From IMG/VR virus record IMGVR_UViG_3300000956_000001, positions 18,630 through 82,629 of that record: a stretch of DNA of 64,000 nt; one strand, written 5' to 3'. Made by a program: the position numbers and the translations under genes. Source of the DNA: a virus. Below the pieces are notes generated by a model. That model had not been told where the DNA came from, made no database searches, and saw nothing but the letters and a program-made list of their open reading frames with translations. This document shows, piece after piece, positions 1 through 64,000 of this stretch; position 1 is the first letter of the stretch, and each line of letters starts with the position of its first letter.

Positions 1-805
1 CTGCCCTGTTAATGCGATCCAGCAGATCGGTACGATCGAAGCTCACCTCCTCCTCGTAGGCGAGCGAGGTGATCCTGTGAACGGGAGGCATTTCGCCACC
101 GAGCTTAACGACTTGGATCTGTGTGTAGTCGTCAGGCATAGCGACGAACATATTACCAGTACTGCCAACCAGCACGTCACCCATCTGCTTCATGAGCGAG
201 CCGATACTCCATGCTGGGATGACCATTGGTTCCTTGAGGTCAATCTCGCATGGAACGCGCGCGACCTTGTAGCGATCTGTCGCAAGCATGTGCTGCCCGT
301 CGATGAGCACGCCGTTCAGTGGTGCTGGACCTTCCTTCGACGCAGCCCACTCTACGCGAGTGATGTTGCCACCGAAGTTCGGCGCATTGACGAGTTCGAG
401 CGCATCTACCACCGACCACTCGGGATAGAACGGGTTCTGGTTTAGATTGAGCTGAACCTTCATTCGACCCGATGTGATAATGACAGGCCCCTTGCCGTCC
501 CAGGTAAAGGTAACCTGCTTGCCGGTCGTGGCTGGGAGTGTGCCGATGACGCCAGCAAGAAGCTGACTTGGAAGGCGCCAACGACAAGGATCACCTTCGC
601 ACACGTTCGTGTCGATTACCTCGACGTAGAACGTCTCGACATCAGTTGCGCGGATGACACAGGGAGCATCAGTTCCAGGTGCGATGTCGAAGATAATGCC
701 AGCTGCCTTGTCGAATGAGCTGCCCACCTTTGCTGGGGCCACGCGCGCAGCACGTTTCAAGGCATCCGCGATTGTTCCAGCTTCGAACGTGACCCTTGTT
801 GTCAT
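1..805 (-). CDS. dnaN: DNA polymerase sliding clamp (beta-clamp/DnaN-like), C-terminus cut by window
   Basis: The minus-strand frame is open from the ATG at 805 to the window edge (268 codons; the family usually has about 370-400 residues, so the last domain lies outside). Residues about 165-183 read GVLIDGQHMLATDRYKVAR, the hallmark of the second domain of bacterial beta clamps, where a strand is followed by A-T-D-x-x-K/R-x-A. The surrounding alternation of strands also fits. It should encircle DNA and tether a replicative polymerase. The start overlaps the stop of the gene downstream on the same strand in an ATGA. Nearby exonuclease and SNF2 genes support a replication role. Confidence 0.8.
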   Translation of the reverse strand, partial: MTTRVTFEAGTIADALKRAARVAPAKVGSSFDKAAGIIFDIAPGTDAPCVIRATDVETFYVEVIDTNVCEGDPCRWRLPSQLLAGVIGTLPATTGKQVTFTWDGKGPVIITSGRMKVQLNLNQNPFYPEWSVVDALELVNAPNFGGNITRVEWAASKEGPAPLNGVLIDGQHMLATDRYKVARVPCEIDLKEPMVIPAWSIGSLMKQMGDVLVGSTGNMFVAMPDDYTQIQVVKLGGEMPPVHRITSLAYEEEVSFDRTDLLDRINRA

Positions 806-1035
806 ACCTGGGTTTCGTCTTTCTGGTCGATGACCGGCTCTTCTACTGTGCTGCGTATGGCCACGACGCACACAATCTCGTCTACGCTGATCGTGTGAAG
901 TTTACGCGTCCAGTCTTCCGGCGTGTTCCACTTCATTCGAGTGAGATCGCCAGTCATCTCGTTGCGAACTGTGCCGATGTAGTCGCTGTCCACGACTACC
1001 TTGGCGCCGCTCTTGAATGTGATTTCGAGCTTCAC
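802..1035 (-). CDS. Hypothetical protein, 77 aa
   Basis: Small protein, not recognised. It has a beta-rich N-terminal half (MKLEITFKSGAKVVVDSDY) that resembles a short SH3- or Sm-like barrel strand pattern, then an acidic tail. It overlaps its neighbours by 4 bases on both sides (ATGA junctions), so it is translated as part of the clamp/exonuclease operon. Function unknown. Confidence 0.7.
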   Translation of the reverse strand: MKLEITFKSGAKVVVDSDYIGTVRNEMTGDLTRMKWNTPEDWTRKLHTISVDEIVCVVAIRSTVEEPVIDQKDETQV

Positions 1036-1349
1036 GTGTTGCTCCGTCCCGCCGTTGCTTGACTAAGCCATCCCTTAATTATCTCAGGAGTAGGAATAAC
1101 CTTGCCCTCCTCTACGTCTATGAGCAGGTAGCACGCCGACACTTCTTTGTGACCTAGAGGATCACCACAGAAGTGACAGGTGTGTCGATCGTAGTTGCAT
1201 CGATCGCAACAATTATACGAGGGATGCTCGCCACCACACACCTGACAAAGGCCGAGAATCCACATAGCCTTGTCGTATTGAAGACCGCGAGCCTGAGCTT
1301 CTACGGCAGCAGCCACAACTTCGACGGCAATCTTGAATTCGCTAGACAT
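1032..1349 (-). CDS. Zinc-ribbon protein, 105 aa
   Basis: Three closely spaced Cys pairs lie between residues about 35 and 65 (CQVCGG, CCDRCNYD, CHFCGD), with a His in HTCHFC. This is a likely double zinc-binding knuckle that binds nucleic acid or protein. The N-terminal third is a predicted helix. It overlaps the exonuclease gene by 8 bases and the next gene by 4. The exact role cannot be told from sequence. Confidence 0.75.
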   Translation of the reverse strand: MSSEFKIAVEVVAAAVEAQARGLQYDKAMWILGLCQVCGGEHPSYNCCDRCNYDRHTCHFCGDPLGHKEVSACYLLIDVEEGKVIPTPEIIKGWLSQATAGRSNT

Positions 1350-2031
1350 CGAGACCAGGCAGTGGATCCATACTACTCACGTCCTCGGGAATGCTGCAGT
1401 TGAGGAAATTCTCGTAGTAAAAGGTCAGCTCGCGAAGTGTCGCCATCATGTCGTCGCGCACGCGGTGTTTGGCGTTGGCCTTCTGGAACTGAGGCATGAG
1501 CTGCATCTCTGCGAACAGGCCGGGGTTAGCCTGACGACAGACTTCCTTGATGGCGCTGACGTCAGCGTTGCGGTAGGTGAAGAATTCGTGCGCAACGCTG
1601 AGATCGGCAGCCCAGAAGTCCCTGTCGAATGCGACCGACGATCCGGTCATAGGAAACTTTCCAGCTTCAAGACCGCAGATCTCTGTGAGCCATTCCCAGA
1701 TAGCCAGAGACACGAAGGTGGGACTGTAGTCTCCGTACTGCTTTCCGAGTCGGTGATGAATGAACTCGTAACCTTCGGGAAGTGCGCGAACCTCGGCGGC
1801 AAGTCCGTTCTCGACATGCATCTTTCGCACGAGATCAGAAGCGGTTGCGAAGGCGTCCTCCCAGCCCTCTGGGGCAACCAGCCACGAATTGACCGCCAGA
1901 GGGCTCAGCCACCGGTCGACGATCGTGACGCCGACTTCCAGAATGGCGTCCGTAGTCCAGTCGAGACCTGTGGTTTCGGTGTCGACGACAACATATGCCG
2001 CCTTGCTCGGGTCAATCAGATGTGTTGTCAC
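1342..2031 (-). CDS. DnaQ-like DEDDh 3'-5' exonuclease, 229 aa
   Basis: The N-terminus carries YVVVDTETTGL (catalytic D17 and E19). A later Asp lies in GSSVAFDRDFW, and the C-terminal HRVRDDMM has the His and Asp of the third motif, so all four DEDDh acids and the His can be seen. Such enzymes proofread or trim DNA or RNA with two metal ions. I chose the GTG at 2031 because a longer reading frame would run deep into the HTH gene upstream; with this start the overlap is 20 bases. It sits between the clamp and a helicase, which suggests a replisome or repair role. Confidence 0.85.
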   Translation of the reverse strand: MTTHLIDPSKAAYVVVDTETTGLDWTTDAILEVGVTIVDRWLSPLAVNSWLVAPEGWEDAFATASDLVRKMHVENGLAAEVRALPEGYEFIHHRLGKQYGDYSPTFVSLAIWEWLTEICGLEAGKFPMTGSSVAFDRDFWAADLSVAHEFFTYRNADVSAIKEVCRQANPGLFAEMQLMPQFQKANAKHRVRDDMMATLRELTFYYENFLNCSIPEDVSSMDPLPGLDV

Positions 2032-2260
2032 GGGGTTTGTTTGGTCCTTCCGCAAGGTATCGGTTGACTTCTGCCTTGGAGATTCGCCAGCCCTTACCTG
2101 GCTTGATTGCAGCGATGCGTCCGTCTCGACACATCCGCTGCACAGTGGCCTGCTGAAGACCGAGGATAAATCCAACTTCCACGGGTTCGTAGAGTCTATC
2201 CTTGCCCGATAGCAGGTCTTGCGGGTCAGGTCCGGTGCTGGCAGTCACAACTTGCTCCAC
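2012..2260 (-). CDS. Excisionase-family helix-turn-helix DNA-binding protein, 82 aa
   Basis: The core reads EPVEVGFILGLQQATVQRMC, followed by RDGRIAAIKPGKGWRISKAE and an Arg-Tyr-Leu end. This is the MerR-like winged HTH of the excisionase/HTH_17 family: helix, recognition helix, then a wing that closes with W-R-I. It should bind DNA as a small regulator or recombination directionality factor. The start is the GTG at 2260 behind a GGGGTGGAG stretch. A tyrosine recombinase is encoded 6 kb away, so a link is possible but unproven. Confidence 0.75.
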   Translation of the reverse strand: MEQVVTASTGPDPQDLLSGKDRLYEPVEVGFILGLQQATVQRMCRDGRIAAIKPGKGWRISKAEVNRYLAEGPNKPRDNTSD

Positions 2261-2324
2261 CCCTGCATGAGCTGTGGTCGCCCATCTTGCAGGCTTCGCA
2301 GATGAACTTCAGAATTCTCTTCAT
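2226..2324 (-). CDS. Cys-rich microprotein, 32 aa
   Basis: ATG at 2324, TGA at 2226-2228. It contains C9, C12, C20, C26 and C28 (pattern CEAC-x7-C-x5-CDC), so one zinc ion could be held. It overlaps the start of the HTH gene by 35 bases in another frame and begins 1 base after the stop of the membrane microprotein upstream. Unknown function; short length limits certainty. Confidence 0.55.
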   Translation of the reverse strand: MKRILKFICEACKMGDHSSCRGGASCDCQHRT

Positions 2325-2325
2325 G

Positions 2326-2418
2326 TCACGGCCTGTCGTAGATGAGGAAGTAGCACGGAGTTGTCACGATAATAGCAACAAGAAGAAACCACAGGAACAT
2401 CCTCAGTGCTCTTATCAT
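2326..2418 (-). CDS. Single-span membrane microprotein, 30 aa
   Basis: Starts in an ATGA overlap with the stop of the SNF2 gene (ATG at 2418). After a basic start (MIRALR) there is one hydrophobic stretch, MFLWFLLVAIIVTTPCYFLI, then a short polar end. Probably an inner-membrane peptide with its N-terminus inside. It is one of many such peptides in this genome; no specific function can be assigned. Confidence 0.6.
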   Translation of the reverse strand: MIRALRMFLWFLLVAIIVTTPCYFLIYDRP

Positions 2419-3866
2419 GTGACGTACTCCTTTGTACGAAGTGCCTTCAGAATTGCGCGCGTTACCTGGGCATCTTCGATAACCCTGTCGAACTCTTTTG
2501 ACTTTGCCTTATTGATTGCTTCGACGCGTTGCTCTGCGGTGCCGCGTGTGATGAAGTCAGTTACCTGAATCGGCTGCGTGAGGTCCGCTCCGATACGGTG
2601 TAGCCTGTCAACTGCCTGCTGGTTCAAGCCAGGAACAAATAGGCGATCTACACGGAAGGCGTTCCTCGACCACGTCATGTTGAGCCCTACGCCAGCAACC
2701 TGCGTCATGCAGATAAGAACGCCAGCCTGCGGTAGACTGCCCATCTTCTTGACGATATCTTGTCGCTCGTTCGGCGGAACATCACCGTGGAGCTGCATAT
2801 TAGGAATGCCGACCTTTGTGAATCTATCAACAAGACACTGAATCACTGGTCGAAAGCGTGTGAAAATGACAACCTTCTCGTCACGCATAACCAGTTCGCT
2901 TGCGCGATCCACCACCGCGTCGAGCTTGTAGCTATCGTCGGGGTAGCCGAGGGTCGCTGGCGTAGCGCAGATCTGAAGAATCCGCATAAGGCGCAGCATG
3001 GGATCTTCGGTGTCGAAGTTCTTTTCGCTTGGATCAACATTGGCGATCTCAAATTCTTCCTCTGCCTGTTCGTACAATGCAAGCTGCGCTGGGTGCAGAT
3101 CCACAAGCACCTGAATGTACTGAACTTCGGGGAGGTCGAGAACATCCTTTTTGAGTCTACGAAGCATAACCTGATTCAGGATGCCGTGGAGCTGCTTTCC
3201 GTTCTTGTGGCCCGTGACAGTCCTATTTTTGAAACCACCCATTACACAGTAACGGTTCCTGTATGCGTAATAGTTGGGGAAGAACTTCGGCGCGATGCGA
3301 TTCAGCATCGGCCACAGTTCGGATACGTTGTTGAGCACCGGCGTACCTGTGAGGCAGATAGAACGATCGCCTTTTAGTGCGAGGCATGCCTTTGTGCGCT
3401 TGGCCTCGGGATTCTTGATCGTATGCGCCTCGTCGAAGATGAGCATTCGCGCGTTGAGCACATTCAGTTCGGCGAGATGGGTTTCAACCTGCTCGTAATT
3501 GACAATCAGGATCTTCGGCTTTTTCCACAGTGCGAACTCGACGATCTGAGCGGTGCGTTCGATTGAGGTAAGAGTACGTGGTCGTCCAGTTCTCGGGCTG
3601 TACTCTTGTCCCAGAATCTTGTACGGGATGCGCGTGAACTTTTCGATCTCGTCGGCCCAGTTACCACGAAGCGAGACAGGACATACCACGATGCACGTGT
3701 CACCCTGACCGGTAAACACGTCACCGATGAAGACAGTCAGAGCCTGGAGCGACTTCCCTAGTCCCATGTCATCGGCCAGCAGGGAGCTGTTCCAATGCAT
3801 GAGCTGACGGATGCCCTCGACCTGATGGGGGTAGTAGACTACCTCATCCTTCAGGTAGGGCTCCAT
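2415..3866 (-). CDS. SNF2-family DNA helicase/translocase, 483 aa
   Basis: All core SNF2 motifs are visible: LLADDMGLGKSLQAL (Walker A, residues 30-44), LIFDEAHTIKNPEA (Walker B, DEAH), CLTGTPVLN (motif III), VVIFTRFRP (motif IV) and QQAVDRLHRIGADLTQPIQV (motifs V/VI with the Arg finger). It is a compact two-lobe ATPase without extra domains, similar in size to other phage SNF2 proteins. It should translocate on duplex DNA. The ATG at 3866 is preferred: it has CCGGAAG just upstream and limits overlap with the next gene to 23 bases. Confidence 0.9.
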   Translation of the reverse strand: MEPYLKDEVVYYPHQVEGIRQLMHWNSSLLADDMGLGKSLQALTVFIGDVFTGQGDTCIVVCPVSLRGNWADEIEKFTRIPYKILGQEYSPRTGRPRTLTSIERTAQIVEFALWKKPKILIVNYEQVETHLAELNVLNARMLIFDEAHTIKNPEAKRTKACLALKGDRSICLTGTPVLNNVSELWPMLNRIAPKFFPNYYAYRNRYCVMGGFKNRTVTGHKNGKQLHGILNQVMLRRLKKDVLDLPEVQYIQVLVDLHPAQLALYEQAEEEFEIANVDPSEKNFDTEDPMLRLMRILQICATPATLGYPDDSYKLDAVVDRASELVMRDEKVVIFTRFRPVIQCLVDRFTKVGIPNMQLHGDVPPNERQDIVKKMGSLPQAGVLICMTQVAGVGLNMTWSRNAFRVDRLFVPGLNQQAVDRLHRIGADLTQPIQVTDFITRGTAEQRVEAINKAKSKEFDRVIEDAQVTRAILKALRTKEYVT

Positions 3867-4200
3867 CGACTTCCGGGGGGCTGCCACTGGGTGTCCTCCA
3901 TGTTCCGATGTGCCAAGTTCCGCAGAAGTTGTCGTAGTAGGCACTCTTGCTTCCATTGCGCCTGGCGGCTTCGAGTCCCTCTTCGAGGGAGAAGTAGTGA
4001 CGCTTCTCCTTCAGCGGGAACTTCCACTTTACGACGTGCTGGCGAGGCCATTGCTCCTGTGGGATGTCCAGAGGGTCTATCATCCCAGCGCACTTATAGC
4101 TACAGTACAGACCCTTGATGATATACAGACAGAGATAGTTCCGGCACTTAAAGCATCTAATCCTGTTCGGATAGCGGTGTGCCGAGCCGGTCTTTTGCAA
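3844..4200 (-). CDS. Zinc-finger-like hypothetical protein, 118 aa
   Basis: Near the N-terminus CFKC and CSYKC are spaced as a treble-clef or ribbon zinc site. The rest is basic and aromatic (WKFPLKEKRHYFSLEEGLEAA). It overlaps the upstream gene by 44 bases and the SNF2 gene by 23. Probably nucleic-acid binding; not recognised further. Confidence 0.7.
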   Translation of the reverse strand: MQKTGSAHRYPNRIRCFKCRNYLCLYIIKGLYCSYKCAGMIDPLDIPQEQWPRQHVVKWKFPLKEKRHYFSLEEGLEAARRNGSKSAYYDNFCGTWHIGTWRTPSGSPPEVDGALPEG

Positions 4201-4744
4201 TGCGTGCCTCCTCTCCGTCAGAATGACCCTCGTAGTACTCGTCCAGGTTGGCTTCGAGCTTCTCCAACTCTACAGGGGAAAGGGTAGATTCTCCATCCAG
4301 TCCCTGCCGGTACCCGAGATCATAGGAGACGTGACGATCACTGAAGATGCCGTCGACGTACGCTGTCTTGGGATCTTCGGCGAGCAGCGTTTCGTAATCC
4401 GGCTGGTCGATCGCAAGACCAGCGCGCATCTTCGAGATGCAATCCCGACACGCCAGGCGTCCACTACGTGACCGCAGGACAGCGCTATCCTTTTTCTTCC
4501 CATGCACCCACGAAGTAATTTCCTCGTGCGTGTCGGGATCGCTTGGATCGACACGGCGCTGACAAAAGCAGCACTGGTGCCGTGTCGTAAGATCAGGTTC
4601 CTCTTGTGTAACAGCGTTTTCTTCATGTGCCTCGTCTCCGGAGGGAGGATCAAACAAGGCTTCCTGGCAAGTTTCCAGTACCTGATGGTATCCAGTACCG
4701 ATGTCAATCGTGGGCGAGTCCGTCGGTCCAGTGGACGGTTCCAT
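4157..4744 (-). CDS. Hypothetical protein with CxxC zinc motif, 195 aa
   Basis: An acidic N-terminal third is followed by HQCCFCQRRVDPSDP and, about 45 residues later, LACRDCISKM, which together could form one zinc ribbon. The C-terminal part has helical, acidic segments (SPVELEKLEANLDEYYEGHS). It overlaps both neighbours (44 and 41 bases), so the start at 4744 is not fully certain. No known family recognised. Confidence 0.7.
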   Translation of the reverse strand: MEPSTGPTDSPTIDIGTGYHQVLETCQEALFDPPSGDEAHEENAVTQEEPDLTTRHQCCFCQRRVDPSDPDTHEEITSWVHGKKKDSAVLRSRSGRLACRDCISKMRAGLAIDQPDYETLLAEDPKTAYVDGIFSDRHVSYDLGYRQGLDGESTLSPVELEKLEANLDEYYEGHSDGEEARIAKDRLGTPLSEQD

Positions 4745-4889
4745 CAGCGTCTACTCTCATCCCAGGTCCGATTACTGCTTCAGTGAATGGATCGCGCACC
4801 TGCTGGAGGACAGGCTCGCCGGACGGTGCGTCGGGATCGAAGAACTGACTTACGTCAAAATCCCTTTGTTCGGGCGTCAGCTCGGCCAC
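4704..4889 (-). CDS. Hypothetical protein, 61 aa
   Basis: GTG start overlapping the preceding stop in TAGTG. Acidic, proline-containing, with no membrane segment or Cys. The C-terminal VDADGTVHWTDG looks like a beta hairpin. Unknown. Confidence 0.6.
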   Translation of the reverse strand: MAELTPEQRDFDVSQFFDPDAPSGEPVLQQVRDPFTEAVIGPGMRVDADGTVHWTDGLAHD

Positions 4890-5251
4890 TAGATGCCGTG
4901 CATCGAGGTCTCGTGCGCCGTGCTACCACAGGTCAGGCACGCCTTGTGCTTGAGTTGCAGGTAGACCGACAGCTGGCCCGACAGGTAGTGCGGAAACACT
5001 GTGTCAGCTTGCGTTGCAAGATGCTGCATGAGCGTGAACAGCGTGTACGTGTGTTCAGCGTTCATCTCTCTCATCATGCGGTCGATCGAGGCGCGCAACT
5101 CTTGCGCCTGTGCATGCGCGCGATCGTGGGCTTCTTGCTGAGCCTTGATGAATGCAGCTGGTCCCACGATTACCATTTCTCCGTCACTGTGCGTCTCGAT
5201 GTCTTGATCATTCTCTTCGTTTTCATCTGGAACGTCGGCATCTTCGCTCAT
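4889..5251 (-). CDS. Hypothetical acidic/helical protein, 120 aa
   Basis: Very acidic first 25 residues, a long amphipathic helix (about residues 33-75, rich in Ala, Gln, Arg and Glu), and a C-terminal CLTCGSTAHETSMH that could hold a metal. Good ribosome-binding site AGGAAATC before the ATG at 5251. It is the first gene after a hairpin and a possible -10 box (TATGAT at 5277-5272), so it probably begins an operon running to position 1. Confidence 0.7.
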   Translation of the reverse strand: MSEDADVPDENEENDQDIETHSDGEMVIVGPAAFIKAQQEAHDRAHAQAQELRASIDRMMREMNAEHTYTLFTLMQHLATQADTVFPHYLSGQLSVYLQLKHKACLTCGSTAHETSMHGI

Positions 5252-5280
5252 GATTTCCTGTCTTGTATGGTATCATAGAG

Positions 5281-5318
5281 GCTGGCCCGGTAGCCACACA
5301 CTCGACTACCGGGCCAGC
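5281..5318. terminator. GC-rich hairpin between operons
   Basis: A perfect 13-base inverted repeat (GCTGGCCCGGTAG at 5281-5293 and its complement at 5306-5318) with a 12-base loop. It lies directly after the stop of the SSB-like gene (minus strand), where a factor-independent terminator is expected. Neither side has a long U run. A minus-strand -10 box (TATGAT, 5272-5277) starts only 4 bases beyond the stem, so terminator and next promoter are nested. Confidence 0.65.
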
Positions 5319-5336
5319 TTTACCTTGCAGTGCGAA

Positions 5337-6482
5337 CTAGAAGGGCAGTGCCTCGTCGTCTCGGGCACTGCCAACGACTGGCGTTGAAGGTGCCGAAGTC
5401 GTCGGGAACGGCATACCAGCAGGCTCGACCACCAGGCCAGTAACTACTGGCGCCGGAGTCACGACGACGGGCTGTGCCGCCTGCGCTGCCTGTGCAGCAG
5501 CCTGGTCCCGCTGCCACTGCTCGAATGCCGCGCGCTGTGGATCGACGGCGGGCTGGGCGGGCTGGACAGGTGCTGCCGTCGACGGTTGCACGACGGTCTG
5601 CTGTCCAGGAGCCCAGCTGTTGTTGCCGAAGCCAGCATTGACGTTCTGCTGAGCGATGTTCTGACCGGTCACGTTCTCCTGCTGCTTGTCGTCGTCGTCG
5701 TTGCGCGGCGGACGAGTCACATAGCCTCGAACCTGAAGATAGTTCTGCTGGTACATCGGCCAGAGTCCCTGGTCGGTGCGCCCTGTTGCCACCATGGTCG
5801 GAACGTAGTACTTGTTCTTACCACGCATCTGTGCAGTAAGGCCCCACCTGCCGCGGATGGCAAAGGCGGGAAGCTCCTGTCGGTGGATGCTTCCGAAGAA
5901 CGACTTGCTGATGTTGATACTGGAGCGCTGGGCAGTGAACAGCGCGAGCATCGATGGCTCGTTACCCTCGGATGCGTAGAGGAGTACGATGGCGTGCTGC
6001 TGGCTGCACCAGGTCTTCTTGCCGTCTGGGTGACTTCCCCACGTAGCGAGGCGACAAGTTGAGCAGGGAAGCGTCGTGCGTCCCGCCTCGTTCTTGGCGA
6101 AGTCGTTCGGATTCCAGCCGGTTGCCTGCCAGGGGAAGGCCTCCAGCGGGTCTTTGCTTGTGGTGTTCGGGTAGCCAGCCGAGTTGTCGACCGAGCGACA
6201 CATCGGCTTCTTCTTGGTGCTGTCGTCCATGATGGCGGGCCACAGCACCCGCTGCTTCACGAGACCCAGCGGAATGACCTCGATAACCGGGTAGGCCAGC
6301 TCCGGTGCAAGGCTGTCGACGTAGCCACCCATCTCGTGATTGATCGAGAGTCGTGGGAGCTTGAGGTCTTCGACACCGAAGTCCTCAAGGCCGGTCACAG
6401 AGTCGTCATACACTCCGGGACCAACCAGATCGGTACCTGGCTCTGTCACGTTTTGTCCGTTCTGCCGTTTTGTCTGTTTCAC
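5337..6482 (-). CDS. Putative single-stranded DNA-binding protein (SSB-like), 381 aa
   Basis: Three parts can be seen: a folded region (residues about 25-255) with beta-rich segments and several Cys; a Gln/Ala/Pro-rich linker (about 256-365); and a C-terminus ending DDEALPF. The acidic tip with a final Pro-Phe matches the peptide by which bacterial SSBs recruit partners (DDDIPF), and the linker is also SSB-like. The core does not look like a standard OB-fold SSB, so the family is inferred from architecture and replication context. GTG start at 6482 with a weak ribosome site; a start 12 codons later is possible. Confidence 0.55.
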   Translation of the reverse strand: MKQTKRQNGQNVTEPGTDLVGPGVYDDSVTGLEDFGVEDLKLPRLSINHEMGGYVDSLAPELAYPVIEVIPLGLVKQRVLWPAIMDDSTKKKPMCRSVDNSAGYPNTTSKDPLEAFPWQATGWNPNDFAKNEAGRTTLPCSTCRLATWGSHPDGKKTWCSQQHAIVLLYASEGNEPSMLALFTAQRSSINISKSFFGSIHRQELPAFAIRGRWGLTAQMRGKNKYYVPTMVATGRTDQGLWPMYQQNYLQVRGYVTRPPRNDDDDKQQENVTGQNIAQQNVNAGFGNNSWAPGQQTVVQPSTAAPVQPAQPAVDPQRAAFEQWQRDQAAAQAAQAAQPVVVTPAPVVTGLVVEPAGMPFPTTSAPSTPVVGSARDDEALPF

Positions 6483-6517
6483 AGGACTTGTGTGGTTCTG
6501 GCGTTACTGTACGCGGA

Positions 6518-6976
6518 TTAGTACGGCCATTCCTGAGCGCCGACCTGTGCGACCGTTGAAGCTTCCTTCACGGCAGAGAGGTACTTGAAGTACCCACCCA
6601 GTTCGTTAAGGCGAGCAACATGCGCGCGGTGGTTGTACTCCACCGACTTCACCTGAGCGTTGATAGCGTCACGCCGCGCCATGGCGTCGAGCCGGAGCCG
6701 GTTGAGATCCACCAGTTCCTGGCTGTGTGCGTAGGCGAGCTTGATGTGACGCTCGAACTCCGTCGGACGCATCTCCGGATTGTTGAGCGACTCGTAGACG
6801 AGGATGTCCTGGCGCTTCCGCTCAATGTCGGCATCCAGGTTCCGCGTCTCGGTCTCGAAGTTTGCCTGCGTACGGTAGAGATCCGCGAGCTGCGAGGTAA
6901 GCTGCTCCGCCTCAATCCAGGTGCGATGGACTCCGAGCTTGTCTTCCGCGTACGAGATTGCCCTGTTGCTTCCCAT
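6518..6976 (-). CDS. Coiled-coil hypothetical protein, 152 aa
   Basis: Almost entirely helical with heptad-like spacing (residues about 20-140, for example LADLYRTQANFETETRNLDA). There are no Cys and no membrane segment. A strong promoter ends 6 bases before the ATG, so the mRNA is probably leaderless. It sits just upstream of the SSB-like gene, which suggests a DNA-metabolism accessory role, but there is no family match I can name. Confidence 0.7.
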   Translation of the reverse strand: MGSNRAISYAEDKLGVHRTWIEAEQLTSQLADLYRTQANFETETRNLDADIERKRQDILVYESLNNPEMRPTEFERHIKLAYAHSQELVDLNRLRLDAMARRDAINAQVKSVEYNHRAHVARLNELGGYFKYLSAVKEASTVAQVGAQEWPY

Positions 6977-6982
6977 GCGCCT

Positions 6983-7012
6983 ATCCTAGATCGCAGGATA
7001 CCGGCATGTCAA
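6983..7012 (-). promoter_or_regulatory. Minus-strand promoter, leaderless start
   Basis: Reads TTGACA (7012-7007), an 18-base spacer, then TAGGAT (6988-6983). Six bases later comes the ATG of the coiled-coil gene (6976). A transcript starting 6-7 bases after the -10 would begin at the start codon itself. Actinobacteria commonly use such leaderless mRNAs. Confidence 0.7.
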
Positions 7013-7055
7013 CCTATCGCCACGAAAAGCATGTTATCGGCGCGGCTCGGCTACG

Positions 7056-7349
7056 TCAAGCAAAGTGGGTCATCGTTTGAATCTTGATACCACGACGCTT
7101 ACACCAGCGGACGAACTCGCTAACATTGACACGCCAGTCAGGTCTCTCGTCCGCCGGTGCGATGTTGACTGCGTCCATCTGATGTGACGCCTTGATGCCA
7201 GACGATCTGCCTGCGTAGTACAGGTAGGTATTCATGAGGTGCGTTTCACTGATGTTCAGCATCGAAGCAAGCTGGTCCGTAGTGAACAGGAAGATCACTG
7301 GCGGTAGGCCGACGCTTTGGCCGGTCATTCCCGAGTCAGGCCTGCCCAT
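7056..7349 (-). CDS. Helix-turn-helix DNA-binding protein, 97 aa
   Basis: TTDQLASMLNISETHLMNTY is a good HTH (helix, turn at NIS, recognition helix), followed by a C-terminal WRVNVSEFVRWCKRRG that resembles the closing wing/helix of excisionase-type regulators. Start ATG overlaps the previous stop by 1 base (TGATG). Likely a small DNA-binding regulator; target unknown. Confidence 0.65.
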   Translation of the reverse strand: MGRPDSGMTGQSVGLPPVIFLFTTDQLASMLNISETHLMNTYLYYAGRSSGIKASHQMDAVNIAPADERPDWRVNVSEFVRWCKRRGIKIQTMTHFA

Positions 7350-8080
7350 CAGAAGAAGCCCTTCATGCGCTTATCTGCCTCGCGCTTCGTGCGGTAAGTT
7401 GCGACTTCGAGTCCGAGCTTCAGGACGTTGTCATTGAAGCCCATAAATCGCATTGGCTTGGTGCCGATCATGGCGAACCCCTTGTCGGCCCAGCGATTGA
7501 GGACTGAATAAATCGCGCCTTGACTCGGGGAGTTCTCTGCGTCGATCATGAGCGAGATTGCGTCAGTAGTAAGCAACTCCCAGGGAAGGAACCCGTCCAA
7601 CCAGAGCTTACAGACGATCTCAACGTTCGAATCCAGCTCGCCGCGTCGTCGACGCTCGCCCGTCTCTTCGCGCTGCGACTCGTCGGCCTCCTCGCCAAGA
7701 ACCCTCACGCGCACGAGGTTTGCCAGCTGGTCAGACACCTTCGGAGATGCAATCAACTGGCGGTACATGTGGTACGGGTCTGGCGGAATCACCGTGACGT
7801 CATTACCGGCGGGCAGGATTGTCACGCGCCCGGTGCCCGATTTAACGGCCTCCACGATGTCCCTAACGGCCGTATCCGGCATGTCGTTGGGTAGGGTGAC
7901 CGGCGATGAAGCAACGGCCTCCATGGCCCGTACCGTGGCAGCCAATGCATGACACCAGCAAGTACATGTTGCTCCACTGAATCGCCAGACGTATTCTCCC
8001 TGGCAAGACTGCATGAGTGTACCCAGGTAGCTGAACGTTTTGCTTCCCTCGTGGGCACCGTTGGCACAGTGTCCAGTCAC
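7349..8080 (-). CDS. Hypothetical protein with possible C-terminal winged helix, 243 aa
   Basis: Starts (GTG at 8080, 10 bases after the upstream stop) with a His/Cys-rich segment (CANGAH, TCTCWCH) that could bind zinc. It ends with a helical region NVEIVCKLWLDGFLPWELLT and SQGAIYSVLNRWADKGFAMI, which looks like a winged helix. The frame is open up to 8374, but there the overlapping gene (8091-8543) has the codon pattern of real genes here, so the shorter start is preferred. Function unknown. Confidence 0.6.
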   Translation of the reverse strand: MTGHCANGAHEGSKTFSYLGTLMQSCQGEYVWRFSGATCTCWCHALAATVRAMEAVASSPVTLPNDMPDTAVRDIVEAVKSGTGRVTILPAGNDVTVIPPDPYHMYRQLIASPKVSDQLANLVRVRVLGEEADESQREETGERRRRGELDSNVEIVCKLWLDGFLPWELLTTDAISLMIDAENSPSQGAIYSVLNRWADKGFAMIGTKPMRFMGFNDNVLKLGLEVATYRTKREADKRMKGFF

Positions 8081-8090
8081 GTAAGGGAAC

Positions 8091-8543
8091 TTAGTCCCCG
8101 GAGGATACTCGTCTACGGGCGCGGTCTTCTTCGACTTCGCGGGCGGCGTTGAATCCACTGCAAATGCCTGTGATGGGATATTCGACGAGAGGTCCGGTAG
8201 CGGGAGAAAGGTCGAAGGTTGTGTCGGCGTGGGCAGAGGAAAGTCGAGTACTACCTCCGTCAGCCTCTCGTCCGTCGACACCGAGCTGTCCACCGGAAAC
8301 GGGAACATCGTACTCCCCAGGGATTGACTTGATGAAGAAGATCTCTTCGATGCGAGTGACGTGCATGCCTTCATGTGTTGCCCACTCGCGAATGTTCTCG
8401 TAGTTCAGAGCATCCATTACAATGCTGTGATGAGCGCCCGCTCGGTCCGTGCACGTAGGCGAGAAGGCGCACGCACCAGCCTTTTTATCGTCAGGGCTGT
8501 GCATGACTGGCGGTAGCAGCTTGAATGTCACGATGAAATGCAT
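8091..8543 (-). CDS. Hypothetical protein, 150 aa
   Basis: ATG at 8543 overlaps the stop of the recombinase gene by one base (TAATG), so it is probably translationally coupled. The first 95 residues look folded (MHFIVTFKLLPP, ALNYENIREWATHEGMHVTR); the last 50 are polar and low-complexity. Third-base composition (C/T/A rich) stays gene-like to the end. No family recognised. Confidence 0.65.
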   Translation of the reverse strand: MHFIVTFKLLPPVMHSPDDKKAGACAFSPTCTDRAGAHHSIVMDALNYENIREWATHEGMHVTRIEEIFFIKSIPGEYDVPVSGGQLGVDGREADGGSTRLSSAHADTTFDLSPATGPLVEYPITGICSGFNAAREVEEDRARRRVSSGD

Positions 8544-9385
8544 TACTTGTTTCCACTCTCGCGCATCTCATCGAACGTCATGCCGATGTAGCGCATTGTC
8601 GTGTTGACGTCAGCGTGACCGAGCCATCGCTGAAGAAGTGTGATGTCTCTTGTTTGCTTGTACAGAACCGTCGCGAATGTCGCGCGCAGGTCATGACTAG
8701 CAACTGGACGAGATATGCCAGCCCTGACGCCCAGCTCCGTAATGAATGATCGCGCACCACGGTCACTGTAGTTAATCAGTCGCTCACGTCCGGAAATCTG
8801 AACGGCGATGATCTGCGGTGCCAGGAACGTGAAAGCTCGATTCGTCACCGGGATGACTCGAAGCTTCTGCCCCTTACCCCACACGCTGATCGATAGTCCC
8901 GAAAGATCGATGTGACTATCTTTCAGCTCTAGAGCTTCATGCATGCGAAGTCCCTCGCACCCGAGTAATGCGACAAGTGCTCGCTTCTCGTCAGTGTCGC
9001 ATGCAGCGAGCATCTTGTTGAGATCATGTTCGCGATTCGGAAGGGGGTGCGCCTCTGCGGTTGGAACGGCTGGAAGCTTGTAACGCTTCAGGACGTCGCC
9101 CTCAAACCCCAGGTATTCCTTCAATGCCAGGATGCTCGCCTTGCGTCGACGAATCGTCATCGGAGCCAACTCGATATCCGTCGACAGCTTCAGCCATGTC
9201 GCTGCCAGCCTCGGCAGGTCCTCCACCTGAAAGGACTTGACCCCCAATTCCTTGAAGAGCATCTTGATATCGCTGGAGTACGCCTTCACTGTGTGCACCG
9301 ACCGGGAGAACTGAACGTCGGACAACCAAAGTCGGAAGCCCTCGATATCCTCGGTCGTCAGAGTCGTCACCTGTGGCATAGTCAT
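8543..9385 (-). CDS. Tyrosine recombinase/integrase (XerC/D-like), 280 aa
   Basis: Complete N-terminal SAM-like DNA-binding domain (residues 10-100) and catalytic domain. The active-site residues are all present: R147 (GLRMHE), K171/K174 (GKGQKLRVIP), H231 and R234 (HDLRATFAT), H257 (LGHADVNTTM) and nucleophile Y266. Size is near that of Xer proteins and shorter than most phage integrases, which often add an arm-binding domain. It could resolve genome multimers or integrate the phage. No attP core or repressor is evident in the window. Confidence 0.9.
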   Translation of the reverse strand: MTMPQVTTLTTEDIEGFRLWLSDVQFSRSVHTVKAYSSDIKMLFKELGVKSFQVEDLPRLAATWLKLSTDIELAPMTIRRRKASILALKEYLGFEGDVLKRYKLPAVPTAEAHPLPNREHDLNKMLAACDTDEKRALVALLGCEGLRMHEALELKDSHIDLSGLSISVWGKGQKLRVIPVTNRAFTFLAPQIIAVQISGRERLINYSDRGARSFITELGVRAGISRPVASHDLRATFATVLYKQTRDITLLQRWLGHADVNTTMRYIGMTFDEMRESGNK

Positions 9386-9668
9386 TCCGTGCTTTCTCGT
9401 CTAGAGCCCTTACGATAGGCTCGGCTAGATCGGTGGCAACAAGCACTGCGAATCTGAATGCAGCAAGCTCTGGCAAGGTCAGCCGCGATAGGTCGATTAC
9501 CGTGGTCGAGTTCCCTCGCGTGAGCGCAACGCAGATATGATCGTAATCGTCTTTGTCTATCTTGGGAATATTGACAGAGACCTGATGCCAGGGAAGTCTA
9601 CACCAAACGGCACGAGAGGCCTTGCTGAAAACATTGCCAGGTTTACGCTGTCCATTACTGATCTTCAC
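9102..9668 (-). CDS. Hypothetical protein, 188 aa, overlapping the recombinase
   Basis: GTG start overlaps the previous stop in GTGA. The first ~95 residues look like a real folded protein (VSVNIPKIDKDDYDHICVAL, LTLPELAAFRFAVLVATDLA). The last ~94 codons run in another frame through the start of the recombinase gene (284 bases shared) and become Gly/Asp-rich. The overlap could be a real out-of-frame coding region or may reflect loss of a stop codon. Function unknown. Confidence 0.6.
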   Translation of the reverse strand: MKISNGQRKPGNVFSKASRAVWCRLPWHQVSVNIPKIDKDDYDHICVALTRGNSTTVIDLSRLTLPELAAFRFAVLVATDLAEPIVRALDEKARNDYATGDDSDDRGYRGLPTLVVRRSVLPVGAHSEGVLQRYQDALQGIGGQVLSGGGPAEAGSDMAEAVDGYRVGSDDDSSTQGEHPGIEGIPGV

Positions 9669-9919
9669 TTCATGTTCCCTTCGGCGGCGCGAACACGCTC
9701 AAGTGCTGGTGACTGCATGCCCGGTGCGCCACTGTATGCAGGACGTATGTAGTCCTCGTCTACCTCGATGCACTCGTCGCACAACCATCCGACGGTTCGA
9801 GTTCGAAGCGTCTTGGCGCCAGCACCCATGGTTGTGAACGCGATCTTCTTGGCAGTTAGAAGCTCGCGGAGCGTTTTGCGAAGACAGACGGAACACTTAT
9901 ACTCTGAATAGCCAGGCAT
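9665..9919 (-). CDS. Zinc-ribbon protein, 84 aa
   Basis: CSVCLRKT near the N-terminus and LCDECIEVDE about 30 residues later give two CxxC pairs, a standard zinc ribbon, in a small basic protein. It overlaps the next gene by 4 bases. Likely nucleic-acid or protein binding; otherwise unknown. Confidence 0.7.
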   Translation of the reverse strand: MPGYSEYKCSVCLRKTLRELLTAKKIAFTTMGAGAKTLRTRTVGWLCDECIEVDEDYIRPAYSGAPGMQSPALERVRAAEGNMK

Positions 9920-9933
9920 GACTTCCCTAGGGA

Positions 9934-11058
9934 TTAATCGATGTCAATCAGGGCGAGTGCCAATTCGCTAGCCCTGTAACAGGGGACGCACTGATTATAG
10001 TACATGGTGGTCATCACCTGCGCGAAGACTTCATTCAACGGATCGGGCTGGTTTCGATTCAGGAAGTTCCTGAGCATCTTTGTTGTTCCGTAGTTGTGAA
10101 TCGGTGCCGTGCAGCCGTGATTTCCGCCAGCAGTCAGATCTAGGAACGCGCTCACGACATCGATCTGCTGTTTTGCAGCTGGCTCTGTGAGCATGTCGTT
10201 CTCGATCATATCAAAGACCCAACCGAGAGGGTCTACACCGTACTCTATTACTTCCTGCTTCGTGAAGTACTGTGTCACAGGATCCGGACGGAACGTCTGA
10301 AGGCAGACAGTCAGCTCTCGATAGTCGTTCCCCTCCCAGTCGGACACTGTACCGATAGTACAGGCGACACGGTGGAGGATATTACCAAAGAAGGGTAGAG
10401 CGACCTTCATCCAGCCAAGACCAGCATTGTGCTGGATGGTGTTCCAGAGCATCTCTACACCGCCGCGCGTACGAATGAAAGATCTCACTGTTTGGCAAAA
10501 GTAAGCATCATTGCACGAGCACTTAAATGCAACCTCTGGAAGTTCAACGTTTGCGGGGGTGGGTAGGACTTGGGGCGAGACTATGTGTTTGCCAGGCAAT
10601 GCAGGTGACCGTGCGCTGGGTGGCGGCATGATTGGTTTGTCCTTTGGCAACTGAGTTTCTATGTAAGGCTTGAAGCGCAGTGCCGAGACTGCACGTGTGA
10701 CCTTGCCAGTACGTTCGAGTTGTTTGAATTCCTTGTCAAGCCTGTCATACATTGCTGACCTGTACTCGTCTACCAACCGAGAATCAGCTCCATACGGGAC
10801 CACGTGACTTGAACGTAGAACCTCCCAGACGGCTCTGTACTCTGCCAGCTCGCGATGACCGAGGAGCCAGTACCTGACTGCAGGCTCGCCAGGGAAAGCA
10901 TCCGTTTCGATGTAAGCCTCAAAGCGCTGTCCTACCTCATTAACCCAGTATCGATTAATGTCGCGAGGGCCGATGACTGTCGATTTGGTAGTGCTGAACG
11001 ATACTGCGAGAACTTCCTTTAGATCCTCCTCGGTGTGGTACTTGCGTTTAATTGCCAT
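9934..11058 (-). CDS. Hypothetical protein, 374 aa
   Basis: Two apparent domains. Residues 1-120 are helical and basic (RELAEYRAVWEVLR); residues about 175-374 have paired Cys (FKCSCNDAYFC) and aromatic-rich helices. A proline-rich linker (about 140-170) joins them. Start ATG at 11058 with GAGGCGA upstream, overlapping the preceding gene by 40 bases. I do not recognise the family. Confidence 0.7.
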   Translation of the reverse strand: MAIKRKYHTEEDLKEVLAVSFSTTKSTVIGPRDINRYWVNEVGQRFEAYIETDAFPGEPAVRYWLLGHRELAEYRAVWEVLRSSHVVPYGADSRLVDEYRSAMYDRLDKEFKQLERTGKVTRAVSALRFKPYIETQLPKDKPIMPPPSARSPALPGKHIVSPQVLPTPANVELPEVAFKCSCNDAYFCQTVRSFIRTRGGVEMLWNTIQHNAGLGWMKVALPFFGNILHRVACTIGTVSDWEGNDYRELTVCLQTFRPDPVTQYFTKQEVIEYGVDPLGWVFDMIENDMLTEPAAKQQIDVVSAFLDLTAGGNHGCTAPIHNYGTTKMLRNFLNRNQPDPLNEVFAQVMTTMYYNQCVPCYRASELALALIDID

Positions 11059-11435
11059 TCCAGTCGCCTCTGTTTCCAGATTAGAATGCGAAGTCGGTCC
11101 GGAGGGATCAACATCAGGTCTTTATACTTCTCCATGTCATCAGCGCACATCAGTCCGCCCATGCATAGAACTTCCAGCGCGCGTCCGAGTTCAGCGTCCT
11201 CGGCGGCAGCTTCCTGCACCTTCGACGTTTGCTGTAGAGCAGTTCGTGACGGCAGAGTTGGTGGCGATACCACTGTAGGCAGCGCCCTCATCACGAACTT
11301 CTTTGGTTCCGGAGGTGTCTCGGATTTCACAGTCTTAGCGGGCGCCCTGATGACCTTCGTCTTTGGCTTTGTAGCTATGCACGTACAGGGCATGCTACCG
11401 CAGAACATGCACGGATCGACCGTCATGCGTCCCAT
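11019..11435 (-). CDS. Hypothetical zinc-knuckle protein, 138 aa
   Basis: Begins MGRMTVDPCMFCGSMPCTC, a compact CxxC-CxC zinc site. It continues with a Lys/Pro-rich linker and ends in a helical domain. The ATG lies 6 bases after a consensus -10 box, so it too may be translated from a leaderless mRNA. Unknown function. Confidence 0.7.
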   Translation of the reverse strand: MGRMTVDPCMFCGSMPCTCIATKPKTKVIRAPAKTVKSETPPEPKKFVMRALPTVVSPPTLPSRTALQQTSKVQEAAAEDAELGRALEVLCMGGLMCADDMEKYKDLMLIPPDRLRILIWKQRRLEWQLNASTTPRRI

Positions 11436-11441
11436 ACGGGT

Positions 11442-11470
11442 ATCCTAGCACTACCTATCGTAATATGCAA
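11442..11470 (-). promoter_or_regulatory. Minus-strand promoter, leaderless start
   Basis: TTGCAT (11470-11465), 17-base spacer, TAGGAT (11447-11442), then 6 bases and the ATG at 11435. The geometry is the same as the promoter at 6983-7012. It lies over the last codons of the upstream gene, so it can start transcription inside the operon. Confidence 0.65.
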
Positions 11471-11810
11471 GCCCGTCCTTATCGCGACGTTCGTATAGCA
11501 CTTCATCGCTAGCTCGCAAAACTTCGAGACGATCAATCTCGTCGCAGATCCTTGTAGCCCAGGCGGCCCTCTTGTCTGCAGGTATTCTGTTCATAGAGCC
11601 GTACATAAGCTTGCGTTCGAGTCGTTCGATATCGCGAGAGATCTTCCATCGCATATGCTGTTGCGGATGTTTCTTCGTGTCGAACTGTGGACACACGCGA
11701 AACCTGCCGATCTCGCATTTGCACTGATTGCACTGTTCGCACCATTTGCCGCAGTACAGACACAGTCCGATTCCAGACTGGACAACGTGATAGCGTTCCA
11801 TCACGAACAT
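11451..11810 (-). CDS. Hypothetical Cys-rich protein, 119 aa
   Basis: CLYCGKWCEQCNQCKC in the first 35 residues could bind one or two zinc ions. A basic helical C-terminal part follows (DIERLERKLMYGSMN). Start overlaps the previous stop by 1 base (TGATG). Probably nucleic-acid binding. Confidence 0.7.
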   Translation of the reverse strand: MFVMERYHVVQSGIGLCLYCGKWCEQCNQCKCEIGRFRVCPQFDTKKHPQQHMRWKISRDIERLERKLMYGSMNRIPADKRAAWATRICDEIDRLEVLRASDEVLYERRDKDGLAYYDR

Positions 11811-12673
11811 CAGAACATCGCAATCGGGAACATCGCCTCGTCATCCTCACTCGGCGTAGGGCCAGCGATAGTGTTGATGCGATTCACGGTGACTCCAAAC
11901 ATACTGGCCAGATCCTCAGGGCGCATGCCCTGCTTGTGAATGCCGTCCTGGATCATCGTGCGCTCGGCTACGGTGAAGTCTCGGACTGGCGTAAGGATAT
12001 CGGCCTTAGGCTTCACAGTCTTCTTGGCTGCCTTCAGCGGCGCGCGTGTCTTAACCGGCTCAGGTTCGGGCTTGGCGTAGGCGAGCGGCGCCGCGGGGTA
12101 GTAGTTGTAGCCAGGCGTTGCCTCCCAGGGGATTTGCCCTGTGCGCATCTGCCAGCGCTTGTGCGCATGAAGAAGGATGTCGTCACGTGAACGGAAGTAT
12201 GGAATCGACATGAATGCAAGGCACATTGCGGTTCCGAATGCCTCATGCTTTGCTTTGAGTTGACCCATCTCGGGAAGATTCAAATCCAGAATCCTGTCGA
12301 TCTGCCCATCCAGTAGATCCCACATCTTCTGCAGGACGGTCTTGCCGGACGGCATCATATCCGGCTTAACTTCAGCAGGACAGATATGACCATCCAACTC
12401 GCGACATGCCGACTCCTCGGTGCTGCCGTACGCGACAGCCATACACTCAGTGTTGGCATCACAGAAGTACGTGTAGTGATATCGAACGTCAGGGCCAATC
12501 CTGACAGTCGATTTGGTGATGCCCCTGGGAGGAGTTGCCCAGAAGGTCTCGCGGTCGAATCCCATTCTCATCTCCCAGAACATCTTGCTTGGCTTGCCGC
12601 AGGAAGGGTGGACCCACCATTGATCTCCAATGTGAGCCCACCCCGACTGGGTATCGCATGTGCAGTACATCAT
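11810..12673 (-). CDS. Hypothetical protein with C-terminal HTH, 287 aa
   Basis: Starts MMYCTCDTQSG with several Cys and Trp in the first 40 residues. Near the C-terminus, FTVAERTMIQDGIHKQGM then EDLASMFGVTVNRINTIAG is a clear helix-turn-helix like those of small phage regulators. The ATG at 12673 overlaps the membrane microprotein upstream in ATGA. Likely a DNA-binding regulator of unknown target. Confidence 0.65.
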   Translation of the reverse strand: MMYCTCDTQSGWAHIGDQWWVHPSCGKPSKMFWEMRMGFDRETFWATPPRGITKSTVRIGPDVRYHYTYFCDANTECMAVAYGSTEESACRELDGHICPAEVKPDMMPSGKTVLQKMWDLLDGQIDRILDLNLPEMGQLKAKHEAFGTAMCLAFMSIPYFRSRDDILLHAHKRWQMRTGQIPWEATPGYNYYPAAPLAYAKPEPEPVKTRAPLKAAKKTVKPKADILTPVRDFTVAERTMIQDGIHKQGMRPEDLASMFGVTVNRINTIAGPTPSEDDEAMFPIAMF

Positions 12674-12750
12674 CCCAGCAATTTCCACGCCGCCGCCACG
12701 AGAACGATAACCAGTGCGGCCAGCTGTAAGAATCCACGCCAGTGTCCCAT
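12670..12750 (-). CDS. Single-span membrane microprotein, 26 aa
   Basis: ATG at 12750. Short polar start (MGHWRG), one hydrophobic helix (FLQLAALVIVLVAAAWKLLG), stop overlapping the next start. Too short for homology; supported by tight packing between the stop at 12754 and the next ATG. Confidence 0.55.
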   Translation of the reverse strand: MGHWRGFLQLAALVIVLVAAAWKLLG

Positions 12751-12753
12751 TAC

Positions 12754-12969
12754 CTACTCCGTCCTATCCCTGCGCGCGTCCAGTACGCGACACCGTGCTG
12801 CCAGAATTTCGGACGGGCTGGCGCTGAGAAGGATTCGCCGTGCCGAACGGCGGGCCATCATGCCATGGAACTTCTTGCTTGCAGCATCAACTGACCAAAT
12901 GAAACCGAGAACGACGAACATCCAGACGATGACGATGAGATACCAGATGAGTTCAGGTGCGGTCGGCAC
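12754..12969 (-). CDS. Small membrane protein, 71 aa
   Basis: GTG start behind GGAGGAAGTC. One membrane helix (residues about 8-27, IWYLIVIVWMFVVLGFIW), then a basic cytoplasmic tail of about 40 residues. Orientation by the positive-inside rule is N-out/C-in. Unknown function. Confidence 0.65.
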   Translation of the reverse strand: MPTAPELIWYLIVIVWMFVVLGFIWSVDAASKKFHGMMARRSARRILLSASPSEILAARCRVLDARRDRTE

Positions 12970-12978
12970 GACTTCCTC

Positions 12979-13437
12979 CTATTCCAGTTCGTCATCCTCG
13001 GCGAACTCGTCCTGCGGTTCCTGTTTCTCGAGATCTTTGATGCGATCCTCGGCACTGCGGTGTCGGTGGCCGAGGTCCACGTGCGAGATGTTGTCGTGCA
13101 TGAGTCGTGCTGTTGGCTCGTCCACCGCATTCAGAACACTCACCAGGATGCCGTGTCGATCCGCGAGGTGCTGCTTCACGCTTGCGTCAGCAGGAATGAC
13201 GCGAACCCAACGCTTTACGACACGCTTTTTGCGGATGCGTGGGCTCTCGACGCACGATTCAATCTCGATAAGCCTGACGATCTGGGTGTTGCCGTGAACA
13301 CGAATAGCAACGCCATCCGCGCTCACGGCCAGAATCTTGCCTTCGATCTGAACCGCGTCGTCAGCCTGACCGAGGCTGAGGCGCATCACCACGTACTTCT
13401 TGAAGTACCGGTGCAGGTCATTGATGTGTACTGGCAT
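12979..13437 (-). CDS. Hypothetical protein, 152 aa
   Basis: Beta-rich first 75 residues (VQIEGKILAVSADGVAIRVH) suggest a small barrel; the C-terminal 60 residues are helical with an acidic end. It lies directly upstream of the end of the microprotein cluster and downstream of the large HEXXH/vWA gene, probably co-transcribed. Not recognised. Confidence 0.7.
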   Translation of the reverse strand: MPVHINDLHRYFKKYVVMRLSLGQADDAVQIEGKILAVSADGVAIRVHGNTQIVRLIEIESCVESPRIRKKRVVKRWVRVIPADASVKQHLADRHGILVSVLNAVDEPTARLMHDNISHVDLGHRHRSAEDRIKDLEKQEPQDEFAEDDELE

Positions 13438-13438
13438 T

Positions 13439-16381
13439 CTACCTCGCTGTCAGGATTTTTCCGATGAATTCAATCACCTTGATGACGTCTTCGTCGGAAT
13501 CCACTCGAACTGTAGGCAAGCCATACCTCGATGGTGAATCAGTCTGGATGCCGACGCAGACGAGGTGAATACCCTGTCGCTTGTATTCCTTGATCTCACG
13601 CTCAAGAATGACGAGTTCTTCATCCTTGTTCGCGGCTGGCATCTGACCATCCGTGAAGTAGATCACGATTCGGTCGGTTGCCCTGTGCTGCATTGCGATT
13701 TTGCGGTAGTACTCGAAGCTGTGACCGTCGAGGTTGTCACTGATCGGAAGTACGCTCGCCAGCTTCTCCTTGGCGGCATCATTCCACGCCTCGTGTTCCT
13801 CCTTGAACGGAAGGAAGTAGTTGTAGAACTGCGTACCGCTACCCATGGGCCGGAATGGCTTCAACGGAGAAGGGAATGCGCTGTGCATATAGCCAGCCCA
13901 CGGCACGCCGACGCGAGTCAACAGATCCGACAGGCCGTGCATAATGCGCTTGATCTTCTCGTTCCGCATGTTGCGGTCCGTGCTGAATGAAGCGTCGCCA
14001 CCCAGGATCACGAAGTAGTCTCGCTTTGCAGGGACGACCTTCTTCTGGAACAACCTTGGATCATTGACCGGCGCTCGTCTACCCAGCACGCGGGTGTTGA
14101 TGCGACCAGACTTGCGGTTGCGGTCGTGTGCTGCGCGGAGGTTGTCATCGAAGACGCGGCGTGACTGTAGTACGACACGTCCGATGAGTGATTCCGCAGG
14201 GGCGAATAGCTCTGGCAAATCCTCAATGGCGCAACCGTGATGCTGTGCCGCCATGGTCGGATCCCACTTGATCCCCCAGTGTGGGTACTCTGCTATCTCG
14301 TTGCCAGCGACTTCGATGCTGGGCGCATCGAACTGCCCAACCTGGTTGATCGCCAACTCGAGAACCCGTAGGATCTTGTAGTCGTAGTCCTTGCCATCCT
14401 CGTAGCCGAGGATCTCGGTCAGATCGTCGTCGGATAGCGTGTCCAGTAGGCCGTCACGATCGCCAGCACCGTGAACCAAGAACTTGGATAGGTCCCGTGC
14501 TACATCGTCCGGGGTGCCGTGATCCATGTCGGATGAAGCATCCTGCGCCTGGCTCTGCGTTGGGGTCGGCATCGGACCGTGCTGCTGCGAGCCAGCACTG
14601 CCGAAGATGTCCTCCTGGTTGTCGATATCCCAGGGGTTGTCCGACTCTAGATCCAGAGGGTAGTCAGGCTCCCCATCTTCGGCCTCGACCTCAGCATCAG
14701 AGTCGCTATCGCCGTCTGAGGCCACAACCTCGTCACTTCGATCATCTCTTGCTGTCGGCTCGACATCCCGTCCAGCGCATGACTCTGATGGAATGATCTC
14801 TCCGTCAGCACCCACTTCCGATGGCGCCTCGTTCCCGGCATTGCCGACTTGACTTTCCAGTTCACCGCTCCCCTGAACTGTCGCACCTTGCTCACCCGAC
14901 CCACTGATACCAGCAGCGTCGGTCGAGTTGGATTGCGCATCAGATGACGAATCAGCCATGCCTGCTTCAGGGCTGGAACCCTCTCCAGGAACGTCTCCTC
15001 CAGCTGATGCGCTGTCAGACACGGACGGATCGCCTTCACTGACCTGATCGCCAGGTGATCCCCCGGAGGAAGGAAGTGATGTACCGTCATCTAGTCCTTC
15101 ACCTCCACTACCAGCCCCCGCTCCTTCAGATCCTCCAGTAGAATCTGCATCGCCCGAATCGCTTCCCCCTGGACCTGAATCAGTTCCGTCGCTTCCCGAA
15201 TCGCTGTCGCTTGTTCCTGGATCAGCTGATCCTTGCTCGCCAGCTTCGCTCTCAGGTCCTCCAGAGCCATCACTGACCGAGTCATCGGTACCGGAGGAGG
15301 ATCCGGAATCTCCTTCGCCGGTGCCGGAATCCCCAGGATCCCCGCCGGACTCAGGCCCGCCCTCGCCATCGCCTGCCTCATCGCCAGACCCCTCGGCGTC
15401 TCCATCGTCGCCAGTTTCGCCATTTCCCTCAGGCTGAGGCTCGGCTGGGGGGTCCACAGGATCCTCAGGTTCGCGGACACACTTCGGAACCAAGCAGAAA
15501 CCAAGTTCCTGCGCACGTCGGAACACCTCCAAACTCAATACGAAGATGCCGTGCGCATCCTCGACAAACAGTGCTCGATTGCAGATGTTGATGATCTTAC
15601 TGTCAGCCAGCGCAATCTGCACATCAGGATGCAGTGTGTCCTGCGTCTGATAGTTTGCGGCTACCATCTGCAGGCCGATCATGAACTGCGAGTCGAGTGG
15701 CGCCTCTGACCAGGACAGATACTGATCGATACCGACCTCGGAGCCCTCAGTAAGGAGGCGCTCCATGTTCATCGTGAAGATGTGCTCCATGCCGGGCCGC
15801 GCCGTGAACGTCATCCGATTGACTCGACAGTCCTCAAGTACATTGAAGATCATCGGAAGGTACGGATTGAGCACGTTCAACAGGGTCATCGAGTCGCACG
15901 TCCGGCTGCGCACGTAGCCGAGTTCGTTGCGAACAAAGCTCCAGTGCTCGCAGTCATAGTGATGCCACTCGTTGATGTATTCTTGAGTCAGATCGAAGGA
16001 CTGTCTTGAAGCCTCAATCTGCGTCTTGCCAGCAATATGCGCAATCTCATGGAACAGGTAGAAATCGATAACCTCACGGATCTGGCACGCCTGACATACC
16101 TGTTTGCCAGAAGCATCTCGTTCACCACACTTCGAGCGAAGATGGGGCGTCTTGGACGCAAGCCCCAATGGCGGCCGAATGAAGATCTTGTTGCCCTTGG
16201 TGTGCGGAGTGTCGGTTGTGATCTCAACCTGCACCTTGGCGTTACCCGTCGCAGTGCGCGCGAAGTGAACGAGCTGTGGCATCATGCCACGAAGAACCTG
16301 AACGGCCTTCCATGCAGTCTCTTGTGCGGTAGGATCAAATCCAGGCACTCCCCTACCGCTCCTAGACCTTGCCCTTGCCAT
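13439..16381 (-). CDS. Large HEXXH metallopeptidase-like / vWA-domain protein, 980 aa
   Basis: The N-terminal domain (residues 1-320) contains FHEIAH (H111, E112, H115), a zinc-metallopeptidase motif, plus nearby Cys (CGERD, CQACQ). A long low-complexity linker (about 320-600) is Ser/Asp/Gly/Glu-rich. The C-terminal domain is von Willebrand A-like: GGDASFST (MIDAS DxSxS) at about 795 and IVIYFTDGQM later. The layout resembles CobT and other vWA partners of MoxR ATPases, and a MoxR ATPase is encoded just upstream. The start at 16381 is set by GGGAGGTGATCGC before the ATG. Confidence 0.8.
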   Translation of the reverse strand: MARARSRSGRGVPGFDPTAQETAWKAVQVLRGMMPQLVHFARTATGNAKVQVEITTDTPHTKGNKIFIRPPLGLASKTPHLRSKCGERDASGKQVCQACQIREVIDFYLFHEIAHIAGKTQIEASRQSFDLTQEYINEWHHYDCEHWSFVRNELGYVRSRTCDSMTLLNVLNPYLPMIFNVLEDCRVNRMTFTARPGMEHIFTMNMERLLTEGSEVGIDQYLSWSEAPLDSQFMIGLQMVAANYQTQDTLHPDVQIALADSKIINICNRALFVEDAHGIFVLSLEVFRRAQELGFCLVPKCVREPEDPVDPPAEPQPEGNGETGDDGDAEGSGDEAGDGEGGPESGGDPGDSGTGEGDSGSSSGTDDSVSDGSGGPESEAGEQGSADPGTSDSDSGSDGTDSGPGGSDSGDADSTGGSEGAGAGSGGEGLDDGTSLPSSGGSPGDQVSEGDPSVSDSASAGGDVPGEGSSPEAGMADSSSDAQSNSTDAAGISGSGEQGATVQGSGELESQVGNAGNEAPSEVGADGEIIPSESCAGRDVEPTARDDRSDEVVASDGDSDSDAEVEAEDGEPDYPLDLESDNPWDIDNQEDIFGSAGSQQHGPMPTPTQSQAQDASSDMDHGTPDDVARDLSKFLVHGAGDRDGLLDTLSDDDLTEILGYEDGKDYDYKILRVLELAINQVGQFDAPSIEVAGNEIAEYPHWGIKWDPTMAAQHHGCAIEDLPELFAPAESLIGRVVLQSRRVFDDNLRAAHDRNRKSGRINTRVLGRRAPVNDPRLFQKKVVPAKRDYFVILGGDASFSTDRNMRNEKIKRIMHGLSDLLTRVGVPWAGYMHSAFPSPLKPFRPMGSGTQFYNYFLPFKEEHEAWNDAAKEKLASVLPISDNLDGHSFEYYRKIAMQHRATDRIVIYFTDGQMPAANKDEELVILEREIKEYKRQGIHLVCVGIQTDSPSRYGLPTVRVDSDEDVIKVIEFIGKILTAR

Positions 16382-16427
16382 GCGATCACCTCCCTTTTCA
16401 CTGACACTCGGTACTGACACTCTAGGG

Positions 16428-16458
16428 GGTGCCACGGAGCCTGCCGATCCGTGGCACC
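16428..16458. terminator. Hairpin between the small acidic gene and the HEXXH/vWA gene
   Basis: Perfect 11-base inverted repeat (GGTGCCACGGA at 16428-16438, complement at 16448-16458) with a 9-base loop. On the minus strand a possible -10 box (TAGAGT) follows four bases later with a weak -35 (TCGGCA) 17 bases before it. The hairpin may therefore terminate upstream transcripts where a new one begins. Confidence 0.5.
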
Positions 16459-16474
16459 TGACTAGTGGGTCAGG

Positions 16475-16741
16475 CTACATGTTTGCGACGGCGCCGAGCG
16501 TGTCGGTTGTCGGAGCTTCGTCGTCGTCCTCGGACTCGACGTCGTCATCCTCGTCATCTTCGTCATCCGCCTGGGGCACGTCGGCGAAACGTCCGATGAG
16601 GTCGATCTCCTCGTCGGTGTAGACGGGATGGCCGTCCTCGATCGCCAGTCGGTCGAGGCCGCCGACGAGGTCCCCGAGGGTCTGCAGCTCGTCCTCGCCG
16701 AGGTCCTCGATCAGTTCGTTGAGTGCGCGCGGATCCTTCAT
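16475..16741 (-). CDS. Acidic hypothetical protein, 88 aa
   Basis: ATG at 16741 after GAGGAGATGGA. Helical first half (LNELIEDLGEDELQTLGDLV), then an acidic tail with runs of Asp and Glu. It could be an electrostatic partner of the adjacent ATPase/vWA proteins, but this is inference only. Confidence 0.65.
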   Translation of the reverse strand: MKDPRALNELIEDLGEDELQTLGDLVGGLDRLAIEDGHPVYTDEEIDLIGRFADVPQADDEDDEDDDVESEDDDEAPTTDTLGAVANM

Positions 16742-16911
16742 TCCATCTCCTCGTTGGTTGATGTGTCCACCTCGTAACCGGAGGGTACGGGTGCGTACGG
16801 GTCCAGGCACCAGGCCAGTTCGGGCGTGATCTCCGGCTCGGCCTTTGGCCTATGAAGTCTGGGCTCCCGGTCGTCGGGAAGGTCGCCCAGGATGTGCACG
16901 ATACGAGGCAT
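16738..16911 (-). CDS. Hypothetical protein, 57 aa
   Basis: ATG at 16911 after GGAGTAAGA; stop overlaps the next start in ATGA. Short, Pro/Asp-rich, no Cys or membrane helix. It sits directly between the ATPase gene and the acidic gene, so it is likely co-expressed with them. Confidence 0.6.
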   Translation of the reverse strand: MPRIVHILGDLPDDREPRLHRPKAEPEITPELAWCLDPYAPVPSGYEVDTSTNEEME

Positions 16912-16913
16912 TC

Positions 16914-18542
16914 TTACTCCGTGAAGTGAGAGTTGATAGTAGTTGTCATCGCCTCCCACTGCGCGGGTTCGAGCGCGTCTCCGATTGCCCGACGATAAGC
17001 CGTGACTGGATCGAAGTACCTCAGGGAGCGGACGAGTTTGATCTGATGACGAAGGCCCCAACTGGTGTGCAGAACGCCATTTGCGGCCGATTCACGAAGC
17101 TCCTTGGCGGCTGCCATGACGGACTTCATCTGCTTCTCCGGGACCACCCAACGGTCGCGCTCAACACGACGCTGGAGAATCTTGATCTCCAGCTCCTCGG
17201 GCGGATAGTCGAAGAACACATGGGACATGCGACTGTTATCGGCATCGGCAATCATCTGTGCGCCGACATTCAGTACGCCCCACTGAGGATTCATCGCCAT
17301 GAAGAAGTAGCAGTCATCATGACGGTAGTACTTCTGGTCGTGCAGGTGGGCGAGCTTCAGGGTCTTCCGATTGTCCATGAGTGGACGGAAGAGTTGCCAG
17401 ATCTCTGCAGGTGCAGTGTTGGGCTCGTCGGCAAGCAGGATACCCGGCCTCGACCACCCGATTGGCAGCTCCCCGAGGTGAGCTACCGTCTCGCCGTTCT
17501 CGAAGAGCATCTTTCCTGCAACGCTATCGATCTCGGAGCTACCGTCGAGGCCGATATACCGGAATGGCGCCTGCATTTTCCAGGCGATCCATCGACCCAT
17601 TTCGGTCTTGCCAGTACCGGCCGCTCCCCACGCAGCTGGCACCTCGTCCAGTTTCATGAACAGAACGGCGAAGGTGTACAGCAGTCCACCGTGATCTGCG
17701 TAGTCCTCAGGAGCCTCGCGATCACCAGTGTTCGGGATCAAGTCAAGGTCGTCATCATCGAACAGACGCTTCTTTGACTTGCCATCAGGCGTCAAGACCA
17801 TGGCATCACGATCGAAGATGGGCAGGTATACAGGCTCCCCGTACCCCTTGGGGTCTTCGACCTTGCGCCAAGCGCGGATGCCTCGCTTGAGGCGCATTGC
17901 ATCACTGACTGGACGATCGGTCTGGTAATCCTTGGGGTCGACGAAGTGTGTGAGTGATGACTCGTACTGTTGCGCGACGTCGATCTCGCCGAATGTTGCA
18001 CTGTACTGCGGAAAGAAAACAAACGTCTTCAGTGGGTCAACCGGGCGGATGCCAACCTGACGTCGGAAGGTGCCGCACTTCTGTGCGTACAGATTCAGAC
18101 GCGCGTTGGGCATAAGCGATCCGGTCGCTCGGCACAGACTGCCAGTCCAGCCGGTAACCTTCTTGACCTCAACCTGGTCGACGTAGTTCACGCAGCTGAT
18201 ACAGTTCGGAGCGTCGCTTGCGTCCGGGAAGGATCGATGTGCCGACGCTGCCTCTGCATCCATGCCGACTCGCAGAATCGGTGCAGAGTTGGGACCAAGC
18301 GGCGTGATCTCGCCAGAGTATCCGAAGTCGCCACAGTTAGCGGCAATCTTCTTCAGAACCCTGCGACTTGTGTCGGCACCCTGCACTGGCTGGATGAGGG
18401 GCAGCATCTTGAGACCACAGACAGGCGAGGCGATGTTCGTCGACAGCGCATTCGTTTGAGCAGCGCCCGTGAGGAACGAGGGACACGTACGGCACGTGCG
18501 CTCGACTGTCGTTGGTCCAGTGGCGGTCGTGGCAGTAGTCAC
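16914..18542 (-). CDS. MoxR/CbbQ-type AAA+ ATPase, 542 aa
   Basis: The N-terminal half has several Cys pairs (RTCRTC, CISCVNY) that may bind zinc. The C-terminal half is an AAA+ module: GAAGTGKTEMGRW (Walker A, about 310), GILLADEPNTAP (Walker B), FMAMNPQWG (sensor 1) and a conserved Arg-rich end. MoxR-type ATPases work as chaperones with vWA proteins that carry a MIDAS site. The downstream 980-residue protein has exactly that site. GTG start at 18542 behind GAGAGG. Confidence 0.85.
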   Translation of the reverse strand: MTTATTATGPTTVERTCRTCPSFLTGAAQTNALSTNIASPVCGLKMLPLIQPVQGADTSRRVLKKIAANCGDFGYSGEITPLGPNSAPILRVGMDAEAASAHRSFPDASDAPNCISCVNYVDQVEVKKVTGWTGSLCRATGSLMPNARLNLYAQKCGTFRRQVGIRPVDPLKTFVFFPQYSATFGEIDVAQQYESSLTHFVDPKDYQTDRPVSDAMRLKRGIRAWRKVEDPKGYGEPVYLPIFDRDAMVLTPDGKSKKRLFDDDDLDLIPNTGDREAPEDYADHGGLLYTFAVLFMKLDEVPAAWGAAGTGKTEMGRWIAWKMQAPFRYIGLDGSSEIDSVAGKMLFENGETVAHLGELPIGWSRPGILLADEPNTAPAEIWQLFRPLMDNRKTLKLAHLHDQKYYRHDDCYFFMAMNPQWGVLNVGAQMIADADNSRMSHVFFDYPPEELEIKILQRRVERDRWVVPEKQMKSVMAAAKELRESAANGVLHTSWGLRHQIKLVRSLRYFDPVTAYRRAIGDALEPAQWEAMTTTINSHFTE

Positions 18543-18572
18543 TGGAACCTCTCGGCTTGAGTTATATGGCTA

Positions 18573-18743
18573 TCAGGCGTGCAGGGCAACGTGAAGCAGA
18601 CTCGGCTTGCGGGAACTCGGGTGAAGCTTGCCGAAGATCACGCGACCGAGGTAGTCGAGCTTCTCGATCAGCGTACCCTCCTCGCGCTTGACTACGAGCA
18701 AGACGGTTGCGGCAGCGGCCAGTACCAGGGACAACTTCAGCAT
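18573..18743 (-). CDS. Small membrane-anchored protein, 56 aa
   Basis: ATG at 18743 after GGAGAAGCT. Residues 1-18 (MLKLSLVLAAAATVLLVV) form a membrane helix or uncleaved signal; the rest is basic and polar. It is the first gene after a promoter at 18800-18829 and lies upstream of the MoxR gene, so it likely heads that operon. Confidence 0.65.
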   Translation of the reverse strand: MLKLSLVLAAAATVLLVVKREEGTLIEKLDYLGRVIFGKLHPSSRKPSLLHVALHA

Positions 18744-18799
18744 AGCTTCTCCAAAGAAGGGTTACCGTTGTTGCATCGCAGGTGTTTCGCGATACGCCT

Positions 18800-18829
18800 A
18801 TCCTAGCACTAGGATCGACGGCAGTGCAA
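18800..18829 (-). promoter_or_regulatory. Minus-strand promoter for the MoxR/vWA operon
   Basis: TTGCAC (18829-18824), 18-base spacer, TAGGAT (18805-18800). The -10 sits in a palindrome (ATCCTAG-CA-CTAGGAT, 18800-18815) that could bind a regulator. Unlike the two leaderless promoters, this one leaves a leader of about 50 bases ending in GGAGAAG. Confidence 0.6.
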
Positions 18830-18882
18830 ACGGATAAAACGGACAAAAGGGGTGCGTTACCGTTCCGTTATAAATCACTGAG

Positions 18883-19374
18883 TTACAGAGTGAACGGATC
18901 GAACAAAATACCGCTTGCGTTTTGCGCCCCTAGCGTTGCAATGGGTGGTCGGACTATCGATGCGGGGATATCGGCCGTCACCGTTGATTCTACCGGGCTA
19001 GCGGGGGGTGCCGTCGCGTACCGGTTGACGGGTGTCATGACGGATCGCGCTCTGGTCATGATGGTTTCCGACATGGCACCGAAGGTAATGATTTCAGTGT
19101 CGCCAGGGTCATCGTAGGCGAGCAGTGCTGCGTACGACATATGGCCCCTGACGTACGTTACGATTGCCCCTTCGATGATTCGCTTGAAGGTCTTCCACAG
19201 GTTGAGATGAGACTGGCACGCCCATGCAGGCACGCCACTCTTGAACATGCCGACGGCTAGACTGTTGCACTCGGGCACCTCGCATGTGAGGTTCCGAATA
19301 GCAAACTCACGCCTTAGCTGGTCATCATCAACCAGGTCAAGTGTGTGTGCTCTTGATGGACGTGCGTATCCCAT
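18883..19374 (-). CDS. Hypothetical protein with Cys/His motif, 163 aa
   Basis: CEVPEC and WACQSHLNLW (residues about 30-60) could form a zinc site. The middle is helical and the C-terminal 45 residues are Ala/Pro/Thr-rich. Ribosome site AGGTGAGCA. Unknown role. Confidence 0.65.
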   Translation of the reverse strand: MGYARPSRAHTLDLVDDDQLRREFAIRNLTCEVPECNSLAVGMFKSGVPAWACQSHLNLWKTFKRIIEGAIVTYVRGHMSYAALLAYDDPGDTEIITFGAMSETIMTRARSVMTPVNRYATAPPASPVESTVTADIPASIVRPPIATLGAQNASGILFDPFTL

Positions 19375-19377
19375 TGC

Positions 19378-19935
19378 TCACCTACCGAGTGCGGTATTGC
19401 AGACTTTGACCTTGCTGTCGTACGCGTTCTGTAGTTCCATGAACTCGTTCGTTGCTGTTCGAGTCTTTGACAGTGCTGCATGTAGCTCGTTGCCTGCGCG
19501 GATAAGACCCTGATGATCTTTCTCAACGATGGCAACGCGTGCACGGCTGATGATATCGGTGACCTGACTGCTCTGCGTGTTGACAGAGTTCATCAGTGGC
19601 ACCATCTTTAGTGCAGTGTCGAGTGCGTCTATGCAGTCTTGTGGTACGGATGGAGCTGTGACCGTGACCGTTATCGTCTTGGTTACCGTGACTGCTGGTG
19701 CCGGTTGACGATCTGGAAGTTCGGTTGGCTTGCAACCGCGACCACAGAAGAAGAACAGGATCGCGGTGAGGACTAACAGAATGAACGCGAGGCAGCCACG
19801 CCCGTTTGAGGCAGATTGAGGTACCGTTTGATACTCTACGGTAGGAATGACGACTGTCGGAACATCACTGAATTCAGGCGGCGTACTGTTCGCATTAGAC
19901 CGGCGAAGATCATCGATGTTGAAGTCGTCATTCAC
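19378..19935 (-). CDS. Single-pass membrane protein, 185 aa
   Basis: About 45 polar residues, one membrane helix (CLAFILLVLTAILFFFCG, residues about 47-65), a Thr/Val-rich stretch and a C-terminal helical domain of about 100 residues with two Cys. The basic residues before the helix suggest a cytoplasmic N-terminus and a large outer domain. It might act at the cell envelope, for example in exclusion of other phages, but nothing specific shows this. Confidence 0.7.
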   Translation of the reverse strand: MNDDFNIDDLRRSNANSTPPEFSDVPTVVIPTVEYQTVPQSASNGRGCLAFILLVLTAILFFFCGRGCKPTELPDRQPAPAVTVTKTITVTVTAPSVPQDCIDALDTALKMVPLMNSVNTQSSQVTDIISRARVAIVEKDHQGLIRAGNELHAALSKTRTATNEFMELQNAYDSKVKVCNTALGR

Positions 19936-19937
19936 GC

Positions 19938-20984
19938 CTACTCCTTTGGTGCGTCGACCTGGTCATCGGCCTTGTCATCAGACTCCGGGGTCTGAAATGT
20001 CGGCAGGTCGATCCGCGTTGCACTGACACTCGTATCCCTTGGCGGATGAACCGCACCGAGTTTGCCGTCCTTGCTGAACACCTCGGGCACCACCGGCAGA
20101 TCGTCTGGGTTATCGAAGAAGGTGTTGCCCTCCGGGACCTTGAATTCCACAGTCGGATCAGCCAGAGACCGATACTGACCCGACGGCCAACCGTACCCCG
20201 GACGGTTGAGGCGAGCGAAGTCATCGACGCCCAGGTCTACGCCCAGCTCTGTTGCATCAAAGGGCTCCAGATTACTTACCTCGATGTGTGTGTCGTGCTC
20301 GGTCACCCGACGATGAACCTCAAAGAGTTCCCTGGGAAGATCCAGATCGGCAGGGAACTTCTTGTCAAGGTCAAGGTTATCTGATACGTAGTTCTGTGCC
20401 AGACTGTTCTTGACCTTTTTGTCATGGGGCTTTTCGGGCCGTTCTGCCTTGGGAATCGGAGGCCTCGGAGTGAACTCCAGCTTGTTAAGCCTTCCGATGT
20501 CAATCATGCGCGGCTCCACAACGAGCCTGCTTGTATATTCGCCTGACGGCATGTCATCTGGTTCATTAACGGTGACAACCTCCACCTCAGCTTCGGGTTC
20601 AGGCTGGTCTTCCAGGTGCGTCACCTCTGCGCGCGCAATCAGCAGCTCGCCGTGCTCGCCCGTGTCGGACGCACTGTCCAGCGGCGCCAGCTCCGGACCA
20701 TCGTCGTGACGCAGCGAATCAGTATCGACGGGCGCCTCGGCTACCGGGGCCGAGGCGACAGCGTCAGGATACTCCTCCATCTCCTCCCACACCTTGGCGT
20801 ACATACCGTTCTGGATGACGGTGTGAATACCCCGACCCCCGAATCCGATCTCGATATCACCCCTATCGTTGATGTGCCAGTGGTTAAACTCGTGAGGCTC
20901 CCAGATGACGTGCACTGGCGGGTGGCTAGACGGCTTGCCGTGCAGGAACGGATGCTCCAGTACGTGGAGCTTCGTGACCTTCAT
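19938..20984 (-). CDS. Hypothetical acidic protein, 348 aa
   Basis: ATG at 20984 with AGGAGAATGCG upstream. A folded N-terminal part with many His/Trp (HVIWEPHEFNHWHINDRGDI), an acidic central region (about 80-160) and a C-terminal half rich in Asp/Pro. There are no catalytic motifs I can name. Interval and orientation place it in the same operon as the membrane protein below it. Confidence 0.65.
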   Translation of the reverse strand: MKVTKLHVLEHPFLHGKPSSHPPVHVIWEPHEFNHWHINDRGDIEIGFGGRGIHTVIQNGMYAKVWEEMEEYPDAVASAPVAEAPVDTDSLRHDDGPELAPLDSASDTGEHGELLIARAEVTHLEDQPEPEAEVEVVTVNEPDDMPSGEYTSRLVVEPRMIDIGRLNKLEFTPRPPIPKAERPEKPHDKKVKNSLAQNYVSDNLDLDKKFPADLDLPRELFEVHRRVTEHDTHIEVSNLEPFDATELGVDLGVDDFARLNRPGYGWPSGQYRSLADPTVEFKVPEGNTFFDNPDDLPVVPEVFSKDGKLGAVHPPRDTSVSATRIDLPTFQTPESDDKADDQVDAPKE

Positions 20985-21171
20985 CGCATTCTCCTGTCTC
21001 GTTTTGACAGACTGCCGATAACAAGTGCCTGGATAGATCCTGTTTGCCACGGCCCCCGGTGCACGCTACCATAGAAGCACGCAAGCGGTACACGGTCGTA
21101 AGTGCCTAATGCGTGTCCGCTCTTTGGCGAGCAGCGGACGGTAATCTCGTTGATGTGCAGGGGTGCGCAAG

Positions 21172-21206
21172 GGCCCCCGTCAGGTCGTGGCAGCCTGACG
21201 GGGGCC
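21172..21206. terminator. Strong hairpin terminator
   Basis: Perfect 13-base inverted repeat (GGCCCCCGTCAGG at 21172-21184, complement at 21194-21206) with a 9-base loop, 8 bases after the stop of the 40-residue membrane peptide. On the minus strand it is followed by CTTGCGC rather than a U run. Confidence 0.7.
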
Positions 21207-21214
21207 TCGCTCTC

Positions 21215-21337
21215 TTAAAGGAGAAGGAGCATGACTGGAATTACGACAAATACTGCGCACGCCAGGGCGACAATCGTAATTACGATGGCGAGCAAGATGC
21301 TGTCGATACTTGGCTGCTCGTCATCATGTCCAGTCAC
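21215..21337 (-). CDS. Single-span membrane microprotein, 40 aa
   Basis: GTG at 21337, three bases after the stop of the vWA gene. Polar acidic start (MTGHDDEQPS), then one long hydrophobic segment to the C-terminus (ILLAIVITIVALACAVFVVI and more). Likely N-in. Co-translated with the TerF-like vWA gene. Confidence 0.6.
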   Translation of the reverse strand: MTGHDDEQPSIDSILLAIVITIVALACAVFVVIPVMLLLL

Positions 21338-21340
21338 TGG

Positions 21341-22138
21341 TTACGCCCGAGTCAGGACGCCAGCCGCGAGAGCGGCCTGGGTCCAGGATGCCCACTCGAC
21401 CAGCATGGCGTCGGCGAACTCTGCCTCAGAGCATGCCAGCAGGTCACGCTGGTACGTGCTGCGCTGGGTGTTGATGTTGTCGAGCAGACGCTTCGGGCCG
21501 GTGTATCGGTCCACGTAGTCGAACAGCTCGACGTGCCTGACGACGATCGGCTTGATGAAGATCGGGTAGCGCGACGTCTCCCAGAACAGGTCGAGCGTCT
21601 CGTCGTCGTACCGACGGTTCGAGTTGTCGCCGTCCGACAGGATCGCAGCGTGGATCGGCGCCTTGGCCTTCTTGCCGAGCTTGATGAGCGCCTTGAGTGG
21701 CTGACGCAGGTCCGTGCCGCCCATCCGTCGACGACCACCGAGTCGAAGCTCCCGCTCGATGATGCCTCGATAGTTGCTCACGGAGGCTGTGATGCCCTCG
21801 TAGATATCCCCATCGAAGCCGATGACCGGAACCTGTCCGTCAACATCGATCTGGAGAACGAATCCCAGGTAGCGCTCCGCCATACGCTGGACGGCGCCCG
21901 AACTGTACTCGTTGGCCATTGAGCCGGAGTGGTCGACGATCAGAACGCCGTCCGCCTTGACGCCATTCTGGCCAGCCTTCTTGAGGCTGATGCCAGCGGC
22001 GCGCGCGTTCTTGGCGAGACCCTCGTGACCGGTCTTCTCCAGTGCCTCCAAGTCGATTGCCGACTCGTCGACGTTGGGCCGGTAAATCAGCGGTGCCGAG
22101 TGGGCGACCGTGATCTTGTTGCCTGGCATGCCGAACAT
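21341..22138 (-). CDS. TerF-like von Willebrand A domain protein, 265 aa
   Basis: GVLIVDHSGSMANEY carries the MIDAS DxSxS (D69, S71, S73). It is followed by VQRMAERYLGFVLQIDVDGQ, a pattern of the vWA domain of tellurium-resistance protein TerF, then GGTDLRQPL (Thr) and ILSDGDNS (Asp), so the metal site is complete. The ATG at 22138 has GAGGAGGAAC before it. With the MoxR ATPase and HEXXH/vWA protein 3-8 kb away, it probably belongs to the same chaperone-like system. Confidence 0.85.
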   Translation of the reverse strand: MFGMPGNKITVAHSAPLIYRPNVDESAIDLEALEKTGHEGLAKNARAAGISLKKAGQNGVKADGVLIVDHSGSMANEYSSGAVQRMAERYLGFVLQIDVDGQVPVIGFDGDIYEGITASVSNYRGIIERELRLGGRRRMGGTDLRQPLKALIKLGKKAKAPIHAAILSDGDNSNRRYDDETLDLFWETSRYPIFIKPIVVRHVELFDYVDRYTGPKRLLDNINTQRSTYQRDLLACSEAEFADAMLVEWASWTQAALAAGVLTRA

Positions 22139-22303
22139 GTTCCTCCTCGTTGGGTATGGGGAACGCGATAGCCGAGACACCTCCTGAAACAGGCGGCCTC
22201 TTCCAGTCTCGACTACCGCCGCACTGGGCCTAATCCCTCCCAGTACAGACTCTAGTCACTGCTGCGTCAGCTTGACGGCCCAGGTTTCTCACGCCTGGTG
22301 TGA

Positions 22304-22645
22304 CTAGGGCTGCTTGTTGTTACCTTTACCGTTCCCGTGGGGCAAGCTCTCGGGAGCGATGCCGCCAGGAACGTTGAGCCCCAGCATAGTGTTGACCACC
22401 TGCTGGATGCTGGCGTTCAGGATCGTGAATGGATCCTTGCGGAAGGATTCGGTACCAGGGTTCATGTACCGAAGTTCAACACTGCATGAGTCGACTGCAC
22501 CTTCTGCGACACTCAGGGTATTGAGCAGGCCTCGAACCGTCTGGATATCGTTCGACTGGATCCGAATACCGCAGTTCTCAGTCTCGCCGGACTGAGCGCT
22601 CGGGTACCGGAAGTGCAACGTGCGCACGTTGTTCGGCTCGGTCAT
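22304..22645 (-). CDS. Hypothetical protein, 113 aa
   Basis: Beta-rich first 70 residues (NVRTLHFRYPSAQSG, SVELRYMNPG), then a helix and a Gly/Asn-rich tail. Start overlaps the previous stop in ATGA. Unknown. A 165-base leader separates it from the vWA gene downstream. Confidence 0.65.
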   Translation of the reverse strand: MTEPNNVRTLHFRYPSAQSGETENCGIRIQSNDIQTVRGLLNTLSVAEGAVDSCSVELRYMNPGTESFRKDPFTILNASIQQVVNTMLGLNVPGGIAPESLPHGNGKGNNKQP

Positions 22646-23022
22646 GATGTCTCCCGGTCTGGCGCGTCAACCAGCTCGGACCAGACCGTGCCCTCTTCGT
22701 CCACGAGCTGGAAGTCCCAGTTCGTGTCGACTGATGGCTCGGCGTCGACGACGCCGAGGATGTCGTACGGACTGGTGTCGTTGTGGATGAGCATGAGTCG
22801 CTCTTCGTTGACGGCATCCAGAATGTTCTCGACGTCGTGACCGATGCGACACGGAATAGTGGCGCTGTTCGCCCTTTCGGCCGACAGGTAGTTTCCCTTG
22901 TCGAAGTGCATGCGCTCCCGCATTACGAACTGCATGCTAAGCTCTTCGAGCGGAGGCGCACCATCTTTCAGCACGATGTGCTTGCCGAGGCGCTCCCGGA
23001 GGATCTTCTCGTAGTCCGTCAC
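22642..23022 (-). CDS. Hypothetical protein, 126 aa
   Basis: Mixed helix/strand protein with no special motif; acidic overall. GTG start overlaps the preceding stop (GTGA). Co-translated with its neighbours. Confidence 0.65.
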   Translation of the reverse strand: MTDYEKILRERLGKHIVLKDGAPPLEELSMQFVMRERMHFDKGNYLSAERANSATIPCRIGHDVENILDAVNEERLMLIHNDTSPYDILGVVDAEPSVDTNWDFQLVDEEGTVWSELVDAPDRETS

Positions 23023-23126
23023 TTAAGTCCTTCCATCTGATTTAGTACGATGCCGAGCCAGATCAGTGCGACGCCGAGGACGATCACACACAGTGCAAGG
23101 AAGAAGTTTCCTCCGTCACCTCGCAT
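23019..23126 (-). CDS. Single-span membrane microprotein, 35 aa
   Basis: ATG at 23126 after AGGAGGCGAC. Short polar start, one membrane helix (FFLALCVIVLGVALIWLGIV), short polar end. Stop overlaps the next start. The strong ribosome site supports real translation. Confidence 0.65.
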   Translation of the reverse strand: MRGDGGNFFLALCVIVLGVALIWLGIVLNQMEGLK

Positions 23127-23134
23127 GTCGCCTC

Positions 23135-23338
23135 CTAGAAGTTAAGCTTGCCAGCCATCATGAGTGCAATGAGTACAAGCACGACGATTACCCACTTCGG
23201 CAGTGACACCCAGATGCGCCACCCAAGAACTGCGATAAACAGACATCCACCGACTACGCCCCAGAACCTCATGCTTTCGTAGAACGGGACGTCTGGAGTG
23301 CCGATGGTGATGTCAGCCAGATACTGAATCTGGTTCAC
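23135..23338 (-). CDS. Two-span membrane protein, 67 aa
   Basis: GTG start at 23338. About 25 residues outside, then two hydrophobic helices (about 26-44 and 48-63) joined by a short SLPKW loop. Unknown function. Confidence 0.65.
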   Translation of the reverse strand: MNQIQYLADITIGTPDVPFYESMRFWGVVGGCLFIAVLGWRIWVSLPKWVIVVLVLIALMMAGKLNF

Positions 23339-23352
23339 CGGAGGAAAGCTCC

Positions 23353-23490
23353 CTACTTGGTAGCGGGTACGCAGGTCTCGCGCTTCGCTGAATCTTTACC
23401 TGCATTGTACCCGATGACTGCACCTGCGCCAAAGAAGATGATCAGAAGGATTCCAATCATCGTGGCAGGTGATCCGTGCCGTTTCGTCAT
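23353..23490 (-). CDS. Single-span membrane microprotein, 45 aa
   Basis: ATG at 23490. Basic N-terminus (MTKRHGSP), one membrane helix (MIGILLIIFFGAGAVIGY), then a basic tail with one Cys. Inferred N-in/C-out or hairpin-free anchor. Unknown. Confidence 0.6.
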   Translation of the reverse strand: MTKRHGSPATMIGILLIIFFGAGAVIGYNAGKDSAKRETCVPATK

Positions 23491-23491
23491 G

Positions 23492-23953
23492 TCACACCTT
23501 CAGGGGTTCGCGCCACTCGGGCCACACGTACGGAAGACCTGGCTTGACCTCTGGCCAGATGGCGCCGTAGTAGTTGGCGTCTTTCAGCACGAGGTTACTC
23601 TTGTGGCTCTGGTGGAATCCTTCGTGGCCGAGCCACCAGGGGGTGCCAGTATTGTTGGCCGGAGTCCAGATCTTCTCGTACATGGCATCCTGGCACAGGT
23701 CTGCGATCTTGCCGCCCATGTTGTCTTCGTAGCCACGAACTCGCCACTCAGCGCACATTGTGAGGCCGTACTCCATGAGTAGCCACTCGCAACCGCGCCA
23801 CATGTTTATGACTGGATGGTTAGCCCAGCCACTCGTCAGACCCGCGAGTGTTTGCAGAATCTGATACGTCTCCACTCGCTGCTTCCCCAACCTCTGCCGG
23901 TCGAGAATAGTCGCTGTCTCGGAGAAACTCGCAACCGGGAGAAAAGTCTGCAT
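23492..23953 (-). CDS. MSMEG_6728-like conserved protein (possible DNA-repair glycosylase relative), 153 aa
   Basis: MQTFLPVASFSETATILDRQRLGKQRVETYQ, then WANHPVINMWRG and HEGFHQSHKSNLVLKDANYY match a family found in actinobacteria and their phages. It is often placed near pyrimidine-dimer DNA glycosylases; that link is from memory and unchecked. The ATG at 23953 has GGAGGTTGCAC upstream. It overlaps the HTH gene by 134 bases in another frame. Confidence 0.65.
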   Translation of the reverse strand: MQTFLPVASFSETATILDRQRLGKQRVETYQILQTLAGLTSGWANHPVINMWRGCEWLLMEYGLTMCAEWRVRGYEDNMGGKIADLCQDAMYEKIWTPANNTGTPWWLGHEGFHQSHKSNLVLKDANYYGAIWPEVKPGLPYVWPEWREPLKV

Positions 23954-24497
23954 GTGCAACCTCCGTGTTGCCGAGGAAGGTCTGGCCGCTATCACCAGCC
24001 CAGCGGTCGAGATCGCTGAGGTACTGGTTATTCAGCCACGTGTTGATGCGCAACTTCAGATCTTCGGCCATGTGGATTGGTACCGGCATGAGATAGAACC
24101 CCAGTGCGCCAGCCCATTCTCGCAACGCACCGATGTACGGACGCGAATGACCAACCTCGTAGGCCGTGAACTGATGAACCGCAAGGGTGGTCCACTGTGC
24201 CAGTGTTGTCAGGCGAATGAAACGCTTCCGTCGATACACTGTGAGGAAGTTCACGATCGGATCCAGCCTGTGTCTGACTCGATTCTGAGATGAGCCAGCA
24301 GGTTTTGTTTTCACCTCTTCGTTCGCATCTGGTCTGCGTGTTCCGCGCGCACTGACAACGCCTTCAGCCCTGAAGTGTGCGGTCACGATCATGCGGATTC
24401 TCTTCAGATCCTCTTGGCTAAGATCTTCGCCATCTTTGCGAGTGATGACAATCTTGCCGGAAGAACTGAGATTGATCAGCCAGGCAGGAAAGGTCAC
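23820..24497 (-). CDS. HTH (XRE-like) DNA-binding protein, 225 aa
   Basis: The middle of the protein reads RLTTLAQWTTLAVHQFTAYE, then VGHSRPYIGALREWAGALGF. This resembles a Cro/C1-type HTH in which the usual Gln is replaced. The N-terminal 40 residues form a small strand-helix unit. The last 45 residues overlap the start of the next gene and are Ser/Asp-rich. Possibly a transcription regulator. Confidence 0.55.
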   Translation of the reverse strand: MTFPAWLINLSSSGKIVITRKDGEDLSQEDLKRIRMIVTAHFRAEGVVSARGTRRPDANEEVKTKPAGSSQNRVRHRLDPIVNFLTVYRRKRFIRLTTLAQWTTLAVHQFTAYEVGHSRPYIGALREWAGALGFYLMPVPIHMAEDLKLRINTWLNNQYLSDLDRWAGDSGQTFLGNTEVAHADFSPGCEFLRDSDYSRPAEVGEAASGDVSDSANTRGSDEWLG

Positions 24498-24601
24498 CAG
24501 TCGTTCCTTCCTCCGCCGCCCTTGCCTCGTCCGAAGATGAGGATCAGAACGATACCGAGAAGTCCGATACCACCCAGGATGGCAGCAACTTCTGTCGGCA
24601 T
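24494..24601 (-). CDS. Single-span membrane microprotein, 35 aa
   Basis: ATG at 24601 after AAGGGAGAGTT. Membrane helix VAAILGGIGLLGIVLILIFG, then a basic Gly-rich tail (RGKGGGGRNDW). Stop overlaps the HTH gene start (ATGA). Confidence 0.65.
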   Translation of the reverse strand: MPTEVAAILGGIGLLGIVLILIFGRGKGGGGRNDW

Positions 24602-24629
24602 AACTCTCCCTTCGTTCGGTAATCCAGTG

Positions 24630-24666
24630 CGGTGCGTAGACGGAGGCTAGTCTCGCCTACGCACCG
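24630..24666. terminator. Hairpin between small operons
   Basis: 10-base perfect inverted repeat (CGGTGCGTAG at 24630-24639, complement at 24657-24666), placed between the stop at 24690 and the next start at 24601. Probable minus-strand terminator. Confidence 0.5.
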
Positions 24667-24689
24667 GGTCTGAGTCACCGACCGTCTTG

Positions 24690-25025
24690 TTACAGTGCAG
24701 CCAGCTTTGCGTCGAACTTTGCGATGCTGGCCTGCACCGATCTGACGATATCGCCGGGGTGATATACCTCAACCTTACCAGCGAGCACGTCGATCAACAT
24801 GACTTCCGTGTCGTGCTTGAGCTTGTTATCCTTCCAGACAAGCTGGCAGGCGCGGTATCGGTGACTGGCAATCCTGCGCGCCTTGTCCAGTACGGCGACC
24901 ACCTCGTCGGTGGTCTGGATAATCCAGGTCACGCCATACTCGTCGATGACGATGTCATCCTTGACGAGAGATTGCGAATCTCGCACGACGAGGGGTTTGG
25001 GCTTCTCGTCTTCATCGAAGTGCAT
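24690..25025 (-). CDS. Hypothetical protein, 111 aa
   Basis: ATG at 25025, 6 bases after AAGGAG. Mostly beta (DIVIDEYGVTWIIQTTDEVV, EVMLIDVLAGKVEVYHPGDI), resembling a small barrel or KOW/SH3-like fold, with a C-terminal helix. Function unknown. Confidence 0.65.
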   Translation of the reverse strand: MHFDEDEKPKPLVVRDSQSLVKDDIVIDEYGVTWIIQTTDEVVAVLDKARRIASHRYRACQLVWKDNKLKHDTEVMLIDVLAGKVEVYHPGDIVRSVQASIAKFDAKLAAL

Positions 25026-25027
25026 GT

Positions 25028-25126
25028 TCATCTCCTTGCAAACAGGACGATGCCCCAACAGATCACGGCAATCACCCAGATGACTTTCGCGCCTGTCGGG
25101 ATATCATGCGACAGTTGGCCAGTGAT
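25028..25126 (-). CDS. Membrane microprotein with unusual start, about 32 aa
   Basis: The frame reads ITGQLSHDIPTGAKVIWVIA and continues into a membrane helix with a basic end, fully consistent with its neighbours. No ATG, GTG or TTG exists between the upstream stop and this segment. GGAGG stands 5 bases before an ATC at 25126, the likely (rare) start codon. It ends 2 bases before the ATG of the next gene. Confidence 0.45.
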   Translation of the reverse strand: MTGQLSHDIPTGAKVIWVIAVICWGIVLFARR

Positions 25127-25128
25127 TT

Positions 25129-25224
25129 CTACCTCCAGGGCTGATAGACAACGATAATGAAGAATAGGACGCACAGTGCAGTCAAAATGAGGAACGTCTT
25201 GACTGCACGCTTCAGCTCGTCCAC
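25129..25224 (-). CDS. Single-span membrane microprotein, 31 aa
   Basis: GTG at 25224, 2 bases after the previous stop. Basic start (VDELKRAVK) then a helix (TFLILTALCVLFFIIVVY). The frame stays open further upstream, but that part overlaps another microprotein. Confidence 0.6.
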   Translation of the reverse strand: MDELKRAVKTFLILTALCVLFFIIVVYQPWR

Positions 25225-25226
25225 GA

Positions 25227-25310
25227 TCAGGCAGTCCAGGCCACGATCAGAACGATGGCGACCACGACCGCCAGCCCGCAGAGAATCTTGAATGCAGTGT
25301 ACGGGCGCAC
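25227..25310 (-). CDS. Single-span membrane microprotein, 27 aa
   Basis: GTG at 25310 overlapping the previous stop (TAGTG). One membrane helix (ILCGLAVVVAIVLIVAW) with a basic N-terminus. Confidence 0.55.
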   Translation of the reverse strand: MRPYTAFKILCGLAVVVAIVLIVAWTA

Positions 25311-25669
25311 TACTTGTCACCCCGCGTCCGGAAGATACTGTTCAGGATGGTACGGCGACGCTTGCTGAATTTGTTGTTCAGTCGCCGATCCTCGCGGTTC
25401 TGATCGTCCGGCTCCACTGTCTCGGTGTGCGTGTGGCTGTCGTGCTCGGGAACCGTCAGGAACACGTCGGACCGCGTGAAGATAGCGTTCAGTCCCTCGC
25501 GGCTGATCGAGCGAGCCTCGTGGTTGGGCTTGATGCCCTCGCCGCGACGAATTCGGTGACTGATGTCCGACTGCTGGGTCTTGCCGTGCAGACCCTTTTT
25601 GTTCTTCGCCGTACGATCCTTGGCTCGCGTCCGCTCGGTGCACGGCTTGGCCTTCTTGGGGGTGTTCAC
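25310..25669 (-). CDS. Basic hypothetical protein, 119 aa
   Basis: Very Lys/Arg-rich, with no hydrophobic core, so probably disordered and nucleic-acid binding. GTG start overlaps the upstream stop. The C-terminus (KFSKRRRTILNSIFRTRGDK) is strongly basic. Unknown. Confidence 0.65.
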   Translation of the reverse strand: MNTPKKAKPCTERTRAKDRTAKNKKGLHGKTQQSDISHRIRRGEGIKPNHEARSISREGLNAIFTRSDVFLTVPEHDSHTHTETVEPDDQNREDRRLNNKFSKRRRTILNSIFRTRGDK

Positions 25670-25752
25670 TTGGTGATCCTCCAGATGATGACGAACATAC
25701 CCGCACAGAAGGCGACTGTACAGATGATACCTTCGATCTCAATGGCTGTCAT
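25666..25752 (-). CDS. Single-span membrane microprotein, 28 aa
   Basis: ATG at 25752; helix IEGIICTVAFCAGMFVIIW, basic end (RITK). 4-base overlaps at both ends. Confidence 0.6.
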   Translation of the reverse strand: MTAIEIEGIICTVAFCAGMFVIIWRITK

Positions 25753-25844
25753 CTGTGACCCTTCCGATCGAGATAGATGACAACGCCAGCACCAGCCAGG
25801 GCAACGATAACGCTACCAATGCAGATGTACTGCCAGGTGTACAT
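25749..25844 (-). CDS. Single-span membrane microprotein, 31 aa
   Basis: ATG at 25844; helix YICIGSVIVALAGAGVVIYL, basic tail (DRKGHR). It overlaps the upstream stop by one base and the next gene by four. Confidence 0.6.
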   Translation of the reverse strand: MYTWQYICIGSVIVALAGAGVVIYLDRKGHR

Positions 25845-26305
25845 CAGGCGTCTGCCTTAAGTCCATCCCTGCGACGACGCGCGTTGACGATGGCAGCGGC
25901 ATTCTCACGCTCACGCTCGACCAGGCGGGCACGCTCTGCCTTGTTGTGCATGCGTCGCGTCTCGTTGCGCCGGTCACGCTTCGCTCGAAGTTCGGCCTTC
26001 GCCGACTCCAGGCCGCTGGGGTGCGCGGCCAGACGCTTGATACTCACGCCCAGGAAGGACTTGCCGGAGGGCTTACCTTTGCCGGTCAGCTTGTTGCCGT
26101 CGGCGCTGTACCGGCGAGTCGTCGTCGTGTTGACCTTCTCCAGGACGAAGATCTTCTCGCTGTCCTTGTTGCTCGGGTCACGTGGCAGCCAGATACCACG
26201 GGGGTCCTGGATGACGGCCATTTCCTGCTTGAACGCCTTGCCATTACGACGCTTGGAGTTCCGCGCGCCCCGCTCTTTCTTGGGCTTCTGCTGCGCACTC
26301 GCCAT
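25844..26305 (-). CDS. Basic hypothetical protein, 153 aa
   Basis: ATG at 26305 (GGAGG 11 bases upstream; a GTG 4 codons earlier is the alternative). Highly basic, with a folded middle (VIQDPRGIWLPRDPSNKDSE, KIFVLEKVN) and a long basic helix at the C-terminus (AKAELRAKRDRRNETRRMHN). Likely nucleic-acid binding. Confidence 0.65.
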   Translation of the reverse strand: MASAQQKPKKERGARNSKRRNGKAFKQEMAVIQDPRGIWLPRDPSNKDSEKIFVLEKVNTTTTRRYSADGNKLTGKGKPSGKSFLGVSIKRLAAHPSGLESAKAELRAKRDRRNETRRMHNKAERARLVERERENAAAIVNARRRRDGLKADA

Positions 26306-26347
26306 GACGAGTCGCACCTCCCTCTCTTGTCTGCTCTTGACCGCTTG

Positions 26348-26473
26348 CTAGTTGGGTCGACCAACCAGGACGCCTGCCAGAAAGATACATATGGCCAGAC
26401 ATACTGAACCTGATCCAATCAGGTACCAGCATACCATCTCGTTGTTACCGAGGGCGTCGAGCATCTTGTTCAC
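26348..26473 (-). CDS. Single-span membrane microprotein, 41 aa
   Basis: GTG at 26473 (an ATG lies 3 codons later). Polar start, helix (LIGSGSVCLAICIFLAGVLV), end GRPN. Weak ribosome site. Confidence 0.55.
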   Translation of the reverse strand: MNKMLDALGNNEMVCWYLIGSGSVCLAICIFLAGVLVGRPN

Positions 26474-26522
26474 TGTTTAGTTGGCCTTCCCACCGCTTGC
26501 GTCTGTAGCTGAGCTGGCTACG

Positions 26523-26646
26523 TACCGTCGCGAGGAGTCGAACCTCACCTCCTGGTCGCACTCGCCTACCCCGAACTTATAGGCGAGCGACTGCACCCTG
26601 CTAACGCTGACAGGGCGACCAGTGTTTTGCTACTAAACTAGACGGC
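26523..26646 (-). tRNA. tRNA-like gene with a 54-base insertion in the anticodon loop
   Basis: Reading the minus strand from 26646: acceptor GCCGTCT pairs with CGACGGT near the 3' end (one mismatch at pair 7). The D-arm is GTTT/AAAC, the anticodon stem CTGGT/ACCAG, the variable loop 4 bases, and the T-arm TGAGG-TTCGACT-CCTCG with a perfect T-loop. The anticodon loop is 61 bases instead of 7 and holds two hairpins of its own (5 and 8 base pairs). Either the tRNA has an intron-like insertion or it is a degenerate or mimic tRNA. The anticodon cannot be assigned safely. CCA is not encoded. Confidence 0.5.
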
Positions 26647-26679
26647 TACCCTGGGTTTCGCGTCGCCGATCAGGACGCG

Positions 26680-26787
26680 CTACACCCAGATAGGAATGAG
26701 TGTGACGGACAGATTGACGGCGAGCCAGATGATTATGGCTGTGTCAACCTTGATCCGAGTTGCCGTGCTGATTTGCCAGTTTTTCAT
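26680..26787 (-). CDS. Single-span membrane microprotein, 35 aa
   Basis: ATG at 26787 behind AGGATCGTC. Basic start (MKNWQISTATRIK), helix (VDTAIIIWLAVNLSVTLIPI). It is the first gene after the hairpin at 26837-26876 and the last of the microprotein cluster. Confidence 0.6.
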   Translation of the reverse strand: MKNWQISTATRIKVDTAIIIWLAVNLSVTLIPIWV

Positions 26788-26836
26788 GACGATCCTGACT
26801 AGAACGCCTGAACAGAGTATTTTTTCGGATACAGAC

Positions 26837-26876
26837 AAGCCCTGGCACTCGCTTGGGAGACGTTGTGCCAGGGCTT
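26837..26876. terminator. Hairpin terminator
   Basis: Perfect 12-base inverted repeat (AAGCCCTGGCAC at 26837-26848, complement at 26865-26876), 16-base loop. On the minus strand it is followed, 10 bases on, by a run of six A. Confidence 0.6.
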
Positions 26877-26899
26877 ACCCTCGTGCCGCTACATGTGCC

Positions 26900-28049
26900 T
26901 GACGGACTGTTACGCTTCACAGGCTTCCACTCAGGCTAGCCATAGAGGCCGTGCCGACTCGTACGGCGACCGGTTCCCCTTGCTGCTTGTGGTGCTCCCT
27001 TGGTTGTAACCCGACTTGGATGCGTACCTCGGGATTGCGCCTCCACCAGTCCGTCAGGACTTGTCTTGCCACATAGCCAATACCCCGCAGTGGGCATTGA
27101 TGGGCTGACCAATCAGAGTCAGAGGTTTGATCAACACACTGACTAAACGTGACTGGTCCGCAGGTGTGTCTACTTGCTAGCTCGCCAGGGTGACGCCAGT
27201 CAAGGCGCCGCTTTGCGCAGGTAGCCGCCAACTGGTCAGCCCGAGGGTTGCATCACGCTGGTGTAATGCGCTGACACTTCAACCTAAACAGGCCCTACCC
27301 GTCTGCAATAGTCGGTGCACGCCTGCCGTTTGTCGCTGGCCCGTTCGGGGTCCAGCCCAGGTGGTCTGCCCATTTCCCAGTTTTTTCGTTGGCCCTGACT
27401 AAGGCCGGTTCATCCTTCCTGTTCTCGGACGTTTCCGTCTCCGAATACAGGGGTCCAACCAGACGCCTTGATCAGGGCCGTACGCGTGATGCAACCTTCG
27501 CGCTAACCAGGTGCTCGTCTACCGGCTAACCGTTCCGTTGTGCGATGCGTGATGGTGCCTGTAGCCCGCTAGGATCGACGCTGACGACCGTTTGTGGCGG
27601 TTGCTAGGGTGGGTAACCCCCGTGCGGTGTAACGCGCTACGGGCGATCCTAGCGGGCTTTGTGCAGTGTTACTGTGCGGACTCGACCAGTCACGTTTGGT
27701 AACCTCACGTGACAGAGGTAAGCGCGGCAGGATTCCGGCCTGTCGTTCTCAGGACTGCTGGACTCCGGGGGTCGCAATGACCCATACTCCGGTTTTCCCA
27801 GGCGGAACCCTGCCGCTGGTTGGACCCATCGTGAGTCAGTCACGTAGCGTTGCGTCGAGTGCGTGCGGGACCTAACCGATGATAGCGCGGGAGCTATGTC
27901 GATCAGTACGGACGCACTGGGAGGCGCGGCTTGATGGCTGGCGTTGATGTGTCCGCTGACGGGACATCGGCTGGGAAAGGTGGGTAACCCTGACCGATGT
28001 ACCGCCAGCGCACACATCACACTGTGTTGTTAGGCAGCGTGATGGTGCC
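26900..28049. other. About 1.15 kb with no convincing gene
   Basis: Neither strand has an open frame with gene-like packing, start site or codon pattern. The best is a minus-strand frame at 26917-27231 (104 codons) without a clear ribosome site. The stretch instead holds repeats: GGTGGGTAACCC at about 27610 and 27979, and GCGTGATGGTGCC at 27547 and 28038, each of the latter directly before a long hairpin. A GGTTGCATCACGC element occurs in opposite orientations near 27245 and 27488. It may encode structured RNAs or be the remains of a tRNA cluster. Confidence 0.5.
27563..27658. repeat. Long-loop inverted repeat
   Basis: Perfect 15-base arms (AGCCCGCTAGGATCG at 27563-27577, complement at 27644-27658) enclosing 66 bases that contain a smaller hairpin (GGGT..ACCC). 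The arms each contain the TAGGAT hexamer but no -35 fits, so a structured RNA is more likely than a promoter. Confidence 0.55.
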
Positions 28050-28086
28050 CCTGGACGCCTGATCCTGCATGGGCCAGGCGTCCAGG
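28050..28086. terminator. Hairpin terminator after the 371-residue gene
   Basis: Perfect 12-base arms (CCTGGACGCCTG at 28050-28061, complement at 28075-28086), 13-base loop, beginning 19 bases beyond the stop codon of the minus-strand gene. No U run. Confidence 0.7.
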
Positions 28087-28105
28087 TTTGTTGCCGTGGT
28101 GCGGA

Positions 28106-29221
28106 CTAGGCGACCTTGCGAGCGCCGCCCACGCCGCCATCCTGGGCGGGCACGATGCCTTCCAGGTTGAACTTGGGGCTGGACAGGGCGGCCGTGATGG
28201 CACCCGAGCTGGCGTTGCCGTCCGGGTACTCTTCCGTGCGAGTCTTCGCAATCTGGCCCGTCTTCAAGAAGGTGCCGACCGGCACGCTCGCGAAGACCTC
28301 CTGGATGTGCGACTTCACGCTGCGCTTCGGACCCGTGTAGGCGTCACGCGTACCCGTGCTGGTGGCGGTACCGGCTGCCTTCGGCGCACGAACCTTCGCG
28401 ACGTTGCCGCCACGACCGTGCGCGATCTTGGCCGCGTTCTTCACGACGACGTGGACCTCGGGCGCCTTCGGCTCGCGGGCCGCGTACGCCTCGTCCGTCT
28501 CGTCGGTCTTCTTGCCCTCGGTCGCCCAGGAGTTGTGGTCGACCTCGTACGCCTGCCACGCCTTGACCTCGGGGGCCAGCGACTTCGACAGCTCCTGGAC
28601 CTTCGCGGTCCAGTCGGGGCTCACGCCCTCGCCCGGGGTCAGCATGGAAACCGCCAGGTAGAACGCGGAGACCTTCTCGACGTGCGCCTGCGTCGGATCG
28701 ACCGGAGGCTTGACGACCTGCTCGCGCTGGGCGGTTGTGGTCTTGACCTCGGCACCGAGATCCATGTAGACCTTCGCCTTGGAGGCGTTCAGCTCCTTGG
28801 TGAGCGAGGTCTTCATCCCGGTTTCGAGGAAGTCGCGGGCCTTCTTCTTCAAGCCCGGGGTCGGCAGGGCCGCGTAGGCCAGCTTGACCGGTGCGACGTT
28901 CACCGTGGGGACGTCGCCGGTCGTCTGGTCGCGCGCCTCGACGGCCTCGTTGACCTTCGCCTCGAACTCGGCGAACAGCTTCGCGTGCTCCGCCTCGGTG
29001 GCAGCCTGCTCGGCGGCCAGCTCCTCGGGGGTCTTCGTCGGGCCGGTCGCGGTGTTGGCGTCCGGCGTCTCGGGGGCCTGCGGGGTTTCCAGGTTTTCGA
29101 CCGGAGTCGCAACCTGCTCGGGCTGCGACTCGGTGGCCATGCCCGGAAGGCTGGACATCTGCTCGGTGGGCTGCGTGACCTCTTCGGCCGAAGCCGTGGT
29201 CACGTCATCCTGGTCACGCAT
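28106..29221 (-). CDS. Abundant hypothetical protein with possible C-terminal winged helix, 371 aa
   Basis: An acidic, Thr/Pro/Glu-rich N-terminus (1-75), a helical middle, a Lys/Ala-rich basic stretch (about 270-300), and a C-terminal 75-residue unit (SVKSHIQEVFASVPVGTFLK, TEEYPDGNASSGAITAAL) that looks like a winged helix. Basic linker plus winged helix would suit DNA or nucleoid binding. Codons are strongly biased to G/C third bases (GAC, GTC, CTC, AAG), more so than neighbours. With three tandem promoters, GAGGAGTCATC before the ATG and its own terminator, high expression is likely. Confidence 0.7.
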   Translation of the reverse strand: MRDQDDVTTASAEEVTQPTEQMSSLPGMATESQPEQVATPVENLETPQAPETPDANTATGPTKTPEELAAEQAATEAEHAKLFAEFEAKVNEAVEARDQTTGDVPTVNVAPVKLAYAALPTPGLKKKARDFLETGMKTSLTKELNASKAKVYMDLGAEVKTTTAQREQVVKPPVDPTQAHVEKVSAFYLAVSMLTPGEGVSPDWTAKVQELSKSLAPEVKAWQAYEVDHNSWATEGKKTDETDEAYAAREPKAPEVHVVVKNAAKIAHGRGGNVAKVRAPKAAGTATSTGTRDAYTGPKRSVKSHIQEVFASVPVGTFLKTGQIAKTRTEEYPDGNASSGAITAALSSPKFNLEGIVPAQDGGVGGARKVA

Positions 29222-29262
29222 GATGACTCCTCGTCGATGTGATGTGGTGTGCGTCGTTTGAA

Positions 29263-29291
29263 ACTGTAGTGCATCGGGTCTGTTCCGTCAA
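29263..29291 (-). promoter_or_regulatory. Tandem promoter P1 (proximal)
   Basis: TTGACG (29291-29286), 17-base spacer, TACAGT (29268-29263); transcript start near 29256, about 35 bases before the ATG of the 371-residue gene. Confidence 0.6.
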
Positions 29292-29379
29292 CCCCCGTGG
29301 CAGGGATTGTGGATCCGATCTAGCAGGCCGACGGTATGGCTCCCCGTTATCGGCTCGCTGTTCCCGTCCCGATGCATTC

Positions 29380-29408
29380 AGTCTAGCACATCGTTTCGGG
29401 TAGTGCAA
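29380..29408 (-). promoter_or_regulatory. Tandem promoter P2
   Basis: TTGCAC (29408-29403), 17-base spacer, TAGACT (29385-29380). Same orientation and same GTGC before the -10 as P3. Confidence 0.6.
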
Positions 29409-29459
29409 CTGGCGTGTTGTGCAATTTCAGGGTTTTTCATGGCTCCCCTACTAGGCCGA

Positions 29460-29488
29460 AGTCTAGCACACCATGCGATGCTAGTCAA
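29460..29488 (-). promoter_or_regulatory. Tandem promoter P3 (distal)
   Basis: TTGACT (29488-29483), 17-base spacer, TAGACT (29465-29460). P2 and P3 share GTGCTAGACT and lie 80 bases apart, suggesting duplication. Confidence 0.6.
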
Positions 29489-29566
29489 CTGGGCCGTTGT
29501 GCTGTGTTGCTGTGTGCATGCGCCAGGTAACGCTGCCCGTAGGCGAGCGTGCTGGGTCATGCTGCG

Positions 29567-29630
29567 CACCGTAAACAGGGATCGAACCTGCCTGCTGGGT
29601 ACCAGCCAGCGCCCCACCAGGGGTCACGAT
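29567..29630 (-). tRNA. Compact tRNA-Thr (GGU) candidate, 64 bases
   Basis: Minus strand from 29630: acceptor ATCGTGA pairs fully (with G-U) with TTACGGT. The anticodon arm is GCTGG-CTGGTAC-CCAGC with U33 and anticodon GGU. The T-arm is GCAGG-TTCGATC-CCTGT. The D-arm is reduced to CCCCTGGTGGGG, and the variable loop is only 2 bases. The 3' CCA is not encoded. It could be a functional short tRNA or a decaying one. Confidence 0.5.
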
Positions 29631-29681
29631 GTCACCTGAACGGACGGATAGGCGTCCAGATGAAGGTCTGACAGTGAAGGT

Positions 29682-30020
29682 CTAGCCGTACAACCCGTCA
29701 CGATTGTTGGGCCAATTGGGGCTCATGACTGCGGCCATGGCATCACGACCTGCCTGCTCGGCAGCGGGTGACATGCGAGGAGGCTCGTTGATGGCTTCGA
29801 TGTCGGTCTTGTTCATGTCGCGAATCACCCAGGGCCAGTTGCCGTGGGCGAGTCCGTCTGCAATCGCACGGGCCAGGTAGATCGCCTGCGTTCGCAGAGA
29901 CATGCCGTCGGCAGCCATCCGGTTGACCTGCTCGGCGCAGTACGCCTGGTCACTGCCCTTCGGCGCGTACGATTGCAGAATCGTCAGCAACTCGTACATA
30001 CGATCGTGATCTGTCTTCAT
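29682..30020 (-). CDS. Hypothetical protein, 112 aa
   Basis: ATG at 30020 after AAAGGTGGGC, the ribosome-binding sequence also used in the array to its right. Mostly helical (MYELLTILQSYAPKGSDQAY, TQAIYLARAIADGLAHG), polar C-terminus. Two promoters precede it. Not recognised. Confidence 0.7.
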   Translation of the reverse strand: MKTDHDRMYELLTILQSYAPKGSDQAYCAEQVNRMAADGMSLRTQAIYLARAIADGLAHGNWPWVIRDMNKTDIEAINEPPRMSPAAEQAGRDAMAAVMSPNWPNNRDGLYG

Positions 30021-30067
30021 GCCCACCTTTCCCGTTAGACGCGGTGCTGATCGGCTGTGCTACCGCA

Positions 30068-30096
30068 ACACTAGCAGGTGTTTCCCGTTTTGGCAA
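30068..30096 (-). promoter_or_regulatory. Promoter for the 112-residue gene
   Basis: TTGCCA (30096-30091), 17-base spacer, TAGTGT (30073-30068); start about 40 bases before the ATG. Confidence 0.5.
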
Positions 30097-30164
30097 CTCC
30101 CCGGATATTGCGTACCCGGCTCCTCGTTACCTGCGTAACGCACCCGCCTGTGTGGCGTGCGTCT

Positions 30165-30193
30165 AGTATGGCATCAGGTGGACGCGTTGTCAA
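30165..30193 (-). promoter_or_regulatory. Upstream promoter for the 112-residue gene
   Basis: TTGACA (30193-30188), 17-base spacer, CATACT (30170-30165). Perfect -35, imperfect -10. Confidence 0.5.
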
Positions 30194-30416
30194 CGTGTCC
30201 TAGTGGATAGATTGCCCGTTGGCACATATGGCATCTGACCTGCTGTTATGCTAGACCAGGCGCCGGTAATGTCCGAATTGCCAGATTTTACCGTCTTGCC
30301 CGACTAAGAGGGCTTTGCGTAGTGAACGCCACCTTTGAGTGAGAGTGCCTCACTTGTGACGACATGCACGTAGATGCCCTGTGCAGGTGCAATTGCCTCT
30401 TTGCAGTGTATACAAG
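30194..30416. other. Intergenic spacer without gene
   Basis: About 220 bases with no gene. It has a small hairpin (AGTGAG..CTCACT near 30345) and scattered GTCCGAA and TTGCCC elements like those around the array that follows. Confidence 0.5.
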
Positions 30417-30809
30417 TCATTTGTCCGTTTTGTCCTTCTTGCGGGTCTTTCTGGGCTTAGTTGACTTTGCGTGCTGTAGCCGCTGCAATGTGTTCTTTTC
30501 GATCTCAATCATCATCAAAGCGGCATTTCGGACTTCCGGGGTAAAGGGTCCAGTGTACCCCATAGTGAACAGAACGGCTTTTGCAGCCATATCGTTCTGT
30601 TCGCGGCGAGAGAGAGACTTCTGCACCGGAGCCGAACTTTTGCGCTCAGACTTCCCATCCTTGGATGCCTCACCACGGATGATGACAACTCGGCTACAGG
30701 GGAGCGAATCGTCACCATCCGTGGTAAGGCGGACAACGATACCAATTGGGGCAGAGCTAGACTCGCGCACCAATTCGTAGTATCTCGCCTTATCAGGATC
30801 AAAGAGCAT
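30417..30809 (-). CDS. Hypothetical protein, 130 aa
   Basis: ATG at 30809 after AAAGGTGCGCGAT. A folded first half (YYELVRESSSAPIGIVVRLT), a Lys/Ser linker, a helical segment and a very basic tail (KSTKPRKTRKKDKTDK). Perhaps nucleic-acid binding. Just upstream, GTTTTACC and GGTAAAAC (30828-30859) form a small hairpin. Confidence 0.7.
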   Translation of the reverse strand: MLFDPDKARYYELVRESSSAPIGIVVRLTTDGDDSLPCSRVVIIRGEASKDGKSERKSSAPVQKSLSRREQNDMAAKAVLFTMGYTGPFTPEVRNAALMMIEIEKNTLQRLQHAKSTKPRKTRKKDKTDK

Positions 30810-30858
30810 ATCGCGCACCTTTCAGGTTTTACCAGTCATGTGGCACTAACAGGGTAAA

Positions 30859-31240
30859 ACATTACAGTTGCACCATATCAGGGCATATGACTCAAAAAGG
30901 ACATACTACCTGGTAACTACTTCCATGACCTCAGTCTGGCGAGCGATCTCAAATTCGGCAATGTTGCGCTTTCCAGGCGTACCGGGCGAAGCGGACATAC
31001 ACTGCGTAACGGCTTCAAGTGCATCCTCGTACGTATCCCAGGAACACTTCCGATTCCAGTACAATTCCCACCAGATGCCACTTCCGTCCCCATCCAGGTA
31101 ATTCACCCGGAAGCAGACATCAGGTTGATACTTGCGCAAAACGCGCAACTCGGGCTGTTCAGACATCTCGGACATAACCCACCTTCCCAGACTTTCGGGG
31201 TAGACGAGACATATGCCCCCATAAGGTACAACTGTGATGT
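30859..31240. repeat. Inverted-repeat unit a
   Basis: Arms 30859-30893 and 31206-31240 are inverted copies, 29 of 35 matching (core ACAGTTG and GGGCATATG). Encloses one gene. Confidence 0.75.
30906..31175 (-). CDS. Hypothetical protein, 89 aa (unit a)
   Basis: ATG at 31175 after GGGAAGGTGGGTT. Beta-rich with aromatic residues (FRVNYLDGDGSGIWWELYWN), then an acidic helix. Likely a small folded protein, not recognised. Confidence 0.7.
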   Translation of the reverse strand: MSEMSEQPELRVLRKYQPDVCFRVNYLDGDGSGIWWELYWNRKCSWDTYEDALEAVTQCMSASPGTPGKRNIAEFEIARQTEVMEVVTR

Positions 31241-31306
31241 TAATCTGGAATCGTCATAGATGCACCTGATGCGCGCATTCCGGAGGTTACAGACTAAACG
31301 GACATA

Positions 31307-31396
31307 CTACTTAGATGCGTAGTAACCAGTCACGATGACTGCAAATACGACCCAAGCGACGATGAAGCCAAACCAGAACTTCTGGCCATTTGTCAT
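31307..31396 (-). CDS. Single-span membrane microprotein, 29 aa (unit b)
   Basis: ATG at 31396 inside the end of the gene upstream (ATGA-type overlap). Start MTNGQKF, helix WFGFIVAWVVFAVIVTGYY. Confidence 0.6.
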   Translation of the reverse strand: MTNGQKFWFGFIVAWVVFAVIVTGYYASK

Positions 31397-31470
31397 CTTG
31401 TCACCACAAACAACACGAAGGCCGCCCATAGTACCATCAGTACAAAGGCGGCAAAAAGAAGCTTAATCAC
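31393..31470 (-). CDS. Single-span membrane microprotein, 25 aa (unit b)
   Basis: GTG at 31470 directly after the TGA of the 180-residue gene. Helix LLFAAFVLMVLWAAFVLFVV, basic ends. Confidence 0.6.
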   Translation of the reverse strand: MIKLLFAAFVLMVLWAAFVLFVVTR

Positions 31471-32013
31471 TCATTCCTCCTCAAAACGGACAACCTTCGC
31501 GCCGCCGTCATCTGTCTCCATTACCGTAGGAAGCAACAGATGGCCACGAACCGTAATGCTCTGGTCATCCTTGCCCTTGTTGCGCAACTGCCACTTTTTG
31601 TTAGCAACGCGACAAGAAGGGCACCTGCACCCATACATGGAGTAAGACAGGTAATTGCCGTGACTCGTCCAACTCGGTTCGAAACGGATAAACCAGTCCC
31701 AGCACCAGGTTTCGATGCATTTCGGGCAGATACTCTGGTAATCCGCATCGGCGTCATGAGCACACGTAGTGCACACATCTGTCGAGACGATGACATTACG
31801 CCCGTAAGGCGCGATAATGCGCCTTCTGGGCGCATTCACCGAAGGGGGACGAACGTCCTCATTCAGTGCAATGTGCACGATCTGCCCAACTTGGACATTA
31901 CGCCAGTCAATCTGGCGATTCACTCCGCCGATGACAAACTGGTCGTACTCGCCCTTCACGTCAGATTTCGGGGCAATCGTCTGGTATTGAACAGATGACG
32001 ATCCTTTTCCCAT
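31471..32013 (-). CDS. Hypothetical zinc-binding protein, 180 aa (unit b)
   Basis: ATG at 32013 after AAAGGTGTAAA. Three Cys pairs: CTTCAHD, CPKCIE and, after SYSMYG, CRCPSCRVANKKW. The last resembles the GC-x-C-xx-C-xx-A motif seen in many small phage proteins. Likely binds zinc and nucleic acid. Confidence 0.7.
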   Translation of the reverse strand: MGKGSSSVQYQTIAPKSDVKGEYDQFVIGGVNRQIDWRNVQVGQIVHIALNEDVRPPSVNAPRRRIIAPYGRNVIVSTDVCTTCAHDADADYQSICPKCIETWCWDWFIRFEPSWTSHGNYLSYSMYGCRCPSCRVANKKWQLRNKGKDDQSITVRGHLLLPTVMETDDGGAKVVRFEEE

Positions 32014-32124
32014 TTTACACCTTTACCCTTTATCAGGCATCAGGTGCATTTATGACGATTCCAGATTATTAGTGCCAACTACACTGAACCCACTATTAGG
32101 GGCAGAACGGACATCGCAGACATG

Positions 32125-32643
32125 TCAGTCTTTCGTGTCGTACCAGACATGACCGTGCTCATCTACGTGAGCTGGCTCATCCAGGACATGCTGTGCATCA
32201 GCGTTGCATTGCGTCTCATATGGTGACATTGCACCACACAGTGACGTTTGGGGCGCTTCGACACATTTGGACACGGGAGTCATGCGGTAGCTTACGTGCA
32301 TCAATACGAGGATTTCGCACGCATTGCGCAACTGCCGCAGAAGGGGCAACTGTTCCGAAACGTAAAACCGTCGCAGAGTGTCATCATCGTCCTCATTCAT
32401 GCGATACGACACATAGTCGACACCGCTCTCATTTGTGACGATTCGGACATACCCGACGATGTGCTCCATCTGGTTTTGGTCCGACTCGTGCCAGATGCAC
32501 GTATCAGACCAAACGCCCGCCCATGGGCCCTCTTGTACGGTTACGATCGGCTTTGCCCAGATTGCACCGTAACGCGTCATTTGACGGACTGCGGTATCTT
32601 TGTCGTCAATGACCCTGTTGTGCGAGTTGTGCGAGTTGTCCAT
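32125..32643 (-). CDS. Hypothetical protein, 172 aa (unit c)
   Basis: ATG at 32643 after AAAAAGGTGGAGAG. Mixed strands and helices (GAIWAKPIVTVQEGPWAGVW, HIVGYVRIVTNESGVDYVSY), acidic. Cys occur singly. Not recognised. Confidence 0.7.
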   Translation of the reverse strand: MDNSHNSHNRVIDDKDTAVRQMTRYGAIWAKPIVTVQEGPWAGVWSDTCIWHESDQNQMEHIVGYVRIVTNESGVDYVSYRMNEDDDDTLRRFYVSEQLPLLRQLRNACEILVLMHVSYRMTPVSKCVEAPQTSLCGAMSPYETQCNADAQHVLDEPAHVDEHGHVWYDTKD

Positions 32644-32705
32644 CTCTCCACCTTTTTCAGGTTTTAGCACTGGATGCCCTACTAAGGGACGAGACGCGCG
32701 GTTGC

Positions 32706-32966
32706 CTACGGTTGTACCTTTCGTCCGCCCTGTGGCGATTTGTCGTCGTCTGCTACCTTGTGTCCGTATTGGATCACAAAGTCGTAGATGTCCGATTTAA
32801 TCAGCGTGCGGCTAAGCAGTAGGTGCGCCAGAATTGCACCTCTTCCGGGCCTTTTGTCCTGATCAGGGTATTCTGGGGTGATTGCGTTACAAATCTGCGC
32901 AACCGTCATGAAGTGCCCGTATTCGTGACCTTTGAACGCATTGAGAATGTGGTCCCGGATTGTCAT
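32706..32966 (-). CDS. Hypothetical protein, possible winged helix, 86 aa (unit d)
   Basis: HILNAFKGHEYGHFMTVAQI, then a helix and LLLSRTLIKSDIYDFVIQYG, resembles a small winged helix. ATG at 32966 overlaps the stop of the next gene by one base. Confidence 0.65.
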   Translation of the reverse strand: MTIRDHILNAFKGHEYGHFMTVAQICNAITPEYPDQDKRPGRGAILAHLLLSRTLIKSDIYDFVIQYGHKVADDDKSPQGGRKVQP

Positions 32967-33334
32967 CAGATGTGCGGTCCGTCCAGATGGTCGAAGATGT
33001 CCGATTTGAGGTAAACCGCCATCATCAGGACCGATTGGAGTAGTCCACCCACGTTCTGGCCGTGATCGTCCATTGATCCCTGTTCGGCACCACTGTCCAC
33101 GATGAGGCTAATTGCCTGCTCTGCGGCCTTTTCGTAGTTAAGGTGCATGTCTCCGGTTTGGACCAATTCGCCCAGTTCGTTCGGATCAAGAAGATTGTCC
33201 GGAAGAGGCTGATTGTCCAGATCGCGCCGAAGGACCAACAACGCACCATATGCGGTGAAAATGGCCTTTTCGATGTCATCGCGGAGAAGCTCACGTTCTG
33301 ATGCGGTAAGACGCGAGTTGCGTGTGTTTCCCAT
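32966..33334 (-). CDS. Hypothetical helical protein, 122 aa (unit d)
   Basis: ATG at 33334 after CCAAGGTGGGCAAA. Long helices (ERELLRDDIEKAIFTAYGAL), then acidic loops and a C-terminal helix. No family recognised. Confidence 0.7.
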   Translation of the reverse strand: MGNTRNSRLTASERELLRDDIEKAIFTAYGALLVLRRDLDNQPLPDNLLDPNELGELVQTGDMHLNYEKAAEQAISLIVDSGAEQGSMDDHGQNVGGLLQSVLMMAVYLKSDIFDHLDGPHI

Positions 33335-33544
33335 TTTGCCCACCTTGGCGACTAAGTGTGAAATGCGCACCTCGTCCCATAGTAGGGCATCCAGTACCAT
33401 TCTTGACAGAATATGACGTTACCTTACATATTTTGACATATGCCAGTTATGTCCGATTCTGCCCCTAATGGTGGGTTCAGTGTGATTCATACGGCTTGTT
33501 AGTAACATCCCAAATCGTCTGCTATGCACCTGATGTCTGATTTG

Positions 33545-33742
33545 CTAAACAGTGACCGGTTTGCCCGTTTTCAGGTCAATCATCTCGGTTTGTCGTGTTA
33601 GAGGTGCAACTGTCCGCTTCGGGGGATTCTTCCCATTTACCCGCTGCGTGAATGTCTGACCGCATGTGTCACACATTCTGCGGATATGGGTACCTGTGCC
33701 CGGTAGGTGAGTCACCTCCCTATTGCAGTGCATGCGTACCAT
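33545..33742 (-). CDS. Small zinc-ribbon protein, 65 aa (unit e)
   Basis: ATG at 33742 after TAGGCGAGA. HCNREVTHLPG then MCDTCGQTFTQR forms a C2HC-type ribbon; the C-terminus is basic then Asp/Lys. Could bind DNA or RNA. Confidence 0.65.
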   Translation of the reverse strand: MVRMHCNREVTHLPGTGTHIRRMCDTCGQTFTQRVNGKNPPKRTVAPLTRQTEMIDLKTGKPVTV

Positions 33743-33788
33743 TCTCGCCTACCCGTGCTAGTTGGTGCCGTTTGTCCAGTTTGTGACG

Positions 33789-33983
33789 TTACTTGGTGAT
33801 ACCTTTCGGTATCCACCGAGGTGTGGTGCAAACGTAGCATTCGCCACACTTGTACCACGTGTCCGAGTATCCGCAATCCTGGTCGAAATCCCACCATCCA
33901 GGCACTTCGCCCAGTTTGATGGACTTGTCCGTTTTGCGGTTCCTGACAACGTTTCTGATAGCATTGCGCAGATTGATACCCAT
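33789..33983 (-). CDS. Hypothetical protein, 64 aa (unit e)
   Basis: ATG at 33983, ten bases after AAGGTGG. Basic helical start (INLRNAIRNVVRNRKTDKS), then Trp/Asp and YKCGECYVCTTPRW with a CxxC-xx-C site. Confidence 0.65.
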   Translation of the reverse strand: MGINLRNAIRNVVRNRKTDKSIKLGEVPGWWDFDQDCGYSDTWYKCGECYVCTTPRWIPKGITK

Positions 33984-34121
33984 TGTACTGATTCCACCTT
34001 TTGTCCGTGTTGCCCGTTTTAAGGGGTTTGTGAACACCAGGTGCATAGCAGACGATTTGGGATGTTGCAGACTGAATCACCATTTACGTGCCAGTTGTCG
34101 CACATTATGCTGGTTTGTCCG

Positions 34122-34211
34122 TTAGTTCACAATCTGGATAACTAAGGACGTTATCCAGAGAATGACTAGAACTACCCAGATTGCTAGGGCTATCCCGGTG
34201 TGTGGCTTCAT
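34122..34211 (-). CDS. Single-span membrane microprotein, 29 aa (unit f)
   Basis: ATG at 34211. Start MKPHTG, helix IALAIWVVLVILWITSLVIQ. It sits 19 bases after the stop of the gene before it. Confidence 0.6.
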   Translation of the reverse strand: MKPHTGIALAIWVVLVILWITSLVIQIVN

Positions 34212-34230
34212 GTCCGTTTTGGTCCTTATG

Positions 34231-34395
34231 TTACCGAGTGTACAGTTTGCGACCCTTGCGCACCAGGTACACATACATACCGTTAGCCCGCTGAAAACGC
34301 AAATGCGTGACTTTGGGTCCGATGAGGTATCCACCCCAGTTGGTCCATTGGCACGTCATGCACTCATTGTCTGCGATGTCCGAAATGCTAGACAT
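34231..34395 (-). CDS. Hypothetical protein, 54 aa (unit f)
   Basis: ATG at 34395. Acidic start with two Cys (CMTC), then a beta-rich basic part (THLRFQRANGMYVYLVRKGR). Codon pattern and spacing fit a real gene. Confidence 0.6.
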   Translation of the reverse strand: MSSISDIADNECMTCQWTNWGGYLIGPKVTHLRFQRANGMYVYLVRKGRKLYTR

Positions 34396-34401
34396 GTGCG
34401 A

Positions 34402-34842
34402 TCAGAGCGCCTTGCACACGTTCTGGGCGAACCATTCCCATGCGTCCCGTTGCCAGGCGACAGGTCCGAAGTGGTACGTCCAGTGCGGAAGGTACGGTTC
34501 GGCCATCTCTGCCACGATTCCGGTAAAGCTGTGCGCGTATGCACCGATACCGATCAGATCGCCCGGCATGTCGATAATGCCCTTGGATGCCCGATATGAG
34601 GGGTTGTATTCCGAGACGACCCAAAAGACCAGTGCGGTATTGATTGCCCGCATTGCACCTCTTGGGTCGGTTGCGTGGAAGAGCTGGAATGCCCGTCCCA
34701 TGCGACCTTCGCACAGTGCGTGATACATTGCGGCATTTTCCCGCATTGTCGCACCTGAGTGCATTTCCAGGATTACGCCTTTTGGCTGGTTCGTCCCGTT
34801 GGCACCGTTCGCGAAGGTTTCCTTGATTGTCACAGTTGCCAT
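34402..34842 (-). CDS. Hypothetical protein, 146 aa (unit f)
   Basis: ATG at 34842 after AAAAGGTGGGAATC. Mostly helical with many Ala, Met and Trp (AAMYHALCEGRMGRAFQLFH); the C-terminal half has WTYHFGPVAWQRDAWEWFAQ. Not recognised. Confidence 0.7.
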   Translation of the reverse strand: MATVTIKETFANGANGTNQPKGVILEMHSGATMRENAAMYHALCEGRMGRAFQLFHATDPRGAMRAINTALVFWVVSEYNPSYRASKGIIDMPGDLIGIGAYAHSFTGIVAEMAEPYLPHWTYHFGPVAWQRDAWEWFAQNVCKAL

Positions 34843-34971
34843 GATTCCCACCTTTTGTGTGTCTTGCCCGTTTTAAGGACAACTGGCACATAAAAGGTGA
34901 TTCAGTCTGCTATGGTTCAAACGCCCTACTAGGTGCCTGATGAGCTGAATGTGCTGGATGTCTGGGTTGTG

Positions 34972-35358
34972 CTAGTCCATCCAGAGTGCGAAGTTTCCGT
35001 CGATAACGCCATAAACAGCCTGGTGTGTACGGTTCTGTCCGTATTTTTCCAGTTTGTCGTATTCGAGCGTTACGACCCAGTCTGAGTCGTCACAGTGCCT
35101 TAGGCACCCATAACCGCACTTATCATCGTGAATGTGCCGTCCGTTACCATCTGTGACGTTTAGCACCCTTACGGACGTGATGTCGTAAAGGGGCCAGTTG
35201 TCACGAAAGTACTGAACGGGCCACATGTCCGAATACTCCGGATCGCACCGAAGTTCCAGACTGTACACATTGCGCTGAATGAGGTCTTTGCGGTAATGTT
35301 CCAGAATGTCCCCGAAAGGTGCATCTGGCCGCTCCGCCACCGTCCGCGTAGCCTGCAT
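34972..35358 (-). CDS. Hypothetical protein, 128 aa (unit g)
   Basis: Begins MQATRTVAERPDAPFGDILE; middle beta-rich; CGYGCLRHC could bind metal; C-terminal strand YGVIDGNFALWMD. It follows the 138-residue gene by 13 bases. Confidence 0.65.
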   Translation of the reverse strand: MQATRTVAERPDAPFGDILEHYRKDLIQRNVYSLELRCDPEYSDMWPVQYFRDNWPLYDITSVRVLNVTDGNGRHIHDDKCGYGCLRHCDDSDWVVTLEYDKLEKYGQNRTHQAVYGVIDGNFALWMD

Positions 35359-35371
35359 CGGTTTGTCCGTT

Positions 35372-35788
35372 TCAGCCCGTGATGGTGTTGATGTCTTTGT
35401 TGCCCATCACGCGCACACTGCGTGCAAGGTCCGAAAGGAGCTGCTTGACCGTTGCGACCGGAAAGCCCTCATTGAACGGACTGTCCATCAATTTCCGATT
35501 GTCCGAGATGAACCATTCGTCCAACATGACCCCGTAATCCCAGAATGTCCGGTTATACACCGGGCCGCTCGAAGTGTGACCGTATGTCCGGCCGTAAGGG
35601 AACATGTAGAGAGTGTCCCTTTCGTCCGTAATGTACGTGAAGTCGCCGATCGTCACAAAAGCCCGATCGATGACAGTTTGCGAGTCACATCCCATTCCAG
35701 CCAGATTGGCCGCAATGTAGACTTCGTCCGCATAGTCACGCTTCATGGTGCTAAGTGCGCTATGCGTCGGGATGGTCGACTTGTCCAT
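35372..35788 (-). CDS. Hypothetical protein, 138 aa (unit g)
   Basis: ATG at 35788 after AAAGGTGGGCAAA. Alpha/beta (VIDRAFVTIGDFTYITDERD), acidic/aromatic, C-terminal helix VKQLLSDLARSVRVMG. Unknown. Confidence 0.7.
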   Translation of the reverse strand: MDKSTIPTHSALSTMKRDYADEVYIAANLAGMGCDSQTVIDRAFVTIGDFTYITDERDTLYMFPYGRTYGHTSSGPVYNRTFWDYGVMLDEWFISDNRKLMDSPFNEGFPVATVKQLLSDLARSVRVMGNKDINTITG

Positions 35789-35873
35789 TTTGCCCACCTT
35801 TGATGATGTCTGATCTAGTTTGCCCGATCAGGCACCTAGTAGGGCGTTTGAACCATATAAGCCGTATGGGTAG

Positions 35874-36397
35874 TTTCGCGCTGAATGACCTATTAGTGGT
35901 CGAATGTCTGTATTACCTGTATTGCGTGTAATGCCAGTTTTTACCGTGATGTCCGACTAAGATGCTAGTCGACCCCGTTTTCCGATCCGTCGTAAACGCG
36001 CGAGATGTCCTGCATGTCCTCAATGGACTCGATGACCTGCATGCGTGCCATGTCGCGCTTGTTGGTTTTGATCCATTCCACGCAGTACTTCACGGTTTCG
36101 CCGTTGTCGACCCAGATTTCGTAAATGTCCGTTGCGAGTTGGTCTGGGTAGGCGATGGCGATTGCAGCCAAGAACGCCGCATGTGTCACCTTGTAGGCGT
36201 TTCCACCCGCAATGTCACCATCCGGGCTGAATGCCACAGATGAGTGGACCTGTCGCATAAGTTCCGCGAAGTCGGTCTTGCGCGTTTCGCCACCAATGAC
36301 CGGAATGTCCAGTTCTCGCATGATGCCCACCTTGTGTGTGATGTCCGAATTGCCAGTTTTAAGGCATTCGACCACTAATGGGCCATTCAGAGCGAAA
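35874..36397. repeat. Inverted-repeat unit h
   Basis: Arms 35874-35906 and 36365-36397, 30 of 33 matching, enclosing one gene. It begins 16 bases after unit g. Confidence 0.8.
35965..36321 (-). CDS. Hypothetical protein, 118 aa (unit h)
   Basis: ATG at 36321 after CAAGGTGGGCATC. Helical with a Gly/Asp loop; AAFLAAIAIAYPDQLATDIY, then EIWVDNGETVKYCVEWI. Not recognised. Confidence 0.7.
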   Translation of the reverse strand: MRELDIPVIGGETRKTDFAELMRQVHSSVAFSPDGDIAGGNAYKVTHAAFLAAIAIAYPDQLATDIYEIWVDNGETVKYCVEWIKTNKRDMARMQVIESIEDMQDISRVYDGSENGVD

Positions 36398-36400
36398 TGC

Positions 36401-36510
36401 CCCCTAACATTCCAGAATCACCCGCTTCGGCCCGTGTAGAGCCGTAATGTCTGTCCGGTCCCGAAATGAGGGGACCTAAGCACATTTGGGTGATTCTGGA
36501 TGCCTTGGGG
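36401..36510. repeat. Inverted-repeat unit i, without gene
   Basis: Arms 36401-36423 and 36488-36510, 18 of 23 matching with 12 perfect bases at the inner ends. Only 64 bases lie between, with no reading frame. It starts 3 bases after unit h and ends 4 bases before unit j, so it keeps the tiling although empty. Confidence 0.65.
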
Positions 36511-36514
36511 GTAG

Positions 36515-37163
36515 TATGCGCTGAATGCCCTATTAGATGACGGTTGGGGTGGGTGAGTCCGTTTTGCCTGTTAGATGCCGTATCCGTTGTCTGTCGCGAT
36601 TGTGTCGATCAGTTCGACAAAGGTACAAAGCCCTTTTTGGTAGTTCTGGTACATCTTGCGGATTGCGTCACCGTTCGGACCGTCTTCGCCCGTTTTGCGC
36701 AACCAGAACCCAATTGCCATACGAACAGACCATTCGTACCAATAGTGCGAACTGTGCACATGGTCCGTGATGTCCGTCTGTTCCCACAATTCGTACATCT
36801 GGTCCCACTCGTTACCTTCGTCCCAGATTTCCTCGGATGAGACGTAAAGGGCCAATGCGCCCGTTTCGCACCAGATGTTGTACTGCTCCCGATCCATGAC
36901 GTTCTGGATGATTTTGCCCTCATCGCCCATATGCCAGACGGTTCGGGTGCCTTTGTCCAGAACGTAACGGAATGTCCCCAAGGGACCGTCTTGTCCGATT
37001 TGGCCCAGAATGACCAATTCCTTGACGAATGAGACGGGAGGAGTCATAAGACCCGTGTTGCCCATTTTGCCCACCTTTTCCCTACTAAGTGCGGTTTTGT
37101 CTAGATAAGTCCGTTTTGTACTCATCTACCCTAACCGTCACCTAATGAGGCATTCAGTGCATA
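36515..37163. repeat. Inverted-repeat unit j
   Basis: Arms 36515-36550 and 37128-37163, 31 of 36 matching. Encloses one gene. Confidence 0.8.
36571..37065 (-). CDS. Hypothetical protein, 164 aa (unit j)
   Basis: ATG at 37065 after AAAGGTGGGCAAA. Beta-rich first half (SFVKELVILGQIGQDGPLGT), then a Trp/Glu-rich helical half (WDEGNEWDQMYELWEQTDIT). Not recognised. Confidence 0.7.
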   Translation of the reverse strand: MGNTGLMTPPVSFVKELVILGQIGQDGPLGTFRYVLDKGTRTVWHMGDEGKIIQNVMDREQYNIWCETGALALYVSSEEIWDEGNEWDQMYELWEQTDITDHVHSSHYWYEWSVRMAIGFWLRKTGEDGPNGDAIRKMYQNYQKGLCTFVELIDTIATDNGYGI

Positions 37164-37176
37164 CCTACCGGTTCGT

Positions 37177-37710
37177 CATGATGTGCCCTATTAGGGCCTG
37201 GATGTCTGTTTTCGTGTCAGTTGTACTTTTCGTCCGTGACGTCGCAAATCAGCGGGTTCTCACCGTTCGTCCCGATTGCCCATACCTGAGCACGATACGG
37301 GTCAGTATTGGTGATTACGCGCCCGAATGTCGCATCTGACTTGTATTCGCCATACACGTGGATTTCGGTGACTTCGACCGTTTCGCACGTCTTGACCAGT
37401 TCTTCCAGTTTGTCCAAATTGACCGCTACGTACCCACATGCCCAGCATGACTGACACACCCGGATAAGTCCCATTGTGCCGGAAATGACTGGAATGCCCG
37501 CGAAGTCCGTTTTGAACTCTTCGAGGCAAAGGCCGCATTCGTCGTGGTAAGTCCGAATTCCGTCTTCCGCGTTGAAATCGACGGAAGTGACCGTAATGAC
37601 TGTCATGATAGCTGTGCCCACCTTTAGGTTGTTTTGCACTGGAATGTCGCTGATGTCCGTTTCGGTCTTTCACAAGATGGACATTCCAGGCCCTAATGGG
37701 GCACACCATG
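37177..37710. repeat. Inverted-repeat unit k
   Basis: Arms 37177-37206 and 37680-37710, about 28 of 31 matching with one one-base gap. Encloses one gene. Rightmost unit found. Confidence 0.75.
37217..37606 (-). CDS. Hypothetical zinc-binding protein, 129 aa (unit k)
   Basis: ATG at 37606, behind AAAGGTGGGCACAGCTATC. CGLCLEEF and CQSCWACGY give two CxxC sites in the first 70 residues; the rest is beta-rich. Possible treble-clef protein; unknown. Confidence 0.7.
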   Translation of the reverse strand: MTVITVTSVDFNAEDGIRTYHDECGLCLEEFKTDFAGIPVISGTMGLIRVCQSCWACGYVAVNLDKLEELVKTCETVEVTEIHVYGEYKSDATFGRVITNTDPYRAQVWAIGTNGENPLICDVTDEKYN

Positions 37711-38712
37711 CCGAACCATCGGCAATCTATCCACTATGGACAAGTCAAACAACAATGTGACACAAGCCCCTAAAGGCGCCTAAACCGCATAATTGCAACT
37801 GATACACCCTTATATGGGGCAATTTCAGTCTAAAACGGACATTTCCCAGTTTTACCGTCTTTGCCCACTTTAGTACCGTCTACCCACCTTTGTCGCGTTT
37901 GCCCGTCTTTGGTGCCGTCTTGTCGTACTTGTCGGCTACGCGGCATCTGGGGGCCTTTGCCCGGGATGTCCGTTTCAGTGCGGTTTAGTTGTCAATCAAC
38001 CCGTGTCGCCAAGCGTGGCGCCTAGCGGCCGTGCTGTCGTGCGGGTGGTGCCCCACTAGCCTAGCACCCCCCTAGGCGCAGAGCTCGGACAAATCGGACT
38101 TATCACGATAAGAACGCCCGCCTGAAATGTCCGTTCTGGCCCACCTTGCCCCGGTATGACATCGGCCGAAAGTACGATATAGGTCTGACCGTTCGGGGGA
38201 TGGACGAACTAATGCGGCATCTCGGCTACGCCCGCCCATATCGGCCCAGAATCGGACATAAAGACGGCCGGATAAGTCACGATAAATCGTCTTAAAACGG
38301 ACAGGGACATATCACCTCAAACCGTCTCAAAACGGGCACGGACATACCGCCTGATAGCACCTCAAAACGGACGTGATGGCCCTAACCCCGGTTGACCTGC
38401 GAAAACGCCGTAGGATCGCCGTAGGGGCGCTAGAATTGGCCGATGCATACCCGTGCCCCCAACGGGCGTGTAGGCGCGTCAGCGGCGGCGCTAGGGGCCT
38501 TAAATGGCCGATTCCGCTAGCCCCCACGGGTGGGCGGGTAGGTGGGCAAACGGGGGTGTAGTAGGCCAGATGGGGCAGTGTCGTGATATATCATCTTAAA
38601 TCGGACATCTGACGATATAGCGCTGAATGGTACGAGATTGGGGGAAAGAGGGGAATGTCCGATTTATCATCTTATGTTGTAAGGGGGCGTAAGATAGGGG
38701 GCTATGCGCGCA
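37711..38712. other. Noncoding stretch with scattered start-region remnants
   Basis: No frame on either strand looks like a gene. Elements of the array's leaders recur without genes: AAAGGTGGG-like sites at about 37881 and 38140 (minus), and AAAACGGACA and relatives in both orientations (about 37834, 38293, 38367). It may be decayed cassettes or a regulatory region. Confidence 0.5.
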
Positions 38713-38918
38713 AGTCCACTGTGGACAGATGGGATTCATGATCTTCTATATTCAAGATCATGAGAGCGTGACGATCTTGAATATAGAAGATCGTAAGAGT
38801 GTGACGATCTTCTATATTCAAGATCGTCTATCATCACTGATCTTAGATATTCAAGATCATGAGAGTGTGACGATCTTGAATATAGAAGATCATGAATGAG
38901 ATCTGTCCACTGTGGACT
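38713..38918. repeat. Five 33-base-phased iterons inside a large palindrome
   Basis: Five 20-base units of form GATCTT-N8-AAGATC start at 38740, 38773, 38806, 38839 and 38872, exactly 33 bases apart, with related 13-base spacers (mostly RTRAGAGYGTGAC). Units 1 and 3 read CTATATTC in the centre, 2 and 5 its complement, and 4 AGATATTC. A 13-base palindrome GTCCACTGTGGAC flanks the set at 38714-38726 and 38905-38917 with mirrored neighbours. This suits cooperative binding of a dimeric protein at an origin, a partition site or an operator. Confidence 0.8.
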
Positions 38919-40119
38919 CACGCATAGACGATCATGGATGGCTCAGCTACGGGCAAGTCGGACATTGGGGACTTAGGTGGAGATTGTGGGGGATAGGGTG
39001 ATATTGAGGTGAAAAGTCCTAGGTTTCGGGAATCTGGGGCTATTTGTGTATAAGGGGTATCTGGGGGACAAGTCGGAAATTACATATCATATGGCATATA
39101 TCGCTCTTTGTCGTTGATCTGGTAAATGTCCTGGTTTGGGTGAAAATGGCGTTTTCGGTAGACTTGTCGCTTGTGTGCAGAATGCCCGCATAAAGGCGAC
39201 ATATACGGTATATACGTCATGGGCCTTATATCGGACTTGTGCCCTATGACTGATAATGACCTTTTATTACACTTTGTCCGTTTAGGGCCCGGCTAGACTC
39301 GGACAAGTCGGACATGTCGCATATAGGCGCTCATCTGGGGCAAATGCGACAGGGGCGGGCAAAGGGTGCCGATAACTTATATTATCGGCAGACGGATATA
39401 TCGTGACAAAGTAGGACAAATCGGACTTGTCCACCATGCCCGAGTTGGGGGGTATGAGAAAATTGTCGGGGGGGTGCGCGCGAGCGCCCTCTGTGCCCTG
39501 TCGCTACTTATGAAATTTTTACGAGGGCATGATCAACATAAATCTGGCTATACCATCTGTCACCTCCCGATACACACAAAATTTTTACGAGGGCATGATC
39601 AACTATACCTGTCAAATCTTTGTCCACCTGCCCAGAAGGCGAAACCAGCTCAGCCACCTAGGATTCGCACTGAAGTACGTAACGCCACGTAATGAGTAAC
39701 GGAGACGATAGGGGGTATCGGTGACGGTCCCATGATCGTTTGCCACGAAACCTAAATGGCCTGTGACCTGCATATATATAGGGTTTAGGGGTTTAGGGGG
39801 TTTTAATTTTAAAAATCTAATATACCTAGCTCTGACTTGGTTTTCGTCACTGTCCGTAGACGCTGGGTGGTGGGGGAGCATCTTGGGGTATAGACCCGTA
39901 TAAGATGGTTTGCCAATCTGGTTGGGTGTGGGGGCTTATAGGCGAAAAAAACCCCGGAACCCCTAAACCCCTATTTGATCTATGTTTTCGCAGGTCAAAA
40001 CCCCTCCCGAAACCTCCGCCGAAACCCCCCCCGAAACCCCCCTATGATCATCTAGACAGCGTCCCCGAAACCGATAACGTCCCCGAAACCCCTCGGCAAA
40101 CGGAAAAAACGGACAGAGC
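38919..40119. other. Noncoding, repeat-rich stretch
   Basis: No gene-like frame. It contains a perfect 8-base hairpin (GCCGATAA/TTATCGGC, 39368-39389), a 25-base direct repeat (39513-39537 and 39579-39603), TTTAGGG-like repeats (39781-39804) with their complement near 39957, and repeated GGACAAGTCGGAC-type motifs (for example 39301, 39416). AT-rich runs occur near 39070 and 39805. Confidence 0.55.
39513..39603. repeat. 25-base direct repeat, two copies
   Basis: AAATTTTTACGAGGGCATGA-type sequence at 39513-39537 recurs exactly at 39579-39603. The copies start 66 bases apart, twice the iteron period at 38.7 kb. Confidence 0.7.
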
Positions 40120-40280
40120 GATGGCCCGGTCCGTGAGATCTGCAGTGTCTCGCGCGGCCGGGCCATCGTCTGAAATATGTAGTTATCAGGGGTTGTGGGG
40201 ACGATCCCCGAAACCTACGAAACCTATCCTAGCACTACGGTTTCGGGGATTCGGGGGTTTTGGATTGCGTCCCCGAAACC
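40006..40280. repeat. Cluster of CCCCGAAACC elements
   Basis: Copies or near-copies at 40006, 40019, 40031, 40063, 40081, 40206 and 40271, and an inverted copy at 40239-40248. The copies at 40206 and 40239 can form a 10-base-pair stem over the end of the adjacent gene. Confidence 0.65.
40120..40167. terminator. Hairpin after the primase operon
   Basis: 10-base arms GATGGCCCGG (40120-40129) and complement (40158-40167), about 70 bases beyond the last stop of the minus-strand primase operon. Confidence 0.5.
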
Positions 40281-41011
40281 CCCGTGATCGTTGCGTTGAC
40301 GTACTCGGGTACGTCGGGTCGGTAGGTGAGGTGCAGGAACCTGTAGAGTTTCAGGGGGGTATCCAGCTGAATATAGGGGGTTGACTCTTGGGTTGGAAGT
40401 ACTGGACGGTTCGTCTGATGGGTATAGACCGTCCAGGCAAACAAGAGTGGTTCGATCGCTGCGTACTGAGGAACCGACAGCTTCAGCTGGCTGTAGCGTG
40501 CAGTACGGGAGCTAACTGTCGGCTTCAGGCCCATTCTGACCAGGCGAAGCTGGGATGTTTCGTTCTGTGCATCACGTCTCGCACGCCTGCAAAGAGGTCC
40601 CTTGCAGCCCTGCCTGTAGGTGAGTGACGTGCCATGCGTGCTGCTGTAGTCGGGATCTGCCAGCTCTGAGGCAATCAGATCCAGAACGATGACGTGTCGT
40701 TCTGGAATATAGAACCCCAGTTTCGGTACCCTGACACAGCGTTCGTGTTCTGTGAAACGGATGCTGAGTTCGTTCGGTGCGAGCTTAAGCGTCCTAGGAA
40801 GCCGCTCTGCTTTTCCAAGAGGTGGTTGGATCACGAGCATCTCTCTCAGTGGAATTGATGAAAGACTGACTTGAGTAGTGACTGGCTTGTGGTTGTGACG
40901 CGCGCCAACTGAGTTAAGGTCGAAGTGCGGATTCGCGAGACTCGTGAAGTCAGTCATCTCGTCCATCGTGCCATACTCGGCCCGGTAGCCCTGCATGCCC
41001 TTACTCATCAC
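40235..41011 (-). CDS. Hypothetical protein with Cys/His phage motif, 258 aa
   Basis: The central HGTSLTYRQGCKGPLCRRAR matches a motif common in small actinophage proteins (HGT-x-Y-x-x-GC-x-x-x-x-C), probably a zinc site in a DNA-binding or nuclease-like fold. The first 100 residues are mixed; the C-terminus is proline-rich and its codons lie in the CCCCGAAACC repeat. The start overlaps the helicase stop in ATGA. Confidence 0.7.
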   Translation of the reverse strand: MMSKGMQGYRAEYGTMDEMTDFTSLANPHFDLNSVGARHNHKPVTTQVSLSSIPLREMLVIQPPLGKAERLPRTLKLAPNELSIRFTEHERCVRVPKLGFYIPERHVIVLDLIASELADPDYSSTHGTSLTYRQGCKGPLCRRARRDAQNETSQLRLVRMGLKPTVSSRTARYSQLKLSVPQYAAIEPLLFAWTVYTHQTNRPVLPTQESTPYIQLDTPLKLYRFLHLTYRPDVPEYVNATITGVSGTQSKTPESPKP

Positions 41012-42984
41012 GCACTCACCGCCACTCCCGGAGCAAGTGTATAGGCAGACGTCGGGCGGCCTCCGTTGGGTCCGGGCGGCACCTTCATCTCGATCAACAT
41101 CCCCAAAACTACAAGATTCTCGAGATTTTTGCGGAACTTCCCAATAGAACTGTTTTTGCGCTTCATTACCTTGTAAAGCTCGTTTGCGGTTGGTCCTCGG
41201 CCAGGTCCTGTCATTCTCATCACATGACGCAGAATCAGATCATTCTCGTCCGACTCCTGAGACGCTGCGATCTCGGTCTCGACGATTCCGTAGGTCTCAA
41301 TCACGTGCGGGAACAGGCTGAGAACGCGAATCACGATGTCAGCAGTGATGACGTCGCTGCCTTCGTTAATTGCGAAGAGCAAGAACAGCTTCTTCATCAT
41401 CAGATCGAGACGCTGTGTGATCGCTACGTCATTACGCTCACGCTGAGGTACGTACACTTTGTGAAAGAAGGTGTCCCATGCGTTCTCCCCGAGGCGCTCC
41501 CAGGTGACAACTTCGTGTGCGCGCGTCTTCATGTTGATCCCGGTCAGGATACTAGCCGCCCTGTCGAGATCAATTCGAGTGCGGTTAATGCTGAACGGCT
41601 TCTTTGGAGTGCCTGAAACGAATGCCCAGCGGTTGGCAAAGCCGCTATTGTCGTCCCCCTGGGTAATGAGCGTCCGAATCGACTTGAACTGCGTCGTAGT
41701 GATTGCGCTACCGAAGGGGCGCTCCGCACCGATGTTGCCGTGCGTCATCGACGTACTGGACAGCCAGCGCGGCGAATCGTACAGATCCATCAGTGTGGTC
41801 TTGAGTGTTGACCCTTGACGGTTGTTCTTGCCGATCAGGGTCGCAAGTTCCTCAAAGTCGACCAGTGCACGAATGAATGGCCAGCTACCGATAACCTTAC
41901 CGGTGCCAGGGTCCACCATATCGTGCTGGAACTGCTTGATGAGTACCTCGCCCGACTGGATGCCGTTAAGATACTGAGCACCGAACGGCGGCTGGTCGTC
42001 CCGCCTGTAGGGGAGCGCCTCGTGAATCAGGTTCGTCAGGTGTCGCTTCGACTTGGACTTGCCGGTACCGGTGCCGCCGACGAGGCAGACAAAGAGGTTA
42101 CCGGCAACCTGAGGACTATCTTCGAGGGTTCGCATCCCCCCAACGGCCAGTCCGAGACCGAGAAGGCCGTTCCAGAAGTGAAATTCTTCCGGACTGTCAT
42201 CCACACTTGTGGCGTCGAGATAAGTTCGGAGGAACGTATCCTCTGGAACAATATCCCGCCAGGCGATTCCTGGGTGCTGTCGGTTGGCGTTGAGGTCATT
42301 TGTGAGCTTCAGCTCCTCCGCTTCAGACCCTTCGGCCGTGTAGATGACGTTCTCGTTGTTGCTCTGGTCAGATCCGGGCTCCGTGACGGTTGTTACTGCA
42401 ATTGGCAGCTGTGGCGTCTGAACTACGAACGGATCGCCAGCAATGCCCTTTTCGATCCTAAGACCGAAGAAGTCGCCAATCGCCTCACGAAGAGCCCTGA
42501 AGCTGGCAGGATCGGCCTTATAGCCAGGCACCGGGTAGCCGAACCGCCACGCAGCGATATCCCAGATGTCTCCACCGCCACACTTGGCACAGTTGAAGAC
42601 GTTCTTCTCGGTGTTGAGCCAGCAGCTTGGGTCGTGGTCGGGGTGTGCAGGGTTCGGACACCGAACCTTGATGCTGTCTTTGCGGCCGCCGGGATTACAG
42701 TGGCCCTTGTCGGCCCACTGGTTGTAAGCGTCCACGATGCTGATCATCGCGATAAAGTCGTCCAGAACGCGCTGCTCTGGACTGATCTGCGAAACCTTGT
42801 CTTCTTCTTCGCTCATATCGGGAATGAACTCCCGATACTGAGCCATGAACATGTCGCCCTGCTGAGCTTCATATTCTTCATAGCCACGCTTCAAGCGCAG
42901 CTTGTACGCAAACGTCGTCTCGCCATCGAGCTGCTGCTGCTCAGCTTCCCATTCGGCGCGGGACTTGTGGTCCAACCATCCCAC
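41008..42984 (-). CDS. Primase zinc finger / helicase protein (DUF3987-like), 658 aa
   Basis: Residues about 105-145 contain RCPNPAHPDHDPSCW and FNCAKCGGGDIWDIA, a CHC2-type primase zinc finger. At about 308 the ATPase motif GGTGTGKSKSKRHL appears, followed by LVDFEELATLIGKNN (Walker B-like), as in DUF3987 replication helicases. It lacks a primase catalytic core of its own; the adjacent AEP gene supplies one. Together they form a split primase-helicase. Confidence 0.8.
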   Translation of the reverse strand: MGWLDHKSRAEWEAEQQQLDGETTFAYKLRLKRGYEEYEAQQGDMFMAQYREFIPDMSEEEDKVSQISPEQRVLDDFIAMISIVDAYNQWADKGHCNPGGRKDSIKVRCPNPAHPDHDPSCWLNTEKNVFNCAKCGGGDIWDIAAWRFGYPVPGYKADPASFRALREAIGDFFGLRIEKGIAGDPFVVQTPQLPIAVTTVTEPGSDQSNNENVIYTAEGSEAEELKLTNDLNANRQHPGIAWRDIVPEDTFLRTYLDATSVDDSPEEFHFWNGLLGLGLAVGGMRTLEDSPQVAGNLFVCLVGGTGTGKSKSKRHLTNLIHEALPYRRDDQPPFGAQYLNGIQSGEVLIKQFQHDMVDPGTGKVIGSWPFIRALVDFEELATLIGKNNRQGSTLKTTLMDLYDSPRWLSSTSMTHGNIGAERPFGSAITTTQFKSIRTLITQGDDNSGFANRWAFVSGTPKKPFSINRTRIDLDRAASILTGINMKTRAHEVVTWERLGENAWDTFFHKVYVPQRERNDVAITQRLDLMMKKLFLLFAINEGSDVITADIVIRVLSLFPHVIETYGIVETEIAASQESDENDLILRHVMRMTGPGRGPTANELYKVMKRKNSSIGKFRKNLENLVVLGMLIEMKVPPGPNGGRPTSAYTLAPGVAVSA

Positions 42985-42990
42985 CCATCT

Positions 42991-43137
42991 TCAGTTGTTG
43001 GTGCTATTCCTTAGCTCTTCGTACTTTTCAAGTATCTCAGCTAGCGTTTTAACAACTGTACCGTTACGGCTGTGCTTCTTGCCAGCTCGCTCGTCAAGTA
43101 TGTCGATGAGCTCTTGTGGGATATCTTCTGGACTCAT
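42991..43137 (-). CDS. Hypothetical protein, 48 aa
   Basis: ATG at 43137, one base after the upstream stop. Helical and charged (PQELIDILDERAGKKHSRNG). Possible small accessory of the primase/helicase. Confidence 0.6.
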   Translation of the reverse strand: MSPEDIPQELIDILDERAGKKHSRNGTVVKTLAEILEKYEELRNSTNN

Positions 43138-43138
43138 C

Positions 43139-43393
43139 TTATCCCCAGGTGATACGAGTGCCCATTGCCCGGTGGCCGATCTTTTTACGGCCCTTGTGTG
43201 GGTTTCGAAGAATGGCGCCAAGCAAGATGACTGACTTGATCCGACCGTTGATCTTGCGCGTACTCCAGAGGAATCGACGGCACGGCTTCTTCTCTTCGGC
43301 AGTGCAGATCGGGCAGGCCTTGAAGACCTCCCAGCTTGGCTGCTCGAAGTCTGGTTTATTCTTGTAGCCAGGGAGTCGTCTAGTTGTTGCCAT
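43139..43393 (-). CDS. Hypothetical zinc-binding protein, 84 aa
   Basis: CPICTAEEKKPCRRFLW could bind zinc; the C-terminal half is very basic (RKINGRIKSVILLGAILRNP). Probably nucleic-acid binding within the primase operon. Confidence 0.65.
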   Translation of the reverse strand: MATTRRLPGYKNKPDFEQPSWEVFKACPICTAEEKKPCRRFLWSTRKINGRIKSVILLGAILRNPHKGRKKIGHRAMGTRITWG

Positions 43394-43399
43394 TCCTCA

Positions 43400-44284
43400 T
43401 CACTTCCAGTAATTCGTAGTAGTAAGCGCGTCGAGAGCGTCGCGCGGCGTCAGAGCCTGTGAACCATAGTTGGTACGAAAGTCGAGGAAGAACGTCGGAT
43501 CCAGGGGATTCTTGAGGTTCCGACCCAGAGGGAGCCGACAAAGGTTCCCGAAGCCCTTCTTCTCCAAGGCAACCTGCTTGGGGAAGACTTCGACCGTCAT
43601 GCACTGGTAGCTGAGTTCCTCGTCGATGGTTCCGTTGTGAGCGTTGACGATCTTGTGCTTAAAGAAGTTATTGCCCCTACTCGGGGCAAAACAGCCGAGA
43701 TTGTCCAGAATCATCTGTGCGCCATCGCGAACATCTTTGGCTGGCATGAGGCCAGTGAAGCCGTACACATGCACACCCTTGTTGCCGGTGTACGTGGCAG
43801 CAACTGGGATCTCAAGCTCGCGAGATACTGCGCTGGCGAGCTTCTCGGCAAGCATGCGCATCTGCGTCTTGAGGTACTGCCGCTGAAGTCCCAGACTCCG
43901 ATTGAGCCAGTCTTCGCGCGGGTTGGTCGGGAAGAAGTTCTTGTACACGCCGTCCGAGTCACAGTCGACCGGCAGTACCAGCTGTTCGTACGTCTCTGGA
44001 TGCTGAGGGTCCGGCTTGTCCAGATCGATATCAAAGACGAACAGCTTGCACTGGTCATCCTTGTTGAGCAGATAGTGACCGTAAGTTGCATCACTGTTGA
44101 TATGCGCCAACAGATGCTTCATACCGAAACCACTGTCCGGAGTGATGACTGCCGTTCCGTCCGCAGTCCGATCCACGGCTGGCTGGTATGCGCCATCAGC
44201 TCGCTGCGTTGCGCGCACATCAGGTCGTGCGATGAAATTCTTAGCGAACAGCTTTGCGATTTCTTTCTGCTGATCGATGTCCAT
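43400..44284 (-). CDS. Archaeo-eukaryotic (AEP) primase catalytic subunit, 294 aa
   Basis: LFVFDIDLDKP (D85, D87) is the metal-binding DxD of AEP primases. YTGNKGVHVYGF is the sGxKGxH motif, and NLCRLPLGRN near the end is a further conserved strand. It synthesises primers with the zinc-finger/helicase protein encoded downstream. Start ATG at 44284 with GGGAGATCC upstream; it heads the operon. Confidence 0.85.
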   Translation of the reverse strand: MDIDQQKEIAKLFAKNFIARPDVRATQRADGAYQPAVDRTADGTAVITPDSGFGMKHLLAHINSDATYGHYLLNKDDQCKLFVFDIDLDKPDPQHPETYEQLVLPVDCDSDGVYKNFFPTNPREDWLNRSLGLQRQYLKTQMRMLAEKLASAVSRELEIPVAATYTGNKGVHVYGFTGLMPAKDVRDGAQMILDNLGCFAPSRGNNFFKHKIVNAHNGTIDEELSYQCMTVEVFPKQVALEKKGFGNLCRLPLGRNLKNPLDPTFFLDFRTNYGSQALTPRDALDALTTTNYWK

Positions 44285-44386
44285 GGATCTCCCAGGTGCA
44301 TTCCGGAGGTGCCCGAAAAATCGCTACTTCGGACTGGGTTTATCGGGCAATATGGCCGTTGACGTGCGAAAACGTCGCGGATCAGT

Positions 44387-44416
44387 AGGTTACCATGCGT
44401 CAATATCCACATGCAA
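44387..44416 (-). promoter_or_regulatory. Promoter for the primase operon
   Basis: TTGCAT (44416-44411), 18-base spacer, TAACCT (44392-44387); predicted start about 95 bases before the primase ATG. It faces away from the plus-strand promoter at 44435. Confidence 0.5.
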
Positions 44417-44434
44417 CTCTCGGGGTGTTATCGG

Positions 44435-44464
44435 CTGGACAGAACAGAGTTTATGGTGTATAGT
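44435..44464 (+). promoter_or_regulatory. Plus-strand promoter ahead of the virion genes
   Basis: CTGGAC (44435-44440), 18-base spacer, TATAGT (44459-44464) preceded by TG. The next ATG (44470) is 5 bases later, again a leaderless geometry. Confidence 0.45.
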
Positions 44465-44469
44465 GGCCG

Positions 44470-44613
44470 ATGACGGAGCAGCCCAGGTGCGACGTCGCTT
44501 GGTGCCCACTGCCGACCTCCCCAGGACCCTGCAGAAGCGCGCGCCACGAAACGCCGGTCAACCCTTCCGGAGGGGGGAAGACCGGCGTTTCTGTCTTTCA
44601 AGCTAGTCGTTAA
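44470..44613 (+). CDS. Possible leaderless small protein, 47 aa
   Basis: MTEQPRCDVAWCPLP then PGPCRSARHE gives three Cys and a His, typical of small phage zinc proteins. However, its second half is encoded by the terminator hairpin at 44549-44590, so it may instead be a leader peptide or noncoding. Confidence 0.35.
   Translation: MTEQPRCDVAWCPLPTSPGPCRSARHETPVNPSGGGKTGVSVFQASR
44549..44590 (+). terminator. Hairpin terminator/attenuator before the virion operon
   Basis: Perfect 11-base arms AAACGCCGGTC (44549-44559) and complement (44580-44590), followed by CTGTCTTTC. It lies between the plus-strand promoter and the terminase genes, so it could regulate read-through. Confidence 0.6.
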
Positions 44614-44706
44614 CTACGCGCTTATGTGCGCGCGTCATGTGTTAGCGGTAGCGTTGCCGTCGGGGTAACCTATGCCAAAGGTCCCTATAGCCCGTAAAGG
44701 CCAACA

Positions 44707-46206
44707 ATGACCGACCTCTGGTTTCGTAATCCACAGTCTTGCCTTTCCGTTCTGGCCGAAGAAGGTATCTCTAAGATCACTTGGACCAGGCAGCATCTCG
44801 GAAGACTCAAGACGGACGGCATCATGCCTGTTCGTCAGTTCTACATGAGTACGCCAGTGCGACCAAGGATCATGCTGATCGGTATTCAGGGAAGTTCTGA
44901 GTACACCATATGGGATCGCTTTGATAAGCCTACGGCGGTGTATCCTACATGGTCTGGCAAGGAAGACCCAATCGAGGACCTGTACGACTTCATTCGGCGT
45001 CCGGTGGGCGAGAATGAAGTGATGTGCTCGAATAGGGAGATTCCTTCTAGCATGAGGCCCGTTCTGGGTCAGCCGCACAGGGTAGTTTTGCATAACTGTC
45101 CGTCTAGCGTCTCGGGCGTTGGCAAGCAGTTCTGGCTCCGCATGTCAGGGATCCAGCAGGAGTTTCCGAATGTCGAGCTATTTGTCAACGGAAGTAAGTC
45201 TTTCAGTACGGTGTTTGGCCTGAGGTTCAAGGCCGGAGATATTGGGCTATCGGATCTCGGTGATTCGAATCAGCACATCACTCTTCCAAATGGCATGACG
45301 ATCAAGTTGAACGAAGGAGAGCTTCGAAAGCTATTCCAGTGGGAAGACTGGATCAAGGCGTTGGGCTTTACGATCGACCAGGTTGTAACGAGTCAGATGG
45401 AGCGGTATCGGTTTCGCGTTCGTGCTGCACGGTGGGCGGCTAAACACTGGGCTGATAACTACAGATTCCATACGAACAGCCTGAACGCATCGCCTGACTA
45501 TGAAGCTACAGATGAAACCTATGTTCCTCCAAAAGCGCGAACTGTAATGCTGTCGCGCAAGTTCACTACACTCGATGCTGATAAGGTTCTGTGTAACCGA
45601 TGCCGCATTGCACCTGGATGTAAGTTGTTTCGATCGGACAGTATCTGCGGATTGAAGGACTCAAAAGTGGGAGATCTAGAGAAATTCTTCCAGTCTCGCA
45701 ATGCGAGTCTGATCATTCAGGGCCTTGCCAACATCGCATCGCTTCAGGCTCAGCGTCTTGAGAATGCTATGGCTGCCGAAACTGCAGCAGGTGAGACTGA
45801 TCCGGACGTTACGAAGCAGATGAACTCGCTGTTTAGTAACGGCGTTAAGCTAGCCAAGTTGGTTGATCCAAATCTGAATGGTGGCCCTAGCGTTCAGGTA
45901 AACGTTGGCGTGAGCGGCGGTAATGCTCAGGTCGTTACGAACATGAATCCGAAGGCCGTGATGGCTGACATCATGCAGGCTCTTGAGCATCAGGGCATTG
46001 CGCGCGAGAACGTCACTGCCGACATGGTCGAGGGTATTCTTAAGTCGATGGCTCACGATGGTGATCGCCAGCGAGCAATCGAGGCTAACACTGTCATGCG
46101 CGAGGCGAAGAGTTCAAAGAAGATTATCGAAGCAATTGATAGTGTCGTTGTGCAAGACGCACTGCCTGTTCCAGTGTCACCGGTTCCGACGGCGCGCGAC
46201 GAATGA
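44707..46206 (+). CDS. Putative terminase small subunit or terminase-associated protein, 499 aa
   Basis: N-terminal SVLAEEGISKITWTRQHLGR could be a DNA-binding helix pair. The middle has CNRCRIAPGC and an additional Cys (possible zinc). The C-terminal third is helical and Ala/Gln-rich (SQAQRL-type). It is four bases overlapped with the large terminase gene. Position right before it is the only basis for the terminase role; it is longer than typical small subunits. Confidence 0.5.
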   Translation: MTDLWFRNPQSCLSVLAEEGISKITWTRQHLGRLKTDGIMPVRQFYMSTPVRPRIMLIGIQGSSEYTIWDRFDKPTAVYPTWSGKEDPIEDLYDFIRRPVGENEVMCSNREIPSSMRPVLGQPHRVVLHNCPSSVSGVGKQFWLRMSGIQQEFPNVELFVNGSKSFSTVFGLRFKAGDIGLSDLGDSNQHITLPNGMTIKLNEGELRKLFQWEDWIKALGFTIDQVVTSQMERYRFRVRAARWAAKHWADNYRFHTNSLNASPDYEATDETYVPPKARTVMLSRKFTTLDADKVLCNRCRIAPGCKLFRSDSICGLKDSKVGDLEKFFQSRNASLIIQGLANIASLQAQRLENAMAAETAAGETDPDVTKQMNSLFSNGVKLAKLVDPNLNGGPSVQVNVGVSGGNAQVVTNMNPKAVMADIMQALEHQGIARENVTADMVEGILKSMAHDGDRQRAIEANTVMREAKSSKKIIEAIDSVVVQDALPVPVSPVPTARDE

Positions 46207-48104
46207 CAAGTCCTGCAGCTAAACATGCGGCTGCACTCGTTCAGAAGCAGATGCTTATTGAGCTTCAGTGGCTTAAGCGTAATCCTGCTTTCTTTGAGCG
46301 TCCTGCTAGCATCGTAGAGTTTCTTGGTGAAGATTACCTGAATATCGCATCTGGTGTTCGTGGAGGTGTGAAAGATTGTCTAGTCAGCATCTTCGGCGAC
46401 AAGCCGAACGTCTACAATCTGGCTCTAGTCCAGGACGCGATGTTTACGGGTGCGATCGGCATCGGGAAGACGACGTTTGCCTCAATTGCACTTCCATACA
46501 TGGTGCATTGGTGCTTGTGCTTGAAGGACCCGCAGGCGTTTTTCGGCCTTCTTCCGGGTTCTCGAATTGCGTTCATGCAGATGTCAACGTCGGAACGGCA
46601 AGCAAAGGAGGTCCTCTTCGGTGACATCTTCGCACGTATTAATCACAGTCCGTGGTTCAAGAAGTATCCTCATGACCCAAAGTTCACGTCGCAGATTCGG
46701 TTTCCGAAGGAAATCTGGATTGTGCCAGGTGACTCTGCTGAAACCACCTTCGAAGGTTACAACATCCTTGGTGGAATCATTGATGAGATCGACTCCCACA
46801 AGGTCACTGAGAAGAAGGATTACGCTGAGGTTGGGTATGACACAATTCGTGCTCGTATTACCTCGCGATTCCAGAACCGCGGCCTTCTTATCTGCATTGG
46901 GCAGATGAAGAAGAGTATTGGCTTCGCTGCAAAGAAGTACAAGGAGTTCACTGACGAGGGTATCGCTGGTGGCGCATTCGCTAAGAAACTAACCATCTGG
47001 GAATCGTTCGGCTGGGATGATAAGCGTTACCTGAAACCAGATGGTACCAGGGATTCTTTCTGGTTCGATACGCGACGCAAGACTATCATTAACGAACTGA
47101 TGGTGGATTTCGTAGACAAGAAGAATCTCATGGAGATTCCGAAGGTCTACCGGAAAGACTTCAAGAACAATCCTGAAAAGGCAATGAAGGACCTGGCTGG
47201 CATTCCGCCGATGGTCGGCGACGCCTTCATCTCCATGGTTGAGCGCGTTGAAGCTTGCAGGGACAAGTGGCATACGCGGTACGGCGTAACTGAATCTCCA
47301 GTACGTCAAAACCTAGCTATTCCCCAGTTCCAGGACTGGTTCTACGCGTCCGACACCCTACGCCGGGTGATGCACGTAGACATCGCGTATAGCGCGCAGG
47401 GCGATGCGTTGGGCATGGCTATGGGACATGTGCGGGAACTAAAGGAAATTGATGGCGAGTTGAAGCCAGTCATCGTTTTTGATTGCCTGATCCGGATGCG
47501 ACCGGTTCCTGGAACGCAACTTGTGCTCGCAGATATGCGACAGGTGATTTATAAGTTGCGAGACGAGCGCGGGTTCAGGATTAAGAAGGTAACCCTCGAT
47601 GGATTCGAGTCGACCGACACGATGCAGCAACTCACGAAGAAGAGAATCATCGGCGAGTACCTATCGGTCGACAAGAATATCCTGCCGTATCATGACTTGC
47701 GGGAAGCTATCTACGAAGGCCGTGTAGAGTTTCCTAAATTCATGACACTGATGAAGCATGGCGATTCAGAAACGGTTGAGATTGCAGTTCAGGAGTTGCT
47801 GCAACTAATCGAAACTGATCGAGGGAAGATTGATCATCCCGAAGGAGGCAGTAAGGACGTCTCTGATGCGATGGCAGGAGTTTGCACTACGTTGATGGGT
47901 GACAGGAGTTACCGGCGCGGTGTATCGTCGGGCACAGGTTCATCAACGTCCGCAGAGATTGGTTCTTCCGGCATTGAAGTGCCGGGATTCTCGGTCGCAT
48001 CTGGTTCAGATCCGATGGGTCTCCCGAAAATGCCATCCATGCCTAATTATGGCTCGCTTGGCAGTCTTCTTCCGAACGTCCCAAGTCATCTGCGTCCTCG
48101 CTAG
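46203..48104 (+). CDS. terL: Terminase large subunit, 633 aa
   Basis: ATPase domain: GAIGIGKTT (Walker A, 83-91) and ILGGIIDEIDSHK (Walker B with catalytic Glu). Nuclease domain: MHVDIAYSAQGDALG with the first metal Asp, TLDGFESTDTMQQL, and DVSDAMAG with the last Asp (RNase H-like). It cuts and pumps DNA into the procapsid through the portal. ATGA overlap with the gene before it. Confidence 0.9.
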   Translation: MTSPAAKHAAALVQKQMLIELQWLKRNPAFFERPASIVEFLGEDYLNIASGVRGGVKDCLVSIFGDKPNVYNLALVQDAMFTGAIGIGKTTFASIALPYMVHWCLCLKDPQAFFGLLPGSRIAFMQMSTSERQAKEVLFGDIFARINHSPWFKKYPHDPKFTSQIRFPKEIWIVPGDSAETTFEGYNILGGIIDEIDSHKVTEKKDYAEVGYDTIRARITSRFQNRGLLICIGQMKKSIGFAAKKYKEFTDEGIAGGAFAKKLTIWESFGWDDKRYLKPDGTRDSFWFDTRRKTIINELMVDFVDKKNLMEIPKVYRKDFKNNPEKAMKDLAGIPPMVGDAFISMVERVEACRDKWHTRYGVTESPVRQNLAIPQFQDWFYASDTLRRVMHVDIAYSAQGDALGMAMGHVRELKEIDGELKPVIVFDCLIRMRPVPGTQLVLADMRQVIYKLRDERGFRIKKVTLDGFESTDTMQQLTKKRIIGEYLSVDKNILPYHDLREAIYEGRVEFPKFMTLMKHGDSETVEIAVQELLQLIETDRGKIDHPEGGSKDVSDAMAGVCTTLMGDRSYRRGVSSGTGSSTSAEIGSSGIEVPGFSVASGSDPMGLPKMPSMPNYGSLGSLLPNVPSHLRPR

Positions 48105-48113
48105 GAGCTGACA

Positions 48114-49850
48114 GTGCCTCTGCTTGACGCAAAGGGCAATCACATTCCACCTACCAGTAACTACACGAAGGCGAAACCGCCCATTAAGGGCGAAGCGTTT
48201 GCGCCTCGGTGGGCTGGCGACCTTGACCGCGACATCTTCAAGATGCCTGGCGGAGGGACGGTCTTGTTTGACCTGTCCCGTCTTACCCTGGCTGACTTCC
48301 GCACCATGCGCGACCACTACCAGGTGAACGCTACCCTGAGTGTGCTGACGTTCATGCTTCATCAGATGGACTGGCGCATCGAGTGCGATAACCCGAAGAT
48401 TAAGCAGATGGTCACCGACAATGTGACCGAGATCTGGACTCAGCTGATTCGCGCGATCAGCCAGGCGTTCTGGGCGGGTTACTCGCCGAATGTTCTGCAG
48501 TACGAGAATATCGGCAAGTACCTTCAGATTACCAAGATCAAGGATCTCATTCCCGAGCAGTGCGCTGTCGAGTGGGACGACGTTCCCGGCTGGGCTCCGG
48601 AGGGGCACATCCCGCCGAAGATCCGTGTCTTCAACGGAATCAAGGTGTGGGGTCAGAACTGGCCCGTGCCGACGCAGAACAGCTTCTGGTACCCGCTGCT
48701 AATGGAGAACGGCGATTACTATGGAAAGAAGCTTCTTCGCCCTGTCTTTACCAGCTGGTACTTCAGTATCCTCATGCATCTCTTTGCCAACCGCTACTTT
48801 GAGCGTTTCGGAGAGCCTGTCCCGGTCGGTCGTGCATCGTATGAAGACGAGATCACGGTCCCCACTTCGGGTGGTCCGCAGAAGGTCAACGGAGCTGATC
48901 TCATGGTCAGCATTCTGCAGAACCTTCGAAATCGATCGGTGGTTGTGCTCCCCAATGACCGATCCCCAACTGGCGTGGGAACTGGTACAGAGTTTGACTA
49001 CAACATCGAGTACCTTGAGTCCCAGATGCGCGGCGCGGATTTTGAGCGCTATCTCATGCGACTGGATGAAGAAATCTCTCTTGGGCTTTTCACGCCTCTC
49101 CTGATCCTGCGTACTGCTGATGTTGGCAGCTACAGCCTGGGCGAGACGCACTGGAACATGTACATCAACATGCTCCACGCGATTTCAGGTGACGCGAAGT
49201 ACTTCATCGACAACTTCATTCTGTCCCGGCTGGTTGACTCGAACTTTGGTGTGAACGCGCCGCGCGCCCGTATTGTCTTCCGGCGTTCGGGAGACGATAG
49301 GAAAGACGCCGTGATGGCGATCCTCCAGGCGCTCATGAGCAAGGGTACCGTCAAGCCTGACCTCGTCGAGCTGGGCAACATCGTGGGGTTGAAGTTGGAA
49401 GAAGTTGAACTTCTTACCGACACAGCACCAGGCGGAGGGCCTGGCGCGCAGCCGGGCGCGCAGGGTTCTCCTTCACAGAAGGAGCAGACGAAAACAGGTG
49501 GGGAAGCATCGAAGAAGCCAGCGGCCACCAAGAAGAAGGCTGCGAAAAATTCTAAGGCAGTCCTTTCGGAAGTTGCTGGGCGTATTTCGTCGCAAGTCAA
49601 CAGGTGGGTAGCGTCCGATAGAAGTGAAGCGTTCATTCCGGACTTTGGCTACAATCGCAAGCTCAGTGATGCCATGGAGTTGGACGGCGCCCGGGAGGCT
49701 AACGCGGCGGTAGATGAACTGTATCGTCTGTCTGCGGCGTGGATGGCCGATCTTCCGGCAGAGGTTCTGGTTGATACTCCTCCGATGACACTTTTGAGTA
49801 TGATCGAGAGTGTCATGACGAATCTCATGCAAGATATCATCGACGCTTAG
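48114..49850 (+). CDS. Portal protein, 578 aa
   Basis: GTG start. Features of the DUF935/Mu gp29-type portal: DHYQVNATLSVLTFMLHQMD in the N-terminal region, FWYPLLMENGDYYGKKLLRP, then FANRYFERFGEPVPVGRASY and LDEEISLGLFTPLLIL. The C-terminal ~170 residues are a Lys/Ala/Pro linker and a helical domain. It forms the dodecameric ring at the capsid vertex. Confidence 0.9.
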   Translation: MPLLDAKGNHIPPTSNYTKAKPPIKGEAFAPRWAGDLDRDIFKMPGGGTVLFDLSRLTLADFRTMRDHYQVNATLSVLTFMLHQMDWRIECDNPKIKQMVTDNVTEIWTQLIRAISQAFWAGYSPNVLQYENIGKYLQITKIKDLIPEQCAVEWDDVPGWAPEGHIPPKIRVFNGIKVWGQNWPVPTQNSFWYPLLMENGDYYGKKLLRPVFTSWYFSILMHLFANRYFERFGEPVPVGRASYEDEITVPTSGGPQKVNGADLMVSILQNLRNRSVVVLPNDRSPTGVGTGTEFDYNIEYLESQMRGADFERYLMRLDEEISLGLFTPLLILRTADVGSYSLGETHWNMYINMLHAISGDAKYFIDNFILSRLVDSNFGVNAPRARIVFRRSGDDRKDAVMAILQALMSKGTVKPDLVELGNIVGLKLEEVELLTDTAPGGGPGAQPGAQGSPSQKEQTKTGGEASKKPAATKKKAAKNSKAVLSEVAGRISSQVNRWVASDRSEAFIPDFGYNRKLSDAMELDGAREANAAVDELYRLSAAWMADLPAEVLVDTPPMTLLSMIESVMTNLMQDIIDA

Positions 49851-49858
49851 GGGCTGTC

Positions 49859-50062
49859 TTGATTCAGTATATGGTTGACATCGTCATGAAAGATGGAAGT
49901 CCAAAGTTGGCCAGCATCGAGGCTGAAGACTTCGATACTGCTGTTATGCTTGTCTCTCGCCAGTTCGGCGAGCTTGCCAAGTGTGGTGACAAGGAGGCGG
50001 AAGAATTTGCAGCGAACATCGCCGACTACACCGTCAGGCTCGTAGAGAATGCTTCTGTCTGA
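49859..50062 (+). CDS. Hypothetical protein, 67 aa
   Basis: TTG start behind AGGGG (an ATG lies 4 codons later). Alternating strand/helix, acidic (EAEDFDTAVMLVSRQFGELA). Between portal and Com-like gene; possibly a packaging accessory. Confidence 0.6.
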   Translation: MIQYMVDIVMKDGSPKLASIEAEDFDTAVMLVSRQFGELAKCGDKEAEEFAANIADYTVRLVENASV

Positions 50063-50358
50063 TGTCTAGTCGGACAGCTAATGGACGGCAGGAGTTGAGA
50101 TGCTTCTGCTCTCGCTCTCCGCTCATGGCTGTCTATGGCATAGATTCTGATGGACAGCCGTTCATCCACTTCAAGGTGTGGAAGCAGCGTAGGCTATACG
50201 GTGAGTTCGTCTTCAAGGGTGGAGTTGTAAAGATCCACTGTAATCACTGCTACAGATGGCATGTGATTACTATCAGGCCAAACTCTCGCCCTCAACTAGT
50301 TGAGACGCAAAAACCCGTAGAGCTAGAAGCTGGAACAATCGAAGACGCAGACGTATAG
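50062..50358 (+). CDS. Com-like zinc-finger protein, 98 aa
   Basis: ELRCFCSRSPLMAVYGIDSD then VVKIHCNHCYRWHVITI shows two Cys pairs separated by about 45 residues, like the Mu Com zinc finger (a translational activator). Here it may regulate or pack nearby virion genes. Start overlaps the previous stop (TGATG). Confidence 0.6.
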   Translation: MSSRTANGRQELRCFCSRSPLMAVYGIDSDGQPFIHFKVWKQRRLYGEFVFKGGVVKIHCNHCYRWHVITIRPNSRPQLVETQKPVELEAGTIEDADV

Positions 50359-50386
50359 TCACAGGGACGTACGACGAGGGACGGAT

Positions 50387-51565
50387 ATGACAGCATTTGG
50401 TAATCCAGCAGCGCCGTTCTTCTTCACTTCGGACGGTTTCGGCGTCGAGCCGAAGGTCTATGCTGGGGCGAACGGCTCGAAGGTTTACTCTGGCGTAGCA
50501 GTCTTCCGTTCTGGCACTTTCCGTGACAGCATGGGGCGCCAGAACACCTGGGAGGGCGTCCACATCAAGCAGATGGTCGACAATTACGATCATCTGTCCG
50601 AGAAGGGTATTCTCGCTTCAGTTCCTGCCCGTGACGGACACAAGGACTGGCTCGTCAGCAACATCCCTGGGCGCGGCGAGGTCGTCGGGTGGCACAAGGA
50701 TCTCAAGAGGAAGTCTCTTAAGAATCCCATTGACGGCAAGCAGTACTCGTACATTCTTGCCGACTATGAGATCACCCAGGCGTACGCTCTCGAAAAAATT
50801 CAGAATGGTACATGGAGAAACCGGTCTGCAGAGATTGGCGGATACGGCACAAACGACGAGGCCGAGTTTTGGCCCGTTTATTTGGGCTTTGCATTCGTAG
50901 ATTTTTCTGCCGTCGAGGGGCTAAACTTCTCCTCGTCGCAAGGGGCCCGGTTCTACAGCTACTTCGAAGGTAGCGGAACCCTCAGAGGAGAAGCAGTGAC
51001 CGATCAGACTGGCCAGCAGGGTGCGCCCGCGCTGCCTTTCCCGACCAACATGACGCCTCCGGCTCAGGCGACGCAGCACACGCAGGCTCCTGTGCAGCCC
51101 GTCGCGCAGCCGTCGGCTCCGTTCGTGTTCAGCATCGGCGGTCAGAATGTGACCGACCCCAACGCTGTCCAGGCGTACGTGAACCGCATGGAGCAGTTCA
51201 CCAAGGACACGCGCGACACTGTTCGTAAGAACTTCGTCGCCGGTCTGAAGGCGGCTAACCGGATCACTGCTCCCCAGGAAGAGGGCATGGCGGCCTTCGC
51301 CTGCGGTCTCACCGACGAGCAGTATGCGCAGTGGTCGGCCATGTGGGACGTTGCTCCGGTGCAGCCAATTCTCGGTCTTCATGGTGGCCAGGCGGCCAAC
51401 GCGAACCCGACGAATCATGCCCAGCCTGATCCCGAGGATCAGAAGATCGCAGATGCCGAGGCTGTGGTCAAGATGCACGCCACTGGCGGTGTCATGACCG
51501 AGGAGCAGATCAAGCAGACCAGCGCCTACAAGATTCTTGTCGCTGCAGGCAAGCGGCCCGCGTAA
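50387..51565 (+). CDS. Capsid maturation protease and scaffold, 392 aa
   Basis: First ~200 residues: VYSGVAVFRSGTFRDSMGRQ, ARDGHKDW (His) and NRSAEIGGYG (Ser) match head-maturation proteases of the Mu gpI/S78 type with a Ser-His active site. Residues 210-392 are Pro/Gln-rich and helical, typical of a fused scaffold. It is next to the decoration and major capsid genes. Confidence 0.8.
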   Translation: MTAFGNPAAPFFFTSDGFGVEPKVYAGANGSKVYSGVAVFRSGTFRDSMGRQNTWEGVHIKQMVDNYDHLSEKGILASVPARDGHKDWLVSNIPGRGEVVGWHKDLKRKSLKNPIDGKQYSYILADYEITQAYALEKIQNGTWRNRSAEIGGYGTNDEAEFWPVYLGFAFVDFSAVEGLNFSSSQGARFYSYFEGSGTLRGEAVTDQTGQQGAPALPFPTNMTPPAQATQHTQAPVQPVAQPSAPFVFSIGGQNVTDPNAVQAYVNRMEQFTKDTRDTVRKNFVAGLKAANRITAPQEEGMAAFACGLTDEQYAQWSAMWDVAPVQPILGLHGGQAANANPTNHAQPDPEDQKIADAEAVVKMHATGGVMTEEQIKQTSAYKILVAAGKRPA

Positions 51566-51605
51566 CCAACGGCAGATCGCAGAAGAAACAAACTGAGAGG
51601 TACGC

Positions 51606-52385
51606 ATGCCTTCCTTCACTAAGGGCGGTGCAGCTAAGACGCCGTTCGGCAAGAACGTCTACCTGCGGTCTACCCAGGGTTGCAAGTTCGAGTCGTACAC
51701 GTGCGCTGCTGCGACCGTTCCGATCGAGATGATCGACGGTTCGCCACAGAAGGTTCTTCAGCCCGGCACCGTCATGGCGAAGGTCACCAGCGGTCCTGAC
51801 ATCGGCAAGGTCGGCCCCTTCCAGGCGGCCGGTACTGCCGAGGTTCAGACGATGACCCCAACCACCGTTACGGCCGGTACATTCACGCTGACCATCATTC
51901 AGCCGACTACGGGCGTCTCGCGCACTACCGCTCCAATCGCCTGGAATGCTACGCAGGCTACTGTTCTCGCTGCCCTTGTGGCGCTGGACAATGTCGGCCC
52001 AGGCGATATCGCCGTTGGTGGTGCAGCAACGGTCAATGCTGGCGCCATGACCTTCACTTTCTATGGTGACTTCATCGGCAATCCGGCCCAGATGGTGGAA
52101 GACGAGACCGCCCTTACCGGCACGCTCGCCATCACGACCACCACGCCTGGTGTGGCTGGTGCGCTGGACGGTCGTCAGACCCTGGCGAACATCGTCGGCG
52201 TCAACGACACCTTCCTTCCCTGGCAGCTGCTGGAGCATGACGAGAACATCGGCGTCATGTACATCGGCACAGTTGTTCAGGGCTGGTGCTACGAACTCAA
52301 CGCCGCTGGCGCTCGCATCGCACTCACCAACACCACGGTGGATGCCATGCGGTCCGTCAAGGGCATGGACATCACGGCCAAGTAA
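51606..52385 (+). CDS. Capsid decoration protein with inserted beta domain, 259 aa
   Basis: The N- and C-terminal parts form a decoration-protein fold (VPIEMIDGSPQKVLQPGTVM, EHDENIGVMYIGTVVQGWCY). Residues about 78-165 are an inserted domain (GTFTLT, NATQATVLAALVALDNVGPGD, VGGA). A closely related domain occurs in the major tail protein at 56739. It probably sits on the capsid surface and stabilises it. Confidence 0.75.
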   Translation: MPSFTKGGAAKTPFGKNVYLRSTQGCKFESYTCAAATVPIEMIDGSPQKVLQPGTVMAKVTSGPDIGKVGPFQAAGTAEVQTMTPTTVTAGTFTLTIIQPTTGVSRTTAPIAWNATQATVLAALVALDNVGPGDIAVGGAATVNAGAMTFTFYGDFIGNPAQMVEDETALTGTLAITTTTPGVAGALDGRQTLANIVGVNDTFLPWQLLEHDENIGVMYIGTVVQGWCYELNAAGARIALTNTTVDAMRSVKGMDITAK

Positions 52386-52402
52386 GGGTAGGGATTCCCA
52401 AC

Positions 52403-53668
52403 ATGAATGCTGGTACTGGGCTCGCAGGCCCTGCCCTGGCTGGCGGTGGTGGTGCGCACTTCGCGACTCCACTCGCCCAGGATCGTCTGGTTCGCAAGGA
52501 GGTCGCGCTCGGTGTCATCCGTGACATCGTTCCTCCCCAGAACCACATCGGCCTCGCGACGATCGCTCCGTTCCTGGAGGTTCCGACCGACGACGTGATC
52601 TTCCAGTACGCCCAGGGCCTGACCGATGGCCTCGCCCCGGCGCGTGCCGAGGACGCGGAGTCTGAGTTGAGCCAGAAGGACGACACGTTCCTCTCCGAGG
52701 GTCGCGCGAGCGTCATCGACTGGTCGATCAAGGACCACTACACCGCAAGCGATGTCAACCGGTATCGCGAGTGGCTGCTCATTCAGCAGCAGATTCGTGA
52801 CAGTCTCACGCTGCCCCTCACCGCCCAGTCGGCGACTGAGGGCTGGCAGGCGAAGATGGCCCGCGACACTGCGCGTCGTCGGCGCAAGCTGGACAACCGG
52901 CTCGAGTGGCTCATCATGACCGCACTCGAGAATGCTGGCATCGCCTACAACGACGGCAAGATCAAGTTCACCGTCGACTATGGTCGTCCGGCGACCCAGT
53001 CCATCGGTCCCGGCTCGACGCTGGTGGACCCGACAGGTCAGGGTGTTCCGAACACCGCGATGGCGGCTGGTTCCTGGATCAAGAGCGATGGCTCCGGTGA
53101 TCCCATCGGTGACATCCTCAACCTTCAGAACTGGTTCTACGAGGTCTACGGCGTTCGCCTCTCGCGCGCTATCGCTTCCCGTCGGGTGCTCAGCAACCTG
53201 TGGGCATCGAACAAGTTCACCGCTCGCGCGGGCCTGATCACCAACGCGTCTTCGACGCCGGTGGATCTCAAGTACCTGGTCGACGGCTGGTCCCCCAGTG
53301 CCGCCCAGGCACTGATCGAGGCCGCGACTGGTGTGCAGTTCATCGAGTACGACAGCGTGTACCGCACGCGGCCTGTCGGCTCGAACACCGTCACGAACAA
53401 CCGGTTCCTCTCGCAGAACAAGGTCATCTTCCTGCCTGACGACTCGGATCTTGCCGAGTTCGACGACACTCAGATCGGCTTCGCGAAGACCCTGACCTCG
53501 CCGCACCCGGCGGGCAACTGGACGGCGAGCTGGTACGAGTGGGAGAAGGAGTACGGCGTGGACCCGTGGGGTTACGACGTCGGCACTGGCATCAAGGCGT
53601 TCCCGGTCTTCATGCACATGGACAAGACCGCCGTCTACACGTTCAGCGCGCTGGACGGGTCGGTCTAA
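52403..53668 (+). CDS. Major capsid protein (family E-like), 421 aa
   Basis: ATG at 52403. DRLVRKEVALGVIRDIVPPQ, APFLEVPTDDVIFQYA and DWSIKDHYTASDVNRYREWL are typical of phage major capsid protein E. The C-terminal WTASWYEWEKEYGVDPWGYD is another signature. GC-rich optimised codons support very high expression. The open frame extends upstream into the decoration gene, but no start there is plausible. Confidence 0.85.
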   Translation: MNAGTGLAGPALAGGGGAHFATPLAQDRLVRKEVALGVIRDIVPPQNHIGLATIAPFLEVPTDDVIFQYAQGLTDGLAPARAEDAESELSQKDDTFLSEGRASVIDWSIKDHYTASDVNRYREWLLIQQQIRDSLTLPLTAQSATEGWQAKMARDTARRRRKLDNRLEWLIMTALENAGIAYNDGKIKFTVDYGRPATQSIGPGSTLVDPTGQGVPNTAMAAGSWIKSDGSGDPIGDILNLQNWFYEVYGVRLSRAIASRRVLSNLWASNKFTARAGLITNASSTPVDLKYLVDGWSPSAAQALIEAATGVQFIEYDSVYRTRPVGSNTVTNNRFLSQNKVIFLPDDSDLAEFDDTQIGFAKTLTSPHPAGNWTASWYEWEKEYGVDPWGYDVGTGIKAFPVFMHMDKTAVYTFSALDGSV

Positions 53669-53670
53669 CC

Positions 53671-53934
53671 ATGAGGATCACCGCGAAGGCGAAGCTTGGC
53701 AGCAAGATGCTGCTGTCGAACGGGGACTACGGTCTCTACTTCCACCCCGACTACTACGGGGACAAGGCCGAGGTCAACAAGGCGTGGGCCACTGCATCGC
53801 CGAGCCTGTCATTCCAGATGCAGGTTACCGCAGCGGCTGCTGCGAACTTCGAGCAGGGCGCTTCATACACGGTCACGTTCGAACAGGACGTCGCCGAGAA
53901 GGAGGTCAAGGATGGCAGCGACTCGTCTGCCTGA
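53671..53934 (+). CDS. Hypothetical protein, 87 aa
   Basis: ATG at 53671, two bases after the capsid stop. Beta-rich (KMLLSNGDYGLYFHPDYYGD, ANFEQGASYTVTFEQD). Probably a small capsid accessory or decoration protein; its Lys start peptide resembles a coat-associated protein. Confidence 0.65.
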   Translation: MRITAKAKLGSKMLLSNGDYGLYFHPDYYGDKAEVNKAWATASPSLSFQMQVTAAAAANFEQGASYTVTFEQDVAEKEVKDGSDSSA

Positions 53935-54109
53935 CGGCAGTGTTGTGACGCGAGTTACTGGCCAGCGTGGTTACCCCGTTCGCGGGGGCACCGGCAAGCG
54001 GGTTCCTGGCGTGGCGGCTGGCGGAGGCAAGGGTGCGAGCGGCTCCCGCGTCGGCATCAAGACCAACCAGCCTGGCCGCAAGGCCGCAGGGCGTAACGCG
54101 TACGCGTAA
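53912..54109 (+). CDS. Basic Gly-rich protein, 65 aa
   Basis: ATG at 53912 after GGAGGTCAAGG, overlapping the previous gene by 23 bases. Gly/Arg/Lys-rich repeats (VPGVAAGGGKGASGSRVG). Possibly a flexible packaged protein or DNA-binding tail. Confidence 0.6.
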   Translation: MAATRLPDGSVVTRVTGQRGYPVRGGTGKRVPGVAAGGGKGASGSRVGIKTNQPGRKAAGRNAYA

Positions 54110-54122
54110 GCAGTAAGTCGGC

Positions 54123-54157
54123 GAAGGGCGGGATCGAGTCTACTCGGCCCGCCCTTC
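54123..54157 (+). terminator. Hairpin after the capsid genes
   Basis: 10-base arms GAAGGGCGGG (54123-54132) and complement (54148-54157), 15-base loop. Probably a partial terminator that lowers transcription beyond the capsid genes. Confidence 0.6.
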
Positions 54158-54178
54158 ATCTTCAGAAGGAGAACGATA

Positions 54179-54766
54179 GTGTCTGACGACACGAAGCGTG
54201 ACGAGACGGAAGATGGCGTTCGCGAGAACGATCTGTCCCAGGCTCAGGAGAATGGTGACGTCGACGGCTCGACCAATGACGAGACCCAGGCACTCAATGA
54301 CCAGCGCGCGGAGTATGTTCCGGTAGATCCGGATGCTCGTGACTACCGCGTCGAGGGCAATGACGTGCGCGACTACATCGGCGTTGATCCAGAGTACATG
54401 ACGTACGCGAACGAGACCGAGGCGCCCGGCCTGACCGACAAGGAGCGCTTCCTCTACACCGAACAGTATGATCACCTCGAAGGCAATGCCGACGAGGAGT
54501 CCGAGGTTCCCGAGGGCGAGCACGTTGTTGCGGTGGAGGGTCAGCTCGAAGACGACCCGGCCGACTATGACGCAAAGGTCGACATCACGAAGCTCTCGGA
54601 CGACGAGATCCTTGCTCTGGTGTGGAAGGATGAGGACGGCGACGGTCGCGACGACGACACCGGCCTCCATGAGACCGACTTCAAGTACATGCAGCTGGGC
54701 GCCAAGGAGCGCAAGGATCACCCCGAGACTGTCGTCGACGGTAATACCCTCGGCTTCCCCCAGTAA
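54179..54766 (+). CDS. Acidic hypothetical protein with EF-hand-like loop, 195 aa
   Basis: GTG start after AGAAGGAGAACGATA. Very acidic; the C-terminal DEDGDGRDDDTGLHE resembles an EF-hand calcium loop (D-x-D-x-D-G). Possibly a head-tail joining or decoration protein; unknown. Confidence 0.65.
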   Translation: MSDDTKRDETEDGVRENDLSQAQENGDVDGSTNDETQALNDQRAEYVPVDPDARDYRVEGNDVRDYIGVDPEYMTYANETEAPGLTDKERFLYTEQYDHLEGNADEESEVPEGEHVVAVEGQLEDDPADYDAKVDITKLSDDEILALVWKDEDGDGRDDDTGLHETDFKYMQLGAKERKDHPETVVDGNTLGFPQ

Positions 54767-54788
54767 CTCCGGCCCGTAGGGGAGCACC

Positions 54789-55307
54789 ATGGCAACATAC
54801 TCAGAAGTTGCTGACCTGCTTCTCGGTGACATCCCAGTTCCAAAGGATGCCGAGAAGTGGGTTAATGACGCCACTGACGAGATTGACAGCAAGCTCGGCT
54901 TCAGGTACGTAACGCCGATCGTCGTGGATGAGAATGTTCCGGCGTACAGGGCTACTCCCCTGTTGCTTAAAAGGATCAACAACTTCATTGCGTCTGGAAG
55001 ATTGATCCTTGCGAAGGCGGCGTCCGCCAGTCAGCAGGAGCCAAACGCCTACGGCATGTCAATGCTGATGGATGCCCTTGCTGCATTGACGCAGTTGGTG
55101 AATGGAGACATCACCCTGCCGGGCGCCGCCTTCCTGAACGAGGGTGACGTTGGTCGATCCGGACCCCAGATCAGTAATCTCGATCAGGAGTCGAATGTTG
55201 AAGCCTTCTACGGAATGGTGACGAATCCTCCTGCGTATCCTGGTCAGTCATATCCGGTCATCTATCCTGCTGGTTCTGGGTACTGGACAGATGGATATCG
55301 GGGGTAA
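54789..55307 (+). CDS. Head-to-tail adaptor, 172 aa
   Basis: Helical start MATYSEVADLLLGDIPVPKD and EKWVNDATDEIDSKLGFRYV is typical of head-tail connector 1 proteins, which bind under the portal. The size also fits. GGGAGCACC ribosome site. Confidence 0.7.
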   Translation: MATYSEVADLLLGDIPVPKDAEKWVNDATDEIDSKLGFRYVTPIVVDENVPAYRATPLLLKRINNFIASGRLILAKAASASQQEPNAYGMSMLMDALAALTQLVNGDITLPGAAFLNEGDVGRSGPQISNLDQESNVEAFYGMVTNPPAYPGQSYPVIYPAGSGYWTDGYRG

Positions 55308-55312
55308 GTTGG

Positions 55313-55813
55313 ATGAGTAGTCCTATTGTTCTTGATGTAATCGTCGACACTGTTCAAGTCGAGGCAGCTCTTCTGACGCTTTCACAGCGCCTTGATGTCG
55401 GCATGGTCGCATGGATGCAGAATGATCTCGTTGACCATCTTCAAGAGCGCGCTCGGAATCGTTTTGCATCTGGTGGTGACGATGCTTCCGGGCCATGGGC
55501 ACCATTGCGACCAGCGACGGTAGCAATCCGTGGCAGTCTTGGTTTCCCGCCTTCAGGTCCAATCAATATCCGTACTCATGATCTCTACAATTACATTGTT
55601 GGAGATAATGGGTCGGTGAGTTACTCTGCTGGATGGACACTGAGTTGGCCAAACCTTCCAGGTGATAAAGACACGAACGACAAGCTTCAAACCGCACAGC
55701 GAGGCAAGCCTTCGCCGAATACAACTGATCGTCCTGTTGTTGCGCTTGGCCCTGGAGATTACACGAACATTATGGCGAATCTTGCAGTATTCCTCACGAC
55801 TGGTCTGATATAA
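55313..55813 (+). CDS. Tail completion / virion morphogenesis protein (gpG/gp10-like), 166 aa
   Basis: DLVDHLQERARNRFASGGDD then GPWAPLRPATVAIRG and THDLYNYIVG match neck proteins of the HK97 gp10/Mu gpG type that prepare the head for tail joining. Confidence 0.7.
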   Translation: MSSPIVLDVIVDTVQVEAALLTLSQRLDVGMVAWMQNDLVDHLQERARNRFASGGDDASGPWAPLRPATVAIRGSLGFPPSGPINIRTHDLYNYIVGDNGSVSYSAGWTLSWPNLPGDKDTNDKLQTAQRGKPSPNTTDRPVVALGPGDYTNIMANLAVFLTTGLI

Positions 55814-56301
55814 TGGGCCTCTTTGATGCGACTACTGCAGTTTTCCCGAATAATGTTTGTAATCTTGTAGCAACAAGAATCGACGACCTTTATCACAACG
55901 ACTTGTACGTTGCTAAGCGTCCCCTTCAGGTGACAGATAACACTCGATCTGTTGGCGTTTCGCCAGCATGGTGGGAGCCGGATGAGGATTCATACGAGTT
56001 CGCGTCTCTTGAGCCAACAGTTCAAACGTATCGGATTCTGATCCAGTCGTTCGTGAAGAACTCCGACCCAGAAGAGGGAATCGCCGAGCATTCTGTGCTG
56101 TCGAAAGTGATTCGTTCGTTGCTTTACAGGGACGGCCCTCTCCGAGTAGGGTTGGACATGTTGAGCGTGACGATGAATGGCGCAACGGAGACAATTCAGC
56201 GACGTGGCATCAGGCGAGCGCAATACATCAGTAATGAGATTCAGGGGAACTGGTTCTTCTTGAGTACCCTGGAATACTACGTTGAGACGGAGACGAAGTG
56301 A
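55813..56301 (+). CDS. Tail terminator protein, 162 aa
   Basis: Start overlaps the previous stop (TAATG). Pattern and position (just before the tail tube) fit the tail terminator: RILIQSFVKNSDPEEGIAEH, then a C-terminal strand (NWFFLSTLEYYVETETK). It ends tail tube growth and joins to the head. Confidence 0.65.
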   Translation: MGLFDATTAVFPNNVCNLVATRIDDLYHNDLYVAKRPLQVTDNTRSVGVSPAWWEPDEDSYEFASLEPTVQTYRILIQSFVKNSDPEEGIAEHSVLSKVIRSLLYRDGPLRVGLDMLSVTMNGATETIQRRGIRRAQYISNEIQGNWFFLSTLEYYVETETK

Positions 56302-56732
56302 GTCTTGCATCCAAGCAGGCTCTCGCAGATCAGCTTCGTGGCGAACTGTCGGCCCTTCGAGTTGAGAAGGAAGCCGCACTTCACGACGGTCATGCAGAGA
56401 TTGCGGAAGCCGCAGTCGACGCCGAGATCGATCGCCTTCAGCGCGAAGTCGAGATGGCGAAGGCTGAAACCGAAGCTGTGAAGAGCGGCGGCTCCGTTGA
56501 GGAGGCCCTCGCCGCCATGCGTGAAGCCGCTGCCGCAGAGCAGCCTGACGGAACGGTGGATCTCGCCGTTCCCCTTGAGACTGAAACAAACGGTCCGGTC
56601 GTAGATGAGGCTGCCGTTGTCGACGCCACGGCGCCTGTCGCCGATGAAAGCACTCCGGTTGTGGATGCCATTCCCATGCCCGAGCTGCTGGCCGTCGAAA
56701 ACAATGACGCACCGAAGGCGGATGGGGAGTAA
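56298..56732 (+). CDS. Hypothetical protein, 144 aa
   Basis: GTG start overlapping the previous stop. First 60 residues are a helical coiled coil (LRGELSALRVEKEAALHDGH); the rest is Ala/Val/Asp-rich and disordered. Perhaps a tail assembly accessory. Confidence 0.6.
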   Translation: MSLASKQALADQLRGELSALRVEKEAALHDGHAEIAEAAVDAEIDRLQREVEMAKAETEAVKSGGSVEEALAAMREAAAAEQPDGTVDLAVPLETETNGPVVDEAAVVDATAPVADESTPVVDAIPMPELLAVENNDAPKADGE

Positions 56733-56738
56733 CAAGAG

Positions 56739-58082
56739 ATGGGTTTCAGTTCCCAGTCGGGTAGCGTCGCCGTCCGTACACAGTCGGTAGCGGCCACCTT
56801 CCCGGCAGACTTTGCAAGTGCTGCTGTGGCGATGAAGCTGAAGACGGGCGCCCTGGCTGCGAACCGCGATCTGCTCATTCCCGACCCCGAGATTGGTGGA
56901 GGCCGCGACGTTGTCGACGCCTTCCTTGGCGGTGTGACGTTCACCGGCGACTACGAGTTCTACGTTCGACTCGAAGGTCTTCAGACCCTTCTCAAGGCTG
57001 CATTCGGTACTGAGTACATCGGTCCCGGTGGCGTCAACGAGAAGGAAACGCTCACGATGACGGGCTCGCCTACCGGCGGCACCTTCACCCTGACGTACTC
57101 GGCTCAGACGACTGGTCCGATTCCGTACAACGCAACAGCGGCCCAGGTTCAGCAGGCGCTTATTGCCCTGTCGAACATTGGTCCCGGTGACGTTATGGTC
57201 AGCGGCGGTCCGTTCCCGGCGACCCCGATCGTGGTTGACTTTACCGGCACCCTGTCTGGCACTGTGGCTGGCGCTCCGCTGACATCTACTGACGTTGGCC
57301 TGACTGGTGGCACCTCGCCAGCTGTGGGCGAGGTTCGGACCGTTATTGGACTGAGCAACGTTGGCACGTACCAGCACCTGTTCGTTCCGTTGGACTCCTC
57401 GCAGCTGCCGATGCTTGGTATCGAGGAGAATGTCGGCGGCGGCTTTGATGTGTTCAGGTACCGCGATGCTGTCGTGAATACCCTGCACTTCGAGTCGGAG
57501 GCCAACGGTTACCTCATGGGTACCGCTGGCATCATCGCGCGGCTTCAGGATGCGCAGGCATCACCGGTTGACGTCAGTACGCTGTACGACAACCTCGATT
57601 TGATCGTGGGCACCAACATCACTGTCACCTTTGGTGGCGTGAGCCTGGCGGCCAAGTCTTTCAATTTCGACTACAACAACAACTTCGCGGCGGACGACTT
57701 CCGCCTCGGCAGCTTCTACATCGGTGACCTCACTCCGAAGCGGCGCGAGCTGACCATCGGCGTGAACATTCGCGAGCAGGACAAGACGCTGTGGCGTCAG
57801 GCGACCTATGGCTCGTCTGCTGCGACTGCCGTCGGTGGAACGATCACCAAGTCCAATGTCACGATCACCGCGAGCACGTACAGCACCATTCCGGGCTCGT
57901 CTCCTGCGTTGGCCTACTCGATTACGATCGTCATGCCGAAGTGTGCACTGAAGCCGTACGGCCTCAGTGTCAGCGGCGACGACATCATGGAGTCGGACAT
58001 CGAGTTCCAGGCACTTCGGCCGCTCATCACTGAGCCGCTGTGCTACGTTAAGATCATCAACGCTCGCGCCACCACGGCGTAA
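56739..58082 (+). CDS. Major tail tube protein with inserted beta domain, 447 aa
   Basis: N-terminal and C-terminal parts (KSFNFDYNNNFAADDFRLGS, FYIGDLTPKRRELTIGVNIR) form a tail-tube fold. An insertion at about 101-195 (GTFTLT, NATAAQVQQALIALSNIGPG, VSGGPFP) matches the inserted domain of the decoration protein. It probably projects from the tail surface. The gene order (tube, chaperones, tape measure) is standard. Confidence 0.8.
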   Translation: MGFSSQSGSVAVRTQSVAATFPADFASAAVAMKLKTGALAANRDLLIPDPEIGGGRDVVDAFLGGVTFTGDYEFYVRLEGLQTLLKAAFGTEYIGPGGVNEKETLTMTGSPTGGTFTLTYSAQTTGPIPYNATAAQVQQALIALSNIGPGDVMVSGGPFPATPIVVDFTGTLSGTVAGAPLTSTDVGLTGGTSPAVGEVRTVIGLSNVGTYQHLFVPLDSSQLPMLGIEENVGGGFDVFRYRDAVVNTLHFESEANGYLMGTAGIIARLQDAQASPVDVSTLYDNLDLIVGTNITVTFGGVSLAAKSFNFDYNNNFAADDFRLGSFYIGDLTPKRRELTIGVNIREQDKTLWRQATYGSSAATAVGGTITKSNVTITASTYSTIPGSSPALAYSITIVMPKCALKPYGLSVSGDDIMESDIEFQALRPLITEPLCYVKIINARATTA

Positions 58083-58095
58083 GCGTAGCAAGACT

Positions 58096-58130
58096 GGCGG
58101 CGCCCTTCTCTCAGTCAGGGGGTGCCGCCA
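58096..58130 (+). terminator. Hairpin after the tail tube gene
   Basis: Imperfect stem GGCGGCGCCC / GGGGTGCCGCC around 58097-58127 between the tube gene and the chaperone genes; probably lowers downstream expression. Confidence 0.5.
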
Positions 58131-58160
58131 CCTACTGTCAGAAGGTCTAGGAGGACCACA

Positions 58161-58712
58161 GTGGCACTGATCGATCTCGAAAACCCCAGCGAACTTCCGA
58201 TGCCCGGCCAGGAAAACTCCACCGCGGAGGACATCTACGCTGGCTACCAGGACTACTTCGGTTCCAGCAATACCGTCAAGTGGTACTTCCCGGACGGCAA
58301 GCAGTACATCGAGTTCCAGCCCATGAACGAGGGCAAGCGCGCGAAGTATGAGTCCGGCACCTCGCGCGATGTCCGCTTCAACCGGCGCACCGATGACGCT
58401 GCGATCCGCATGGACGCTGCGGCAGACCGGAAGACGCTCGTGGTAGAGTCCGTCGTCGGCTGGCACGTCGTCAGCTTCAAGAACGGACGCCCGGAGCCCC
58501 TGCCGTTCTCGATCGGTTCTCCCGGTGCGACGTTCGATCAGTGGTACTCCAAGGCTGACCCGTCCCTCGTCAACCGGCTCGTTGACGCGATCCGCAAGGC
58601 TAACCCGTGGCTCACCGACGAGATGACGTCGGAGATGATCCGCGAGGAGATGAAGCGGCTCGAAGAGCTGCTCGCCACCGTCGAGGAGCGAGAGGCGAAG
58701 GAAAAAAACTAG
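58161..58712 (+). CDS. Tail assembly chaperone G, 183 aa
   Basis: GTG start after AGGAGGACCACA. The middle binds the tape measure in this class; the C-terminal helix is charged (MIREEMKRLEELLATVEERE). It ends at a TAG three bases after a slippery A-AAA-AAC (58703-58709), where a -1 shift makes the longer GT form. Confidence 0.8.
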   Translation: MALIDLENPSELPMPGQENSTAEDIYAGYQDYFGSSNTVKWYFPDGKQYIEFQPMNEGKRAKYESGTSRDVRFNRRTDDAAIRMDAAADRKTLVVESVVGWHVVSFKNGRPEPLPFSIGSPGATFDQWYSKADPSLVNRLVDAIRKANPWLTDEMTSEMIREEMKRLEELLATVEEREAKEKN

Positions 58713-58975
58713 AGGAGCAGGTGTACCTCTTCGTTAGGGGTAAGGAAGTTCCAAACCCCTGTACTGCAATTCGCATGTTTGCCCTGTGCGACGCAATGAA
58801 GTGGTCACACCTGCCCACTGCTGGTGGCCTGTACGATCAGGATCCAGCATTGCTTGATGCGTTTCGTTTTATCTTTGCTGAACGTGGCAAGGAACAAGAC
58901 CGTGAACGCAAGAAGACAGAGAAAGAAGCTGCGGCAAAGAGTGGTCGGGGAAGACCTCTTGGCCGCGCACGGTAA
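58161..58975 (+). CDS. Tail assembly chaperone GT (programmed -1 frameshift product)
   Basis: At A-AAA-AAC (58703-58709) ribosomes can slip by -1 and continue as KKLEEQVYLFVRGKEVPNPC to the stop at 58975, adding 89 residues. This is the classic G/GT arrangement of siphophages; the two forms are needed at a set ratio to fold the tape measure. The frameshifted part is basic at its C-terminus (AAAKSGRGRPLGRAR). Confidence 0.8.
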
Positions 58976-59017
58976 TACAGCCCCTCCATCGCTAGACGGC
59001 GACGGAGGGGCTGTATT
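58974..59017 (+). terminator. Strong hairpin after chaperone genes
   Basis: 14-base perfect arms (58974-58987 and 59004-59017), 16-base loop, then ATTCTATC. It separates the chaperones from the tape measure. Confidence 0.65.
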
Positions 59018-59078
59018 ATTCTATCACCTGTCGGGCACATGAGGCCCATGGTGGATCTAAAGATCCGAGGCGGGTCTC

Positions 59079-62000
59079 TTGAATACTTACATGAACATTA
59101 CGGTGCGGGTTCTGACTGCACAGGCTCGCGGCATGATTGCCGCGTTGCAGCGTCAGATCGCTGCACTAAACTTTGCCAATGCTGCAAACAGCGCACGCGC
59201 TTTCGGCGGTGCGCTCGGAGGCATTGGCATTGCTCGCTTTGGTAGCCAGATGCAATGGCTCGGTCGCCAGATTGAGTACAACTTCACCCTACCGATTGTG
59301 CTAGCTGGCGCCGCCATAACAAAGATGGCGTTGAATCAGGAGAAAGCTCTCACTCGAATCAAGAAGGTCTATGGTGACGGTGCGCGCGATGCACAGTTCT
59401 ATGCTCGCGAGATTAAGGCACTTGAGCAGGCTTTTGTTGCATTGTCTAACCAGTTTGGTATCGCCCAGGCTGATGTACTGAACATCGCTGCCGACTGGGC
59501 GGCGGCTGGCGCCTCCGGCCTGTCGCTTGCCAAGGCTGTTCAGCTTACAATGAAGACAATGGTCCTTGGTGAGATGGAAGCCGCGACGGCCACCAAGGCG
59601 CTTATTGCAATTCAGTCTCAGTACGGGCAAACCGTAGGCGAGCTTACTGAGACTATTAACATCCTGAACATGGTTGAGAACCAAACCGGTACGTCCATGA
59701 AGGACCTGGTCGATGGCTTCTCCCGCGCAGCTGGTATTGCACGTACCGCTGGCGTAAGTGTTCGCGAACTCGCTGCCGACATTGCCGCCCTTACTCCGGC
59801 TACCGGTAGCGCTGCCAACGCTGGTAATGCACTCAAGACGATCTTCTCTCGGCTTATCTCGTCTACCACCGAGAGCTCCGAAGTAATGAAGCTCATGGGC
59901 ATCAACGTATCAGGTCTGGCCTGGCAGTCCAGTTCCGCCCAAGAGAAGCTTCTCATCTTGGCTAACTCGTTCCACGACTTGAGTGATGCACAGAAGGGTT
60001 TCGTAAGCTCCATCATTGCTAGCCGGTATCAGGTTAACCGGTTTGAAGTCTTGATGTCCGAGCTGCTTGACCCTCTTGGTTATTACAAGAAGGCAATGGA
60101 TGCAACTGCTGATAGTACACTCGTATATCAGCAGGCACAGAAAGAGCTTAACGCGGTCCTGACTTCCAGTCCACAGAGACTGAAGATCATCTGGACCACA
60201 ATGCAGAATGCCGCAACGGATATCATCCAGCCGATGATTCCGATGATCCTCTGGCTGGCGGAAGCCATTCAGAAGTTGGTTAAGGCATTCTCGGACTTGA
60301 ATCCTGCAGTCCAGAAGTTTATCTTGATGGGTCTTCTGATCATTGCGATCGTCGGTCCGGTCATCAGGATTTTTGGTGCGTTCCAGATTCTTCTGTTCGA
60401 GTTGTTCAATGTGTTTGGCCTTTTGATTAGGCCAATCTTCATACTCACTCGTGCACTTGCCTATCTGATTTACTTGCCTATTGTGGCGACGCTTGGCCTG
60501 TGGGGAATGGCTTGGCGTGCGCTAATTGCAACAATCTTCCTTATCCCAAGTGCCATTCGCGCTGCAGCACTTGGGATGCTGTACCTCACACGCTTTGTGC
60601 CAGTAATCGTTGGAATTTGGCAAGCTGGTCTTACCGTTCTGCAGATTATTACGATCCAGTTCGCAGCAACGATGGGTCTTATCTGGCGCGGCGGTATGGC
60701 TGCGATTCAGACGATTGTACTTCTTGGCGTAGCAAGGCTCGGCGTAATCTGGCGTGCAGGTCTAGCTGGAATTCAAGCAATCATTCTTGCTGGCGTCGTC
60801 CAGATCGGCGTAATCTGGCGTGCAGGTCTTGCCGCAATCCAGGCGGCAATTATTGCATTCGCTGTATGGTCTGGCGTAATCTGGCGTCTCATTACCATGA
60901 ACCCTGTCTTGTTGTTTCAGGCAATGTTCATTGGTATTATTGCTGTGTTCTCGCGCGCCATTCCAGCCATCCGTGCTGCATCTACTGCAGTAATGGCAGC
61001 ACTGACGGGACCATGGGGCATCGCCCTGTCTGCACTCGTAATTCTTGTCGCAGTGTTTTGGAAGCAGATCCAGAAGATCTTCCAGAATGCAGCGAGCTGG
61101 TTTACGGGCAACGGCAAGCAGATGGCAAGCGTATTCTCGCCACTTGCTAAGGCTGCACAGGCTGTTCAGCGCGTTGTAATCAAGGCGTTCAATGCGTTGC
61201 CTCAGGGTATTCAGAATGCGCTGTTGGCAGTCGTGCGCACGGTAGCTGCTGCCGCGAAGGCCGTATACTCGTGGATGAGCTACATCAATCCTTGGGCTCG
61301 CCACTCACCAAGCCTTGTCGAGAACGTTACGACAGGTGTTGCGGAGATTGCTCGCCAGTACGAGTCACTGACCGGTATTGGGTCTGCCTTCGCGCGCGCT
61401 GCTGATGACCTTGAGATCTTCGCTGCGGCCACGCTGGCTGTTAATCGAAGTGCTGAGGCGAACCACTACGCCGAGATTCGTGCTGATCTACTTGCTATGG
61501 CTGCGGATGCGGTACCTGCATTCGATCGTCTTATCAAGGAACTGTACGAGCTTGAGGATCAGCTCAAGTCCATCGAAACGACGATGGAGGCGCAGGAGGC
61601 TGTTGTTGACAGTCTCAAGGATCACCTCGACGAAGCAAACGCTGCACTAGACATGCAGAAAGATATCCTTCAGAAGATGAAGGATGAGGCTGACGGCTAC
61701 CAGGACACGATTAACAAGATCAATGGTGACCTGGAAGTCCTGACTGGTTCCCGTGAGGCGCTCCGTACAGCAGGTGCTGGTTCTGAGATTCTTGGTCCGA
61801 TGGACGAACAGATCAAGAAGATGAAGGAGCAGCGCAAGGGAGTTGATGACCAGCTTAAGGCTGCACAAAAGGCATACCAGGATCAGAAGAAGCTAGTTGA
61901 TGAGCTTACGGCCGCGCGCGACAAGCTTCAGGCTAGTTATGACGAAGAGAAGAAGAAGCTTGACGCGATCTCTGATGCGTATGGAAAGATTAAGGATCGC

Positions 62001-63884
62001 ATCAGTGATATTACTAGCGCCATCAGTGACTTCGCTTCTGCAGTGCAACAGCTTGAGGCTGACAAGGGTAAGGGCGGCGGTGGCCTAGCTGATCAGTTCA
62101 ATGCTGGCGCTGGTGCCGACTTTGAGGACGTTGGCGGTACTGGTCGTGTCGGTCGCGAGGGCGGCATCGGGGATCAGGCCGCAGAGATTGAAGCATTCAC
62201 CAAGAAGCTTCAGGATGAAACCAAGAAGATGTTCGGCATGTTCAACTTCTTGGATCCGATCAAGAAGGGTTGGAACGCAGCTTGGGGTTGGATTAAGACC
62301 ACCTTCGGTCCGCTTGCGAGCATGATCGGAGACTTCATTGCAAGCTTGTTCGTTGGAGTTGGAAATCCGCTTGATACTGAAGCACTCATGCAGGGCTTCA
62401 ATTCATTCACAGAGGGTCTAAAGTCTCTTGGTGAAGGTATTAAGGGATTCTTTGAGGCTGCCTGGCGATTGATTGGCCCACCTCTCATGGAGTTGTGGGA
62501 AGTAATCAAGACGGCGTTTGACGATGCCATGGCTCAGATCTCTCCGCAGATCATTAAGTTCAAGGAACTGTGGGAGCCACTTCAGAAGCTTTGGATGGAG
62601 ATCGTTCCAGTCCTTAAGGTGTTGGGTGCAATTGTTGGTGGCGTGCTTCTGCTTGCCTTCACGTTGATTGTTAATGTACTTAAGAATGCACTCGGTCCAA
62701 TCATTAACTGGATCATCGATGTTATCAAGTCGTTGATCCAGATCATCCGTGGTATCATCGAGATTATTGTCGGTGTCTTTACGGGTGACTGGGAACTTGC
62801 TTGGCAGGGCGTTAAGGATATCTTCATTGGTATCTGGAACATCATTTGGTCAACCTTGAAGAACGTTGTCCTTCTCATCTGGGGTATCATCAAGGGACTT
62901 GTTGAAGGTATTGTAGACTTCTTCGTGTGGTTGTGGGATGAGCTGGTCGGCCACTCGATTGTTCCTGATATCGTGAATGGCGTAATCTTCTGGTTCGAGC
63001 TTCTGTCATCAGTCCTGAAGGTGATCTGGGAAGCAATCGTTGCCGTTGCACTGTGGGTTTGGCAGAATGGGCTGAAGCCAATCTGGGATGGCATTGTTGC
63101 CACCTGGAACTGGGTAGTTGACCAGATTAAGAATGGCGTCGAGAACTGGAAGCAGAAGTTCGAGCAACTGAAGGCTATCGCAAGTAGCCTCTGGGAGCGC
63201 TACAAGGATGTTGTTGGCTGGATCAAGGACAAGTTCCTTGAACTGGTTAGCAATGCTCGTGACGTGGTGTCGCAGGTGCTGGGTTGGATTGACACCTTCA
63301 TGAGCAAGGTTCTTGGAATCAAGACCAACCTTAGGAATGCCTTTAACGGAATGTTCGACGGCATGAAGGATGCCTTCAAGAGTGCCGTTAACTGGATCAT
63401 CGGCAAGTGGAATGGACTGTCATTCGGTGTCGGGCCATTCAGTGCTGATACTCCTAACATTGACTTCCTGGCCCGTGGCGGCAAGACAAACGGACCTGCC
63501 GTCGTAGGCGAGGGTAATCCGAACTTTGCTGAGTATGTCATTCCGACGGATCCACGATATCGGAAGCGCGCGTGGGAACTGTTTGATCAGCTTGCCTCTG
63601 ACCTTGGTGTTGATAATCTTCTTGGTAGCGGCGGCACAATGAAGCAGTTCGGTCAGGCGCTTAGTCGTGGGATTGTCGGAGATAAGATCCAATTCTACGC
63701 TAGCGGTGGCGTGCTGGGTAACGGTAGGGTTCGTGGTAGCTCGCGAGGTGGAGTGGTTGTTATCGCTCCGCAGGAGCACACAGAGATTCACTTCCACGGA
63801 AATATTGAACTTCCGAACATCAAGAATGGTAACGACGCCGAAGAGTTTGTGAAGAACTTGCGCGCGCTCGTTGGAAAGCTTTAG
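59079..63884 (+). CDS. Tape measure protein, 1601 aa
   Basis: Sets tail length and is injected. TTG at 59079 (GAGG 8 bases upstream) or the ATG at 59091 could start it. N-terminal coiled coil (AQARGMIAALQRQIAALNFA), a conserved early region (RIKKVYGDGARDAQFYAREI), hydrophobic segments (about residues 385-640) with tandem repeats of GVIWRAGLA, a central charged coiled coil (830-1000), and more hydrophobic helices further on. About 1.5 angstroms per residue gives a tail near 240 nm. The C-terminus contains HFHGNIELPNI. Confidence 0.85.
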   Translation: MNTYMNITVRVLTAQARGMIAALQRQIAALNFANAANSARAFGGALGGIGIARFGSQMQWLGRQIEYNFTLPIVLAGAAITKMALNQEKALTRIKKVYGDGARDAQFYAREIKALEQAFVALSNQFGIAQADVLNIAADWAAAGASGLSLAKAVQLTMKTMVLGEMEAATATKALIAIQSQYGQTVGELTETINILNMVENQTGTSMKDLVDGFSRAAGIARTAGVSVRELAADIAALTPATGSAANAGNALKTIFSRLISSTTESSEVMKLMGINVSGLAWQSSSAQEKLLILANSFHDLSDAQKGFVSSIIASRYQVNRFEVLMSELLDPLGYYKKAMDATADSTLVYQQAQKELNAVLTSSPQRLKIIWTTMQNAATDIIQPMIPMILWLAEAIQKLVKAFSDLNPAVQKFILMGLLIIAIVGPVIRIFGAFQILLFELFNVFGLLIRPIFILTRALAYLIYLPIVATLGLWGMAWRALIATIFLIPSAIRAAALGMLYLTRFVPVIVGIWQAGLTVLQIITIQFAATMGLIWRGGMAAIQTIVLLGVARLGVIWRAGLAGIQAIILAGVVQIGVIWRAGLAAIQAAIIAFAVWSGVIWRLITMNPVLLFQAMFIGIIAVFSRAIPAIRAASTAVMAALTGPWGIALSALVILVAVFWKQIQKIFQNAASWFTGNGKQMASVFSPLAKAAQAVQRVVIKAFNALPQGIQNALLAVVRTVAAAAKAVYSWMSYINPWARHSPSLVENVTTGVAEIARQYESLTGIGSAFARAADDLEIFAAATLAVNRSAEANHYAEIRADLLAMAADAVPAFDRLIKELYELEDQLKSIETTMEAQEAVVDSLKDHLDEANAALDMQKDILQKMKDEADGYQDTINKINGDLEVLTGSREALRTAGAGSEILGPMDEQIKKMKEQRKGVDDQLKAAQKAYQDQKKLVDELTAARDKLQASYDEEKKKLDAISDAYGKIKDRISDITSAISDFASAVQQLEADKGKGGGGLADQFNAGAGADFEDVGGTGRVGREGGIGDQAAEIEAFTKKLQDETKKMFGMFNFLDPIKKGWNAAWGWIKTTFGPLASMIGDFIASLFVGVGNPLDTEALMQGFNSFTEGLKSLGEGIKGFFEAAWRLIGPPLMELWEVIKTAFDDAMAQISPQIIKFKELWEPLQKLWMEIVPVLKVLGAIVGGVLLLAFTLIVNVLKNALGPIINWIIDVIKSLIQIIRGIIEIIVGVFTGDWELAWQGVKDIFIGIWNIIWSTLKNVVLLIWGIIKGLVEGIVDFFVWLWDELVGHSIVPDIVNGVIFWFELLSSVLKVIWEAIVAVALWVWQNGLKPIWDGIVATWNWVVDQIKNGVENWKQKFEQLKAIASSLWERYKDVVGWIKDKFLELVSNARDVVSQVLGWIDTFMSKVLGIKTNLRNAFNGMFDGMKDAFKSAVNWIIGKWNGLSFGVGPFSADTPNIDFLARGGKTNGPAVVGEGNPNFAEYVIPTDPRYRKRAWELFDQLASDLGVDNLLGSGGTMKQFGQALSRGIVGDKIQFYASGGVLGNGRVRGSSRGGVVVIAPQEHTEIHFHGNIELPNIKNGNDAEEFVKNLRALVGKL

Positions 63885-63892
63885 GAGTCTGA

Positions 63893-64000
63893 ATGCCTAG
63901 CGCAACGATTAGTAACCTTGGTTTCACGGCGCAGTTTGCGCCGCAGATCAAGCGCGCCACGGCGACTCTCTCCGATGGCTCCGTTGTTGCAATGGTTCCT
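63893..64000 (+). CDS. Start of a distal tail protein (cut by window)
   Basis: ATG at 63893 with TAGGAGTCTGA upstream (the stop of the tape measure). Only 36 codons are visible (ISNLGFTAQFAPQIKRATAT). Position after the tape measure suggests a distal tail/minor tail protein. Confidence 0.55.
   Translation, partial: MPSATISNLGFTAQFAPQIKRATATLSDGSVVAMVP

Follow-up and report, generated by a model that had tools for sequence, protein, structure and literature searches.

At the locus described here, ten units of small unknown genes, all on the minus strand, are packed nearly without gaps, and every unit is bounded on either side by a private inverted repeat, not shared with the other units. The window, meaning the whole stretch of 64,000 nucleotides that was analyzed, is part of the record of an 82,629-base virus. 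The large terminase of this virus shares 50 to 54% identity with its counterparts in Gordonia and Rhodococcus phages of 75 to 83 kb and reaches up to 75% identity to short viral contigs; judged from sequence, the source is an uncultured phage akin to these Gordonia and Rhodococcus phages. A helicase profile search of bacterial and archaeal genomes gave no relative, no tRNAs were found, and no known RNA families were detected in the window. The array block is flanked by AAA-ATPase and vWF-type genes on one side and by helicase-primase genes on the other, and the equivalent block of the relatives holds varying small genes. The surrounding genes are as follows.

8543-9385, tyrosine recombinase gene (Phage_integrase match)
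13439-16435, vWF-like gene, on one side of the array
16914-18542, AAA-ATPase gene (Pfam AAA_5), on the same side as the vWF-like gene
41008-42984, helicase gene, on the other side of the array
43400-44284, primase gene, on the other side of the array, with the helicase

The array itself consists of ten gene-enclosing repeat pairs (U1 to U8, U10 and U11) and one gene-less hairpin (U9).

U1, 30858-31241, minus strand; arms 30858-30893/31206-31241, 83% identical; gene g1 (30906-31175)
U2, 31241-32068, minus strand; arms 31241-31272/32037-32068, 97% identical; genes g2a (31307-31429) and g2b (31471-32013)
U3, 32081-33483, minus strand; arms 32081-32107/33457-33483, 96% identical; gene g3 (32125-32643) and the whole of U4
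U4, nested in U3, 32669-33395, minus strand; arms 32669-32699/33365-33395, 90% identical; genes g4a (32706-32966) and g4b (32966-33334)
U5, 33504-34066, minus strand; arms 33504-33536/34034-34066, 97% identical; genes g5a (33545-33742) and g5b (33789-33983)
U6, 34067-34910, minus strand; arms 34067-34099/34878-34910, 94% identical; genes g6b (34231-34395) and g6c (34402-34842), possibly also a short ORF ending at 34122
U7, 34911-35857, minus strand; perfect 31-nt arms 34911-34941/35827-35857; genes g7a (34972-35358) and g7b (35372-35788)
U8, 35865-36406, minus strand; arms 35865-35909/36362-36406, 82% identical (inner 36 nt 89%); gene g8 (35965-36321)
U9, 36398-36513, minus strand; gene-less; arms about 36398-36423/36488-36513
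U10, 36514-37164, minus strand; arms 36514-36558/37120-37164, 84% identical; gene g10 (36571 to about 37068)
U11, 37170-37717, minus strand; arms 37170-37202/37685-37717, 91% identical; gene g11 (37217-37606)
Possible outermost pair, 30193-30216/37721-37745, 92% identical with one gap; would enclose the whole array

The arms are 25 to 45 nt long, with a within-unit identity of about 82 to 100%, and they never overlap start or stop codons, the gene starts in the array being calls made in this analysis. The original prediction had described units lying end to end, with borders touching at 31240/31241, 34066/34067 and 34910/34911; these borders are confirmed and a fourth is added at 36513/36514, but linkers of 5 to 20 nt separate the units elsewhere, and U4 lies inside U3. 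It had also counted two perfect arm pairs, of which only that of U7 (31/31) is found, with U2, U3 and U5 having one mismatch each. The one unit it listed without a gene, U9, is indeed gene-less, but it is a local, compact and highly structured RNA hairpin (z −8.1 for 166 nt folded, including the neighbors' arms). The possible outermost pair does not rise above shuffle level and is not significant alone.

We searched for inverted pairs with a match score of +1, a mismatch score of −2, 100 to 2000 nt between the arms and a score of at least 16. Between 30000 and 38500, exactly ten pairs reach this threshold (scores 18 to 31), and all ten enclose genes. None of 20 dinucleotide shuffles gave a pair scoring at least 16, and the score never exceeded 15 in 200 shuffles of 30800-37800, so that the comparison with a shuffled null that the original prediction had called for places the ten pairs above every shuffle. 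In the rest of the 64-kb window, only one further pair (27232-27258/27484-27510, score 18) and a palindrome cluster at 38.7 to 38.9 kb pass, and about 988 kb of other viral loci contain only seven pairs scoring at least 18 (gaps of 250 to 1500 nt). The shuffles and the other viral loci together rule out a chance origin of the repeats. An assembly artifact appears unlikely, since arm lengths and mismatches differ in every unit.

An all-versus-all comparison of the 20 arms shows that the best match of each arm is its mate in the same unit (score 21 to 31), and when left arms are assigned to right arms, the optimal solution reproduces the true pairs. Between units, the mean arm score is 6.9, compared with 5.7 for shuffled arms, bearing out the earlier statement that the arms differ between units. 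Kinship across units is clear only for the U2/U5 and U8/U10 arms (scores up to 16.5), and two arms sharing one spacer score 4 to 11.5, which is the random level. Gene conversion between neighboring repeats was rejected as their source, as it would make the halves of a spacer alike, yet these match at random level. Inversion switches were also rejected, with no unit being reversed.

A partial core motif, CTGAATGCCCYATTAGG, with the palindromic centre CCTANTAGG, occurs in some of the arms and nowhere else in the window (8 matches with at most 3 mismatches versus 0.18 expected); U1, U2, U5 and U6 lack it. Among viral contigs, the arm motif gave 44 single matches and in none of the contigs two, which we take as chance. 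An ATTAG core is found in U3, U8, U10 and U11, and these four units have CTATTAG in the left arm and CCATTAG in the right arm (TCATTAG in the right arm of U10). Four units altered at one position and with one polarity are more than random decay would lead one to expect, which suggests that the left and right arm ends have different roles.

The genes of the array are nearly all orphans, with no family match or close relative except for g4a and g7a. The former matches the C-terminal domain of a 371-aa protein encoded left of the array (28106-29221), both being assigned to phrog_6708, and, by this sequence match, probably represents a copied domain of a conserved phage gene. The latter is 45% identical to Trogglehumper gp118, which is not enclosed by repeats. 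Phage records and viral contigs, searched at both the DNA and the protein level, yielded no close relative of the array, and among the ten array proteins scanned there was no match to a transposase and no defense gene. The product of g2b matches a phage HNH endonuclease family weakly (E = 0.011); a similar short cysteine motif (YGCRCPSCRVAN; RQGCKGPLCRRA) was seen by eye in g2b and in the protein encoded at 40235-41011.

Further structures and motifs were observed nearby. Several segments of the largely non-coding region 27380-28159 fold strongly (minus strand, z between about −3 and −7), among them a long hairpin at 27945-28019 whose folding is stronger on the minus strand; GGTGGGTAACC is present in two of the segments, none of the region matches an Rfam family, and the predicted folds possibly represent phage non-coding RNAs. 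The g0 reading frame (30417-30818) includes a near-perfect hairpin of about 28 pairs (30667-30730), with 4 G-U and no A-C mismatches on the coding strand (z −7.4). The motif AACGGACA/TGTCCGTT is strongly clustered, with 14 copies in 30300-38700, both inside and outside coding sequence, versus 5 in the other 74 kb of the record. At 38702-38927, within 2.5 kb (37.7 to 40.2 kb) without clear minus-strand genes, a nested palindrome cluster is built from GATCTTCTATATTCAAGATC and GTCCACTGTGGAC; a related contig (L012, 14042-14123) also has repeated GTCCAC/GTGGAC palindromes beside its helicase gene, and the cluster could be an origin or a regulatory center.

With respect to the related phages, we examined 20 viral loci as well as stretches of DocB7, Perlina, Jumbo, GMA3, GordDuk1, Reynauld, Mbo2, Orchid, Camerico and Trogglehumper, and an array of private gene-enclosing repeats is absent from every one of them. 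In the equivalent block of Rhodococcus phages ReqiDocB7 and Perlina, small genes on the minus strand stand in rows, and the spacers between them, of about 100 nt, are repeated and contain local hairpins and TTGACA boxes in sense orientation, and half-spacers around one gene match at about 74 to 77% over 30 to 47 nt. These spacers resemble the array in coming from related phages, in their position, in the rows of small minus-strand genes and in their inverted symmetry, but they differ in forming local hairpins, in being alike within a genome, in carrying TTGACA boxes and in lacking near-identical private arms. In Gordonia phage Jumbo (L010, 23992-25068), two small genes lie within perfect or near-perfect inverted repeats, which are GC-rich hairpins with T runs; these are probably terminators and are not private but shared. 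Within the set of sequences compared, the arrangement is thus specific to this phage, while its position and gene style are common to its relatives.

Several known systems share part of this arrangement. In the cassette arrays of integrons, unrelated genes share an orientation, and each has a private, structure-bearing recombination site (attC) that folds locally at one end of the gene. The array is similar in its unrelated, same-orientation genes with private structured sites, but its inverted ends lie at both ends of a unit, and neither an attC core nor an integron integrase was identified. Insertion sequences and non-autonomous elements are gene-containing units with terminal inverted repeats that differ slightly from left to right. 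Terminal inverted repeats around a gene unit are found here as well, but instead of a shared end recognized by a transposase there are ten different repeats in one row, with ends that differ and only a partial core motif in common. A classical transposon is disfavored by the lack of a transposase match among the ten array proteins scanned, of shared ends and of target-site duplications at U3 or U4, where the sequence was read directly; at touching borders such duplications are impossible. In bacterial 16S and 23S rRNA, long-range stems bracket a segment of the transcript for processing by RNase III. The stems here would likewise enclose a transcript segment, but the units are protein coding, ten domains lie in one stretch, and the stems show no wobble bias.

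Among phages, the promoter-early stem-loop type of element (PeSL) of T4-type phages is described as a set of local promoter and hairpin motifs (Arbiol et al. 2010 and Comeau et al. 2014, via PMC4503421; also HGTV-1, PMC3950731) and as a proposed mediator of gene shuffling among small, fast-changing genes (PMC4503421). PeSLs and the array have in common stem-forming intergenic elements between such genes, but the PeSL motif is shared across spacers, whereas here the pairing spans the gene and is private to each unit. Instead of an early promoter in each spacer, as in the PeSLs, no sigma-70-type promoter is evident, and instead of a local stem-loop in each spacer, the spacer halves show no pairing with each other, with only U9 being a local hairpin. 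The ESAS/SAS elements of cluster K mycobacteriophages are 17-bp inverted repeats with both arms upstream of one gene, 4 to 13 bp apart, and follow a genome-wide consensus in which the repeat and a 13-bp SAS stand directly upstream of the start codon (PMC3203893). They too are inverted repeats tied to single genes in actinobacteriophages, but here each gene has an arm on either side, and the arms vary from unit to unit. The original prediction had named ESAS as the closest known case, a reasonable choice, but since ESAS is local and upstream only, the ReqiDocB7/Perlina hairpins and the T4 PeSLs come closer.

Our best reading, which we consider quite possible and hold tentatively, is that gene cassettes at the DNA level, with copied ends, form an array in the phage's hypervariable block of small genes. 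A cassette would comprise at least one small gene on the minus strand together with the UTRs, and its ends would be inverted copies of one private sequence of about 25 to 45 bp. Every cassette may have come or formed as a single DNA module with matching ends, with later modules being added at the ends of existing ones or, as for U4 in U3, inside a 5' UTR. Ancestral intergenic local palindromes like those of DocB7 and Perlina would be natural joining points: joining at or near the tip would open the palindrome and leave one half on either side of the gene. Such opening would explain the touching borders, the lack of a fixed terminal sequence and the lack of target duplications, just as copied ends would explain the private identity, the abutment, the nesting and the orphan content. 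The closing stems in the transcript would be a by-product that may or may not serve the phage. Support also comes from the fixed left/right difference in four units, as for ends with distinct roles, from the varying small genes of relatives at the same place, and from the local palindromes in the relatives' spacers. Against cassettes, the searches gave no close relative in which a unit is gained, lost or moved, the array proteins scanned include no transposase, and neither target duplications nor a terminal sequence common to the units are seen. A tyrosine recombinase is encoded about 21 kb from the array, but proteins of this kind are also annotated in relatives that have no such array. The partial core motif could equally be a regulatory site, which we count against cassettes, and simple insertion dating is not supported, as the arms of the nested U4 have more mismatches (3/31) than those of its host U3 (1/27), although these numbers are tiny. 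A more specific form, which we regard as unlikely, is a cassette system recognizing structure rather than sequence, in which units are opened and joined at palindrome tips and a captured gene receives matching ends that also close its mRNA domain; if true, this would be integron-like gene capture by a phage, with a recombination site that encloses the gene.

The main rival, possible but somewhat doubtful, is that the units become a succession of closed domains in the folded polycistronic minus-strand transcript, the stems of 25 to 45 bp being cut by RNase III or shielding both ends to give separate stable mRNAs. The predicted minimum-energy fold of the whole 6,981-nt sense RNA indeed contains all ten stems, the arm duplexes have predicted energies of −48 to −61 kcal/mol, and swapping one arm is predicted to destabilize each unit by 21 to 43 kcal/mol. 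The position of the arms clear of start and stop codons and the other strongly structured RNA in the neighborhood also favor it, as does the fact that neither intrinsic terminators nor sigma-70-type promoters are enriched (4 sigma-70-like sites on both strands versus 7.4 expected; a phage-specific promoter could still be present), by which local terminators or sigma-70 promoters were also rejected as the nature of the repeats. Low-energy folds across 300 to 1400 nt, however, disregard ribosomes, and the mismatch spectrum points the other way. The arms mismatch at 28 of 337 positions, namely, 10 G-U in the mRNA, 11 A-C and 7 transversions, showing no preference for G-U on the transcribed strand (P < 0.001 if 80% is expected), and a C-A mismatch halfway along the sense stem is common to four units. 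Local hairpins nearby, scored likewise, have 10 G-U versus 1 A-C (Fisher P = 0.02 for the difference from the arms), although these controls were partly chosen by low folding energy and so are not fully neutral; for the subset found by a strand-blind search, the counts are 6:0 (P = 0.03). With the recurrent core mismatch excluded, the one-sided P value is 0.08 on small numbers, and, again on small numbers, pairing in the arms is not seen to be kept by compensatory or G-U changes on the transcribed strand. The arms therefore look like inverted copies under neutral decay rather than pairs selected in RNA, as their mismatches are transition-rich and without strand preference, unlike those of the local hairpins. 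Of the two readings in the original prediction, cassettes and RNA stems, the former fits better because of the within-unit copies, most of them unshared between units, the exact abutment, the nesting and the neutral mismatch spectrum; the latter is retained, as all ten stems form in the fold, but lacks the G-U bias. The two could also hold at once.

Ordinary modular exchange, in which a unit is taken by homologous recombination from a phage with uniform palindromic spacers, so that its half-spacers match, seems to us distinctly improbable. It would be in line with the DocB7 and Perlina spacers, which repeat within the genome with local palindromes and loosely enclose genes by inverted copies, and with the related arms in U2/U5 and U8/U10, but half-spacer identity in those phages falls short of the about 82 to 100% seen here, breakpoints at spacer centers would be needed at both ends of ten units, and no donor was found in searches of phage records and viral contigs. 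A role for the arms as operators or promoters under a phage regulator, inverted on either side of each gene, is very improbable: the arm-only motif and its palindromic centre would suit such sites, but a common binding site cannot explain private flanks that match across a gene, and four units have no motif.

How phages gather and exchange the small unknown genes of their hypervariable regions is an open question in the field. The matched private ends described here mark unit borders to the base and make both the movement of units and RNA pairing directly testable. If the RNA reading is true, the phage would have an operon divided into closed domains of mRNA, and if structure-directed capture is true, it would be a new way for phages to collect genes.
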